64,000 nt of DNA, from NCBI RefSeq assembly GCF_963675165.1, contig NC_087388.1, positions 1,528,800 through 1,592,799 on the forward strand, in the 5' to 3' direction. The translations under genes were made by a program, and so were the position numbers. A model generated the notes under the pieces. It had not been told where the DNA came from. It saw only the letters and a list, made by a program, of their open reading frames with translations, and did not search any database. Numbering within the stretch: the first letter of the stretch is position 1; every line of letters begins with the position of its first letter. This DNA is from Halichondria panicea. Taxonomy: Eukaryota; Porifera; Demospongiae; Suberitida; Halichondriidae. This document shows, in pieces, positions 1-64,000 of this stretch.

Positions 1-722
1 GAATAATGTGGGAATCCACATTATTTCTCCAAAGCACAACATAGACCCCATGTCATCGCACAAGTAACATCAAACTATAGATAATGGCCACATGACTCTA
101 CATTAACACTATAAATACAAAAGGCCAAGGAGATATGATTAACCATCAGTAAATCCATCATGGCCACCAGGCCTACTACTATGATTCGTACTGACCTGTA
201 CTTCCAAAACCTGCCGATTATTATCGTAATTGTTAAAATGGTGCCTATAATGCGTGGTAGAAATAGAAATAGAGTAGATTCACATAATTATTCAAAATAA
301 CAAAAAAATAACATAAAAAAAATAACAAAAAAACCAACGTACTATAGCTACTATACTCGTGGCCGCCCACGTGCGCCTCGGGTAATAATCATATACATCC
401 ATGTACAGCTACTGTATTTACAACAGTAGTACAATCCTTTGATATCTGACCACAATGAGCAATAAATTATTTGGCGAGCATAATCACGATTTTAAAATTA
501 ACAATCATGCTAGCTGGGCATTATTGCTGTATGGCATTTATTGATGCATTACCAGGACTCTTTGGGCGGATTATACTAGCTCGCGATTCTCACCACTTTT
601 TTAGACTATATACCTGCTAATACAGTACTATAATAATATACTTAAAGGCTATAATAGTAACAATAGCACTATAGGCTTAAAATTTATATCTATATACTTT
701 ATTGTGTATAGTCACACAGAGA
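1..722. other. AT-rich 5' flank of paralog P1
   Basis: No gene is visible. A perfect 10-bp stem hairpin (aataatgtgg / ccacattatt, positions 2-25) sits at the very start and could be the edge of a small inverted-repeat element cut by the window. The last 120 bp are AT-rich and presumably hold the P1 promoter and 5' UTR, but no specific element can be supported. Confidence 0.5.
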
Positions 723-3700
723 ATGGCTGATGACAGCCAGTCATGTGATACTCCCCTGCACACTGCTGCAAGCTGTGGGGACTCAGATGAGGTCAGAGAG
801 TTGTTGAAAACAAAGCAATATGAAATAGACGTCAGAAACTCACACAACCAAACATCTCTTCATCTTGCATGTGCTAACGGTCATCTCGATACGGTTTGGA
901 CACTAGCCAATGACTTTGGTGCTGACATAGGAGCTATTGATAATGGCGGTAATACACCATTGCTTTTTGCTGCTAAGAATAAACATGTGCAAATAATTAT
1001 CATGTTGGTTCTATTATCAATGTGTGGCAGACAACTCTGCAATGGAATAAGACTGCCATGCTCCTTCAGTCGTAGTCGGATTGATTCTCATCATGTTAAA
1101 ATCTTTGAGGATGTTCTTTTTGAGTATTACAATGATTCTGAGAAAAATATGGTAATGATATCGAGATTTTTTCTCGATTATATCGAATTTAAAGACTATA
1201 AGGATGAAGGCTTTGTTACATTGCTTGTAGCTGCATCACTTGGTCTCAAAGACTTGATTGATCGGTTAGTTAAAGCGAAAAAAGCAGAACTTAAAAAGAA
1301 AGGTTTCCACGGCTTGTCTATTCTCCACTGTGCCTGTTTTGGAGGACATATTCTGCTCTTGGAAACTCTTATTTCAAAATATGGTATTGACCCTTTGTTA
1401 AAAGATAAAATGGGGTGCTCTGGTTTGTATTATGCTGCAACAGGGGGGATTCCCTATTCAAATTACGATGGCCATATAGAAGTGATAGACAAACTAGTGT
1501 TAACGTATGGTCTCAATCCTGCAGATGAAAAAAGCACACCTTTACATAGGGCAGCAATTATGGGATATATTGAAACAGTGAGACACCTAATTGTTCGTTA
1601 CAAGGTGAAAGTTGATTGTACGGACAATAGCAACAACACTCCATCGATGTTGGCTGTGCTAAACGGCCATATGACTGTTTTGGATGTGCTAGTCAAAGAA
1701 TTCAGCAGCAATTGTCATATCCGAGGTTTCAATGGTTTTACGCTCCTTCACTATGCATGCGAACAAGGCCACATAGAATTGATAGACAAACTGGTGATGG
1801 AATATGGCCTCAATCTCGCAGATAGAGATGATAGTGGAAACACACCTCTGCATGTTGCAGCCATGAGAGGACATGTTAAAACAATGAGACATTTTATCAG
1901 TGGGCACAGTGCTGATATTGAATGCACTAATAATCAGAACAATACACCATTGATACTAGCTGCACTGAATGGTCATACAGATGTTTTGGATGCGTTAATC
2001 AAGGAATTCAACAGCAGTTGCCAAGTCCGAGGATACAATGGTTATACTCTCCTTCACTATGCATGTTATGGTGCAGGCCATATAGAACTGATAGACAAGC
2101 TGGTATTGGAATATGGCCTCGACCTCGCAGATAGAGATGATAATGGAAACACACCTCTACATATTGCAGCCTGGAGAGGACATGTTGAAGCAGTGAGACA
2201 CTTGATCAATAAACACAGAGCTGATATCAATTGCACTATTAATCGGAGTGATACACCATTGATGCTAGCTGCGCTGAATGGTCAAATACAAGTTTTCGAT
2301 GTGTTAGTCAAAGAATTCAACAACAGTTGTCAAGTCCGAGGTCATCATGGATGCACTCTCCTTCACCATGCATGTGATGGTGGCCATATTAAACTTATAG
2401 ACAAACTGGTGATGGAATATGGCCTTGATCTTGCAGATAGAGATGATGATGGAAACACACCTCTACATATTGCAGCCTGGAGAGGACATGTTGAAGCAGT
2501 GAGACACCTAATCAGTAAACACAGAGCTGATATCAATTGTACTAATAACCAGAACAATACACCATTGATGCTATCTGCGCTGAATGGTCAAACACAAGTT
2601 TTAGATTCGTTAGTCAAAGAATTCAACAACAGTTGTCAAGTCCGAGGTCATCATGGATGCACTCTCCTTCACCAAGCATGCGATGGTGGCCATATTAAAC
2701 TTATAGACAAACTGGTGATGGAATATGGCCTTGATCTTGCAGGTAGAGATGATGATGGAAACACACCTCTACATATTGCAGCCTGGACAGGACATGTTGA
2801 AACAGTGAGACACCTGATCAGTAAGTACAGTGCTGATATTGATTGCACTAATAATAATAACAATACTCCATTGATGCTAGCTGTGATGAATGGTCATGTA
2901 CATGTTTTGGATGCGTTAGTCAAAGAATTCAACAGCAGTTGTCATGTCCGAGGATGCAATGGTTATACTCTAATTCATCAAGCATGTCATAGTGGCCATA
3001 TAGAACTGATAGACAAACTGGTATTGGAATATGGCCTCGATCCCGCAGATAGAGATAATTATGGAAACACACCTCTACATATTGCAGCATTGTACAGACA
3101 TGTTGAAGCAGTGAGACACCTGATCAATAAGCACAATGCTGATATTAATAGCCTTAACAATCAAAATGCTACTCCTTTGATGGCAGCTACGCTGGCTGGT
3201 AATACACATGTATTTGATGCGTTAGTCAACGAATTCAACAGCAGTTGTCATGTCCGAGGACGCGATGGTCGCGCTCTCCTTCACTATGCATGCAATGGTG
3301 GTCATATAGAACTGATAGACAAACTGGTGATGGAATATGGCCTCGATTCCGCAGATAGAGATAACAATGGAGACACACCTCTACATATTGCAGCCATGGC
3401 AGGACATGTTGAAACAGTGAGACACCTTATCATTAACCACAGTGCTGATATTGATTGCACTAATAATAATAACAATACACCATTGATGCAAGCTGCGCTG
3501 ATTGGTAATACAGATGTTTTGGATGCTTTATTCAAAGAATTCAACAGCAGTTGTCATGTCAGAGGGTGGAATGGCCGAACTCTCCTTCACAAAGCATGTG
3601 ATGGTGGTCATATAGAAGTAATAAACAAACTGGTGATAGAATGTGCCCTCGATTCTGCAGGTAGAGATGATAATGGAAACACACCTCTACATATTGCAGC

Positions 3701-6700
3701 CTGTGCAGGTCGTGTTGAAACAGTCAGACACCTGATTGCTCAACACAAAATCGATATCAATGTCACTAACGATACAAACTCTACCCCATTGTGTTTAGCA
3801 GCTGCAAATGGTCATGAAGTTGTGATTCATGCCATGATTAAAGAGTTCGATTGCAGTTCACATGTCAGAGGATATAATGGTCAAACTCTGCTTCATTATG
3901 CAGCCAAGAATGGTCACATAAAACTATTGAATAAACTGGTTGCTGAATATAAGGTGGATCCATCAATTAGAGACTACGATGGGAACACACCTCTGCATAT
4001 TTTGTGTTGTACACCTCATATTGAAGAAGAGAAGTTGAGAACAATCCTTTGCAAGTTCCAGTACTGGACAGTGTTTCAAGTAAATAATAATGGCAACACA
4101 CCTCTTCACACAGCAACAATATATGGGCAAGCTCATTGTGCACGCTTACTATTGCAGAAATACAATGCTCCACTATTTGTTCGAAATAAGGATGGCAAGA
4201 CCGCCCTTGATTTAGCTAAACTTCAGAGAAGCCATGAAATTGTTGCAATTTTCAAAAACCATAATTCAGAAATACAATCAACCTACCGGCAACTAGCTAA
4301 ACTTGCTCAACAAGAGTTTGGGGGTGAAAAGAACCTCACCAGAATATTTGTTGTAGGTCATGCCGGTGCAGGGAAATCCACGCTTGTTGAGACTATCAAA
4401 AAAGAAGGATTTTTCAACCTTTTCAGCACATCAACTGTAGTACCTCACACTGCAGGCATTATTCCAAGTACTTATGACAGTAGTGCTTATGGAAGAATGA
4501 TACTCTATGATTTTGCAGGTGATTCCGAGTACTACTCCTCACATGCTGCAATTATGGAGTCAATCAACACATCGAAAGGAAGTAATATTTATTTGATACT
4601 TTGTGACTTGAGTAAAGGCGAAGAAGCTGCTGTCACTAAATACAGCTACTGGCTTTCATTTCTATCATACAATATTACGCAATTCTCAAACACAATTATC
4701 TTACCAGTGGGAAGCCATGCTGATGTAATTAACAAAGTGTTAATTAAACAAACTTTATGTGTGCTTGACAGCGTATCCCAAACTTTCTGTAGCAGCTCCA
4801 AGAATGATGATTTACACATAGAACAAAGTGTTGCTCTTGATTGTCGTAAACGAGGGACTGTAGTGAATGACATAAAGGAACTCGCAAATAAATTATCCAA
4901 ATTAGTATCCCCCATCGGACTTTCACCGGAGACAAGCACTCTCTTGGGATTGTTGAAAAAAGACTTTGAACACGTTCCAGCTTGCAAATTAAACCTCCTT
5001 ATCTCTCACATTGAAGAGACTGGACTTCCACTGCCACTAACTTCTTCATCACTCTACAATCTCATAAGAGAGTTACATGATTTGGGTCTGCTAATGGTGA
5101 TAGAGAGAGAAGGGGATTCCATTGAGAACCACATAATCATTCTCAAGATATCAACATTCACATCAGATGTACACAATAAACTGTTTTCAAAGTCTGCTAA
5201 AGCGGACCTCACCAAGCCCATCGATCAACTGAAGCTCAGCGTAGGCATTATTCCAGAATTATTACTGGAGAGAGTGCTACCAGATTACATCACAAAAGAA
5301 AGTCTACTTAAACTGCAGTACTGTTATGAAATCGAGAATTTGAACGTGGAAGAGGACCACACTCTTTCTCAAATCACTTCTGAGACACTACCAACAGAAA
5401 GTGCCGCTAAACAGAAATCTCATCTATTTTTCCCTGCTCTATGTGATCTCAAGCTTGAGGAAATTCAATGGCCAAAATCAGAAGGTGATAAGATTACTTT
5501 GGGATGGTGTGCTAAATGTGATGGTGACAGATTTGGGAAGAGATTTGACTTCTTCCCAACACGATTTCTACATGTGCTTATCGTTCACCTCTCTCACAAC
5601 TTTGCATTAAAGCAAGACCTACCAAGAAGCCACATACTCTCAACTACAACTTCGAATTCTTTGATCGCAGAGGTATATGCTGCTAATCCTCGCTGTCGTG
5701 TCTGGTCGACTGGTCTGCATTGGCTTATGAAGAATGGAGTGGAGGTTTTTGTCGATATGCCTAAAGATGCAGATAGTAAAGAGTTGATTGTACTAACAAG
5801 GAGTGACGTCCAAAATCAAGTCAAATGTTCCAAAACTCTGCAACTAGTTATTCAAAAGGTCGTTCAAGCAAAAATAGAGTTCTGTGCTGGTATAGTGCCT
5901 ACTGTTTACCTTCTTGATCCAAACAACCTCAAGGATGAACCTTTTACGAATGCTAGAAACGCACCTAAATATGCTCTTAGAGATATCGAAGAAGCATTAG
6001 CAGAAGGCACTGAGCAAGTCATGGATAAAGAAGGACAATGCTTCTCCTCTCCGATCAAAGATTGGATCTGCCCAACAAGTTGGGCCATATCTTACTTGAG
6101 TAAGTCACATTCACACACACACATACACACACACACACATGCACGCACCTTTAATCGCAATCGTATTATACGGTTACACGTTTTTACAGAATTGTTGTTT
6201 CCGATGGATACCTTCTTGGTTCGCTCTGCTTTGAAAGGAGTATTAGGTGCTCAATGGAAACTGCTAGGACTAAATCTTTTAATCCCTTGGATCGAACTAG
6301 ATGACATCGACAATGAAGCAACCTTTCCTGGTGGCATTGCTAAGAAAGAAGAAGTAATTTGACTGTGGTTGTCTCAGGAACCAACCTGGAAAATTTTGGC
6401 AGAGGCTCTCAGTCAACCTTCAATTGGATTGTCCCAGAAAGCAAATCAAATCTCACAAGAACACAGTAAGTACTAAGATTAGTGTGCATAATTATTCATG
6501 CTTATTCATGCGTGCATGGAGTTTATGATTTCTAAATTGTGTATGTATAGATGTGCCTCTACAAGAGAAAATATTGAAAAGCAATTCATCCCTCCGTCCT
6601 GACGAGGACTTTCTTCAATCTTTTGCTGCCATTATTGGCTCTCGTTGGCAGTGTCTTGCTTCTCCCCTCTCCCTCACTTTTAAAGACATTGTGAGCATCA

Positions 6701-6831
6701 AGAGAGAGACAAGAGGAGCAGAGCCGACCAGACAAGCACTTGTCCTGCTACAGAAGTGGGCAGCCAGGGAGACGGCAACTTATGATCAGTTGAGAGAGAA
6801 ACTCCGTATACTCTCAGTGTTTCATATCTGA
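723..6831 (+). CDS. P1: ANK-Roc-COR-Death-Death protein, with premature stop in exon 2
   Basis: Likely cytoplasmic GTPase-switch signalling protein of the Roco superfamily (inference from domains). Exons: 723-6099, 6190-6465, 6551-6831; introns are 90 and 85 bp, GT-AG, phase 1. The start is placed at 723 (MADDSQS), conserved in the paralogs, rather than the in-frame ATG at 702. Order: three ANK repeats, a conserved ~65-residue non-ANK spacer, then roughly 30 ANK repeats in 102-residue triplets; P-loop GHAGAGKST near residue 1212; switch II DFAGDSEYYSSH near 1263; Roc-type G4 motif GSHAD near 1329; COR-like region about 1400-1750 with the W-x-x-G element; two Death-domain-like exons. Exon 2 contains TGA at 6360-6362 where P2, P3 and P4 have CGA (Arg). 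The spliced product would therefore be about 1849 residues, with half of Death domain 1 and none of Death domain 2. Downstream sequence remains open, so the mutation looks recent. Resembles DAPK1 without a kinase. Confidence 0.85.
6360..6362 (+). other. Premature TGA (CGA to TGA) in P1 exon 2
   Basis: The codon between Ile and Leu of the motif EEVI-R-LW is TGA in P1 and CGA in P2, P3 and P4. A C-to-T change at a CpG is the simplest explanation. Reading continues open after it to the exon 2 donor at 6466, and exon 3 is intact, so there is no further decay. Confidence 0.85.
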
Positions 6832-7270
6832 AAACTTTTGTATCATGCCAATGAACAAGTAAATGTGTAGCTACGTTAGATTGCACCTGTATTGTTATAT
6901 ATATATACGTCATCGTGTTTGTGTTACTGAACTTCAGAACTCAACTTTGTCACCGACTTAATTACATAAATTTTCAATTGCTATTTTAATATTTGCATTG
7001 GCACCATAATTATACATCCAGCACTATGTTTGTAAGTCACTTATTAGTCAATTAGAGTTTTGACAAGTTTTTGTACTTAGCTATAATTATAGTTTGCGCA
7101 ACCATTTGCCACTTGAAAGTGTAAAAAAAGTTGGAAAACAAACTTCCTATAGCCTATACATTGTCATGACATTGTGTTTGTATCCATCATATGGCATAGT
7201 TTGTCAAGCAATAATACTCAATGCTGTATGACATTATTCATTTGCATGCAGATCTCGTGAGTCTTTATAA
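6832..7270. other. 3' flank of P1
   Basis: AT-rich with no gene. It lacks the decayed 3' gene copy found after P2, P3 and P4. Positions about 7050-7120 resemble the sequence beyond the P2 tail relic (about 26780-26895, sharing 'gcaaccatttgcc'), so the two flanks appear homologous. Confidence 0.45.
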
Positions 7271-7274
7271 ATAT

Positions 7275-7480
7275 GGTATTCAATTCATTTTGCAGCCCAT
7301 AATTAGAGGTATGTGTAAGGCATCAAAATTCATAAGCTAAAAGTGCATATAATGCACAAACAAACCATGAATAACCTCTGCACACACTAACAGGTGGCTA
7401 TGCATGTGACTACTCATCAGCGAAAACTTGAATGAGCCATTTGGCATAATTTTTATTGATCAAGCTACGTGCTAAACTTA
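7275..7480. repeat. Interspersed repeat, copy 1 ('cagcccataa...gcgaaaactt')
   Basis: Sequence around 'ttttgcagcccataa' followed by 'ataagctaaaagtgcatataatgcac' and 'gcgaaaacttgaatgagcca' recurs at 33650-33830 and partly at 13252-13350. No coding capacity and no defined ends are visible. The family is unclassified. Confidence 0.55.
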
Positions 7481-7865
7481 ACCAGGCCGCACTTCCTCGA
7501 AGAGTGGGCCTGGTATCGACTGCTTGCGCATGCGCTAACCTTCCACCAGTATCTGCAGATAACAACGTTTATGGTCAGTAAAACAATGACGTCACAACGA
7601 GCAGAAGTGGATTGAAGGAAGTAGATGATCTAGCCCATCTGATCTTGGGGAGGCCAGTGAAGGGGCTAGTGCGGTCTGGGATTCTAGTTCCTGTTACAGT
7701 TCCGTTGTCATAGGCGCGAGTGACTCCCCCAAATAATGACTCCCGGTCACTCCTATACCTATAGTCACCATGTACCAGTGACCCCCGGTCACTCATGCCT
7801 AGGAGTACCCCCCTGGAAAAATGACTCCCCCCAAATTTAACTTGAGAGAGATTTCAGCGGAGGCG

Positions 7866-8106
7866 CTAGGGCTACTAAGTTTTTTTTGTTTTGTTTTTAT
7901 TGAAAATAATAGCATGTAAGGTAGTGTATATACAGGGGAATGGGCTTCTATGTAGACACAATGAAAGGTGGAGGGTACAGAAAATAAAGAGGATTAAGGG
8001 TACATACAAAGGTTCAGTTTATTGGTGGAGGTGGGTCTCCGAGATCACCAGGTCGATGGCCCCAGATCTAAAGGGGTGTCCACTTGACGATCTAGGGCTA
8101 CTAAGT
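7866..8106 (-). mobile_element. Retroposed 211-bp fragment with 15-bp target-site duplication
   Basis: A 15-bp direct repeat CTAGGGCTACTAAGT occurs at 7866-7880 and 8092-8106. The insert between (7881-8091) begins on the plus strand with a T-rich run (ttttttttgttttgttttta). On the minus strand this is an oligo(A)-rich tail preceded by AATAAA. This is the hallmark of target-primed reverse transcription: a SINE, the 3' end of a 5'-truncated LINE, or a small processed transcript in minus orientation. No protein similarity was recognised and no tRNA-like A/B boxes are evident, so the source is unknown. Confidence 0.75.
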
Positions 8107-9265
8107 ACATCCTCAAAAGACTGCACCATGCAGTGACTATAATTATTATATACAATCAAGTTCAAGACTGTTATATATCTGTGAGATGCCTGTTACAAAT
8201 ATAGCTGTTCCCTATCATTAGTGACTTACTTCACTTATATCATAATACACTTATAATTATTATACACTCTGTTCACATTTTCCTATCCACTACAATTTTG
8301 AAACAACAACATCCATCACAATAATTATAATAGTGCATGAAAAACAAAAACAGCAGTGGAAGATAACGAAAGCCTAAAAATTCTATTTAGATCTACAACT
8401 AGCTATAGAACCTCCAACTGAGTGGAGATACTTTAATACGTATAATGATACCACGAGTCGCACATATCACACTGTATCATTTCCTCGTAGGAGTCAGGGT
8501 GCAGACAAGGGCAGTATAATTATAGTAATCACAATGCTGGAAAATCTCTCTGGTCTCTTGCGACTAGCTATTCAGTTCTTTTGACTTCCAAAACTTTAGT
8601 TTCTCATTTCAAAACAACGTACAAGGTGGTGCCTCATTTTGCATTTAGGATGATGTGATCCAAATTGTCTCTTTGCAATTCGTGGTATGCAGCGCAGTGA
8701 AGTAGGAACAGGGGGGCCAGGGGTGGCCCCACAACATTGAATCAGCCCAGCCTTCCTGGATAGGTGTTTTAACCAACCAATTGACAAGGATAAAGTATGA
8801 ATTTGTAAGCAGAAATGAAGAACCGCTTTTTTTTTAGACGCTTCTGAATGATAATAATTAGAAAATGCTTGTCACAAATGGTGCAATCTGATTGGTTACT
8901 TGGAGGTCCTTTATTTCTCATAGAGACCTCTCAGTCATTCAGAGGTCTTCTATGGAGGTCCATATACGTTCTCTACATGCATTTAACATTTTTTACATGA
9001 TATTACATACAAACATACATGGAATGCTTAGCAACATCTATTTTATACATGCACAAGTACACCGAAGTCATAGTAACGATGATGCAGTGCATCATCAAAA
9101 ACAGCAACTTTCTATTAACTGTTTTTGCTATGCAAGAGACGGAAACTGCCTTCAATGTGAGTTTTTTTTATGTAGACTAGCCAGAGCAAAGCTTTTAATG
9201 TTGCTTGAGGTTTGTAGAAACAGAGTCTTCTTTGTGTTAATAATAGCTTAGCTTGCTTAGCACTA
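8107..9265. other. Intergenic, no supported gene
   Basis: AT-rich sequence with short chance ORFs on both strands. None shows a domain, conserved neighbour or repeat match that I can recognise. Confidence 0.5.
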
Positions 9266-9685
9266 CAGTAGACTCTCGTTAATCCGGCCACCCTTGGGAC
9301 CATGCAGCTTGGCCGGAATAGCGAGGTGGCCGTACTTCAGATAATTAGCCGCGGCTTAAAAAAGACCTTACCTCGAATCTAATCACTGATTTGCGGTTCT
9401 TGTCTCGAGGATAATGAAAGATAATGAATCATTCTGCTCTCTATTTAAGTGTAATCCAATTTTATTTACTAAACCACACCCAAAACATCATATCCGGCCG
9501 TAATACACATATAAAATTACGTTATTTGGGACAGCCAGCACTGGCCGGTAAACGGAATAGCGAGTGGCCGTACTTCAGGTCGAGTTTTATGTAGAAAACA
9601 TATAGCTAGCATTCCGTGCCAAACCAAATGGCCGGTATATCGAGGTGGCCGCATTTCAGAGAGCCGGAATAGCGAGAGTCTACTG
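9266..9685. mobile_element. Tc1/mariner-pogo-like non-autonomous element
   Basis: Terminal inverted repeats begin CAGTAGACTCTCGTTAATCC at 9266 and end with the near-complement ggaatagcgagagtctactg at 9685. They are flanked by TA on both sides (9264-9265 and 9686-9687), the target duplication of the Tc1/mariner/pogo superfamily. Internal copies of 'ggccgg..tagcgag(g)tggccg' near 9311, 9543 and 9632 are subterminal motifs. It is 420 bp long with no transposase ORF. Superfamily assignment rests on the TA duplication and CAGT start. Confidence 0.7.
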
Positions 9686-9697
9686 TATTCTAAATCA

Positions 9698-9838
9698 GTT
9701 ATAGGCCTCGTCCAACGGTCACTATGGAGTTTTGATACCCTTAGGCCCTTAGTAGCACCCTCGCTATGCTCGGGATGCTACAGCCTCGGGCCTTCGGTTC
9801 TCAAAACCCCATAGAGACCTTGGACTCAGCCTATAACC
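9698..9838. repeat. Fold-back (hairpin) element
   Basis: The arms 9698-9735 (gttataggcctcgtccaacg...) and 9801-9838 are inverted imperfect repeats, and the centre also contains the small palindrome around 'accctcgctatgctcgggatgct'. Almost the whole 141 bp can fold on itself. No clear target duplication was found. Confidence 0.6.
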
Positions 9839-10361
9839 TATATTTATACTCTTGTTTTACAGTAACGTGTTTTAGCAATTCTGCTGTATATTATTTAACA
9901 GACTTTAGTTCTTGTTCAGAGGTAATAAGCTTGTAGCTAGGCCGCAGCTAATTATGATGTCATAATGAGGGTGTAGTTCCCTGTCTTAAAATTTCCAGCG
10001 CAGGGAGCTCCACTTGGGTAGTCCCTCCAACCTTTAACTTTAACTGCTCGTACTCCACTGCAGCGGCAATAGCAAATAAACCACAGTTGTTGCTGCCACT
10101 GCATGTTCTGCTGCTGAATAGAGGCCACAGACAATCACAACCCATTGTGCACTTGTACATTTGGGCGATTTGCAGCTCAGTACTTGGCTCCAGTTCTTTC
10201 CCATATTAACCTTGCAACCTTGCTCTTCATTCACATGCATAGGTCTACATTCCAGCTGTCACTTGCTGTCTATTACTTTTACTACCTTGCTATTAACCTT
10301 GCTTTTTATCCTGACTCTTCATTCTACTAGATCTATATACTAAATTGTTTTAGATGGAAAC

Positions 10362-10412
10362 TAGCCTCGACTCCAGCCCCTTGAATTTCTCAGCGGCTTG
10401 GAATCGAGGCTA
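10362..10412. mobile_element. 51-bp hairpin MITE with 9-bp target duplication
   Basis: Inverted repeats TAGCCTCGACTCC / GGAATCGAGGCTA enclose a 51-bp unit. It is flanked by perfect 9-bp direct repeats GATGGAAAC (10353-10361 and 10413-10421). It shares termini with elements at 35875 and 48716, and less closely 23978 and 27775. A 9-bp duplication fits Mutator-like elements, but no transposase is present. Confidence 0.8.
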
Positions 10413-10421
10413 GATGGAAAC

Positions 10422-11378
10422 AGGTCACATTACATTGGCACAAGCATGCGCGTAGGGAGTATTCACTCCTGGGGGTGTCCCTCCACACCTTAGGCAGGAA
10501 TGTCCGTGGGGTCACTCCCACCGGGAAGTCTTCATTCCTCTGACACCGTTAACATTTTCAACTTCCTTATTTTGCACGAACCCCTCCCACACTCTAGTAT
10601 AGTATAAACGAACAAGTATGGACTATTAAACAAGCAACCTTTGTAAGCAGAGAGTGAGACTGCAAGAGTTTGGCACATTATAGGACGTACACTAGAGACA
10701 AACAAAAAGTGCTTTTCATTGCAAGGTAAAACCCTCATTGCAGCTTGCAACAGTTTGATAATAAATTATTTTTCCTGTAAGTTAATTGTAAGTCAGTAGA
10801 TCTATTACTAATATAGTTATACCATAAATGTCCAGCCCTCTTACCTAAGCTTCTGTTTGAGTGTAAAACCTCCCGTGAAATTTGTAATTCACCAACAATA
10901 TACAGTATCTGATTGTTGACGTGAGTACTCACACAACAAGATGCTCAGTAGAGCATTCACCCTGTGCGTTGAGCTTCATCACACAGCAGCAAAACGGATA
11001 TGATAACTAACAATCTTAACATTATGGGGAATAATCGTGATCGGGGTGAATCTACCGTATTATTTGACCAGAGGCCGCTCTTGTGTATAAAGGCAGCATA
11101 TACGGTATATATATAAAGCAAAAAAGACTGTGTTTTTTTGTCGCCTTCGAAGATTGCCTACTAGTTTTTCAACTATCAGTAGCTTCATTATTTTTCAACC
11201 ATGCAGTCTCAGCAGTTAAGGGTGCCCGCACATAGTAACAAATTGACATAATTTAACCACAAAAATGCACCGTTTAGATCCTGAGACTTGCACACACAGT
11301 ATTTAATTTCAATGCGTGCGCTAGTATAGTAGTAACCACAAGTAACAACATAGTGGTTTTGTGAGAATGTCTTCAATT
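10422..11378. other. Intergenic, no supported gene
   Basis: AT-rich sequence with only short unsupported ORFs. No recognisable repeat boundaries apart from the adjacent inverted-repeat element starting near 11379. Confidence 0.45.
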
Positions 11379-12250
11379 AAATCATAGATACACGAAAGAA
11401 AGGGATAGGCAACGCCCCACGTGATGCTAGGTAAATGCAGTGTGTGACGTCACACCCTCTGGTTGGAGGCGAGTTGCGCTCAAGAAAGTATACACAATGA
11501 TCCCTATATCTGCTTATTTTTCTCGTAGGGGGCCTAAAAGAGAAATTCAAAGCAATCAGGCATCATGCACACATACACCCAGCACTACTGATAGCTACAG
11601 CTGCTATGTTAGTGCCGAGCTTTCTTTTATTCAGCTTGATTTGTGTGAAAAAACACCAGTTTATGTACCTCTATCTCCAATATGAAATAATTTTATAACA
11701 TGTACGTTTCACAGAATTAAAGTGTGTTTATAACTGCATGGAACAAAGCATATTTTCCAGCTCTCAATGCAGTGAAGTAGTAGCAGCACCATGAAACGTT
11801 TGTCCGAAGTCCAGAAAGTTTGCGTACCTCTCCTGCTCTTACTGTACATGGTAATCTAGTTTGAAGTGCTCTAAGACACAGTTTAGGTATTAGAAAGTGG
11901 AACACAAGTATCTTTATCTGTATTGTGTGATCGAAGAGATGGCATTTGAAGGACTTGGGAACAGACCTGTTATGGTTTGTAGAGTGTACTGACACCCCCT
12001 TTGGAGCTCACTTTCTCATCACTTTGCATATAGTAGCTCTAAAAGATTAATAGCCTATGTCTAAGTGTATCTGGTGTCTCCTCAAGAGCACAGTTTAATT
12101 GCTATAATACTACAAACTATTAAATATCTTTACTGACATTTTGAGTGCACACACCCCTTTTCACTCATTACACGCCCCTTTTTAGCAGCTCGCCTCATCC
12201 AACGGAAGTGCTGGGCGTTGCCTATCCCTTTCTTTCGTGTATCTATGATT
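11379..12250. mobile_element. Element bounded by ~38-bp inverted repeats
   Basis: Left arm 11379-11417 (aatcatagatacacgaaaga...aacgccc) is matched in reverse complement by 12213-12250. The interior has no transposase-like ORF; the short ORFs at 11440-11685 (+) and 11717-11995 (-) have no recognised domain. The target duplication is unclear. It is probably a non-autonomous DNA transposon. Confidence 0.6.
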
Positions 12251-12900
12251 AAATTAACTACAAGCTGCAAAAGAAAATCAGGTATAGCTACACAAACAAT
12301 AACAATCCAATAAATACAGAGCCAGATTTGTAGCAAAGGAGTGCCTTCAGTAGTAGATGGGAGAAACGTAAGTGTGCCAATAGACCCCAGTCTCGGTACA
12401 ATCAGCACGAGTGTCCGAGTTCCTCAACTAGCATTAGTCACACAGCAGGTTGGATTGTCTCTTGGTGTTAATACACTGTCTTCATTTGTGTCGAGTGGAG
12501 ACGTTTCTCTTCAGTGCTTTGGACGTTGTACTATCCACAATTCGAGCTGTTCATGGCACTATCCAGTGTTGTCCTTTCTCCTCAATGGCCACCTGCATGT
12601 TGATACGTCTAGTGTAGTGTACCTGCAAACAAACGATCAAGTCCATAGCTCTACTGCTTTCCTAGACGGAACTTCTTTTAGCTAGATGATGAAAATCAAG
12701 TGTAAAATCTGTTCTCATCATCCTTTCCTCTCCATTTTTGGAGTGCACACTAGTAGAGTGTTGCTTCATAATTCTGTGAAGGATCCATGTCTCCCCTGCA
12801 GGTAGTTTCATAGTTAGCTTTCCCTAGCAACGTGTGTGTGGGCGTAGGTGTTCCAGCACCCTTAGAGCAGTCCATGAAAGTGTCTAGCTCATATTTGTGC
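12251..12900. other. Intergenic with an unsupported 114-codon ORF
   Basis: A plus-strand ORF (12341-12685) is open for 114 codons but has no recognised domain, splice context or paralog in the window. I do not call it a gene. Confidence 0.4.
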
Positions 12901-12923
12901 CCACACACACACACACATGCACA

Positions 12924-13002
<79 letters not shown>

Positions 13003-13033
13003 GCACGCACACACAGACACACACACACACACC
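12901..13033. repeat. (CA)n microsatellite
   Basis: Long CA dinucleotide tract with interspersed ACGC and ATGC units. It generates spurious His/Thr and Cys/Val ORFs on both strands. The flank also has CG-rich CA derivatives. Confidence 0.95.
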
Positions 13034-13360
13034 ATTCACTCTACCCTGCTGTGCGCGCACACACACGTGACAGGGTATATCAAGCCATTAAACCACAAAT
13101 CTGTGACAGGCACTGACAGCTGCCACATATAGATCTAGACTCAGCTTTGTGGTTTAGTGGTGTGAGTCGTGAGTATACATCCTTAAACATTCAACTTAAT
13201 GTTTGATTGTGATACTTGAAAAGCACTGGCTGTGTATGACCGGTAATGCATGCATTTCAATGAAATTCATTGGATTGCAGTCCATATATAGAGTAAGTCG
13301 TCAGGCGTAAGAATTAGCCAGCTAAAAGTGAATTATAATGCACGAATAAAATGACACTAT

Positions 13361-14615
13361 AAGGCCACAACAAGATGTAGTTCTGTTTCTGGTCCATCCG
13401 CCGCTCAATATTTGACTCTGGGCTGTTTTTTCAGCAACACACCTAATGCGCATGCGCAAACCACACCCACTCACTGTAGGTTGAGTGGGTGTTGCAATAA
13501 TTACATGTACAGCACCTACAACACTTCAATATTCAGTAACCTAGTGTTTGTATCTTGTATACAACCTTTTTCACCTCACTTGAAATATCAGTTTAAAAAT
13601 TTAAAAACAAAAAAAGAAATGTATACCACTAATTGACCTCAGGTATGTGTACATAATTATAGTGATGGTCAGAGCTGGATGCTCACAGTTTCAAATTGCA
13701 TGTAAATGAATGATTGGTTGTGCAAGACCTACATCTATTTTTAGAGCGTTGTATTGATGTGTTTAGCCTTCTTTCGAGTGAATCCTAGGCGTTTAAGTAG
13801 ACAGCATAATGTGGCAGCACTTTAGATCTACCAGTAATCTGAAGCAATTGGGTCTGAATTTTAGGTAGTCAGCTTTTCACAAATCATTTCAATTCATCGT
13901 GAGATCATCTAGACAGTGCTCCCTTGGGCTGGCTTTATAAGCAGCGACACATCTCCAGTGCATTGAAATCTATGAACAATCCTCGGGCCAAACATGTAGT
14001 AGCTTCAGCAACAAACAATCTATCTGCTGCTTCCCGATGGTACAGCAATTGACAAGCTTTTGCCATACCATTCTCCACCTCAGATATAGGATTTTGTACA
14101 GCCAGGTTCCCCCATTATTACTTGCAATCATTCATTTACTGTGAGCATGGTGACCATTACTATATATGTACACATACCTGAGGTCAATTAGTGGTACATT
14201 TCGTTTTTAAAATGTATACATTTCAAGTGAGGTGAAAAAGGTTGTACATTATCTTGTATTTTGCAATGAAAGATGTTATATGTGGCTTATTTACTTTGAT
14301 ACAGAGCATGTATACAATGGCTCAAGCTAGTACAATGACAGCTAGTATATATATATATAGGTGTTTGATATAGAGACAATTCTCAGTTCAATGTTCTGGT
14401 TGCCAAAAGCCTAAAATACCTCTACCTGCATGTACTGCATGTATGTTATTTAGATGTTATTTTTGTGTTGTAAACCTTTTTTAAAGACAAACCGTGAAAA
14501 ATAAAAAAGTGGTGACACTGCAAAAATGTGTGGCTCAGTTGCTGTTGTCCCTCCTGGCCTCACGTAATCAGGAAAGCAACCTGACCAGAAACAGAACTAC
14601 CTCTTGTTGTGGCCT
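13361..14615. repeat. Large imperfect inverted repeat (fold-back)
   Basis: Outer arms 13361-13394 ('aggccacaacaag' through 'ttctgtttctggtc') and 14583-14615 are reverse complements. Inner arms around 13560-13715 ('cacttgaaat...attgacctcaggtatgtgtacat') and 14127-14250 are also inverted. A ~1.25-kb fold-back or degenerate terminal-inverted-repeat element is the best reading. A partial copy of the repeat described at 7275 precedes it (13252-13350). No coding ORF. Confidence 0.6.
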
Positions 14616-14960
14616 AACACTGAGTGGGACTATACTATAACCAGTACAATTTGGATGAGCCTGCATGGCTCTATATATAGAGAGATCTATATTCAGTAAC
14701 TGGTGTGTGCATCCAATATCTCTCATATGATAGGTTAATTATAGGAATATGTTATATGGAGAAGGGGATATGAAACTGGATCACTTGACGCTTATTGATG
14801 CTTATTGGGATGGTCCTTGATTCCCAATACTTAGAACCATGCAGAGATAAAATGAATGCCATGTCTTTGCCCTATATAATTGATGGTCTCCTTGGTAGTA
14901 GAAAGGAGGGCCTAATTTTAGGATACGGTAATGATCATGTTGGAACTGTTCAGTTTGTTA

Positions 14961-15531
14961 TGCCTCGGTGCGCATGCGCAAGCGAGGTATACAGTAGTGT
15001 GTTTGTGTGTCTGTGTGTGTGTGTGTGTGTAGACTATTTCAGCTGCTCAAGGATCAATGAAGTGCAAGTAAGAGTTTCTATAGGCTTCTAGTCATGTTTT
15101 CTTGGCATGCTATTTGTGGATTTGCAAAATAAAGCTTCGTTCTCGAGTTATACCTAGTTTTACTTACTTGGAATGCCATTGCAGCCTTTTCAGAAGAGTC
15201 CGTAGCAAAACTTGTTCACCGAGTGTTGCTACTCTATATACTTAGTAGTTAGCTCTGCACTAGAACGCTAGCTATTGGTAGCTGCAAGAGTGAGAAGAGA
15301 GCTGCAAGGCTCTGCTGACTTGCAACTCTAGTATTGTCCACTGCCATTAATTTTAGACTTGAATTTTTGGCATCGATCGTTTTTAACAACAATCATAATC
15401 GATCATTACCCACTATTTGAGTTTCCCTGTGATTACAATGCAGCAGAATTAAAAATGTTCATCATGCAATGATAGTATAAAAGCTAGCTAGTAGTTTTAT
15501 GTTATGTAGCTTTGGCACCTCCACCGAGGCA
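14961..15531. mobile_element. Repeat element with TGCCTCGGTG/CACCGAGGCA ends
   Basis: The unit starts TGCCTCGGTG and ends CACCGAGGCA, a perfect 10-bp inverted repeat. Inside are a GT microsatellite (about 15001-15031) and conserved stretches 'tttgtggatttgcaaaataaagcttcgttctcgag' and 'gatcattacccact'. Related copies occur at about 33976-34340 and, broken by nested insertions, at about 52650-54915. The shared flank 'tcagcacccgcggtgctttcattttt' follows both this copy and the 54.9-kb copy. No transposase is visible. Confidence 0.6.
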
Positions 15532-16609
15532 TCAGCACCCGCGGTGCTTTCATTTTTAAATAGTTCCTTCGTGAACCCATTTCTGTATTGTACACTTTCT
15601 CAGCACTGTTTATTAGGTGCTCTCGTGCTCTTGAGAGAGAGCCTTGATCGAGTGCGTCGGTGATTCTAGATATTGTATATTACTAGAATATTTTGCGGGT
15701 GAAAAACCTTTGGCGATCTAAGGGATCGTGTGTATAATTAGCGGTTTAATTGAGGTTTTGCGATTTTATTTTTGCGAATTGATCAACACTCGCATATAAT
15801 GTTTCATGCTCACAATATTATAGTGTACGGTAATTGCATGCGGGGAATGAAAGCATCGCGGGTGCTGATACAGAGTAAAGTACACAGGCTAGAGCACAGT
15901 AAAGTAGTACAATTGAATATTTCATGCATAATATAATTATTATGCATGCAGCGGAATAAGGAAATGGTGAAAAAAGTACCATGCAGAATCGTTGCTAAAA
16001 AGGATATACCAAAAAGTGCAACTGTTTTGCAGCTCTTTTTTTGCTACTATATAATAGCTAGTGTTAATGTTCTAGCTACCTACTAAGTATAGAATATTGC
16101 TACGCAAAAGTTTAAAAAGACTTCAATAATGGCCTTCAAAGTAAGTTAGCCATAACTCAAGATTTTCTGCCTCATTTTATCAACCAACTGTATCACCCAT
16201 TCACTTATATACATGTAACAAGATGGTATCGCATGGTCCTCAGTACTGGCTTGATGAGGTAAGAGGTCAGTCCATGGCAGTGGATGCCCGACGGCGAGCT
16301 TCTCTTGACATAAGAGGAGAAACTCAGAACGGCGCTGTATTTTGCAAATCCATAAAAAAAACGTTACTAGAAGCCTATATACTAACTTGCACTTCATTGA
16401 TCAGTGAGCACTATCTCCAGTAGTGTCTGCTCCAAGAGTAGGAGCACCAGAGCTGGACACACACTCTACTACACACTTCTGGGTGTGAGCAGCGGTAGCA
16501 GTCTGCACGGACAGACACACACAGTGCACATACAACCGTACAACTCGCTTGCGTATGCACACTGACACCGAGGCAAAATAGTGGCTTCAACGCATACAAA
16601 AAGAACATA
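15532..16609. other. Intergenic, no supported gene
   Basis: AT-rich sequence with the repeat-associated motif 'gcacccgcggtgctttcat' near 15535 and its approximate complement near 15855 ('atgaaagcatcgcgggtgctgat'). This suggests a second, ~330-bp inverted pair. Nothing codes convincingly. Confidence 0.4.
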
Positions 16610-16826
16610 CCGTAAACGTTGAAATTTTCGACGCATCAAAATTTCGCACTTTCTGCACTAGGCCCACAATTCTTAAATTTCGTGCGCATAAATTTTCGTC
16701 CGTTATATTAACGTAGGTGTGGCTACCACGTACACGTACACCCACGTATATATTTAATTTCGTGCGTTGAGTCCAAGGACGAAAAAAATGAAATTAAACA
16801 CCCGTCGAAAATTTCAACGTTTACGG
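16610..16826. mobile_element. TA-flanked MITE, CCGTAAACGTTG termini
   Basis: Inverted repeats CCGTAAACGTTGAAATTTTC at 16610 and the exact complement ending at 16826 are flanked by TA (16608-16609, 16827-16828). This is a mariner-type footprint. 217 bp, non-coding. Confidence 0.75.
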
Positions 16827-17078
16827 TAGTAGAATTAGATTTTGGCTATCCTTACACCAAAGCAGAAGTAGCCAGTGAAACCACTATAGAACCAGCCGAT
16901 TTCTAAACTAATATATCCTTCAATTCACATATATAATGTGGGCCAGATAAAAGTTAGATGTGATTCTGAGTCAGTTATGAAGCGCTTGTCATAGACCTTT
17001 TGTTATCCTTGACGTCTCTGGTTAATCCTATCGTCCCATGAATCGCTTCATGCAATTCATCTTGATCGATAAGTTTCA

Positions 17079-17399
17079 CCAAGAGTTCATTAGGAAGAGT
17101 ACGCAACTCCAATAGACTGTACACAAAAAGCATTCCTCCAATCTGACGTCACAGATACTGGCTGTAGTAACCGCAACTAGCAGGAAAGGCAATGAATAAA
17201 ATTAGTAACTCATTGCCTTTCCTACACTGGCAGTTGTAAATGAATAACACTAGTGATAATTATCACAATCATCACTATGTTATTCATTGCAAATTTGATT
17301 TCACATTTTATACAACAGCATGTGGTTGCGACGTGAGGTTGGAGAAACGCCCCCTATGGTTTTAAGTGGAGTTGCGTACTCTTCCTAATGAACTCTTGG
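17079..17399. mobile_element. Inverted-repeat element with TTTCA target duplication
   Basis: Ends ccaagagttcattaggaaga / complement, arms about 39 bp, flanked by TTTCA at 17074-17078 and 17400-17404. The homologous region upstream of P3 (about 36085-36105, 'gaagtttgtttactaatct') lacks the insert and gives an empty site. It contains a smaller nested palindrome (tgcctttcct / aggaaaggca, about 17189-17223). Confidence 0.7.
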
Positions 17400-17965
17400 T
17401 TTCACTAATCTAGCTAGGGATAGGTTAAACACCAATTATCTGTAATCAACTACAATCGATTTTAAATAAGTCCAAAATCAATCGTAGAAAATGGATTGTC
17501 AAAGATTACTCGAAATCAATTGTTAAAAATCAATTGTCAAAAATTGAGATCATATCAAATGCACACGCCAGTTACATTCCAGGGGCGGATCTAGCAGGTA
17601 GCAGAGGGTGCTCAAGCACCCCCCTGACCTTGGACAAATAATTACTTTGTGTCTCACTCATTGGCTGTGGAAGTCACTCTTCTAGCTAGCTGAGTAGCTG
17701 TAGACCTATCTATTACAGTATTGTCTTTGATAAAAGCTTGACTTGTGCACTGCAGTGCAGACTAGACTCGACAAATAAATCAGTACAGAGTGCAAGGAAC
17801 CTGTGCAATGCAAACCACACCTAATTAAAAAAATTATTAATGTCACCCACCAGAAATGATGTCAAAAGGGCGGAACCCTTGATTTTCGCGCGCTATACCG
17901 CGCGGGACGCTCCTTGCCTCTCTTGCTCAGCACCTACCTACCACTTTTTCTAGATGCATTCTGTC

Positions 17966-18334
17966 ACAAACGGTGTTCCATATGCTATATTCTAACAGCA
18001 AATCCTCCTCAGGAAAACCGGTAATCTGTGCCTAATAATTGATTTTGTTGTCCGATCTTGCGTAACAGACACATCAACTTAGTATAGTTAATATACACTT
18101 ACTAGAATTGGTTTTCAAACAATAAATGCATTATCCTAGCTTATCCATGGATATACTGATGATGATTATCACTAGTATGTGCCTAGTAACTGTCACTCGT
18201 GTCTTGCAGGATTGTAACGTACGTGCTTGCATATCGTTTGCGATAATTCACTAACACAATTAAATTGTATAATTTTGTAAAAGCTACTCTATATAGTATA
18301 ACATTTTAAATTATTTTTCATCAGTGCCGTAGTC
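17966..18334 (+). promoter_or_regulatory. Conserved 5' flank of P2
   Basis: This block aligns with 36641-36911 upstream of P3: 'ggtgttccatatgc', 'agcaaatcctcctcagga', 'gattttgttgtccgat', 'caacttagtatagtt', 'gcgataattcactaacacaatt', 'aagctactct', and 'atcagtgccgta' just before the start codon. Conservation next to the start suggests shared promoter or 5' UTR. 'tcatcag|tgccg' could be the acceptor of a 5' UTR intron. The P2 copy has an extra insertion upstream (17580-17960, starting 'caggggcggatctag'). Confidence 0.5.
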
Positions 18335-21300
18335 ATGGAAATGGCTGATGACAGCCAGTCATGTGACACTCCCCTACACACTGCTGCAAGCCGTGGGGAC
18401 TTAGATGAAGTCAGAAAGCTTTTGATAACAAAGCAATATGAAGTGGACACCAGAAACTCACACAACCAAACATCTCTTCATCTCGCATGTGCTAATGGTC
18501 ACCTCGATACGGTTTGGACACTAGCCAACGACTTTGGTGCTGACATAGGAGCTATTTATAATGGCAATACACCATTGCTTATTGCTGCTAAGAATAAACA
18601 TGTGCAAATAATTATCGTGTTGATCCTATTATCAATGCTTGGTAGACAAGTCATCAATGGAATAAGACTACCATGCTCCTTTAGCCACACTGAGCTTGAT
18701 TCTCATCATGTTAAAATCTTTGAGGATGTCCTCTTTGAGTATTACAATAATTCTAAAGCAGTGGATAAAACTATGCAAATGATCTCGAATTTTTTTCTTG
18801 ATCAATATAATGATGTAGGCTTCTTTGCATTGCTTGTAGCTGCATCACTTGGTCTCAAAGACTTGATTGATCGGTTAGTTGTAGAAAAGAAAGCAGACCT
18901 CAATATAAAGGGCTTCCGTGGCTTGTCTGTTCTCCACTGTGCCTGTTATGGAGGACATGTACTGCTCGTGGAGAGCCTTGCTTCAAAATATGGCCTCAAT
19001 CCCGCAGATAGAGATGATATAGGAAACACACCTCTACATATTGCAGCCATGAAAGGACACATAGAAACAGTTAGACATCTTATCAGCAAGCAAAGTTGTA
19101 AACTTGATGGTATTGATAATCAGAGTAATACACCATTGATGCTAGCTGCACTGACTGGTAATTCACATGTTTTGGATGCGTTAGTCAAAGAATTCAACAG
19201 CAGTTGTCATGTCCGAGGATACAAAGGTCGCACTCTCCTTCATCAAGCTTGCAATGGTGGTCATATAGAACTAATAGACAAACTGGTGATGGAACAGGGC
19301 CTCGATCTCGCAGATAGAGATGATAGTGGAGACACACCTCTACATATCGCATCCATGTCCGGACATGTTGAAGCAGTTAGACACCTGATCAGTAAACACA
19401 GTGCTGATATTGATTGCACTAATAAAAATAATAATACACCATTGATACTAGCTATGCTGAGTGGTCATACACATGTCTTGGATGCGTTCGTCAAAGAATT
19501 CAACAGCAGTTGTCATGTTCGAGGTTATAATGGATGCACTCTCCTACATTATGCATGCATTGGTGGTTATATAGAACTGATGAACAAACTGGTTATGGAA
19601 TATGGCCTTGATCCTGCAGATAGAGATGATGATGGAAACACACCTCTACATATTGCAGCCATGACAGGGCATGTTGAAATAGTGAGACACCTGATCATTA
19701 AGCACAGTGCTGATATTGATTGCACTAATAATAAAAGCAATACTCCACTGATGCTAGCTGCACTGAATGGTCATGCCCAGGTTTTGGATGCGTTTGTCAA
19801 CGAATTCAACAGTAGTTGTCATGTTCGAGGTTACAATGGTCGTACTCTTCTTCACCAAGCATGTGATCGTGGCCATGTAGAACTAATAGACACGCTGGTA
19901 ATGGAATATGGCCTTAATCCCGCAGATAGAGATGATGATGGAAACACACCTTTGCACATTGCATCCATATACGGACATGTTGAAGCAGTGAGACACCTGA
20001 TCAGTAGGCACAATGCTGATGTTGATTGCACTGATAATCGGAGTAATACACCATTGATGCTAGCTGCGCGGACTGGTAATTCACTTGTAATAGATGCATT
20101 AGTCAAAGAATTCAAAAGCAACCGGCATGTCCGAGGATACAATGGTCGAGCTCTCCTTCATAAAGCATGCTATGGTGGTCATATAGAACTGATAGACAAA
20201 CTGGTAAACGAATATGGTCTCAAGCTTGTAGATAGAGATAATGATGGAGACACACCTCTACATATTGCAGCCATGACAGGGCATGTTGAAACAGTGAGAC
20301 ACCTGATTAGTAAGCACAGTGCTGATATTGATTGCACTAATAATAAAAGCAATACTCCATTGATGCTAGCTGCACTGAATGGTCATGCCCAGGTTTTGGA
20401 TGCATTTGTCAACGAATTCAACAGTAGTTGTCATGTTCGAGGTTACAATGGTCGTACTCTTCTTCACCAAGCATGTGATCGTGGCCATGTAGAACTAATA
20501 GACACGCTGGTAATGGAATATGGCCTTAATCCCGCAGATAGAAATGGTAAAGGAAACACACCTCTACATATTGCAGCCATGAAAGGACATGTTGAAGCAG
20601 TGAGACACCTGATCAGTAAGCACAGCGCTGATATTGATAGTATTAATAATAAAAGCAATACTCCATTGATGCTAGCTGCACTGAATGGTCATGCCCATGT
20701 TTTGGTTGCGTTCTTTAAAGAATTTAATAGCAGTTGTCATGTCCGAAGTTACAACGGCTGTACTCTCCTTCACTATGCTTGCGAGGGTGGCCATATAGAA
20801 GTAATAGACATAATGGTAATGGAATATGGCCTCAATCCTGAAGATAGAAATAGTAAAGGAAACACACCTCTACATATTGCAGCCATGAAAGGACATGTTG
20901 AAGCAGTGAGACACCTGATCAGTAAGCACGGTGCTGATGTTGATTGCATTAATAAAACGAAGAGTACTCCATTGATGCTAGCTGTACTTAGTGGTCATGT
21001 CCATGTTTTGGATGCGTTAGTCAAAGAATTCAACAGCAGTTGTCATGTTCGAGGTTACAATGATCGGACTCTTCTTCACCAAGCATGTGATCGTGGCCAT
21101 ATAGAACTTATAGACAAACTGGTAATGAAATATGGCCTCAGTCCCGAAGATAGAAATTTTAAAGGAAACACACCTCTTCATATTGCAGCCTGTGAAGGAC
21201 GTGTTGAAACAGTGAAACACCTGATCAGAAATCACAAAGTTGAGACCAACATCACTAACAATAAGGACTCTACCCCATTGTGTTTAGCAGCTCAAGGTGG

Positions 21301-24300
21301 GCACCAGGTTGTGCTCCATGCCCTGATTGAAGAGTTCCATTGCAATCCACATGTCAGAGGCTACAATGGTCAAACTCTACTTCATTATGCTTGCAAAGAT
21401 GGCCACATAGAAACACTAAAAACTTTGAAATCAAAATATAAGGTGGATCCAACAATTAGAGACAACGATGGGAACACTCCTCTCCATATTTTGTGTCGTG
21501 CCCCGCATACTGAAGAAGAGAAGCTGAGATTAATCCTTTGCAAGTTTCAGTACTGGACAGTGTTTCAAGTTAACAATAATGGCAACACCCCTCTTCACAC
21601 AGCAACTCGATATGGGCAAGCTCGTTGTGCACGTGTACTATTGCAGAAATGCAATGCTCCACTTTTTGTGCGAAACAAAGATGGGAAGACAGCCTTTGAT
21701 TTAGCTAAAGCTCGGAAAAGTCAGGAAATTATCACTCTTTTCAAACATCATAATTCTGAAATCCAATCAACCTACCAGCAACTATACAAACTTGCTGAAC
21801 AAGATTTTGGTGGTGAAAAGTACCTCACAAGAATATTTGTTGTAGGTCATCCAGGTGCAGGGAAATCCACGCTTGTTGAAACTATCAAAAAAGAAGGTTT
21901 CTTTAGCTTCTTTAGCACATCAACTATAAAACTCCACACTGCGGGCATTGTTCCAAGTACTTACGACAGTAATGCTTACGGAAGAATGATACTCTACGAT
22001 TTTGCTGGTGATTTCGAGTACTACTCCTCACATGCTGCAATTATGGAGTCTATCGACACATCGAAAGGAAGTAATATTTATTTGATAATTTGTGATTTGA
22101 GTGAAGGTGAAAAAGAGGCTGCTACAAAATACAGCTACTGGCTTTCATTTCTATCATACAATATTAAGCAATTCTCACACACAGTTATTTTATTAGTGGG
22201 AAGCCATGCTGATGTCATTAAAAAACCGTCAGTTGAACACGCATTATCTGTGCTTGACAGTATATCACAAAAGTTCTGTAGCAACTACAAAATTAATGAT
22301 GCACATATAGAACGAAGTGTTGCTCTTGATTGTCGTAAACGAGGAGCTGTAGTGAATGACATAAAGAAACTCGCAAATAGATTCTCTAAATTTGTATCCC
22401 CCATTGGACTTTCCCCGGAGACAAGCACCCTATTGGGATTGTTGAAAAAAGACTTCGAACAAGTTTCAGCTTGCAAAGTAAGCCTTCTTATCTCTCACAT
22501 AGAAGAGACTGGAATTCCGCTGCCACTAAATTCTTTATCGCTATACACTCTCATAAGAGAGTTGCATGAGTTGGGTCTGCTAATGTTGATAGAGAGAGAA
22601 GGGGACTCCGTTGAGAACCACATAATCATTCTCAAGATATCAACATTCACGTCAGATGTACATAGTAAACTGTTTTCAAAGTCTGCTAAAGCGGATCTCA
22701 CCAAGCACATCGATCAACTCAAGCTCAGTGTAGGCATTATTCCAGAATCACTACTGGAGAGAGTACTGCCAGAGTACATCACAAAGGAAAGTCTACTTAA
22801 ACTGCAGTACTGTCAAGAAATTGAGAATTTGCACGTGGAAGAGGACCACACTCTTTCTCAACTCACTTCTGAGACAGTATTAACAGAGAATACCACTAAA
22901 GAGAAATCTCATCTATTTTTCCCTGCTCTATGTGATCTCAAGCTCGAGGAAATTCAATGGCCAAAATCCGAAGGTGATAAGATTACTTTGGGATGGTATG
23001 CTAAATGTGATGATGACGGATTCGACTTCTTCCCAACACGATTTCTTCATGTGCTTATCGTTCATCTCTCCCACAGCTTTGCGCTAAAACAAGATCTTCC
23101 AACAAGACACAGACTCTCTATAGAAACTGCACATTATGAATATTCTGCTCATAATAGTTCTTTGATTGCTGAGGTACATGCTGCCAATCGTCGTTGTCGT
23201 GTCTGGTCGACTGGTCTACATTGGCTTATGAAGAACGGAGTAGAGGTATTTGTCGATATGCCTAAAGATGCTAATAATAAAGAGCTTATTGTACTAGCAA
23301 GGAGTAAAGTTCAAAATCAAGTTGAATGTGCTAACACTCTGCGAGCAGTTATTCAAAAAACCGCCAATACAAAATTTGAATTCTGTGCTAGTATAGTGCC
23401 TACTGTTTACCTTCTTGATCCGAACAATCTCGAGGATGAAACTTTTACAAATGCTAGAAAAGCACCTAAGTATTCTCTTAGAGATATTGAAAAAGCTCTA
23501 GCAGAAGGCACTTTGCAAGTCACAGATAAAGATGGAGAATACTTTTCAACTCCAATCAGAGATTGGATCAGCCCAACAAGATTGGTTTCATCTTATTGGA
23601 GTAAGTCACATTCACACACATTAGTAGCGTAATTATAAGCGTAATTATTACTATAATTATACACATTATATTATGCAGATTTTGTTTTTCCAATGGATAC
23701 CTTCTTAGTTCACTCTGCTTTGCAAGGAGTACATGGTGCTAAATGGAAATTGCTAGGATTAAATCTTTCGATCTCTTGGACTGAATTAGATATCCTTGAA
23801 AACGAAGTATCTTTTCCTGGTGACATTGCTAAGAAAGAAGAAGTAATTCGACTGTGGATGTCTCAAGAACCCACCTGGATAGTGTTGGTAGACGCTCTCA
23901 GTCAACCTTCAATGGGATTGGCCAGTAAAGCAAGTCAAATCTCACAAGAATATAGTAAGTACACCTCACAATCATTATACCTCATTCCCAGGCCAAGTTT
24001 TCGCTTTTATGATGTTCACACATCCAATGTATAAGTTGGCCTGGGAACGAGGCTAAGCTATAAGCATATTGCTATTCATGTGTAAATTTTATATAGATGT
24101 GCCTCTACAAGAGAAAATCTTTTGCAAAAACAATTCATCCCTCCTTCCTGACGAGGATTTTCTCCAATTGTTTGCCGCCATCATTGCCTCTCGATGGCAG
24201 TGTCTTGCTTCTCCTCTCTCCCTCACTTCTGAAGACATTGTGAGCATTAAAAGAGAAGCAAGAGGAGCAGAGCCGATCAGACAAGCACTCGTTATGCTAC

Positions 24301-24380
24301 AGAAGTGGGCATCTAGGGAGACGGCAACTTATGGTCAGTTGAGAGAGAAACTCCGTACACTCTCAGTGTTTAATATCTGA
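18335..24380 (+). CDS. P2: intact ANK-Roc-COR-Death-Death protein
   Basis: Exons 18335-23600, 23679-23954 and 24097-24380 splice in phase 1 to a 1941-residue protein. Start MEMADDSQS; the second Met (18341) matches the P1 and P4 start and could be used instead. ANK repeats occupy about residues 10-1130, interrupted after the third repeat by the family spacer. Roc GTPase: P-loop GHPGAGKST near residue 1171, switch II DFAGDFEYYSSH near 1222, G4 GSHAD near 1287. COR-like region follows (LLGLLKKDFEQV..., then W-x-x-G-L-H-W). Exon 2 carries a Death-domain-like fold (W-K-L-L-G...LW-M-S-Q-E-P-T-W); exon 3 carries a second (R-W-Q-C-L-A...LQ-K-W). Roc-COR normally acts as a dimerising GTPase switch and Death domains nucleate signalling oligomers; the ANK solenoid would be the sensor (inference). 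Intron 2 contains a hairpin MITE. No lesions seen. Confidence 0.9.
23978..24055. mobile_element. Hairpin MITE in P2 intron 2
   Basis: The arms 'cctcattcccaggccaagtt' and 'aagttggcctgggaacgagg' are inverted, and the right end is CGAGGCTA as in the TAGCCTCG family. The left end has lost one G. The P3 intron 2 sequence 'cacaatcattagctata' shows the empty site. No clean 9-bp duplication remains. Confidence 0.65.
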
Positions 24381-24749
24381 AAGTTAGTTCATTCATCACA
24401 GCAGAAATTTATGTGTATAGCTATATGTTCCATATTCATTTAGTTGTAGCTGATGTACGTTATAAATGCACCTATAGCAAAATCACCTTAATTGTTTGTG
24501 TCACTGAACTTTCAGGATTATGCTTTGCCATTACATTTAAGCAACAATAATGCTACACTGCACTTTTAATTTGCATACTGCCCTGCAAATGCAATGCACC
24601 ATGCCAACTTCATCAAATCGCACTTTTGCACCATACAAATTGCATAATTTTGTTAGCCTACTAGTTTCTTTTATTGTCAATTATTACTGTCAATGCTTCC
24701 CCCAAGTAACTTTGGTACAGTAACTGCTCAGCTATATATAGGTATAGCG

Positions 24750-26540
24750 ATGTACAAACATTCTGTACAGCTCCAACATTAATGATTTGCAAAGTGTTGC
24801 TCTTGCTCTGTCGTAAACGAGGAACCTCCAATCAGAGTTTGATTCGTTAGCAGTAGTTGAAGACGTTTAATGAGGGCGATCCTCTCCAAACTAAATACAG
24901 TTGCCACTATTTTCAGTTATTGAGTTGTTGAATAAGATTCGGTAAGTGCGAACTAAGTACCTCCAATCAGACATAAGGAACTTACTTAGAATTATCATCC
25001 CCTATCGAACTTTCCACGGAGACAAGCTCTCTTTCATGGGATTGTTGAAATACGTTCCAGCTTGCAAAGTAAGCGCTTCCTTATCTCTCACATAGAAATT
25101 ACACTGCTATCCGAAAAGAGTTACATCAACATTCACATTAATGCTAAAGCAGACCTCAACAAACTCACGATCAACTCAAGCTCAGTGTAGGCACTATTCC
25201 AGAATTACTACTGGAAAGAGTACTGCCAGAGTACATCACAAAGGATTAAGCTGCATTACTGTCAAGAAATTGAGAATGTATACGTGCATGGAAGAGGACT
25301 ACACTCTTTCTCAACTCACTTCGGGGCCAGTACGAACAGAAGTGCCACTAACGAAAATATTTTCCCTGTTCTATAACTATGATCTCAAGCTCGAGGAAAT
25401 TCAATGGCCTAAATCCGTAAAATTACTTTGGGATGGTATGCTAAATGTGATGGTGACAGATTAGACTTCTTCCCAACACAATTTCTTTATGTGCTTATCG
25501 TTCATCATTAAAACGAAGCATGCCAACAAGTCCGCTACAGCTTCCGATTTTTTGATTGTGGATATATATACAATAACACTGCCAATCCTCGCTGTTATGT
25601 CTGGTCAACTGGTCGATCTTGCATTGGCTTATGGAAAACGGAGTCAAGGTATTATTTTGTCGATATGCTCAAAGATGCTGATAGTAAAGAACTGAAGGAT
25701 CGAGTGCATGACATCCGAAATAAAGTATATTGTAGAGTGTTCCAAAACTCTGTAACTATTAAATTTTATTCAAAGGTAGTTGAAGCAAAAATGAAGTTCT
25801 ATGCTGGCTGTACCTTCTTGATCTGAGCAATATCTTTTAAAAAATGCAGAAATGCACCTAAATATTCTCATATAGATCTCATTGATAAAACATTAGCAGA
25901 AGGCACTGAGCGAGTCATGGATAAAGAAGGACGATGCTTCTTCTCTCCGATAAAAGATTGGATCAGCCCAACAAGACTGTTTACTTACTGGAGTAAGTTT
26001 CACACACAAACACACACACACACATATCTTTAATATTGTCACATGCGAGACGTGTCGCTTATACAGATTTGTTAATCTTCCTTGGTGAAATTGCTAAGAA
26101 AAGAGTATTTCGACCGTGGTTGTCTCAGAAACCCTCCTGGATCGAAAATGTTGGTTGATGCTCTCAGTCAACCTTCAATTGGATTGTCCCAGAAAGAAAA
26201 GCAAGTCTCACAACAATACATGCAGTAAGTACCTCATTCCTTTATCATGTGCTGTTTACGATTTCAAAATTGCTATTATATAGACGTAACTCTACAAGAA
26301 AAATTCTCGAAGGCAATTCGTTTGTCCGTCCTGGCAAGGACTTTCTTCAATCGTTTGCTGCCATCATTGGCTCTCGATGGCAGTGTCTTGCTTCTCCCCT
26401 CTCCCTCACTTCTGAAGACATTATTGTGAGCATCAAGAGAGAGACAAGAGGAGCAGAGCCGACCAAACAAGCACTCGTCATACTGCAGAAGTGCATGGGA
26501 AACCAGACAGACGGCAACTTATGATCAGTTCATATATCTG
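24750..26540 (+). pseudogene. Decayed 3' copy of the ANK-Roc-COR-Death gene after P2
   Basis: Begins at 'cattctgtacagctccaacattaatgat', the counterpart of the late Roc segment of P2, and proceeds through the COR region with many frameshifts. A deletion removes the COR core between 'gagttacatc' and 'aacattcac'. Exon 1 donor (ctggagtaagt) is near 25990, exon 2 remnant about 26066-26220, Death-domain exon 3 remnant about 26282-26523. No ANK or P-loop portion. Open pieces such as 26249-26524 are fragments only. Confidence 0.85.
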
Positions 26541-27333
26541 AGAACTTTAGTATCAGGACAAGTAAATGTACCTGTAGCTACGTTCGATTGCACCTATATA
26601 ACTATTGTTATACGTCACCATGTTTGTGTCTTAGAACTTCAGAATTTATGGTATTACCTTGTCAATTAAATTATAATTATTTTCAATACACCGCATGCAT
26701 GCATAGCTATTTATATACCGCAATTATTTATAGTATCATTTGGTTACCTCAATTCTTATCAGTCATTGTTTCCCCAACCAATTTTTGTACTAGATCTAGC
26801 TATATATAATATAGTTTTCCTATGTCATGACCATGTAGCGTAGCAATTACGGAAATTCCTTAACATAATGGTCGCAACCATTTGCCGCAGTCTTGTTTCC
26901 TGAGGATGTCTGGTTTCAGTTGGGAAGGGGAAACCATGCATGCAAATACCTCTCAACCATGCTGCTAATTATAATAATTCATGGCTGAATATTACGTTTA
27001 TACTGTTATCACTAAAACTTGACGTACATGCATTGATTGCAAATGCGTGTATTTAACGCTCAAACATGGTCCTATTTTTTATACTGTATACATAAAAATT
27101 ATAATAAGTGTTCGAAGGCCGTGTCATTTTGCATGCATACATCTAGGAACATACAACCTATACACTTGTTTAATACATAATATATTGGTACCTATATAAT
27201 TATGCACTCGACAGGCTCAGCACACCTTTGTTGGAGTTGTTGGTGTTTCCTCGCAACCATGCATATAGCTTCTCACCAGAGGAGGCTGGAACCACTTGAC
27301 CTTGCAGACTACTTTTAGTGTCTGTAAGCTTTC
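26541..27333. other. Intergenic, no supported gene
   Basis: AT-rich; contains the flank segment similar to that 3' of P1 ('gtcgcaaccatttgcc', about 26870). Nothing else recognised. Confidence 0.45.
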
Positions 27334-27497
27334 GGGGGGGGGGGGGGTCAACTTTTATTTCCGTCCGAGATACAAGTCTCGAGGCCAGCTGTGCGTTGAC
27401 CTCGAGAACGAGCCACCGATGGTATCGAAGCTTACACAAGAGCACTGTATCTCTACTTCTGAGCAAAATTGGCGAAAATAAAAGTTGACCCCCCTCC
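27334..27497. mobile_element. Small element with GGGGGTCAACTTTTATTT inverted ends
   Basis: A run of 14 G (27334-27347) leads into tcaacttttatttccg, and 27473-27497 reads cgaaaataaaagttgaccccccc-like in reverse complement. A 120-170-bp non-coding inverted-repeat unit. The homopolymer suggests possible length error. Confidence 0.5.
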
Positions 27498-27526
27498 CTG
27501 CAAATACCGTTTTAAAGGTTGGAGGT

Positions 27527-27755
27527 TATGGAACGCCAAATAGGTCAAAAATACATCCCACTTCATAGGGGTGTCTCACACGTCTATCGGTTGCTTTGCA
27601 CACATCGATCTTTACCCACTTGTACACTTTTGACATCTATAGACTACTTGACATCTATCAACTAATTGACATCTATCAACTAATTGACATCTATCGACTA
27701 CTTGACATCTACTGCTACGTATACTTACATCTATCAACTACTTGACATCTATCCG
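27527..27755. repeat. Left terminal inverted repeat with 18-bp subterminal units
   Basis: After ~110 bp of near-identical terminus come imperfect copies of GACATCTATCAACTACTT (variants with cgactactt, caactaatt). These are mirrored in the right terminus. Such arrays are plausible transposase binding sites. Confidence 0.85.
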
Positions 27756-27774
27756 ATATGATACTACTTGACAC

Positions 27775-27888
27775 TAGTCTCGAATACCCGCCTCAACCTA
27801 AAAGAAATTCCTGGACACACTTGAACCAAACCACAATGTGAGTTTGACCAGACTCAAGCTTTTAGGTTGAGGCGGGTATTCGAGACTA
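27775..27888. mobile_element. Hairpin MITE nested in the transposon
   Basis: TAGTCTCGAATACCCGCC and its complement bound a 114-bp hairpin. It is flanked by perfect 9-bp repeats ACTTGACAC (27766-27774, 27889-27897). The duplication was made from the host transposon's own subterminal sequence, proving later insertion. Confidence 0.85.
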
Positions 27889-28149
27889 ACTTGACACTAA
27901 TTGGAATCCGCCCAACTATACTTAACTTGACACTATCCATGTACACTAGTTGGGCCTGGCCCCACCCATTGTAGCCCCACCCCACAGGGCATGGTCCAAT
28001 GTTAGGTCAGAGTACATGTACCTACGTACCTGTGAGAAGTAGTACAGTGCAGTGTAGTAGTAATCTAGTCTAGTCATGGCTCTTCATGTTAGCTCTGATG
28101 AAATGATCGAGTTTCTAACAATATTGGAGATGGTATAAGGACTATTCAA

Positions 28150-29640
28150 GTGGAAGATGAACAAGGAACTTCCAATGTGCACAGTCTACTTCATCAGTGT
28201 GAAGACATTCTCGAAGTTGTTGTTTATGCCTCTGACTTGTTTCCAGCTGGGTGTGGAGATGCCATTGTTGATGCAGTAACAGAAGTGTATAAGTATATTG
28301 AAGTAAATTGCCTAAGAGATAGTCACAGAAGAGGGAGACCTTGTGTGAACGTGTCTGAGACTCAGTTGGAGCACCTTTTGTCGTTTCAGTGATTTTAGAG
28401 TTAGAGATATTGCACACGTGCTTCATGTATCTGAGAGCACTGTCAAGCGAAGAATAATACAGTTTGGATTTGAAAACAAATTACAGCGCACAGACATCTC
28501 CGAATCTGACTTGGATATTATTACTGCTGATTTTGTTCACCACTTTCCAAACAGTGGACAAAATACTTATGATGGTTATCTAAGAGGGAAAGGGATAAGA
28601 ATACAACGATATCGAGTAAGAGAGAGCCTTTCTCGTATTGATGAAACAGGAGTACAAAGACGTCTGAGACGAGCCTTACACCGCAGGAGATATAGTGTAC
28701 CTATGCCTAATAGCTTGTGGCACATAGATGGGCACCACAAATTAATACGCTGGAGAATAGTAGTGCATGGAGGCATTGATGGTTTTTCTCGATTACCAAT
28801 CTATTTAAAAGCGTCTACTAACAAAAAATCTGAGACTGTACTACAGTGTTTTTTGCACGCTGTTTCTTGTTATGGTTTACCTTCACGTGTGCGGTGTGAT
28901 AAAGGAGGCGAAAACGTTAAAGTCTCAGAATACATGCTTTCAAATCCTGAACGAGGTCCTGGTAGAGGTAGCTGTATTGTAGGGAAAAGTGTCCACAACC
29001 AACGGATCGAAAGATTGTGGAGAGACGTATTTGTTGGTTGTCTGTGTATGTTTTACCGGTTGTTCTATGCTCTCGAAGACAACAGTTTATTAGATCCTAC
29101 AGATGAAGTGGATATATTTGCATTACACTTCGTGTTTCTTCCACGTATTCAACAACAACTAAATGTTTTCCGCGAGAGCTATAGCCATCACAGATTGAGA
29201 ACTGAAGGCAATAGGACGCCATACCAGCTTTGGATAGAGGGAATGACCTCACTAACAACAGATGGAGCAGCATTACAAGGAGTATTGGATGATTCATCAA
29301 TTGTAAGTATTAGTGATGTGTTTACCTTCATTAGTTTACGAAGTCTGTGCATGTAGTACGATGTACAAAATGTATTTGAAACTGGTGGGTCAGAGTATAA
29401 GCATTGTGTTTAATTATTTCCTAACTATTATTACAGGGAGATTATGGAATAGATTGGAACGGCCTCCCTTGTATCGAGTCCCAAGATGGGGTTGCAGTCC
29501 CAAGCACTAATTGCCCACTGTCTGATGCACAGTTTAGTATGCTTAAAGAAGAGGTGAACCCACTTGCTGTTTGTGATGACTATGGCATATTGTTGTTTGG
29601 TCGCACCAAAGACTTAGTAGCTAGATGTCTGTCTATTTAG
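28150..29640 (+). CDS. IS3EU-like DDE transposase (integrase core), one apparent frameshift
   Basis: The N-terminal piece (28150-28390) ends in a basic GRPCVNVSE segment. The next piece contains a helix-turn-helix-like SESTVKRRI and the integrase core. The two are separated by a 1-nt frame change near 28384 where no intron fits. Catalytic D-D-E candidates: WHIDGHH (about 28729), RCDKGGEN (about 28907), NQRIERLW (about 29005). The usual core spacing is preserved. A 134-bp GT-AG intron (29303-29436) splits off a C-terminal exon ending at TAG 29638-29640, which has the DYGIDW segment I associate with related invertebrate elements. It would cut and join the ends of the element in the nucleus. The true 5' start is uncertain; an upstream exon near 28078 is possible. 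Confidence 0.8.
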
Positions 29641-29807
29641 AATGATGTAACATAATGATATTGAAAGAATCATGATAAAGTATGAAAGTGATACAGGGTG
29701 AATAGAACACAAAAAGAGTATATGTTCGAAAGGATCATGATAAAGCATGAAAGTGATACAGGTTTTGTCAAACACAAAAAGAGTATATGTTCATTTTATT
29801 GCAGTGC

Positions 29808-31302
29808 TTATAGGCAACCAAATCCTCCATGGTTTTTCATACCATATACCATTTTCTTTTTAAACTCCTCTGGATTGTTATAATACTTGGAGGGCAGGGT
29901 TAGCTCCAACGCACAAGTGGACGACGTGGGAAACACATTGGTATCGTTAAATCTCAGACCCAAAGAGTTATCAAATCCCATCGGTGGAACAGACTCTGAA
30001 CCAGTAGTAAAAGAAAGAATGGTCTTAAGACTGACAGAATCCTCCGAGTCACCTACAGTATTAGCCTAATGATAACGGGCACACTGCAATTATAGTTCAT
30101 ACCTTCAACACATTCACAATCGTACAGAAAATCTACAAACAGCATGTAAGTAGCCTCTTCTTTAGCAAGATCATTTGAGCCCTTAGGTGAAAAGTGGGTG
30201 ATTTTGAACATGGCCTTCATGGTCTCTGCAATAATTACAACAAAACTAATTATGGTTACCAGTTACACACGACACTTACCACAAATAGAGGCCTCATTAG
30301 TTCAGGGTACTTCACAATTGCTTCTCCCACACCGTTCACTTGCAATCCCTCCTTGAGCTGGTTAATCTCTGCTAAGACTCGAGAAGAGTGTAGTAGAGTT
30401 TTAGTGTCTTCACTATCTCAACTTTGTCTGCTTGCGTCGAGGTAAAAAGTGGCTTGCTGTACCCGGCATTCACAATGGTGTCACATTCATCAAAGATACA
30501 ATCTTTTAGGTCTTTGTCATCAGCAGCATCATTGATCTGCAGGTACAGTGTTGAATTATACACATAATTATATAGGTAATATTATATACCTTCTGAATAA
30601 GGATCCGGACGTTAGTATTTGGTACTTCTTCATCAGGTATGTCAATATCACAGATTTTAACACCACACAAGTATGCGTAGAGACTACTTCCAAAAAAGGA
30701 GAAACCACTACCACCCTGAGTGATTCCCATGGTCATCAATTTTCCTACGAGAAGAAACTTCTCACCCTGTATAAAAAAGTGTATGTCAGCGACTACGCAT
30801 ACACACTTTTACATCAAAATACCTGCAAAGCCAATAAATCGTGCCGCACAACCTTACTGTTCTCATGGCCCTCAAACATAGACTGAGCTATCTCTTTCCC
30901 CAACAGGCACCAAAACTCCCTGGATGGGCCTCCACCATCTTCTGCTTCCTCACTTACAAAGTGAACCTTAATTAGAACATAATGTAGAGTGTTTATACAC
31001 CATTAATCCTTATTCTAACCGTCAATGTCTTGATGCTTGTAAATGCAGGCCGCCTTGCAGCTCTGAGTGCATCTACTAACACATGAGTGCGTCGTATTGG
31101 GATCTGATGATATTCCTAGGTCCTTGAACCGATACTCAGACAGAAGCTTCAGCATGCAAGCAAGAAAGAGAGCTGACCATCACACTGCACACAGTACAGG
31201 TATAAAAAGTGTTATAGTGAAATTTAAAGCTTACGATTTATGTTGAGTATCAGGTTGCTTGCTCTCTGTCAAAGCCTGTTTAAGTAAGGCATCCTCGATC
31301 TC
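29808..31302 (-). CDS. HECT-type E3 ubiquitin ligase-like gene carried by the transposon, one frameshift
   Basis: Minus-strand exons inferred from splice sites: 31302-31235 (acidic, EIEDALLKQ), about 31107-31020 (THVLVDALR), 30966-30823 (FVSEEAEDGGGPSREF, then LLALQ), 30766-30590 (VGKLMTMGITQGG), 30536-30280, 30223-30103 (FSPKGSND), 30052-29808 (TTGSESVPPMGF, then STCALELTLP). This is the HECT order of N-lobe, hinge and C-lobe. The cysteine in STCAL sits where the ubiquitin-thioester cysteine lies. All junctions keep frame except a 1-nt loss near 30372 in exon 30536-30280. Closest family by eye is the G2E3-like HECT group common near transposons in invertebrates and fish. Upstream exons are uncertain. 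It may act on host or transposase proteins (speculation). Confidence 0.75.
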
Positions 31303-31354
31303 CTATAACATTAAATCAATATTGTAACACTAACTTCACTAAAAGGATACTAAC

Positions 31355-31628
31355 CTCAAGTAGTCGATAGATGTCAAGTAGCTGATAGATGTCAAGTAGT
31401 TGATGGATGTCAACTAGCTGATAGATGTAAGTATACGTAGCAGTAGATGTCAAGTAGTCGATAGATGTCAATTAGTCGATAAATGTCAGGTAGTCGATAA
31501 ATGTCAAGTAGTCAATAGATGTCAAAAGTGTACAAGTGGGTAAAGATCGATGTGTGCAAAGCAACCGATAGATGTGTGAGACACCCCCTTGAAGTGGGAT
31601 GTATTTTTGACCTATTTGGCGTTCCATA
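31355..31628. repeat. Right terminal inverted repeat with 18-bp subterminal units
   Basis: Mirror of the left terminus: the last ~110 bp match nearly base for base, preceded by about ten copies of the 18-bp unit in reverse orientation (tagtcgatagatgtcaag). The inner units run directly into the possible 5' end of the HECT gene. Confidence 0.85.
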
Positions 31629-31634
31629 GGAGGT

Positions 31635-31990
31635 ACCGTTAGTGCTAGTGGCCTAACATCCGTTCCATTGTTTACTCTACTCGGAAAACAAGCTTTTGAA
31701 CAAGCCTTGAACAATCAAGCAAACAAACTGCAAGATTACACTAGACTAAAGTTTGACCCATCGTAAGGACTAGAGAAAGAGTGGTGCAAGGTAAACCCTT
31801 ATTACATAATACCTCTTCTAGATCTATCTATGATTAGTAGATCTACATTGTCAACAGTTTTCAACAAATTGTTTTATGATCATGATAATAGCTCTCATTT
31901 TATTAGTATTAAAAGGCTCACCTTTGGCCAGACACAAGCTTCTCTGTTTGAGTGTAAAACATGTACATCCCTGGAAAAATTTCTTACTAA
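31635..31990. other. Intergenic between transposon and MITE
   Basis: No gene is visible; AT-rich sequence containing a short unsupported ORF. Confidence 0.4.
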
Positions 31991-32307
31991 GGCCACTCCA
32001 AATGAGACTGTAGTTTCCCGTCCTACTTGCGCTTCCTGCTTTAGCTACCGCATTAATAGTCATTATGGCCATTATTTCTCTAATTATCCAATGAAATATT
32101 GAAATTACTTCTTTTATTGATCTTTGTTTACTGTTTGTGGTTGTATGTGTGCATGGTAACATTTTTGTGGGTGATTAATTAAATTCATTGATGACGCAAC
32201 ACATTTATAATGAGATTCATAGTAATGAATAATGATAATACTGCTCACACCCGCATATAATTTACTAGAGTCTCTGACGGGAAACTATAGTCTCATTTGG
32301 AGTGGCC
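31991..32307 (+). mobile_element. PIF/Harbinger-like MITE, copy 1
   Basis: Ends GGCCACTCCAAATGAGAC... and complement, arms about 32 bp, flanked by 3-bp TAA (31988-31990, 32308-32310). A second copy in opposite orientation is at 52765-53071 with TTA flanks. A TWA 3-bp target fits PIF/Harbinger. 317 bp, non-coding. Confidence 0.8.
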
Positions 32308-32365
32308 TAATGCTTCTATAATTAATTTTAGTCTAAGAGAATATTAAAGTGTGGCAATTATAGTA

Positions 32366-32420
32366 CAACCAGTAGGTTGTACATAGGATTGACAGTGCAG
32401 TTGTGTGTGTGTTTCAATTA
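32366..32420 (+). repeat. Hairpin-led repeat (gtacaaccagtaggttgtac), copy 1
   Basis: The palindromic start followed by 'ataggattgacagtg' is shared with 58195-58230 (+) and 52003-51970 (-). This marks one end of an unclassified interspersed repeat; here only the first ~80 bp are recognisable. Confidence 0.6.
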
Positions 32421-33640
32421 TTGCACACATTTTGATAGTGCTATAGGCAAATGAGTACATGTAAAACTAAAATATAAGAACACAGATAACGATGAGAGGG
32501 ATAGCAAAAAGCTTCCGTTGGATAAACCATATACAGTAAGAGCAGGAGAGGTATATGGAAACTTTTGTAGACTTTTGCAAACGTTTTACCCAGTAGTGTT
32601 GCGTGGGCATGATGCAGGATTGCTCTTGTACGCTCCAGTCGTCTACAAGAAAACTATAAAAGCAGATATCAAAAGGGAAGCATACAGTATGTACGTTCTT
32701 GAGCGTAACTAGCCTCAAACCAGAGGGTGTGACATCACACGTTGTCTATCCCTCTATTTCATAAGAATAAGTGTGATTATATTTTTGTGCTTGTTAGTTA
32801 TACCGAGGCACATGGGCGGGTGTAGTCGGTTGGTTTGTCTGTCTGTCTGTTTGTGATTTCTGAGCCTGCTCACCTGGATGCCATAGCACTGAGTTTACAG
32901 CATGGATAGCCTTCACACAACAAGTTATTAGTTTTAAGATTTTGATGTTAGTTAAAGCTTCGTTGTCGAATAAAAGCGAGCAAAAGCTAAGAAGCTTGAA
33001 CTTGCACATTGGCCATAATTATTATAGAACTCTCTATATATGCCCGGCTTTAATTCGAGGCACTGATTACAGCCACGTGGATACAAATTATTTGTTTTCA
33101 TGGGAAGAGACTCCATGCAGTCTTCTTTGCTGGCTATACTGCATGTGAGCCTATACTCCGGTCCCCGCTGTATGTCAGCCTGGTGTCTTACTTTTAACAC
33201 TCCAGGCCTGCTCTGCTGTGATCCAAATAACGTACGGTCCAGGACTCCCAGAGTGCATGTCAGGTGCTTTATTTGTATAATATTTTAGCTGCTGACTCTG
33301 ATGTGATCCTATAGTCCTATAGCTATAGTGTATGTCTGACCATGCACCACTATATGTCTGTTTTCAAGGCCTTGTCATACAGTTCAAATATAGAGTAGGT
33401 AGTTTGCCGCTCATGTTCATGTACGTATACCGTAACATTACATGCTTGGCTATGAGACGTAAAACAGCCGAGGGTTAGCACTTCAGTGCTCTATAGTATA
33501 TTAGCTTTGGGTTACAGACATCTCGTTGCACAAAATAGCATGTGTTTAGCTAGTACACGTAGGCTGCATACATTGTCATGTGTTTGTTTATCAAGTTGAT
33601 ACCTGTGTATGACATCATACATGTGCACAACCTGCATAAT
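32421..33640. other. Intergenic, no supported gene
   Basis: AT-rich with short ORFs on both strands. A 'gagcctgctcacctgg'/'gtttgtctgtctgtctg' stretch near 32840-32880 looks repeat-derived. No coding evidence. Confidence 0.4.
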
Positions 33641-33649
33641 GAAAATTAT

Positions 33650-34016
33650 TTATTTCAATGAAATTCATTTGCAGCCCATAAATATAGAGTAAGTCGTCAG
33701 GAATCAAGAATTATTGAGGGATAAGAATTAGAAATACAATGCGCAAACAAAATGATATCGATAGGCATAGTTATAGGTATGTTAACTAGCGAAAACTTGG
33801 ATGAGCCATAATTGGCTGAGTACAAGCTAATCTCAGAGCTCTGTAATCACAATAATTATAAGCAGCTAGAATAACACATTATTAAGCTGCTGCTATTCTT
33901 TATGGTATTGCTGCCATAAAACTATAGGTTATAAGGAGCTCCAACCACAATCAAGAGCTAGCTGTAAAGTTAATTATGCCTCGATACGAAACCGCACGAG
34001 GGATACGGTAAAGCTG

Positions 34017-34049
<33 letters not shown>

Positions 34050-34360
34050 TCCAGCTGTAACTGCTCCATGGCTGCAATGCGACGAACACTAACAGCTTCT
34101 ATAGAGTTCCAGCCACGTTCTCTTGGATTTTGATTTGTGGATTTGCAAACTAAAGCTTTGTTCTCCAGTTATGGCTAATTTTGAATGCATGCTGTTGCAA
34201 TCTCTTCAAAATCTTACGTAGCATCATCTGTTCGCACAAAGTTTCTATTCGAGTTAGCCTTGCACTAAAGCGCTATATCTCTTTGTTAGCTACAAAAGTC
34301 TGAAAAGAGCTGTAATGCTGTACTGCTATAGCCATTGCGAACTTTAACCTATTACAGATG
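33650..34360. repeat. Two adjoining interspersed repeats with (TG)n
   Basis: 33650-33830 is a copy of the repeat at 7275. About 33976-34340 is a copy of the TGCCTCGGTG-ended element (14961), here starting tgcctcgatacg, with a TG microsatellite at 34017-34047 and the conserved 'gatttgtggatttgcaaactaaagc'. The right end is lost. Confidence 0.55.
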
Positions 34361-34510
34361 CAGGGGCGGACTCAGGAATCTTGATGGGGAAAGCTAATTA
34401 TTATACTAAAAAAATCATCTGCTTTTCAAGCCTATAGCTAGCTACTTTGCAACAAATCACGATGTTTTTCCTGCATGACTCATCAATAATAATTGTTCAT
34501 GCTCAGTTAA

Positions 34511-35443
34511 ACCATAAATTGAAGAGCTAGAGGGATTGGAAACGGCTGGTACCCTCGAGTAACATCCGCGCTACGCTGCGATTTAATTGAGGCGGCTCAC
34601 AACAATACCAATATACTGCAAGTAACTGTGCTCAGTCCGTGCAACTCACTTATATTTCAAGGTATTTACCTATTGTAGTCGTCATAACCAGCACGCTTAC
34701 ACGTTACAGTTCCATTAGTTCCAAAACAGCCTTGGAAATAGATTAATGTCAAACTAAAGGGCTGAGGAGAACCACCAATTATTATAAAACCATATAAACC
34801 AACAATTTGGGCCCGGAACAATAAGGCTGTTAAAGCCACCACCTGAACAGAAGGAGTGCCCTGGCTGAGGACAGCGCCCACCCCCTCGAGCGGGTCCCTA
34901 TAAATTAATGAAACCCCTTAACCTAGCTGGCTGTCCCCCAGCCCGAGCTCGTGGTGTGAAACTAGGGAGGCCAACCCCAAGCAGGAGAAAGGGGGAGGGC
35001 GGAGGGAAAGAACGGCTACTGGAGAAGATCGCTTCTCTATCAATAACTGATACTGCACGTGGATGGCAACCCTACTGCGCATGCGCAGTCAATTACCTGA
35101 TGCAACCACACCCAAGAACCTCAGCCTTCTGCTGCCATTAACCATTGTTTAGTGCACTCCCAAAACACACTATATATGTCTCTTTTTACTGGGTGTGGTC
35201 AGTCATTAGCAAGTACTACACGTAGCTCGTGGACTAACCGTGTTATAAAATGCTGAAAGAGATGAAGTCTTGAAGAAACACAATTTTCTTATTTTGAGGG
35301 AATTACCCGGAAACAATTTTGCTTAATAGCCTCGTTCATAGGGCGTAGCGCGGAGAGTTTTCGAGACTCCACTGCAGATTCAATGTAAAAGCATGGCGTG
35401 CACCACTCCATTTCCAATCTCTCTAACTCTTCAATCTATAGTT
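34511..35443. mobile_element. Terminal-inverted-repeat element, long copy
   Basis: ACCATAAATTGAAGAGCTAG... and the complement of ...ctaactcttcaatctatagt bound about 930 bp. The right 270 bp and left ends match, in opposite orientation, 53136-53693. The interior (about 34740-35160, including a purine-rich stretch near 34985) is absent from that shorter copy. No transposase ORF is visible. Confidence 0.65.
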
Positions 35444-35874
35444 ATAAACTGGGTGTGGCCATGATAATGTAATATAGTGCATGTATGCAGTGGGTTAATA
35501 GCTAGCTCTACATTCTATCCTTCAGACTTGTCATCAAGGCCAGGAGGGTGCTCAAGCCTCCAAAGCTCCCACTGGATTCTTCACTGACGGATACACCCTT
35601 TTTCTGCGCATGTGCATTCAAAGATGCGTAACTACAACGGCTGAATTTCGGTAGCCCTACAGAATAGTAATTTAATACTTGGAAGGTTATCAAAACATGC
35701 ACCGTACATTACTCAACTGCTGTTAATAACAGAGTCCACTAGTAAATACTATAATTATGCCGGGTGTATATACGGGCTTCCGTAAAAATTACTACATTTC
35801 TGATAATAAAATATAATGTTGGCCAGTAGCTATAAGTGATCCTGAGTCCTGAGTTAGTCCCGTGAAGCTTGTCA

Positions 35875-35975
35875 TAGCCTCGATTCAAGGCCGATTAAAA
35901 TACGGCCTGGTATGCGCACTATCACCCCTGCAATAGGTACCAGGCCGTATTTTAATCGGCCTGGAATCGAGGCTA
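35875..35975. mobile_element. 101-bp hairpin MITE with 9-bp target duplication
   Basis: TAGCCTCGATTC/GAATCGAGGCTA ends are flanked by AGCTTGTCA (35866-35874, 35976-35984). The homologous sequence upstream of P2 ('gaagcgcttgtcatagacc', about 16979-16997) is the unoccupied site. Confidence 0.9.
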
Positions 35976-36123
35976 AGCTTGTCACAGACCTGCTTTGGTT
36001 ATCCCAGACGTTTCTGGTTTTATCCATGCATCCATCCATGCAATCGTCCCCATGCATGAATCACTTTATGCAATCAAGCTGTTTGAAGTTTGTTTACTAA
36101 TCTAACTTTAGAGGGATGTATAG

Positions 36124-36490
36124 CAGTGGCGGATCCAGGAAAAATGAAAGGGGGGTTCCAAACTAACGAGCGCGCAGCGCGACTTTTTGGGGGTTACGCA
36201 CACTTCCGGTCACACGTGACTAGGGAAAATCTCATACTCAGCCAGGGGAAGTCCCATAATAGACTGCGTAGAGCTAGCTAGCTGCCACGAACAGTCAACT
36301 AGCTAGCCTAGGCTAACCTGAACACTCTTCTGGCAGTTGATACATCAAAACAACAGGTACAATCATTGAATGAAATTACAATAGCTACAAAAACTGATAA
36401 ATAGCTAGCTGGTGTCATTAAGCCTTCTAAAGTTAACTTCAAAAGGGGGGGTCAAGGGACCCCATGGACCCTCCTCTGGATCCGCCACTG
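36124..36490. mobile_element. CAGTGGCGGATCCAG-ended element
   Basis: Ends CAGTGGCGGATCCAGG and ggatccgccactg are flanked by 5-bp TATAG (36119-36123, 36491-36495). A second copy is at 54460-54843 with CATTA flanks. A 5-bp duplication with CAGTGG start may indicate a hAT-type lineage (tentative). 367 bp, non-coding. The P2 upstream region lacks it. Confidence 0.75.
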
Positions 36491-36640
36491 TATAGTTCAA
36501 ATAGATATTTGTAATCAATTGTCCAAAATCGATTCGTAGACAATTGATTTCGACAGATCATTCACGTACGTAATATTCAAAAATCTGAAAATTGTTGTCA
36601 AAAATTGATTTCATATCTGATGCACACAAGTTACGTTCTC

Positions 36641-36911
36641 TAAATTGTTGCAAACGGCGTTCCATATACACATTCTAGTTTCCTTAGTAACAGCAAATCC
36701 TCCTCAGGAGAAACAGAAAGCTGTGTCTGTAATGATCAATCCTGATTTTGTTGTCCGATTTTGCAAGATCATGTTCAGACAGAGCAACTTAGTATAGTTG
36801 ATACGCCGTTTGCGACAATTCACTAACACAATTCAATCGTATATAATTTTAAAGCTACTCTAGTATAACTCTTTCATTCATTTTATTAATCAGTGCCGTA
36901 TAGTTGCGGAA
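36641..36911 (+). promoter_or_regulatory. Conserved 5' flank of P3
   Basis: Aligns with 17966-18334 upstream of P2, including 'gattttgttgtccgat', 'caacttagtatagttgat', 'gacaattcactaacacaatt', 'aaagctactct' and 'atcagtgccgta'. Likely the shared promoter or 5' UTR of these two paralogs. P1 and P4 flanks show no comparable match by eye. Confidence 0.5.
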
Positions 36912-39900
36912 ATGACTGATGACAGCCAGTCATGTAATACTCCCCTGCACACTGCTGCAAGCCGTGGGGACTTAGATGAGGTCAGAGAGCTGTTGAAAAC
37001 AAAGCAATATGAAGTCAACGTCAGAAACTCACACAACCAAACATCTCTTCATCTTGCATGTGCTAATGGTCATCTCGATACGGTTTGGACACTAGCCAAT
37101 GACTTTGGTGCTGACATAGGAGCTATTGATAATGATGGAAATACACCAATGCTTTTTGCTGCTAAGAACAAACATGTGCAAATAATTATAATGTTGCTTC
37201 TATTATCAATGTGTTGTAGACGCCTCTCCAACGGAGACTACGTGTCCTGCTCCTTTAGTCGTAGTGAAATGGATTCTGATCACACTAAAATGTTTGAGGA
37301 CGTCCTCTTTGAGTATTACAATGATTCTGAAGCTGTGGAGAAAACTATGCGTCTGATAAGCAAATACTTTGTTGATTATATTCAATTCAAGGATTATAAA
37401 GATGATGGCTTTATTGCATTGTTTGTAGCTGCATCACTCGGTCTCAAAGACTTGATTAATCGACTAGTTACACAGAATAAAGTAGACCTGAATATTAGGG
37501 GATTCCATGGCTTATCTGTTCTCCACTGTGCCTGTTTTGGAGGACAATTCCAGTTCATGGAGAATCTTATTTCAGAACATCTTATGGACCTTTCTGTTAA
37601 GGATACAGATGGGTACTCAGTTTTGCATTACGCAACTTTAAAGGGGACTCCCTATGCATGCAATGGTGGTCATATAGAACTGATAGACAAATTAGTGCTT
37701 GAATATGGCCTCAATCCCGCAGATAAAGATAATAATGGTAACACACCTCTACATACTGCAGCCGCTAAAGGACATGTTGAAACAGTGAGACACCTGATTA
37801 GCAAGCACAGTGCTGATACTGATTGCACTAATAATCAGAACAGTACTCCATTGATGCTAGCTGTGTTTAATGGTTGTGTGCATGTTTTGGATATGCTAAT
37901 CAAAGAATTCAACAGCAGTTGTCATGTCCGAGGTTACAATGGTTATACTCTCCTTCACTATGCATGCAATGGTTGTCATATAGAACTGATAGACAAATTA
38001 GTGCTTGAATATGGCCTCAATCCCGCAGATAAAGATAATGATGGTAACACACCTCTACATATTGCAGCCTCCTTTAAAGGACGTGTTGAAACAGTGAGAC
38101 ACCTGATTAGCAAGCACAGTGCTGATATTGATTGCACTAATAATCAGAACAATACTCCATTGAATCTAGCTGTGTGGACTGGTCGTGTGCATGTTTTGGA
38201 TATGCTAATCAAAGAATTCAACAGCAGTTGTCATGTCCGAGGTTACAATGGTTATACTCTACTTCACCAAGCATGTGAAGGTGGTCATATAGAACTGATA
38301 GACAAATTAGTGCTTGAATATGGCCTCAATCCCGCAGATAAAGATAATAATGGTAACACACCTCTACATACTGCAGCCGCTAAAGGACATGTTGAAACAG
38401 TGAGACACCTGATTAGCAAGCACAGTGCTGATGTTGATTGCACTAATAATCAGAACGATACTCCATTGATGCTAGCTGTGTTTAATGGTTGTGTGCATGT
38501 TTTGGATATGCTAATCAAAGAATTCAACAGCAGTTGTCATGTCCGAGGTGACAATGGTTTTACTCTTCTTCACTATGCATGCAATGGTGGTCATATAGAA
38601 ATGATAGACAAGTTAGTGCTTGAATATGGCCTCAATCCCGCAGATAAAGATAATGATGGTAACACACCTCTACATATTGCAGCCATTAAAGGACATGTTG
38701 AAACAGTGAGACACCTGATTAGCAAGCACAGTGCTGATGTTGATTGCACTAATAATCAGACTGATACTCCATTGATGCTAGCTGTGTTTAATGGTTGTGT
38801 GCATGTTTTGGATATGCTAATCAAAGAATTCAACAGCAGTTGTCATGTCCGAGGTGACAATGGTTATACTCTCCTTCACTATGCATGCAATGGTGGTCAT
38901 ATAGAAATGATAGACAAATTAGTGCTTGAATATGGCCTCAATCCTGCAGATAAAGATAATGATGGTAACACACCTCTACATATTGCAGCCATTGAAGGAC
39001 ATGTTGAAACAGTGAGACACCTGATTAGCAAGCACAGTGCTGATATTGATTGCACTAACAACTACAACAATACACCATTGATGGGTGCTGCGCTGAATGG
39101 TCGTGTGCATGTTTTGGATATGCTAATCAAAAAATTCAACAGCAGTTGTCATGTCCGAGATTACTACGGTTCTACTCTCCTTCACTATGCATGCAATGGT
39201 GGTCATATAGAACTGATAGACAAATTAGTGCTTGAATATGGCCTCGATCTCGCAGATAAAGGTAATGATGGTAACACACCTCTACATATTGCAACCATGA
39301 GAGGACATGTTGAAACAGTGAGACACCTGATTAGCAAGCACAGTGCTGATGTTGATTGCACTAATAATCAGAACGCTACTCCATTGATGGAAGCTGTTCG
39401 GAAGGGTCGTGTGCATGTTTTGAATATGCTAATCAAAGAATTCAACAGCAGTTGTCATGTCCGAGGATACAACGGTCGTACTCTCCTTCACCAAGCATGC
39501 GATGGTGGTCATATAGAACTGATAGACAAATTAGTGCTTGAATATGGCCTCAATCCCGCAGATAAAGATAATAATGGTAACACACCTCTACATACTGCAG
39601 CCGCTAAAGGACATGTTGAAACAGTGAGACACCTGATTAGCAAGCACAGTGCTGATACTGATTGCACTAATAATCAGAACAGTACTCCATTGATGCTAGC
39701 TGTGTTTAATGGTTGTGTGCATGTTTTGGATATGCTAATCAAAGAATTCAACAGCAGTTGTCATGTCCGAGGTTACAATGGTTATACTCTCCTTCACTAT
39801 GCATGCAATGGTTGTCATATAGAACTGATAGACAAATTAGTGCTTGAATATGGCCTCAATCCCGCAGATAAAGATAATGATGGTAACACACCTCTACATA

Positions 39901-42900
39901 TTGCAGCCTCCTTTAAAGGACGTGTTGAAACAGTGAGACACCTGATTAGCAAGCACAGTGCTGATATTGATTGCACTAATAATCAGAACAATACTCCATT
40001 GAATCTAGCTGTGTGGACTGGTCGTGTGCATGTTTTGGATATGCTAATCAAAGAATTCAACAGCAGTTGTCATGTCCGAGGTTACAATGGTTATACTCTA
40101 CTTCACCAAGCATGTGAAGGTGGTCATATAGAACTGATAGACAAATTAGTGCTTGAATATGGCCTCAATCCCGCAGATAAAGATAATAATGGTAACACAC
40201 CTCTACATACTGCAGCCGCTAAAGGACATGTTGAAACAGTGAGACACCTGATTAGCAAGCACAGTGCTGATGTTGATTGCACTAATAATCAGAACGATAC
40301 TCCATTGATGCTAGCTGTGTTTAATGGTTGTGTGCATGTTTTGGATATGCTAATCAAAGAATTCAACAGCAGTTGTCATGTCCGAGGTGACAATGGTTTT
40401 ACTCTTCTTCACTATGCATGCAATGGTGGTCATATAGAAATGATAGACAAGTTAGTGCTTGAATATGGCCTCAATCCCGCAGATAAAGATAATGATGGTA
40501 ACACACCTCTACATATTGCAGCCATTAAAGGACATGTTGAAACAGTGAGACACCTGATTAGCAAGCACAGTGCTGATGTTGATTGCACTAATAATCAGAC
40601 TGATACTCCATTGATGCTAGCTGTGTTTAATGGTTGTGTGCATGTTTTGGATATGGTAATCAAAGAATTCAACAGCAGTTGTCATGTCCTAGGTGACAAT
40701 GGTTATACTCTCCTTCACTATGCATGCAATGGTGGTCATATAGAAATGATAGACAAATTAGTGCTTGAATATGGCCTCAATCCTGCAGATAAAGATAATG
40801 ATGGTAACACACCTCTACATATTGCAGCCATTGAAGGACATGTTGAAACAGTGAGACACCTGATTAGCAAGCACAGTGCTGATATTGATTGCACTAACAA
40901 CTACAACAATACACCATTGATGGGTGCTGCGCTGAATGGTCGTGTGCATGTTTTGGATATGCTAATCAAAGAATTCAACAGCAGTTGTCATGTCCGAGAT
41001 TACTACGGTTCTACTCTCCTTCACTATGCATGCAATGGTGGTCATATAGAACTGATAGACAAATTAGTGCTTGAATATGGCCTCGATCTCGCAGATAAAG
41101 GTAATGATGGTAACACACCTCTACATATTGCAACCATGAGAGGACATGTTGAAACAGTGAGACACCTGATTAGCAAGCACAGTGCTGATGTTGATTGCAC
41201 TAATAATCAGAACGCTACTCCATTGATGGAAGCTGTTCGGAAGGGTCGTGTGCATGTTTTGGATATGCTAATCAAAGAATTCAACAGCAGTTGTCATGTC
41301 CGAGGATACAACGGTCGTACTCTCCTTCACCAAGCATGCGATGGTGATCATATAGAACTGATAGACAAATTAGTGCTTGAATATGGCCTCAATCTCGCAG
41401 ATAAAGATAATGACGGTAACACACCTCTACATGTTGCAGCCATTAAAGGACATGTTGAAACAGTAAGACTTTTGATTACTCAACACAAAATTGATATTAA
41501 TATCACTAATAATGTTTACTCTACCCCATTGTGTTTAGCAGCTGAAGGTGGTCATGAGATCGTGATTCATGCCTTTAGTAAAGAGTTTAAATGCAGCCCA
41601 CATAACAGAGGCTACAATGGTCAAACTCTGCTTCACTATGCTTTCCAAAATGGTCACGTAGAACTATTGTATAAACTGGTAGCTCAATATAAGGTGGATC
41701 CAACAATTAGAGACAATGATGGGAACACACCTCTACATCTTTTGTGTCCTACACCGCATACTGAAGACATGCTAAGAACAATCCTTTTCAAGTACCAGTA
41801 CTGGACAGTGTTTCAAGTTAATAATAAAGGTAACACCCCTCTTCACACAGCAACTCTATATGGGCAAGCTCATTGTGCACGTTTACTATTGCAGAAGTAT
41901 GAAGCTCCACTTTTTGTGCGAAATACAGATGGGAAGACAGCCCTTGATTTAGCTAAACTTCAGAGAAAACAAGAAATTGTTACAATTTATGAAAATCATA
42001 CTTCCAAACTCCAGTTAACCTATGAGCAACTAGACGAACTTGCTAAACAAGAGTTTACTGGTGAAAAGAACCTCACCAGAATATTTGTTGTAGGGCATCC
42101 AGGTGCAGGGAAATCCACGCTTGTTGAGACTATCAAAAAGAAAGGTTTCTTCAGCTACTTCAGCACGTCAACTGTTGCCCCTCACACTGCAGGCATTATT
42201 CCAAGTACTTATGACAGTAGTTATTATGGAAGAATGATACTCTATGATTTTGCTGGTGATTCCGAGTACTACTCCTCACATGCTGCAATTATGGAGTCAA
42301 TCAACACATCAAAAGGAAGTAATATATATTTGATAGTTTGTGATTTGAGTAAAGGCGAAGAAGCTGCTGCCACTAAATACAGCTACTGGCTTTCATTTCT
42401 ATCATACAATATTAAGCAATTCTCAAACATGATTATCCTACCAGTGGGAAGCCACGCTGATGTAATCAACAAAACATCAGTTGAACAAGTGTTACGTGTT
42501 CTTGACAGCGTATCCCAAAAGTTCTGTAGCAGCTCTAAGATTGATGGCTTTCAAATTGAACAAAGTGTTTCTCTTGATTCTCGTAAACGAGGGACTGTAG
42601 TAAATGACATAAAAGAACTCACTAAGAAATTTTCCAATTTGGTATCCCTTTCCCCAGAGACAAGCACACTCTTGGGATTGTTGAAGAAAGACTTTGAACA
42701 TGTTCCAGCTTGCAAAGTAAGCCTCCTTATCTCTCACATAGAAGAGACGGGAATTCCGCTGCGACTAAATTCTTCATTACTATACACTCTCATAAGAGAG
42801 TTACATGATTTGGGTCTGCTAATGGTGATAGAGAGAGAAGGGGACTCCATTGAGAACCATATAATAATTCTCAAGATATCAACATTCACATCAAATGTAC

Positions 42901-44503
42901 ACAAAAAACTCTTTTCAGAGTCTGCTAAAGCTGACCTCACAGAGCACATTCATCAACTCAAGTTTAGCGTAGGTATTATTCCAGAATCACTACTGGAGAG
43001 AGTACTGCCAGAGTACATCACAAAAGAAAGTCTACTGCAGTTGCAGTACTGTCACGAAATTGAAAATTTGCACGTGGAAAAGGACCACACTCTTTCTCAA
43101 CTCACTTTAGAACCTGTACCAACAGATAGTGCCACTAAAGAGAAATCTCATTTATTTTTCCCTGCTCTGTGTGATCTCAAGCTTGAGGACATTCAATGGC
43201 CTAAATCCAAAGGTGATAAGATTACTTTGGGATGGTATGCTAAATGTGATGGTGACAGATTCGACTTCTTCCCAACACGATTTCTTCATGTGCTTATCGT
43301 TCACCTCTCTCACAACTTTGCATTAAAACAAAACCTTCCAACAAGACACAGACTCTCACCTACAGCTTCCAATTCTTTGATTGCTGAGGTACATGCTGCC
43401 AATCCTAGCTGTCATGTCTGGTCGACTGGTCTGCATTGGCTTATGAAGAATGGAGTGGAAGTATTTGTCGATATGCCTAAAGAAGCTGATAGTAAAGAAC
43501 TGGTTGTACTAGCAAAGAGTGACGTCCGAAATCAAGCCAAGTGTTCTGAAACTCTGCATCAAGTTATTCAAAAGGTAGTGGAAACAAAAGTTGAATTCTG
43601 TGCTAGTATAGTGCCTACTGTTTACCTTCTTGATCCGAGTAACCTCAAGGATGAACCTTTTACGAATGCTTTGAGTTCATCTAAATACGCTCTTAGTGAT
43701 ATCGAAGAAGCACTAGCAGAAGGCACTGAGGAAGTTGCCGATAAAGACAGGCAATGCTTCTCCACTCCGATCAAAGAATGGATTAGCCCAACAAGATGGG
43801 CCATATCTTACTGGAGTAAGTTTCACACACACATATACACGCGTAATTAATTAATTTGTTTGTTATTGTACTACAGATTTGTTTTTTCCAATGAATACCT
43901 TCTTGGTTCATTCTGCTTTGCAAGAAGTAAAGGATGCTCAATGGAAACTGCTAGGAATGAGTCTTCCGATCCCCTGGAACAAATTAGATGACATTGAGAA
44001 TAATAACTCATCATACCCTGGTGACATTGCTAAGAAAGAAGAAGTAATTCGACTATGGATGTCTCAAGAACCCACCTGGATAGTGTTGGTAGATGCTCTC
44101 AATCAATCTGCATATGAATGGTCACAGAATTCAAGTCAAATCTCACAAAAGCATAGTAAGTACCTCACAATCATTAGCTATATTAATTGCTTATTCATGT
44201 GTGCATTATATAATAATTATAGATGTGCCTCTACAAAAGAAAATTCTCGAAAAAGATTCATCTCTCCGTCCTGACGAGGACTTTCTCCAATCATTTGCTG
44301 CCGTCATTGGCTCTCGTTGGCAGTGTCTTGCTTTTCCCCTCTCCCTCACTTCTGAAGACATTGTGAGCGTTAAGAGAGAGACAAGAGGAGCAGAGCCTAC
44401 CAGACAAGCACTCGTCATGCTGCAGAAGTGGGCAGCCAGGGAGACGGCAATTTATGGTCAGTTGAGAGAGAGACTCCGTACACTCTCAGTGTTTAATATC
44501 TGA
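36912..44503 (+). CDS. P3: longest ANK-Roc-COR-Death-Death protein, with duplicated ANK block
   Basis: Exons 36912-43815, 43877-44155 and 44223-44503 (introns 61 and 67 bp, GT-AG, phase 1) give 2487 residues with no lesion. Start MTDDSQS corresponds to MADDSQS of the paralogs. ANK repeats reach about residue 1690, roughly 47 repeats after allowing for the N-terminal spacer. The excess over P1 and P2 comes from a tandem duplication of 613 residues. Roc: GHPGAGKST near 1728, DFAGDSEYYSSH near 1779, G4 GSHAD. COR-like region, then Death domain 1 (exon 2; PWNKLDDIE, EEVIRLWMSQEPTW) and Death domain 2 (exon 3; SRWQCLAF, LQKWAARETA). Predicted role as for P2: solenoid sensor, GTPase switch, Death-domain output. 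Roc lacks the Gln often found after DxxG and has Asp there. Confidence 0.9.
37663..41340 (+). repeat. 1839-bp tandem duplication inside P3
   Basis: 37663-39501 and 39502-41340 are near-identical; by eye only a handful of substitutions separate them (for example L to V near 40654, R to L at 40690 in VRG/VLG, K to E in IK(K/E)F, N to D in VL(N/D)M). The period is 613 codons, six 102-residue ANK triplets plus one residue (the extra F in AASFKG). It keeps reading frame. Confidence 0.9.
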
Positions 44504-44734
44504 GAAAAGTATGTAGATAATTATAGCTGTTTACGAAAATGTATCACCTTGTTTGTGTCACTCATGCTTTGCCATTAAATTTAAACAACAATGTCACAAC
44601 TGCACTTTCAATTTTTTACACTGCGTATACAACCTTCAAAAAAGCACTTTAATGTTGTCAATTCTTATTAGTTAATTATGCTCCCTCAAGTAATTTTTGT
44701 AGCTTCAAATAGTGTTGTACAAAAACTTCTGTAA

Positions 44735-45424
44735 CAGTTCCAAGATTGATGGTTTACAAAGCATTGCTCTGATGTTGTAAACGAGAAGCTGTGAATTACT
44801 TATTGTTCTCTGTTGGATTTTCCCCAGAGACAAGCTCTCTTCTGGGATTGTTGAAAAACACTTTGACTATGTTCCAGCTTGCAAAGTAAGTCTCCTTATC
44901 TCTCACATAGAAGAGACTTAAATCCGGCTCACACCCTAAGAGAATTACTCACATCAGGTGTACCCATAATGATCAATTTAAAAGCAGACGTCATCAGCTA
45001 GTCAACTCAAGCTCAGGGTAGTCATCATTATTACAAAATTGCTACTGCATCGCTACTGCATGGAAAAAATACTACCACAAACTGCAGTACTGCTGAGAAT
45101 TTTATAAGTGGAAGAGTACCACAGCCTTTCTCGAACTCACTTCAGAACCAGTACCAACTGAGAGTGCCACTATAAAGAGAAATTTCGTCTCCTTTTTGTG
45201 ATCTCTGGATCAAAGGTGACCAAGGATTTTTTGCTAAATGTGATGATGGCAGATTTGACTATTTCCTAACGATTTTGTTATCTCATTTCTCTCACACAGC
45301 TTTTCATGAAAACAAAGCTTGCCAACAAGCCGCAGGCTCTGTATAATATTGAACTTCTAATTCTTCTACTTCTTTGATTGCAGAGATCCAATTATGCTGC
45401 CAATCCTCGCTGTCATGTCTGGTC
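44735..45424 (+). pseudogene. Decayed Roc-COR tail relic after P3
   Basis: Starts at the counterpart of the late Roc segment ('cttctgtaacagttccaagattgatgg'), has frameshifts throughout and the same COR-core deletion as the other relics ('gagaattactcacatcaggtgtacc'). It stops abruptly at 'gctgtcatgtctggtct', where it joins a less decayed copy. No Death exons. Confidence 0.8.
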
Positions 45425-47311
45425 TACATGTAGTAAATGAAATAAAGGAACTAGCGAAGAGATTAGAGTCTCTTTCCCCGGAGACAAGCACACTTCTGGG
45501 ATTGTTGAAGAAAGACTTTGAACATGTTCCAGCGTGTAAAGTGAGCCTCCTTATCTCTCACATAGAAGATACTGGAATTCCTCTGCCACTAAATTCTTCA
45601 TCACTATACGTTCTCATACAAGAGTTACATGATTTGGGTCTGCTAATGGTGATAGAGAGAGAAGGGGACTCCATTGAGAACCACACAATCATTCTCAAGA
45701 TATTAACCCTCACATCGGATGTACACAATAAACTGTTTTCAATGTCTGCTAAAGCTGACCTGACCAAGCATATCGATCAACTCAAGCTCAGCGTAGATAT
45801 TATTCCAGAATCACTACTGGAGAGAGTACTACCAGAGTACATCACAAAAGAAAGTCTACTTAAGCTGTAGTACTGTCAAGAAATCGAGAATTTGTACGTG
45901 GAAGAGGACCACAGTCTTTCTCAAATAACTTCTGTACCAGTACCAACAGAGGGTTCCACTAAAGAGAAATCTCATCTATTTTTCCCTGCTCTATGTGATC
46001 TCAAGCTCGAGGAAATTCAACGGCCAACATCCGAAGGTGATAAAGTTGCTTTGGGATGGTATGCTAAATGTGATGGTGACAGATTTGATTTCTTCCCAAC
46101 AAGATTTCTTCATGTGCTTATCGTTCACCTCTCTCACAACTTTGCACTGAAGCAAAGCCTGCCAACAAGACTCTCCACTACAGCTTCTGATTCTTTAATT
46201 GACGATGTATATGCTGCCAATTATAGCTGTCGTGTTTGGTCGACTGGTCTGCATTGGCTTATGAAGAATGGAGTGGAAGTATTTGTCGATATGCCTAAAG
46301 ACGCTGATAGTAAAGAACTAATTGTACTAGCAAGGAGTGACATCCGAAATCAAGTCAATTGTTCCGAAACTCTGCATCAAGTTATTCAAAATGTAGTAGA
46401 AGCAAAAGTTGAGTTCTGTGCTGGTATAGTGCCTACTGTTTACCTTCTTGATCCGAGCAATATCAAGGATGAGCCTTTTACAAATGCTAGAAATTCACCT
46501 AAATACGCTCTTAGAGATATTGAAGAAGCACTAGCAGAAGGCCCTGAGGAAGTTGCTGATAAAGACAGACAATGCTTCTCCACTCCAATCAAAGATTGGA
46601 TCAGCCCAACAAGATGGGCCATATCTTACTGGAGTAAGCTTCACGCACACATTAAACCCACGTATTTCATTTATTATTGTACTATAGATTTGTTTTTTCC
46701 AATGGATACCTTCTTGGTTCGTTCTGCTTTGCTAGAAGTAAAGGATGCTCAATAGAAACTGCTAGGAATGAGTCTTCCAATCCCCTGGAACAGATTAGAT
46801 GACATTGAGAATAATTAATCATGGTGATAATGCTAAAAAAGAAGAAGTAATTCGCCTGTGGATGTCTCAAGAACCCACGTGGATAGTGTTGGTAGACGCT
46901 CTCAGTCAATCTGCATATATGGATGGTCACAGAATTCAAGTCAAATCTCACGAAAGCATAGTAAGTACCTCACAATCATTATAGCTCTGGTATAATTATT
47001 ATGCACACTGCTTATAATTATATATAGATGTACCTCTACAAAAGAAAGTCATCTGCGAAATCAATTCATCTATATCCGTCCTGACAAGGATTTTCCAATC
47101 ATTTGCTGTCATTATTGGCTCTCGATGGCAGTGTCTTGCTTTTCCCCTCTCCCTCACTTCTAAAGACATTGTGAGCATCAAGAGAGAGACAAGAGGAGCA
47201 GAGCCAACCAGACAAGCACTTGTCATGCTGCAAAAGTGGGCAGCCAGGGAGACGACAACTTATGGTCAGTTGAGAGAGAGACTCCGTACATTTTCAGTGT
47301 TTCATATCTGA
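45425..47311 (+). pseudogene. Recent 5'-truncated ANK-Roc-COR-Death gene copy
   Basis: Homology to P3 resumes at the late Roc segment (VNEIKELAK) without P-loop or ANK. COR is well preserved but has a CAG-to-TAG stop at 45868-45870. Exon 1 reads on to its donor near 46635. Exon 2 has TGG-to-TAG at 46753-46755 and a small deletion near 46815. Exon 3 (about 47028-47311) has a frameshift near its start. Splice sites persist. Much less decayed than its neighbours. Confidence 0.85.
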
Positions 47312-48715
47312 GAAAGTATGTAGATAATTGTAGCTGCTTACAAAAATTTATCACCCAATGCTTTTCAGAACTCATACTTTGCCATTAAATTTAAGCAACA
47401 TTATTTTTACTACTGCATGCACTTTCAATTTTACTTTTTTTTAAGTGCCCTGCAATATATACACTGTATATAACTTTCAAAAAGCACATAATTTTGTTAG
47501 CCTTTACTAATTCTATTAATGCTCCCACAAGTAATTTTTGTACTGCAGCTAGAGCTTCAGCTAGTATTGTACAGAACTTCTGTAACAGCTCCAAGATTGA
47601 TGATTTACAAAGTATTGCTCTGATGTCGTAAACGAGAAGCTGTGAATGACTTATACAAGCTCTCTTCTGGGATTGTTGAAAAACACTCTGACTACATTCA
47701 AGCTTGCAAAGTAAGTCTCCTTATCTCTCACACATAGAAGAGACTGTATATAATTCCGCTCACACCCTAAGAGAGTTATACTCGCATCAGATGTACCTAT
47801 AATCATCAAATATTGTCAAAGTCTGCTAAAGCGGACGTCACCAAGTACATCGATCAACTCAAATTCAGCGTAGCCATAAATATTACAGAATTGCTACTGC
47901 ATGGAAAAATATTATCAGAATATACCACAAGCTGCAGTACTGCCACGAAATTGAGAATTTGTATGTGGAAGAGGACCACAGTCTTTCTCAACTCACTTCA
48001 GAACCAGTACCAATTGAGAGTGCCACTAAAGAGAAATCTCATCTTGCTTTTTTTGATCTCTGGGTCAAAGGTTACCCAGGATTTTATGCTAAATGTGATG
48101 TTCGTAGATTTGACTATTTCCTAACGATTTCTTCATCTCATTTCTCTCACAGCTTTTCATGAAAACAAAGCTTGCCAACAAGCCACAGGCTCTCTATAAT
48201 AACCTCTGAATATTGATTTTCTGATTCTTCTACTTCTTCGATTGCAGAGGTTCAATTATGCTGCCAATCCTCGCTGACCTGTGTAGTGTACATGTATACT
48301 TGGTATGCAGGCTTATGAAGAATGGAGTGGGTGTATTTGTCGATATGCTTAAAGACGCTGATAGGAAAGAACTGATAGCGAGAAGTGGCAACAAAACATA
48401 AAATGTGCTAACACTCTGCATCTAGTTATTCAGAATGTTGTGGAAATAAATTGATTTCTGTACTGCCTTCTGTTTTTACCTTCTTGATCCGAGCAATCTC
48501 AAGGATGGATGAAACTTTTACGAATGCTAGAAATGCATCTAAATATGCTCTAAGAGATATTGATGAAGCATTAGCAGAAGGCACTAAGCGAGTCATGGAA
48601 AGAAGGATATGCTTCTCTATTCCGATGAAAGGATGGTCATCCCAAAAGATGGACTGGATCTACATATTACTGGAGTAAGTTTCAAGCACGCACACGTACA
48701 CACCACATGTAAATG

Positions 48716-49850
48716 TAGCCTCGATCCCAGGCCGAGTTTTCGCTTTTATAACGGTTAGGCGAACATGCAACTAGGCCTGGTACTAGTTGTCTGCGCATGC
48801 GTCAAATTTTCATTGTATATTTGTGGTCGGCAAAAATATTTAATAAATCAATAATCGAAATTTGCACACAGAAAATGCACAGAGTGAGTACACAAAAGAT
48901 GCATAGGGAGTACACAAAAGATGCACATAGGGAGCTGCTTCACAAAGGTCTGGGGAGTTGCCAGTTGTGCTGCAGCACAATTACAGTGACCCAGGGCAAC
49001 TTCAGGATGATTGAATGGCTTCAAATTACGTTTCAAAAAGATTTAGCAGGCTGCTGGACTTCTCTGATTCTAGGCCCCAACTCGTAACTCAGTTAAATTT
49101 TACTTGAGAAAACGTTGATGTCTCTGAGCTACCCAGCAACGCTCGAATGAGCAGGTCATACTCTAGTCCTGTAAGTATAGGACAATATTAAAAGAAACCA
49201 AACACGGTTAAACCCTTACCTCAAACTGTCCAGTCTCGTCCGTTAGTATAGCCAAGAGGAGCACTGTTGGGATAACTGGATATTAGCCATTGCTCCTGTA
49301 CAGAGAAGTAGACATTCTAAATACGTGTAGATCTATACATATTAAATTTCTCGTATTAAACAGGTAACAGGTTATAGTGTCATTGTCGACGAGCTGATGA
49401 TGGCAGCACCAAGTTCTCTAGCTCACACTCTTCACTTGATCCACCATATTAACGATGAAACTATAGTCTACCTACTGGTAGATCTTGCCAAACATGAACA
49501 AGACTTGATAGCATAGCCATAGGGCCCACACAAAAATATCTGACCTTAACAAGCTTGACAAAGCTTTATACCTCTTCCCTTGTTGTTCAGTCTTCAGAAT
49601 AATATTTTCTAAGCTTCAGAGAAGAGAGAAGCTTCAGCTAAGAGCCATTCCAATCGATTCCAATAATGATAAAACGGGAACTGACTTCTAGTACACGATA
49701 GTACACGAATATAAATGTCACGAAAGTGAACGAGAATATCCATTCGCCAGAATCTGACAAACGACTGACGCATGCGCAGACAACTAGTACCAGGCCTAGT
49801 TGTTCGCCTAACCGTTATAAAAGCGAAAACTCGGCCTGGGATCGAGGCTA
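48716..49850. mobile_element. 1135-bp TAGCCTCG element with 9-bp target duplication
   Basis: Terminal inverted repeats of about 90 bp begin TAGCCTCGATCCCAGGCC. Perfect flanks ATGTAAATG occur at 48707-48715 and 49851-49859. The interior has short A-rich tandem units ('cacaaaagatgca', about 48890-48930) and no recognised transposase. It is the largest member here of the hairpin family and could be an internally deleted Mutator-like element. Confidence 0.85.
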
Positions 49851-50293
49851 ATGTAAATGTTGTTGTTTCCAATGGATATACCCTTAAAGATACAACTCCT
49901 AATAATGCGCAGGCACTGATTAACTTACCGATAAAGACATAAAATGCTCCACTTCAATCAACATTGGATCAGCTCACACACAGGTGATATTCTACTGGAG
50001 TAAGCAGCATCCAAACCCCAACGTTTAATTTGTCCATGAGCTTAATTATTTCCTTACACTTTGTACAGATTAATTTGTTGTTTCTGATGTGTGAGTCCAT
50101 GATCGACTCTGCTTTGAACTGCTTAGGAATGAAACGAAGCATCCTTCCCTGGTGACATTGCTAAGAAATAATTCGACTGTGAATATCTCAAAAACCCACC
50201 TGGAAAATGTTGGTAGATGCTCTTGTAGTCAACCTACAATTGGATTGTCCAACGAAACAAGTCAAATCTCACAAGAGCACAGTAAGTATACTA

Positions 50294-50449
50294 CCGTTTA
50301 GCGGGTATATTTCGAGGGTAGCGGTTAGAAATTAAGGTTTTCGTGGAATAGCAGTCTTTTCGTGGGTATAAAAAAAAACCGGTACATGCTTAATTAGAAA
50401 ACCACAAACATTTATACCCTCGGAATATACCCTCTGTATAATAATACGG
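50294..50449. mobile_element. TA-flanked MITE inside pseudogene intron 2
   Basis: CCGTTTAGCGGGTATATTTC and the approximate complement ending ATACGG are flanked by TA (50292-50293, 50450-50451). 156 bp, non-coding, mariner-type footprint; similar in style to 16610-16826 but a different sequence. Confidence 0.6.
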
Positions 50450-50722
50450 TATATATAGCTATAATTATAGCTATAATTATTCATTTATTCTATTGTAGAC
50501 GTGCTTCTACACAAGAAAAGCATTATCGAAAACAATCATCTGTCCGTCCTGACGATAAAATTTTCTCCAATCATTTGCTGCCATCATTGGCTCTCGTTGG
50601 CAGTGTCTTACATTTCCCCTCTCCCTCACTTCTGAAAACATTGTGAGCATCAAGAGAGAGACAACCAGATGACAAGCACTCGTCATGCTACATGGTCATA
50701 CACTTTCCGTGTTTCATATCTG

Positions 50723-51595
50723 TACCACATTATGTGTAGATTTAACTGCATGCATTCACATACTGTAGATATAGCTGTTCAATCCAATTAACACATGTTT
50801 GTGTCACTGAACTTTCAGAACTCATGCCTTGCCACTTAAGCAATACTGCTGCACTTCCAATTGTCATTTTTTCTACTGATATAATTATATGCAACATCTT
50901 ACGTCCTTCAAAATTAGCACATTTTTGTTACTAGCTACTGTACAGTTATTCTAATGTTGTCAATTCTGACATGAATGAAATGAATTTTTGCACTCAGTTC
51001 TATAGCTAATGGCCGGTTGTGCATGCAATGTCATGACTTAATTATGTACTGTGTTATTCATCAGTCACTGCCTCTGTTTTAATATTCTCGGATCCAGATT
51101 GGCTTTAGCTTATTAATGCCATATCTACCCCCATACACCAATTCGGTTATCCTGACACATGACATAATTATACGCCAGCTAAGTGTGTAGGACATGATAT
51201 AATTGCGCCAACAGAACCTATACATTCAGTATGAGTTATTCATAACTTCCTTTCCAGTTCCAGTAACTGTTACATTTAAATGTCATGCAAGTATATACAC
51301 ATCAATAATTCAATAAATGCGCATCATAAAAACTCAATATTAGTAAAAGCAGGAGTTCATTAAATATAAGTACTAAAAAGTTAATACACATGTGCACTAT
51401 ATACAGCTTCTTTGTTGTGCGCAGGGCCCCTTGCTCTGGCCTTGCCCTTTTGCTTTGTATTTGCCATGGCTGTCAAATTCCAGTGGATCAAAGTTTGCAA
51501 TTGGAACCTTCCTTTAAAGTTCCTGGATCCGCCACTGCTCTGTATCACTTATTCGCTCTTGCAGTGAGGCCGAGGGTCAGAAAGTTGTCAGTGTT
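50723..51595. other. Intergenic, repeat-derived
   Basis: AT-rich. A right end of the CAGTGGCGG family (ggatccgccactg) lies at about 51525-51537 without a matching left end. No gene supported. Confidence 0.45.
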
Positions 51596-51597
51596 CA

Positions 51598-52003
51598 GTT
51601 TAGCAGTCATATTTAATGCAAACAGTCATCAGTGCATGCTGGGGGTCACGGGGTGAGTACATATTGCACATGTATATATAGAAGTGTACTGCACCATCAT
51701 TAAGCCTGTTCAGGCTCTTGTATAGCTTCAAAACGGTTGTCACACAAGCATTGTTTCCTCTTTTGATATACGCTATATAACACTGGAGCATGATAGAAAG
51801 CAAGCACACACTGTATATCTTCATTTTCAAAACAGGTTGCTGGGTTGTCAACGTTTTTCTTGCCTTTTTTCTTGTGTGTCCAGTCAGTCAGTTCTTGATG
51901 TGGCCTTTCCCTGCAGAAATAGAGCAGTCTGAACACATTCAAAATGTGTGCAATTGAAAACACACACAATAGAGCACTGTCAATCCTATATGACTGGTTG
52001 TAC
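51598..52003 (-). repeat. Hairpin-led repeat, longest copy, with possible exon
   Basis: Read on minus, it starts gtacaaccagtcatatagga (52003) and matches 58195-58325, including 'ctgcagggaaaggccacatcaagaa'. Downstream is an open stretch with a Lys-rich segment after a consensus-like acceptor (ttctgcag|g). No domain recognised; possibly a degenerate exon of a mobile element. Confidence 0.5.
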
Positions 52004-52645
52004 TAAGATCAATCTACAGTACTTGAGTGTACATTTTCGAGCACCTACTCTATGTCTTCTAATATCCAACAATACATGACTTACATCACCCGTTTTAGAT
52101 GAATACAGTGAATCAAATGACCAGATGTGCGATTGACAAAACCGCATGATGTGTGTGACTTGACAGAATCTAAACATTCGAGTAATGTGTGGGCATGCAT
52201 GCAAGAGTATACTCTTGGTATGGGTTAGTCACCACATCCATTTGATTTCCAGTTTTTATAATCTGTTTGACTAAACATGAATATTTCATGAGAATTGTTT
52301 TGCTGTCTGTAAAAAGCAGTTTTGCTGCTAAACATCAACTATTTTCGGAGCATTGATTGTGCAAACGCATTATTTTATGCTCGTGTGTATTGGTAGACCT
52401 ATCATTTACCTGCATGTTTATCTAGCTATAAAGATACCTGATAAGGAGTATCCTATTCCCACCCACATACCGCATTCTAAACTATTATCTGTTGATGTAG
52501 TTGTACAAACTGTCAAGTAGGAAACATATTGAGTCCCATATATCAAAATTCTTTTTTTAATAAACATAAGCTCCGTTTGTTTACACGACACCTATAATCC
52601 GGGTCGAATCCGAATTGACTCTGCATGGGTCAGATTTTTCTGAGT
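52004..52645. other. Intergenic, no supported gene
   Basis: AT-rich; I see nothing with coding or repeat support. Confidence 0.4.
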
Positions 52646-52764
52646 AGTGGGCATAGCTGTGTGTGTTTGTATGTATATAGAGTGTTACAGCTGCATGCTC
52701 AGTGATAAATGAAGTGCAAGTAAGAGTTTCTATAGGCTCCTAACGTTTTCTTAGATTGCAATTA

Positions 52765-53071
52765 GGCCACTCCAAATGAGACTGTAGTTTCCCGTCAGAG
52801 ACTCTAGTAAATTATATGCGGGTGTGAGCAGTATTATCATTATTCATTACTATGAATTCATTATAAATGTGTTGCGTCATCAATGAATTTAATTAATCAC
52901 ACCCACAAAAATGTTACTATACACACATACACCCACAAACAGTAAACAGAAAAGTAATTTCAATATTTCATTGGATAATTAGAGAAATAATGGCCATAAT
53001 GACTATTAATGCGGTAGCTAAAGCAGGAAGCGCGAGTTGGACGGGAAACTACAGTCTCATTTGGAGTGGGC
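52765..53071 (-). mobile_element. PIF/Harbinger-like MITE, copy 2
   Basis: Same ends and interior as 31991-32307 in reverse orientation; flanked by TTA (52762-52764, 53072-53074). 307 bp. Confidence 0.8.
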
Positions 53072-53135
53072 TTAGTGCATTTGCATTATACCGTAAATTA
53101 ATGAATTTACAGCGCCAGACAAATTAATCAGTTCC

Positions 53136-53693
53136 ACCATAGATAGAAGAGTAAGAGGGATTTGCAACGGAAGCAGTTCACGTGATCATTTTACATTGAA
53201 CCTGCAGTAAAACCTCGAAAACTATCCGCGTTACGCCCTATAAACGAGGCTATTTTGCTGGGTAACTCGCTCAAAATAATAAAGTTGTGTTTTCTCGAGA
53301 CATAATCTTTTTCAGCAATTTATAACACGCCCAGTCTGTGAGACACGTGTTGTACTTGATAATGACTGACCACACCCAGTAAAAAGGGACATTCCAGTAA
53401 AGTTTTAGGCGAACAGCTACTATTTATAGTCTTGTATTGCTAAAACGTGTAAGCGTGCTGGTTATAACTGCTAAAATAGGTATAGACCTTTAAATATGAG
53501 TGAGTTGCACAGACTGAGCATAATTATATGCTTGTGGTATATTATGCACTGTGTGTAGTTATAGATCACCAGCTCCGGACCACGCCCATCTACAGCTTTA
53601 GTTTCTTGACACAGCCTCGATTAATCCGCGGGTAAGCGGATGTTACATTAGGGTACTTCCGTTACCAATCCCTCTTCCTCTTCTATCTATGGT
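53136..53693 (-). mobile_element. Terminal-inverted-repeat element, short copy
   Basis: ACCATAGATAGAAGAG...and complement ends; a shorter, inverted relative of 34511-35443, sharing 'cctcgtttatagggcgtaacgc' (read on minus). It lacks about 400 bp of interior. Confidence 0.65.
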
Positions 53694-54459
53694 TCCACTT
53701 TTCAGTGGTGCATCTTTTAGAACCCCAGCTGGTGCCTGGCTTATTACAGTTATTATAGTATAGACATTTTAGAGAAAATGGGCGTGGTCTAGCTCAGTCA
53801 CTTGCTAGCTGTACGTTGAGAGCTTACTCGTGAACAACATTCATGGACTGTAGCGATAGGTCAGACAACTGTTCAGTATAGTGTGATGATGGCTTGATGT
53901 CTCAAACCTTTACATGTATAAGCGCCCGAAAAAATAATTACAGGAATGGTAGGCACTTCTTTTAGGACCTCAAAAATTATGCTGATACTGACATGGCGCT
54001 GTAATTACTTTAATGCTTTGTTCTCGAGATATAGCTAGGTTTGCTTATAGATTGAAGAGTTAAAACTCTTTAATCTATGGTTTACTAACTCAAAAGGCGT
54101 TTGCAGACCTTCATCAGACAGACTCGTGTATAGCAACACCTGTTCGAACAAAGTTTCTATTCAACTTATGAGTTAGCCTTGCACTATATAAAGTGCTAGC
54201 TGTTTGTTAGCTATACTCAGAAAAGAGCTCGAATTTTTAAGTGGACAAAATTTACATTGTAGATCTACACAGTCGTACTTCTATCATTGAAGACCATGAC
54301 ATTCATCAAGCGGGCCATCATAATTATATAGACTTCTGTTTCCACTCTTCTATAATAAATGTGTGTGTTTTGTCAAACAATATAAGTAATTGTGGTCGAT
54401 CATTACCCACTCTTTGAGTTTGCATGGAGCAAAATTAAATGCAAAAATGTTCATCATTA

Positions 54460-54843
54460 CAGTGGCGGATCTAGAGGGGGTTCTTTGGGTTCAATTGAAC
54501 CCCCCTTTGAGAAAGAAGTGAGTGGGAGGCTCAAGCAACTAATTAGCAAGTTGTTCCTTTCTTACTACCTTTCACATGCACTTCTCACTAACCTTTATAG
54601 TCCTTGTTAGTCCTGCGAAGGTTTGTCTGTGCAGTTTCAGTGACTATGAAGTCTCCAGCGTATAGTGCATACAGATTGCTTATGAAAAGTGATAACCTTT
54701 TTTTTAGGAAAAAATTCGGTGTTGTGTTAATGCATATGCTCACTGTTTCGAAGAAGTGACGACCTTTTTTTTAGGTAAAATAACAGTCCTTGACCCGCTC
54801 AGAGCCCTGGAACCCCCTTTCAAGAATCCTGTATCCGCCACTG
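54460..54843. mobile_element. CAGTGGCGGATCTAG-ended element, copy 2
   Basis: Flanked by CATTA (54455-54459, 54844-54848), with the same termini as 36124-36490. 384 bp; contains a duplicated 'acctttttttaggaaaaa/acctttttttttaggtaaaa' pair. Confidence 0.75.
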
Positions 54844-54915
54844 CATTATGATGTGTGTATAAAAGCTATTAGCTTTATGTTATGTAGCTTTTGGTATCTC
54901 CACCGAGGCATCAGC

Positions 54916-55264
54916 ACCCGCGGTGCTTTCATTTTTCTAGCTGTAAGGTTGTGTCAAATTAACGGAAGTTAGCTTTCGTCCAAGGTGCCAGTACATGCAG
55001 ACAAGACATCAGCTAGAATTGATCCTAGATTAGGTTTTGACTGGGAGCGATTTGGCCCATTCAAGTTGTCACTGGTTAGTAGACTTGTCCCACATATTGG
55101 TGTGTGCAATTTGTAAGAATCAATGTGTTCGTGAATTGCATGAACATTTTATAAAATTAATGATGCAGTGCGACTTACTCCGTATATAGAGATCAGTATA
55201 AAAGAATTTAATCATGTGATTTTTCTGTAAGTTAATTTCTGTCACAATGCATATAGTTCCATAA
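54916..55264. other. 5' flank of P4
   Basis: AT-rich, no gene. Presumably includes the P4 promoter; not similar by eye to the P2/P3 flank. Confidence 0.4.
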
Positions 55265-58195
55265 ATGGCTGATGACAGCCAGTCAAGTGATACTCTCCTG
55301 CACACTGCTGCAAGCTGTGGGGACTTAGATGAGGTCAAAGAGCTGTTGAAAACGAAGCAATATGAAGTGGACGTCAGAAACTCACACAACCAAACATCTC
55401 TTCATCTTGCATGTGCTAATGGTCATCTCGATACGGTTTGGACACTAGTCAATGACTTTGGTGCTGACATAGGAGCTTCTGATTATGGCAGAAATACACC
55501 ATTGCTTATTTCTGCCAAGAACAAGCGTGTGCAAATAATTATCATGTTGATCCTATTATCACTGTATGGAAACAACAACTGTTTCTTTAGTTACAGTGAG
55601 ATGGATTCTCATGACGTTAAAATCTTTGAGGATGTCCTCTTCGAGTATTATAATGATTCTGAGGCTGTGGAGAAAACTATGCATCTGATAGGCAAATACT
55701 TTGTTGATGACATTCGATTCAAGGATTATAAAGATGATGGCTTTATTACATTGTTTGTAGCTGCATCACTTGGTCTCAAAGACTTGCTTAACCGTTTAGT
55801 TACAGAGAAAAAAACAGACCTAAATAAAAAAGGGTTCTATGGCTTGTCTGTTCTCCACGGTGCCTGTGTTGGAGGACACGTACTGCTCACAGAGAACCTT
55901 ATTTCAGAACATGGTATGGACCTTTCACAGAAAGATAACAGCGGGTATTCAATTTTGCAATACGCTGCATCAATTGGGATTCCCTATTCATTCAATGGTG
56001 GTCATATAGAACTGATAGATAAACTGGTATTGGAATATGGCCTCGATATTGGAGATAGAGATAAACATGGAGACACACCTCTACATATGGCAGCCTACGA
56101 AGGACGTGTTGAAACAGTGAGACACCTGATCAGTAAGTACAGTGCTGATGTTGAATGCACTAATAATCAGAACAATACACCATTGATGCTAGCTGCACTG
56201 AATGGTAATTCAGATGTTTTGGATGCGTTAGTCAAAGAATTCAACAGTAGTTGTCATGTTCGAGGATACAATCGTCGTACACTCCTTCACTACGCATGCC
56301 AGGGTGGCCATATAGAACTAATAGATAAATTGGTGACGGAATATGGCCTCGATTCTACAGATAGAGATGATGATGGATGCACACCTCTACATATTGCAGC
56401 CACGTCCGGACGTGTTGAAGCAGTGAGACACCTGATCATTAAGCACAGTGCTGATGTTGAATGCACTAATAACCAAAACAGTACACCATTGATGCTAGCT
56501 GCACTGAATGGTAATTCAGATGTTTTGGATGCGTTAGTCAAAGAATTCAACAGTAGTTGTCATGTTCGAGGATACAATCGTCGTACACTCCTTCACTATG
56601 CATGCAAGGGTGGCCATATAGAACTGATTGATAAACTGGTGCTGGAATATGGCCTCGATTCTACAGATAGAGATGATGATGGAAACACACCTCTACATAT
56701 TGCAGCATTGTACGGACATGTTGAAACAGTGAGACACCTGCTCAGTAAGTACAGTGCTGATGTTGATTGCACCAGTAAGCAAAACAGTACACCATTGATG
56801 CTAGCTGCACTGAATGGTAATTCAGATGTTTTGGATGCGTTAGTCAAAGAATTCAACAGCAGTTGTCATGTTCGAGGTTACAAAGGTCGTATTCCCCTCC
56901 ATTACGCATGTCATGGTGGTCACATAGAACTGGTAGACAAACTGGTGACAGAATATGGCCTCAATGTCGGAATTAGAGATAATGATGGTGACACACCTCT
57001 ACATATTGCAGCCATGCAAGGACATGTTGAAACAGTGAGACGCCTGATCAGTAAGCACAGTGCTGATGTTGATTGTTCTAATAATCAGAACGCTACTCCA
57101 TTGATGCTAGCTGTACTGCACAAACATGTGACTGTTTTGGATGTGCTAGTCAAAGAATTCAACAGCAGTTTTCATGTCCGAGATCACAATGGTCAAACTC
57201 TCCTTCACTATGTATGCAATGGTGGTCATATTGAAATGATAGACAAACTGGTGTTGGAATTTGGCCTCGATCTCAAAGATAGAGACAGTAAAGGAAACAC
57301 ACCTCTACATATTGCAGCCTGGTTCGGTCATGTTGAAGTAGTGAGACACCTGATCAGTAAGCATAGTGCTGAAATTGATTGCACTAATAACGAGAACAAT
57401 ACTCCATTAATGATAGCTGCACTGAGGGATCATCCCCATGTTTTGGATACGTTAGTCAAAGAATTCAATAGCAATCGTCATGTCCGATACCAAGGTTATA
57501 CTCTCCTTCACTCTTCGTGCAGGCGTGGCCATATAAAACTGATAGACAAACTGGTAATTAAATATGGCCTCAATGTCAGAGATAGAGATAATGATGGAAA
57601 CACACCTCTACATATTGCAGCCATGAAAGGACATGTTGAAACAGTGATACTTCTGATTAAGAAGTACGGCGCTGATATCGATTCCATTAATAATAAGAAT
57701 AATACACCATTGATGCTAGCTGCGCAGACTGGTAATACAGGTGTTGTGGATGCGTTAGTCAAACAAATTGAAAGCAGTTGTAAAGTCCGAGGATATAATG
57801 GTCGCACTCTCCTTCATCAAGCATGTTATCGTGGTCATATAGAACTGATAGACAAACTGGTGATGGACTATGGCCATGATCCCTCAGATAGAGATGATAA
57901 TGGAGACACACCTCTACATATTGCAGCTTCTAGAGGTCATGTTAACACAGTGCAGCACCTGATTATTAAGCACAGTGCTGATATTCATTGCACTAACAAT
58001 AGCAACAACACTCCATTGGAGATAGCTATACTCAATGATCATGTGCTTGTTTTGGATGCGTTAGTCAAAAAATTCAACGAAAGTCATCATGTCCGAGTCC
58101 GAGGTTGTACTGTTCTTCACTATGCATGCGATCGTGGCCATATAAAACTGATAGACAAACTGATGATGGAATATCATCTTAAGCTCACAGATTAG
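55265..58195 (+). CDS. P4 N-terminal half: ANK solenoid, truncated by insertion
   Basis: Start MADDSQS as in P1. 976 codons of ANK repeats (about 27) including the N-terminal spacer, closing at an in-frame TAG (58193-58195) that is the first codon of an inserted sequence. The interrupted motif LTD continues as RDSDGNTPLH at 59596, in the same frame. As read, P4 can make an ANK-only protein of 976 residues unless the insertion is spliced out. I found no GT-AG pair that would restore frame. The ANK framework and variable positions are as in the other paralogs. Confidence 0.85.
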   Translation: MADDSQSSDTLLHTAASCGDLDEVKELLKTKQYEVDVRNSHNQTSLHLACANGHLDTVWTLVNDFGADIGASDYGRNTPLLISAKNKRVQIIIMLILLSLYGNNNCFFSYSEMDSHDVKIFEDVLFEYYNDSEAVEKTMHLIGKYFVDDIRFKDYKDDGFITLFVAASLGLKDLLNRLVTEKKTDLNKKGFYGLSVLHGACVGGHVLLTENLISEHGMDLSQKDNSGYSILQYAASIGIPYSFNGGHIELIDKLVLEYGLDIGDRDKHGDTPLHMAAYEGRVETVRHLISKYSADVECTNNQNNTPLMLAALNGNSDVLDALVKEFNSSCHVRGYNRRTLLHYACQGGHIELIDKLVTEYGLDSTDRDDDGCTPLHIAATSGRVEAVRHLIIKHSADVECTNNQNSTPLMLAALNGNSDVLDALVKEFNSSCHVRGYNRRTLLHYACKGGHIELIDKLVLEYGLDSTDRDDDGNTPLHIAALYGHVETVRHLLSKYSADVDCTSKQNSTPLMLAALNGNSDVLDALVKEFNSSCHVRGYKGRIPLHYACHGGHIELVDKLVTEYGLNVGIRDNDGDTPLHIAAMQGHVETVRRLISKHSADVDCSNNQNATPLMLAVLHKHVTVLDVLVKEFNSSFHVRDHNGQTLLHYVCNGGHIEMIDKLVLEFGLDLKDRDSKGNTPLHIAAWFGHVEVVRHLISKHSAEIDCTNNENNTPLMIAALRDHPHVLDTLVKEFNSNRHVRYQGYTLLHSSCRRGHIKLIDKLVIKYGLNVRDRDNDGNTPLHIAAMKGHVETVILLIKKYGADIDSINNKNNTPLMLAAQTGNTGVVDALVKQIESSCKVRGYNGRTLLHQACYRGHIELIDKLVMDYGHDPSDRDDNGDTPLHIAASRGHVNTVQHLIIKHSADIHCTNNSNNTPLEIAILNDHVLVLDALVKKFNESHHVRVRGCTVLHYACDRGHIKLIDKLMMEYHLKLTD

Positions 58196-59595
58196 TAAAA
58201 CCAGTAGGTTTTACATAGGATTGGCAGTGGGTTTGCCCGTGTTTAGCAATATTTCAATTATTTTGACTCGTGTTCAAACTGTTCTATCTCTGCAGGGAAA
58301 GGCCACATCAAGAAACTGGCTGAACAGATAGTTTATTTAGCCTTTTCTCTCTTTGTATCTCTCATTTCATAATCCATGAACATTTTAATGAATGAATATT
58401 TTCATTTTAAAAATTGCACTATTTCGACGTTTCACCGCTCTTTGTCTGACTGACTAAGTAAGTAAGTGAGTAAGTAAGTAAGTTTCTTGCCCAGCATTTA
58501 CTCCAAGTACAGCCATCTCCAGGACATTCTGCACAGGGTTTCCAAACGACTACAACCTGGATTACAAAGCGCTTCTTCAGATTTGCGATTGCTTCCACGA
58601 GGCAGATGACCTCTCAGTCTCTATTTCTCTTACCTAGACAATTCCGCCATCTTTAATGACTCAGCAATTGCGTTGTGGCCAATAATAATAGATAGGCGTG
58701 GCTAATAAACCGTGCGCCTAAAATCAGTGCAGCAGTGCTTTTCCAGAGCCTGAGGTGTTCCTTTTCTTCACACTGTTCAGCTCTAGCTCCCTTTCTCTGA
58801 CAGGCATGCTATATGCACTGGCTAGATATCATGCTCTTAAAATGGCTGTCATTTAATACTGATTCGCAAATTCAACATAATTATCAAGCAATAAATTATT
58901 ACTCATTATACTATAATTATTAGTCCAGAGATATTCTAGAAGATATCTGATTAGTCCTGTCTTCTCTTCTTGTACTGCCTCTTGACGTTCCACTTATGCA
59001 TGTCATGATACGTAAACTGTACTGAAAAAGAAAGGGAATCCGACTAGAAAAACATTTGCAATGTGAAAAATTGCTAGGATTGGCCAGGGGAACCACAAAA
59101 AAGCGTGGGAACAAGAAATCAGACGAGAGCATAACTCCAATCCGTTACAACGTCATGAACATGTACAATACATAGTATATTAAATAATAGACTGTGTTCC
59201 AGATCCACCTATCAGCTTCCATCCACCACATCATTCCATGCAGTCACCAGTACGGTCCGTGCATGTTACTACGCATGGATGGACTGTGTGTACCTGTGCT
59301 CAACACTGCATGTATTAGGAACATCAATTCATCACAAATCATCATGATTATGTGCCCCACATTCTAAAATGGATGTATAATAAATATATATAGGGATTGG
59401 TCATCACTCCACCAGTAAAAATTGCGTGGCATATTGGCTGGGAAAACATGGGAAAACTACCAGTATATACATGTGATTGACGTTGTAACGGATTGGAGTT
59501 ATGCTCTCGTCTGATTTCTTGTTCCCACGCTTTTTTGTGGTTCCCCTGGCCAATCCTAGCAATTTTTCACATTGCAAATGTTTTTCTAGTCGGAT
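58196..59595. mobile_element. 1.4-kb insertion splitting P4
   Basis: Removing 58193-59595 exactly restores the ANK reading frame; GAT flanks both sides (58190-58192, 59593-59595). It begins with the hairpin-led repeat (58195-58325), holds a TAAG microsatellite (58453-58484), and ends with a long perfect inverted repeat (59038-59595). The mixed content suggests a composite or sequential insertion. Confidence 0.7.
59038..59595. repeat. Perfect 118-bp inverted repeat, 322-bp spacer
   Basis: Arms 59038-59155 and 59478-59595 are exact reverse complements as far as I can read. The outer edge of the right arm coincides with the point where P4 coding sequence resumes. It is a young foldback or terminal-inverted-repeat element. 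Confidence 0.85.
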
Positions 59596-62500
59596 AGAGA
59601 TAGTGATGGAAACACACCTCTACACATTGCAGCCATTAAAGGACATGTTGAAACAGTGAGACACTTGATTATTCAGCACAAAGTTGAAACCAATATCACT
59701 AACAATAAGAACTCTACCCCATTGTGTTTAGCAGCTAAAGGTGGGCACCAGGTTGTGCTTCATGCTCTGATTGAAGAGTTCCATTGCAGTCCACATATCA
59801 GAGGCTACAATGGTCGAACTCTGCTTCACTATGCTTGCAAATATGGCCATATAGAAACTTTAAACATTTTAATATCAAAATATAAGGTGGATTCAACAAT
59901 TAGAGACAACAATGGGAACACACCTCTGCATATTTTCTGTCATGTACCTCATACTGAAGAAGAGAAGCTGAGAACAATCCTTTGCGAGTACCAGTACTGG
60001 ACAGTGTTTCAAGTTAATAATAATGGTAACACCCCTCTTCACACAGCAACTCTATATGAACAAACTTATTGTGCACGCTTACTATTACAGAAATACAATG
60101 CTCCACTTTTTGTGCGAAACAAGGATGGGAAGACCGCCCTTGATTTAGCGAAAGCTCAGAAAAGCCACGAAATTGTTACAGTTTTCAAAAATTATAATTC
60201 CGAAATCCAATCAATCTATCGGCAACTAAACAAACTTTCTCAGCGAGCGTTTAGTGGTGAGAAAAATCTCACCAGAATATTTGTTGTAGGTCATCCAGGT
60301 GCAGGGAAATCCACGCTTGTTGAAACTCTCAAAACAGAAGGTTTGATCAGCTACTTCAGCACATCAACTGTTGCCCCCCACACTGCAGGCATTGTTCCGA
60401 GTACTTATGACAGTAGTGTTTATGGAAGAATGATACTCTATGATTTTGCTGGTGATTCCGAGTACTACTCCTCACATGCTGCAATTATGGAGTCAATCAA
60501 CACATCGAAAGGAAGTAATATCTATTTGATAATTTGTGATTTGAGTAAAGGTAAAGAAGCTGCTGATACGAAATACAGGTATTGGCTTTCATTTCTATCC
60601 TACAATATTAAGCAATTCTCAAACACAGTTATTTTACCAGTGGGAAGCCATGCTGATGTCATTAAAAAAGCATCAGTGGAAGAAGTATTATATAAACTGG
60701 ACAGTACATCACAACATTTCTGTAGCAGTTCCAAGATCGATCATTTTAACATCGAACAAAGTGTTGCTCTTGATTGTCGTAAACGAGGAGCTGTAGTAAA
60801 CGATATAAAGAAACTTACTAAGAGATTCTCTGAATCAGTATCCCCCATTGGACTTTCCCCTGAGACAAGCACTCTCTTGGGATTGTTGAAGAAAGACTTT
60901 GAACATGTCCCAGCTTGCAAAGTAAGCCTCCTTATCTCTCACATTGAAGAGACTGGAATTCCGCTGCCACTAAATTCTTCATCACTATACACTCTCATAA
61001 GAGAGTTACATGATTTGGGTCTACTAATGGTGATAGAGAGAGAAGGGGATTCCATTGAGAGCCACATAATCATTCTCAAGATATCAACATTCACATCGGA
61101 TGTACACAAAAAACTTTTTTCAGAGTCTGCTAAAGCTGACCTCACCAAGCACATCGATCAACTCAAGTTCAGCGTAGGCATTATTCCAGAATCACTACTG
61201 GAGAGAGTACTGCCAGAGTACATCACAAAAGAAAGTCTACTTAAACTGCAGTACTGTCAAGAAATCGAGAATTTGAACGTGGAAGAGGACCACAATGTTT
61301 CTCAACTCACTTCGGGGCCAGTACCAACAGAAAGTACCACTAAAGAGAAATCTTATTTATTTTTCCCTGCTCTATGTGATCTCAAACTCGAGGAAATTCA
61401 ATGGCCTAAATCCGAATTTGATAGGGTAACTTTGGGATGGTATGCTAAATGTGATGCTGACAGCTTTGACTTCTTTCCAACACGATTTCTTCATGTGCTT
61501 ATTGTTCACCTCTCTCACAACTTTGCACTAAAACAAAGCTTGCCCACAAGCTCCACTACAGCTTCCGATTCTTTGATTGCTGAAATACATGCTGCCAATC
61601 CTAGCTGTCGTGTCTGGTCGACTGGTCTTCATTGGCTTATGAAGAACGGAGTTGAGGTATTTGTCGATATGCCTAAAGATGGTGATAGTAAAGAATTGAT
61701 TGTACTAGCAAGAAGTGACGTCCGAAATCAAGCCAAATGTTCCAACACTCTGCAACTAGTTATTCAAAAGGTAGTAGAAGCAAAAATGGAGTTCTGTGCT
61801 AGTATAGTGCCAACTGTTTACCTTCTTGATCCGAACGACCTCAAGGACAAACCTTTTACGAATGCTATAAATTCACCTAAATACGCTCTCAGAGATATCG
61901 AAGAAGCACTAGCAGAAGGCACTGAGGAAGTTGCCGATAAAGACAGACATTGCTTCTCCACTCCAATCAAAGATTGGATCAGCCCAACAAGATGGGCCAT
62001 ATCTTACTGGAGTAAGTTTCACGCACACATTATACCCACACACTTAATTTATTCGTTTGTTATTGTACTACAGATCTGTTTTTTCCAATGGATACCTTCT
62101 TGGTCCTTTCTGCTTTGCAAGAAGTAAAGGATGCTCAATGGAAACTGCTAGGAATGAGTCTTCCAACCCCCTGGAACAAATTAGATGACATTGAGAATAA
62201 TGACTCATCGTTCCCAGGTAATAATGCTAAGAAAGAAGAAGTAATTCGACTATGGATGTCTCAAGAACCAACCTGGATAGTGTTGGTAGAGGCTCTCAGT
62301 CAATCTGCATATGGATGGTCACAGAATTCTAGTCAAATCTCACAACAGCACAGTAAGTATCTCACAATCATTGGCTATAATGCCCTGCTTATTCATGCAT
62401 GCATTTTATAGATGTGCCTCTACAAAAGAAAATTCTCGAAAATGATTCATCTCTTCGTCCTGACAAGGACTTTCTCCAATCGTGTGCTGCCGTCATTGGC

Positions 62501-62692
62501 TCTCGTTGGCAGTGTCTTGGTTTTCCCCTCTCCCTCACTTCTGAAGACATTGTAAGCATCAAGAGAGAGACAAGAGGAACAGAGCCGACCAGACAAGCAC
62601 TCGTCATGCTACAGAAATGGGCAGCCAGGGAAACGGCAACTTTTGGTCAGTTGAGAGAGAAACTTCGTACACTCTCAGTGTTTCATATCTGA
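59596..62692 (+). CDS. P4 C-terminal half: last ANKs, Roc-COR, two Death domains
   Basis: Open from 59596 in the frame of the N-terminal half; first internal Met is at 59656. Exons 59596-62011, 62074-62352 and 62412-62692, GT-AG, phase 1, together 991 residues. Contains about six ANK repeats, P-loop GHPGAGKST at about 60289, DFAGDSEYYSSH, G4 GSHAD, COR-like region, Death domain 1 (EEVIRLWMSQEPTW) and Death domain 2 (SRWQCLGF, LQKWAARETA). No other lesion, so either the insertion is very recent, or this half is still expressed from an internal promoter, or splicing is non-canonical. Orphaned from its start codon, it is otherwise as intact as P2. Confidence 0.85.
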
Positions 62693-62924
62693 GAAAAGTA
62701 TGTAGATAATTATAGCTGCTTACGAAAATGTATCACCTTGTTTATGTCAATGATTTTTCAGAACTCAACAATTCACACATAAGTACTTCACTTTTATTTT
62801 TACACTTCCCAGCAATACACTGTATATAACTTTCAAAAAAAAGCACATAATTTTGTTAGCCTTTACTAGTTTCTTCAATTCTTATAATGCTTCCTGAAGT
62901 AAGTTTTGTACTGCAGCTAGAGCT

Positions 62925-64000
62925 TCAACTAGTGTTGTACAAAACTTCTGTAACAGCTCCAAGATTGATGATTTATGAAACGTTGCTTTTGATGTCGTAA
63001 ACTAGAAGCTGTGAATGACTTATCGTCTTCTGTCGGATTTTCCCCAGAGACAAGCTCTCCTCTGGGATTGTTGAAAAATACCTTGACTACATTCCAGCTT
63101 GCAAAGTATAATTATAAGCCTCCTTATCTCTCACATATAGAAGAGACTGAAATTCCGCTCACACCCAAAGAGAGTTACTCGCATCAGATGTACCTATAAT
63201 CATATAATTATTGTCAAAGTCTGTTAAAGCAGATGTCACCAATTACATCGATCAACTCAAGCTCAGTGTAGTCATAAATAATTATTACAGAATCACTACT
63301 GCATGGAAAAAGTTCTACCAGAATATACCACAAGCTGCAGTACTGCCACGAAATTGAGAATGTGTACGTGGAAGAGTACCACAGTCTCAACTCACTTCAG
63401 AACCAGTACCAACTGAGAGTGCCACTAAAGATAAATCTCGTCTGTTCTTTTTATCTCTGGGTGGCAGGTGACAAGATTACCCAGGATTTTATGCTAAATG
63501 TGATGTTGACAGATTTGACTATTTCCTAACGATTTCTTAATCTCATTTCTCTCACAGCTTTTCATGAAAACTAAAGCTTGCTAACAATTGCAAGCGGATG
63601 CTCTCTATAACAACTTCTCAATTTCTGATTCTTCTACTGCTAATAGTTATTTGATTCCAGAGATCCAATTATGCTCCAATCCTCGCTGTCATGATATGTC
63701 TGGTCGACTGGTCTACATTGGCTTATGAAGAATGGAGTGGAGGTATTTGTCGATATGCCTAAAGACGCTGATAGAGGAAAGTACTGATAGTGAAAAGTGG
63801 CAACAAAATATATGCGCTCTGCGTCTAGTTTCAGAATGTTGTGGAAACAAACTCCTTCTTGATCCGAGCAATCTCAAGAATGAAACTTTTACGAATGCTA
63901 GAAATGCACATAAAATAATATGCTTCTAAGAGTATTGATGCGTGAAGCATTAGCAGAAAGAACTAAGCGACTCATGGAAAGAAGGACATTACTTCTCTAT
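62925..64000 (+). pseudogene. Decayed 3' relic after P4, running off the window
   Basis: Starts at the same late-Roc breakpoint (cttctgtaacagctccaagattgatgat), shows the COR-core deletion ('gagttactcgcatcagatgtacc'), frameshifts, and a better preserved W-x-x-G-L-H-W segment near 63700. It continues past 64000 before the Death exons. Confidence 0.85.

Follow-up and report, generated by a model that had tools for sequence, protein, structure and literature searches.

The 64,000-nt stretch of DNA analysed here (the window) carries four paralogous genes, P1 to P4, of a family whose tandem ankyrin repeats change on the concave face far more often than neutral evolution allows. We regard it as probable that they belong to a family of animal intracellular receptors in which an ankyrin groove that diversifies is joined to Roc, COR and Death domains. 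P1-P4 would thus form a tandem receptor family of the layout (ankyrin caps)-(ABC modules)n-Roc-COR-Death-type exons.

Architecture of P3 and its paralogues

The region to which the first-pass annotation had drawn attention (37640-41460) falls inside the P3 ORF (Table 1), and the array lies in frame within it. Each module encodes 102 residues, that is, three ankyrins (A, B and C). A recent duplication accounts for half of the region and, because its first copy is repeated almost unchanged as the second, there are few distinct units, 7 of 13 for A, 9 of 12 for B and 7 of 12 for C. Nine codons differ between the copies, all of them nonsynonymously: six are non-concave and scattered over 38817-39556, and the three concave ones (A3, A10 and A13) all fall in the final 40 bases, where homology between the copies may have ended.

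Table 1. Features of P3 and its paralogues, in window coordinates
Feature	Position	Strand	Evidence and remarks
P3 first exon/ORF: N-terminal ankyrin caps, ABC array, conserved last repeats, Roc, COR	36912..43850	+	Single 2,312-aa ORF; Pfam Ank_2 E 9.1e-285
306-bp module array (ankyrin types A, B, C, 34 aa each)	37652..41469	+	TRF period 306, 12.5 copies, 92% matches; unit parsing
First copy of recent tandem duplication of ~six modules	37676..39612	+	Shift 1,839; 12 differences in 1,937 bases
Second copy of recent tandem duplication	39515..41451	+	12 differences in 1,937 bases from first copy
P3 predicted Roc GTPase domain	42075..42644	+	Pfam Roc; phmmer to LRRK2 Roc chains, e.g. 6xaf, E 5.6e-7
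P3 COR-like region	42645..43847	+	Roc-COR fold model matches LRRK1 8e05, LRRK2 8fo9 and bacterial RocCOR 3dpu
P3 second exon, weak Death-like domain (ends approximate)	43879..44157	+	Pfam Death 19.1 bits, below cut-off 22.6
P3 third exon, Death domain (5′ end approximate)	44222..44500	+	Pfam Death 28.1 bits, above cut-off 22.6
P1 paralogous ANK-Roc-COR ORF	702..6362	+	Array 1632-3736
P2 paralogous ANK-Roc-COR ORF	18335..23632	+	Array 18987-21236; Death exon match 24096-24377
P4 ANK part of paralogous gene	55265..58195	+	Array 55980-58174; frame ends in array
P4 last ankyrins, Roc, COR	59656..62127	+	Death exon match 62411-62689

Two of the criteria for a ROCO protein, a Roc GTPase domain and a COR directly after it, are met in P3 by sequence prediction and by a fold model, respectively. 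Pfam Roc (C12:1570874-1571443 in the genome) scored 28.1 bits, above the cut-off of 27, when the C-terminal piece was scanned alone, and 25.6 bits, below it, in the whole protein. The P-loop GHPGAGKST is present; GTP binding or hydrolysis can be inferred at most. Pfam COR gave no match in the P3 C-terminal scan. The Roc-COR model had a moderate mean pLDDT (65.1) and was therefore used solely for matching to RocCOR structures, which it did over ~600 columns with E values of 1e-19 to 2e-17 and TM-scores to the query of 0.44-0.50.

In the gene layout, ABC ankyrin modules are followed by Roc and COR and then, beyond introns, by two Death-type exons, the splicing being inferred from sequence. In P1, splice sites were read, again from sequence only, at 6100/6190 and 6466/6551; an in-frame TGA lies in the second exon at 6360-6362, and the Death exon runs from 6551 to a stop at 6829-6831 (Pfam Death 33.5 bits). 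By analogy with P1, the final residues of the P3 ORF probably run into an intron. A PDB sequence search with the P3 Death exon returned nothing significant (best E 0.53). Death-type exons were located within 5 kb of 26 of the 29 plus-strand C12 Roc exons, and none was found within that distance of the other three. This count took in 38 of 79 Death matches and 29 plus-strand Roc positions, in one of which (C12:1051045) a stop divides the Roc.

The genome search recovered 32 near-full-length copies, counting the four in the window; of these 32, 30 lie on one contig within ~1.05 Mb. We analysed 29 (C12:1081061, 1213587 and 1502154 were left out); one, L012, gave no clean module, and clean modules per gene ranged from 3 to 34 in the single assembly available. 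For 52% of the 1,039 units scoring at least 80, the nearest unit belonged to their own gene, compared to 4.7% by chance, and the DNA identity of same-type units averaged 0.880 within genes and 0.799 between genes; identity of adjacent modules was lower in P2 (0.794), L023 (0.824) and L024_L025 (0.816). Recombination among modules is supported: in six P3-like genes, the share of site pairs showing all four gametes rose from 0.35 under 50 bases to ~0.7 at 125-224 bases. The 305 modules carried 224 concave haplotypes, only 15 of which were common to more than one gene. The same genome also contains many NACHT and SRCR matches, from which a sponge origin can be inferred; the NACHT search gave signals in 11 of 14 control genomes as well, above the cut-off in three.

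Variation and selection across the repeat

From 1,378 units found, we set aside 131 from four distant genes (L029-L032), 84 with scores under 60 and 101 with a different spacing, and kept 371 A, 347 B and 344 C units (260, 250 and 220 distinct). Entropy was unevenly spread. Positions 2, 3, 5, 13 and 14 averaged 2.00 (A), 1.90 (B) and 2.24 (C) bits versus 0.34, 0.63 and 0.66 bits for the buried core (permutation P = 6e-5, 0.006 and 4e-4), with convex and basal positions intermediate (e.g. convex 1.44 in B, basal 1.34 in C). Position 10 also belongs to the varied face, type C position 14 is nearly invariant among close pairs, and in the pooled type B set convex positions 16-18 and 22 are variable too. 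Random five-codon sets matched the amino-acid difference rate of the contact set in 0, 5 and 1 of 400 draws (A, B and C); this test used ungapped units, among which 53 A units, carrying an insertion of one residue, were shifted in register. The N-terminal cap ankyrins of these genes are not hypervariable (0.49 and 0.16 bits at concave positions). Entropy alone is not diagnostic, because ankyrins in general vary strongly on the concave face: in a 7,404-sequence alignment the concave positions rank with the most diverse, and ligand contacts in solved complexes are enriched there (PMC8415598). What is not ordinary is the contrast in omega, and it is this contrast, rather than entropy, that sets these ankyrins apart and leads us to concave diversifying selection.

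Omega was estimated from spanning-tree edges between young neighbours among 268 distinct modules of 28 genes, since counting over all pairs pools recent with older divergences and resolves multi-base codons through paths. Along 132 edges of 1-10 differences, concave positions 2, 3, 5, 10, 13 and 14 accumulated 187 nonsynonymous and 10 synonymous single-base changes, against a neutral ratio of 2.33:1 (P = 2.5e-18), which gives an omega of 5.60 (interval 4.07-7.75). On the same edges, omega was 1.28 for the core, 1.44 (1.03-2.00) for convex and 1.43 for basal positions. The concave value remained at 4.15 with kappa 2, at 5.0-5.94 whichever gene was dropped and at 4.85 in within-gene trees alone (109 edges); the ungapped-unit alignment gave 4.78 for the six positions, a result the same in kind. 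Eight replicates of a neutral simulation yielded class means of 1.00-1.06, and Roc-COR had an omega of 0.40 in 27 genes (L004, which is cut, L026 and L029-L032 left out). The signal was weaker within P3 alone (7 edges of up to 25 differences; 12 nonsynonymous to 1 synonymous change, omega 2.53) or the window's four genes (10 edges; 22 to 5, omega 2.34) than in the full set. All-pairs counting within genes gave a contact pN/pS of 0.92 (A), 0.73 (B) and 1.30 (C), not clearly above 1, framework values of 0.66, 0.52 and 0.47, and a contact pN over framework pS of 1.36, 1.05 and 1.16. Any such omega carries the caveat that recombining repeats violate the tree assumption.

The first-pass annotation had proposed that variable residues sit at the ligand-contact positions of an otherwise frozen framework. 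The variants that it quoted (MRG, WRG, WTG, LYR and MAG; YNG, HHG, RDG and WNG) do occur in P1-P4, where they occupy positions 13-15 of the type A ankyrin and 2-4 of the type C ankyrin, and variation across the 268 modules is indeed concentrated on the published concave face. Its further suggestion of a diversifying binding surface, to be judged by entropy and dN/dS, is borne out at the level of sequence evolution, without binding data. The frozen framework survives only in part: core entropy is low and core omega falls to 0.39 in older pairs (60 edges of 11-25 differences), but the closest pairs change at a roughly neutral ratio. On the youngest edges the framework shows an omega of ~1.3-1.7, near or slightly above neutral, and some of the recent change accordingly looks free of constraint, as it would be in copies that are relaxed or partly decaying. 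Young and homogenised is a better description of the framework than frozen.

These data also bear on explanations without diversifying selection. Concave residues might merely be the least constrained part of any repeat, and ordinary ankyrin drift of this kind would be expected to produce the entropy pattern alone, as the diversity of the large published alignment illustrates (PMC8415598). Relaxed constraint, however, raises omega up to 1 and not to 5.6, and the cap ankyrins of the same genes barely vary at these positions; with omega well above 1 and synonymous change no faster than average, drift is strongly disfavoured and, in our view, highly improbable. Even less credible is hypermutation confined to the contact codons, or mutation directed at them. 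It could account for contact codons that differ within otherwise near-identical units, and 23-43% of contact amino-acid changes in close pairs are multi-base, yet it would raise the synonymous rate, and the concave codons, with 10 of the 85 synonymous changes, have 0.70 times the average rate. Nor do the P3 duplication copies differ mainly at concave codons, and the concave differences that they have lie at a possibly non-homologous end. Hypermutation and relaxed constraint were both rejected, given a synonymous rate that is not raised and an omega far above 1.

It is very unlikely, too, that omega is a by-product of gene conversion or recombination among paralogues, or of pseudogene decay, even though recombination is evident, several copies are broken and the youngest edges give the framework an omega close to or a little above 1. 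Conversion carries synonymous and nonsynonymous variants alike; decay should bring omega near 1 everywhere, whereas Roc-COR is conserved and the concave face stands far above the rest, with stable intervals and gene jackknife.

A possible receptor function

The first-pass annotation had also raised a repeat-based recognition system, an idea strengthened by the Death exons beside most Roc exons, although ligand and function are inferred. Under the receptor reading, the ankyrin groove would be the sensor, its concave residues under strong diversifying selection and the remaining repeat residues keeping the solenoid intact. Arrays would grow, shrink and swap modules through tandem duplication and recombination, within genes and less often between them, module exchange homogenising the framework and selection retaining changes that alter the groove. 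Ligand binding, itself inferred, would flip the Roc-COR GTPase switch, and the C-terminal Death domains would thereby be exposed or clustered and give rise to cell death or an inflammatory-type signal; the ligand may be microbial, viral or non-self. Against this reading, no ligand, expression or population data lie behind receptor function, and copies are broken (P1 by its TGA, P4 by a frame ending inside the array).

The same layout could instead serve partner-specific scaffolding, gamete recognition or allorecognition, or symbiont sorting. Selection for change says nothing of the ligand, and in fungi some genes with such repeats act in allorecognition (heterokaryon incompatibility; PMC4986451, PMC12222747). 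The Death domains and the many NACHT and SRCR matches point to immunity without excluding allorecognition, and we hold a non-defence role to be unlikely but a serious possibility. More doubtful is a bolder form of the receptor reading, an anticipatory-type animal recognition repertoire made from ankyrins, in which the readily reshuffled, near-identical modules of dozens of genes, each array within a single ORF, are a combinatorial store of binding grooves and arrays perhaps differ between individuals or even somatic cells; the 224 concave haplotypes, few of them shared between genes, are what suggests it.

If the receptor reading is right, an animal has independently arrived at the strategy of fungal NLRs (copy a repeat, keep the scaffold, vary the groove), using a Roc-COR switch and a Death output. 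These arrays would be ankyrin libraries made by nature, varied at almost the same positions that engineers chose, and groove ligands and array differences between individuals would become a tractable question in sponge immunity.

Comparison with known systems

We found no animal precedent in the literature searched. DAPK1 carries ankyrins, Roc, COR and Death in this order, as does the sponge family, and the DAPK criterion of ankyrins, Roc-COR and Death in one gene is met if the splicing inferred for P1 holds. The Pfam scan of P1-P4 ORFs, which did not cover separate upstream exons, detected no protein kinase family, and membership of the DAPK family was rejected for lack of a kinase in these ORFs. 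Unlike DAPK1 and animal ROCOs, the sponge family has very long, homogenised and diversifying ankyrin arrays in dozens of copies, mostly in tandem.

DARPins combine a fixed framework with variable positions 2, 3, 5, 13 and 14. In contrast, the sponge arrays are natural, diversify at position 10 too and have three alternating frameworks and up to 34 clean modules per gene. In DARPins, defined surface positions are randomised (PMC8683736).

At least 17 ROCOs, some with death domains, are reported for Trichoplax (PMC11378527). The brown algal LRR-ROCO proteins (PMC11378527) resemble the sponge family as expanded ROCO GTPases and proposed immune receptors whose repeats are shuffled and evolve under diversifying selection. 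Their repeats are LRRs, one per exon with alternative splicing, and most of the genes are described as dispersed, whereas the sponge genes are mostly in tandem and the P3 array is one ORF, so that the criterion of one repeat per exon and exon shuffling is not met. Among sponges, the NLR expansions of Dysidea avara (PMC12909245) are likewise large families of intracellular receptors, some with Death domains, but they are NACHT-LRR and not ANK-Roc-COR-Death; the word ankyrin is absent from the main text of that paper. The Pfam scan of P1-P4 ORFs found no NACHT or NB-ARC, only AAA_16 far below the cut-off, and NLR/STAND membership was rejected, Roc being present and NACHT/NB-ARC lacking in these ORFs.

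The fungal NLRs with high-identity ANK, TPR or WD repeats (Podospora Pa_3_8560, HNWD family; PMC4986451) share with the sponge family near-identical tandem repeats, positive selection and variation on the concave ankyrin surface, changes in repeat number, possible concerted evolution and an NTP switch with a signalling domain. Of the fungal-type criteria, within-gene repeat likeness above 85% is met on the mean, not in every gene, and positive selection on the concave surface is met. Repeat polymorphism between individuals has been shown in Podospora. The fungal switch is NACHT/NB-ARC, while that of the sponge family is Roc-COR, and the latter further differs in its C-terminal Death-type output exons, its three-ankyrin 102-aa unit and its one large tandem cluster.

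The P3 gene and its genomic relatives

The 306-bp unit repeated in P3, one of the window's four paralogous ANK-Roc-COR genes (P1-P4), comprises three ankyrins of 34 residues each, types A, B and C, with approximate consensuses D..G.TPLHIAA..GHVETVRHLISKHSADIDCT, NN...TPLMLAV..GHVHVLD.LVKEFNSSCHVR and G..G.TLLH.AC.GGHIELIDKLV.EYGL.PAD., respectively. 3' of the array, the last ankyrins are conserved and lead into a Roc GTPase domain and then a COR-like region; two more exons lie beyond, behind introns. The third exon encodes a Death domain scoring 28.1 bits against a cut-off of 22.6, and the second a weak one (19.1 bits, under the cut-off). P1, whose second exon contains a stop where its P3 counterpart stays open, may be a truncated or decaying copy. 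The P4 gene looks interrupted, and the integrase-core ORF is probably a mobile element.

Coordinates of the features described (window positions unless a contig is named)
Feature	Position	Strand	Details
P3 ORF	36912-43850	+	2,312 aa, stop-free
P3 306-bp array	37652-41469	+	Tandem Repeats Finder, 12.5 copies
P3 internal duplication	37676-39612 and 39515-41451		about six modules; 12 base differences in 1,937
P1 splice sites	6100/6190 and 6466/6551		read from the sequence; no transcript seen
In-frame TGA, P1 second exon	6360-6362		ahead of the Death domain exon
P4 array frame break	58195-59656		frame stops at 58195; open frame starts again ~1.4 kb on
Partial 3'-half copy behind P3	45361-47308		COR pieces broken by a stop; open Death exon (28.9 bits)
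Integrase-core ORF between P2 and P3	28418-29356		Pfam rva_4, 280.7 bits
Longest frame (loci L021, L022)	C12, about 1680900-1694750		4,555 aa
Loci L005, L007, L018	C12:1169623, 1233063, 1613810		shared alternative first-exon end (...KEESSYWSKY)

The window occupies C12:1528800-1592799. A search of the 131.5-Mb genome with the P3 Roc domain returned 137 matches, 32 of them near full length at ≥79% identity, including the window's four. Thirty of these 32 lie on contig C12 at 1.03-2.08 Mb and two on C6, while arrays on C5 and C7 are among the weaker matches. Most of the many further Roc matches in these C5 and C7 arrays (L033, L034) have open frames of ~740-800 aa, and two of the proteins, inspected by eye, resemble ANK-Roc-COR with few ankyrins. 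A Death exon was found within 5 kb downstream of the Roc exon in 26 of 29 plus-strand C12 cases, and Death matches also occur ~2.2 kb downstream of both minus-strand C12 and both C6 Roc exons; several further worn copies of the exon are scattered through the C12 cluster. No Death exon was detected within 5 kb in L005, L007 and L018, which are possibly a subfamily with another output. The same genome gave at least 213 SRCR and at least 102 NACHT matches, from which, taken with the Death domains, a sponge is inferred as the likely source.

Ankyrin parsing of 29 close genes and four more distant ones (L029-L032) yielded 1,378 units. The ABCABC order is mostly held in the close genes, with gaps and one-residue shifts, and is less regular in three of the four distant ones. 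The longest C12 frame contains 110 parsed units; its 34 clean ABC modules carry only 17 concave haplotypes and, judged from sequence, would form a very long, partly repetitive groove.

Variable positions and array turnover

The concave, ligand-binding positions 1, 2, 3, 8, 11, 12, 32 and 33, classified from solved structures in PMC8415598, correspond by our own mapping via the conserved motif to 3, 4, 5, 10, 13, 14, 1 and 2 here. With the 53 A units that carry a one-residue insertion put back into register, entropy at positions 2, 3, 5, 10, 13 and 14 averaged 1.80 (A), 1.89 (B) and 2.09 (C) bits, against 0.34, 0.63 and 0.66 bits in the core, with as many as 16 different residues at position 13. 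The proposal of the first-pass annotation that variation concentrates at ligand-contact positions is thus borne out. In type B, convex positions 16-18 and 22 are variable too, at odds with variation confined to the concave face. Entropy alone proves little, because ankyrins in general vary most on the concave face. The N-terminal cap ankyrins, of the same fold and in the same proteins, gave 0.49 and 0.16 bits at concave positions versus 0.36 and 0.15 elsewhere, and the last C repeat is flat as well (0.71 versus 0.67); somewhat greater variability on the concave face persists in the last B repeat (1.46 versus 0.94) and in the C-terminal A repeat (0.84 versus 0.46).

The copies of the P3 duplication differ at nine codons, all nonsynonymously. 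Six differences are non-concave (B23, B34, B26, B21, C15, C31), spread over 38817-39556, and three are concave (A3, A10, A13), within the last 40 bases, where homology is doubtful. For 52% of the 1,039 units scoring ≥80 the nearest unit lies in the same gene, versus 4.7% by chance; 8 of 268 distinct modules and 15 of 224 concave haplotypes occur in more than one gene, and clean modules number 3 to 34 per gene. The share of site pairs showing all four gametes rises from 0.35 (<50 bases) to ~0.7 (125-224, few pairs beyond) in six P3-like genes and from 0.46 to 0.61 across all 268 modules, growing with distance as recombination predicts.

Selection on the concave face

We linked the 268 distinct modules among the 305 clean ones (28 genes) in a minimum spanning tree, in which every short edge approximates one stretch of recent history, and counted single-base codon changes along the edges. 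On 132 edges of 1-10 differences, the six concave positions accumulated 187 nonsynonymous and 10 synonymous changes (39 multi-base codons), against a neutral N:S of 2.33 (p = 2.5e-18). Relative to the all-codon synonymous rate, concave ω was 5.60 [4.07-7.75], compared with 1.28 [0.92-1.78] for core, 1.44 [1.03-2.00] for convex and 1.43 [0.98-2.08] for basal positions; the dN/dS well below 1 that would have contradicted a diversifying surface is therefore absent. The corresponding values were 4.19, 1.27, 1.70 and 1.65 on 53 edges of 1-3 differences, and 2.10, 0.39, 0.67 and 0.93 on 60 edges of 11-25. The framework, annotated as frozen, is not strictly so, since on the youngest edges it changes at close to the neutral N:S ratio. 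Roc-COR ω was 0.40 in 27 of the genes (0.42 on the seven closest edges). Taken together, these contrasts indicate constraint on the genes, selection for change in the groove and a framework from which changes are purged only over time.

Recombination breaks the tree assumption underlying ω. Concave ω was 4.85 from within-gene trees alone, 4.77 without the six P3-like genes and 5.0-5.94 when each gene was dropped in turn; replacing κ = 7.64 by 2 gave 4.15, with the remaining classes at 0.98-1.11 (edges 1-10). Eight replicates of a neutral birth-and-mutation simulation run through the same code returned class means of 1.00-1.06 and a maximum of 1.37. A hypermutator acting on concave codons could be invoked instead of selection, but the synonymous rate at these codons is only 0.70 of the mean. 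Selection for change in the groove is clearest in recent changes, since all-pairs counting within genes gave contact pN/pS of 0.92 (A), 0.73 (B) and 1.30 (C). On edges of up to 25 differences, the window's four genes alone gave 22 N versus 5 S (ω 2.34, 10 edges) and P3 alone 12 N versus 1 S (ω 2.53, 7 edges).

Proposed mechanism and known systems

Beside the architecture and the selection, both established from the DNA, we infer a mechanism in which the ankyrin groove would capture a ligand, Roc-COR would act as the switch and the Death domains would deliver the output. Such genes would mirror the logic of NLRs with different parts. In the literature searched (titles and abstract openings, with most subscription journals outside its scope), we found no report of a diversifying groove in ANK-Roc-COR-Death genes of animals; a sponge NLR study concerns NACHT-LRR genes (PMC12909245). 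According to a survey of animal proteins of the TRADD-N and Death-like kinds, these are strongly expanded in the sponge Amphimedon, with ankyrins among their commonest partners there, and repeats such as ankyrins might directly recognise invaders (PMC8195603). Brown algal LRR-ROCOs are described as expanded, exon-shuffled and under diversifying selection (PMC11378527). Concave-face diversification itself is already known from fungal NLR ankyrins, for which PMC4986451 reports that the repeats are conserved and their concave surface is under positive selection, the same pattern as in the P1-P4 family, and also describes repeat-number polymorphism in the fungi.
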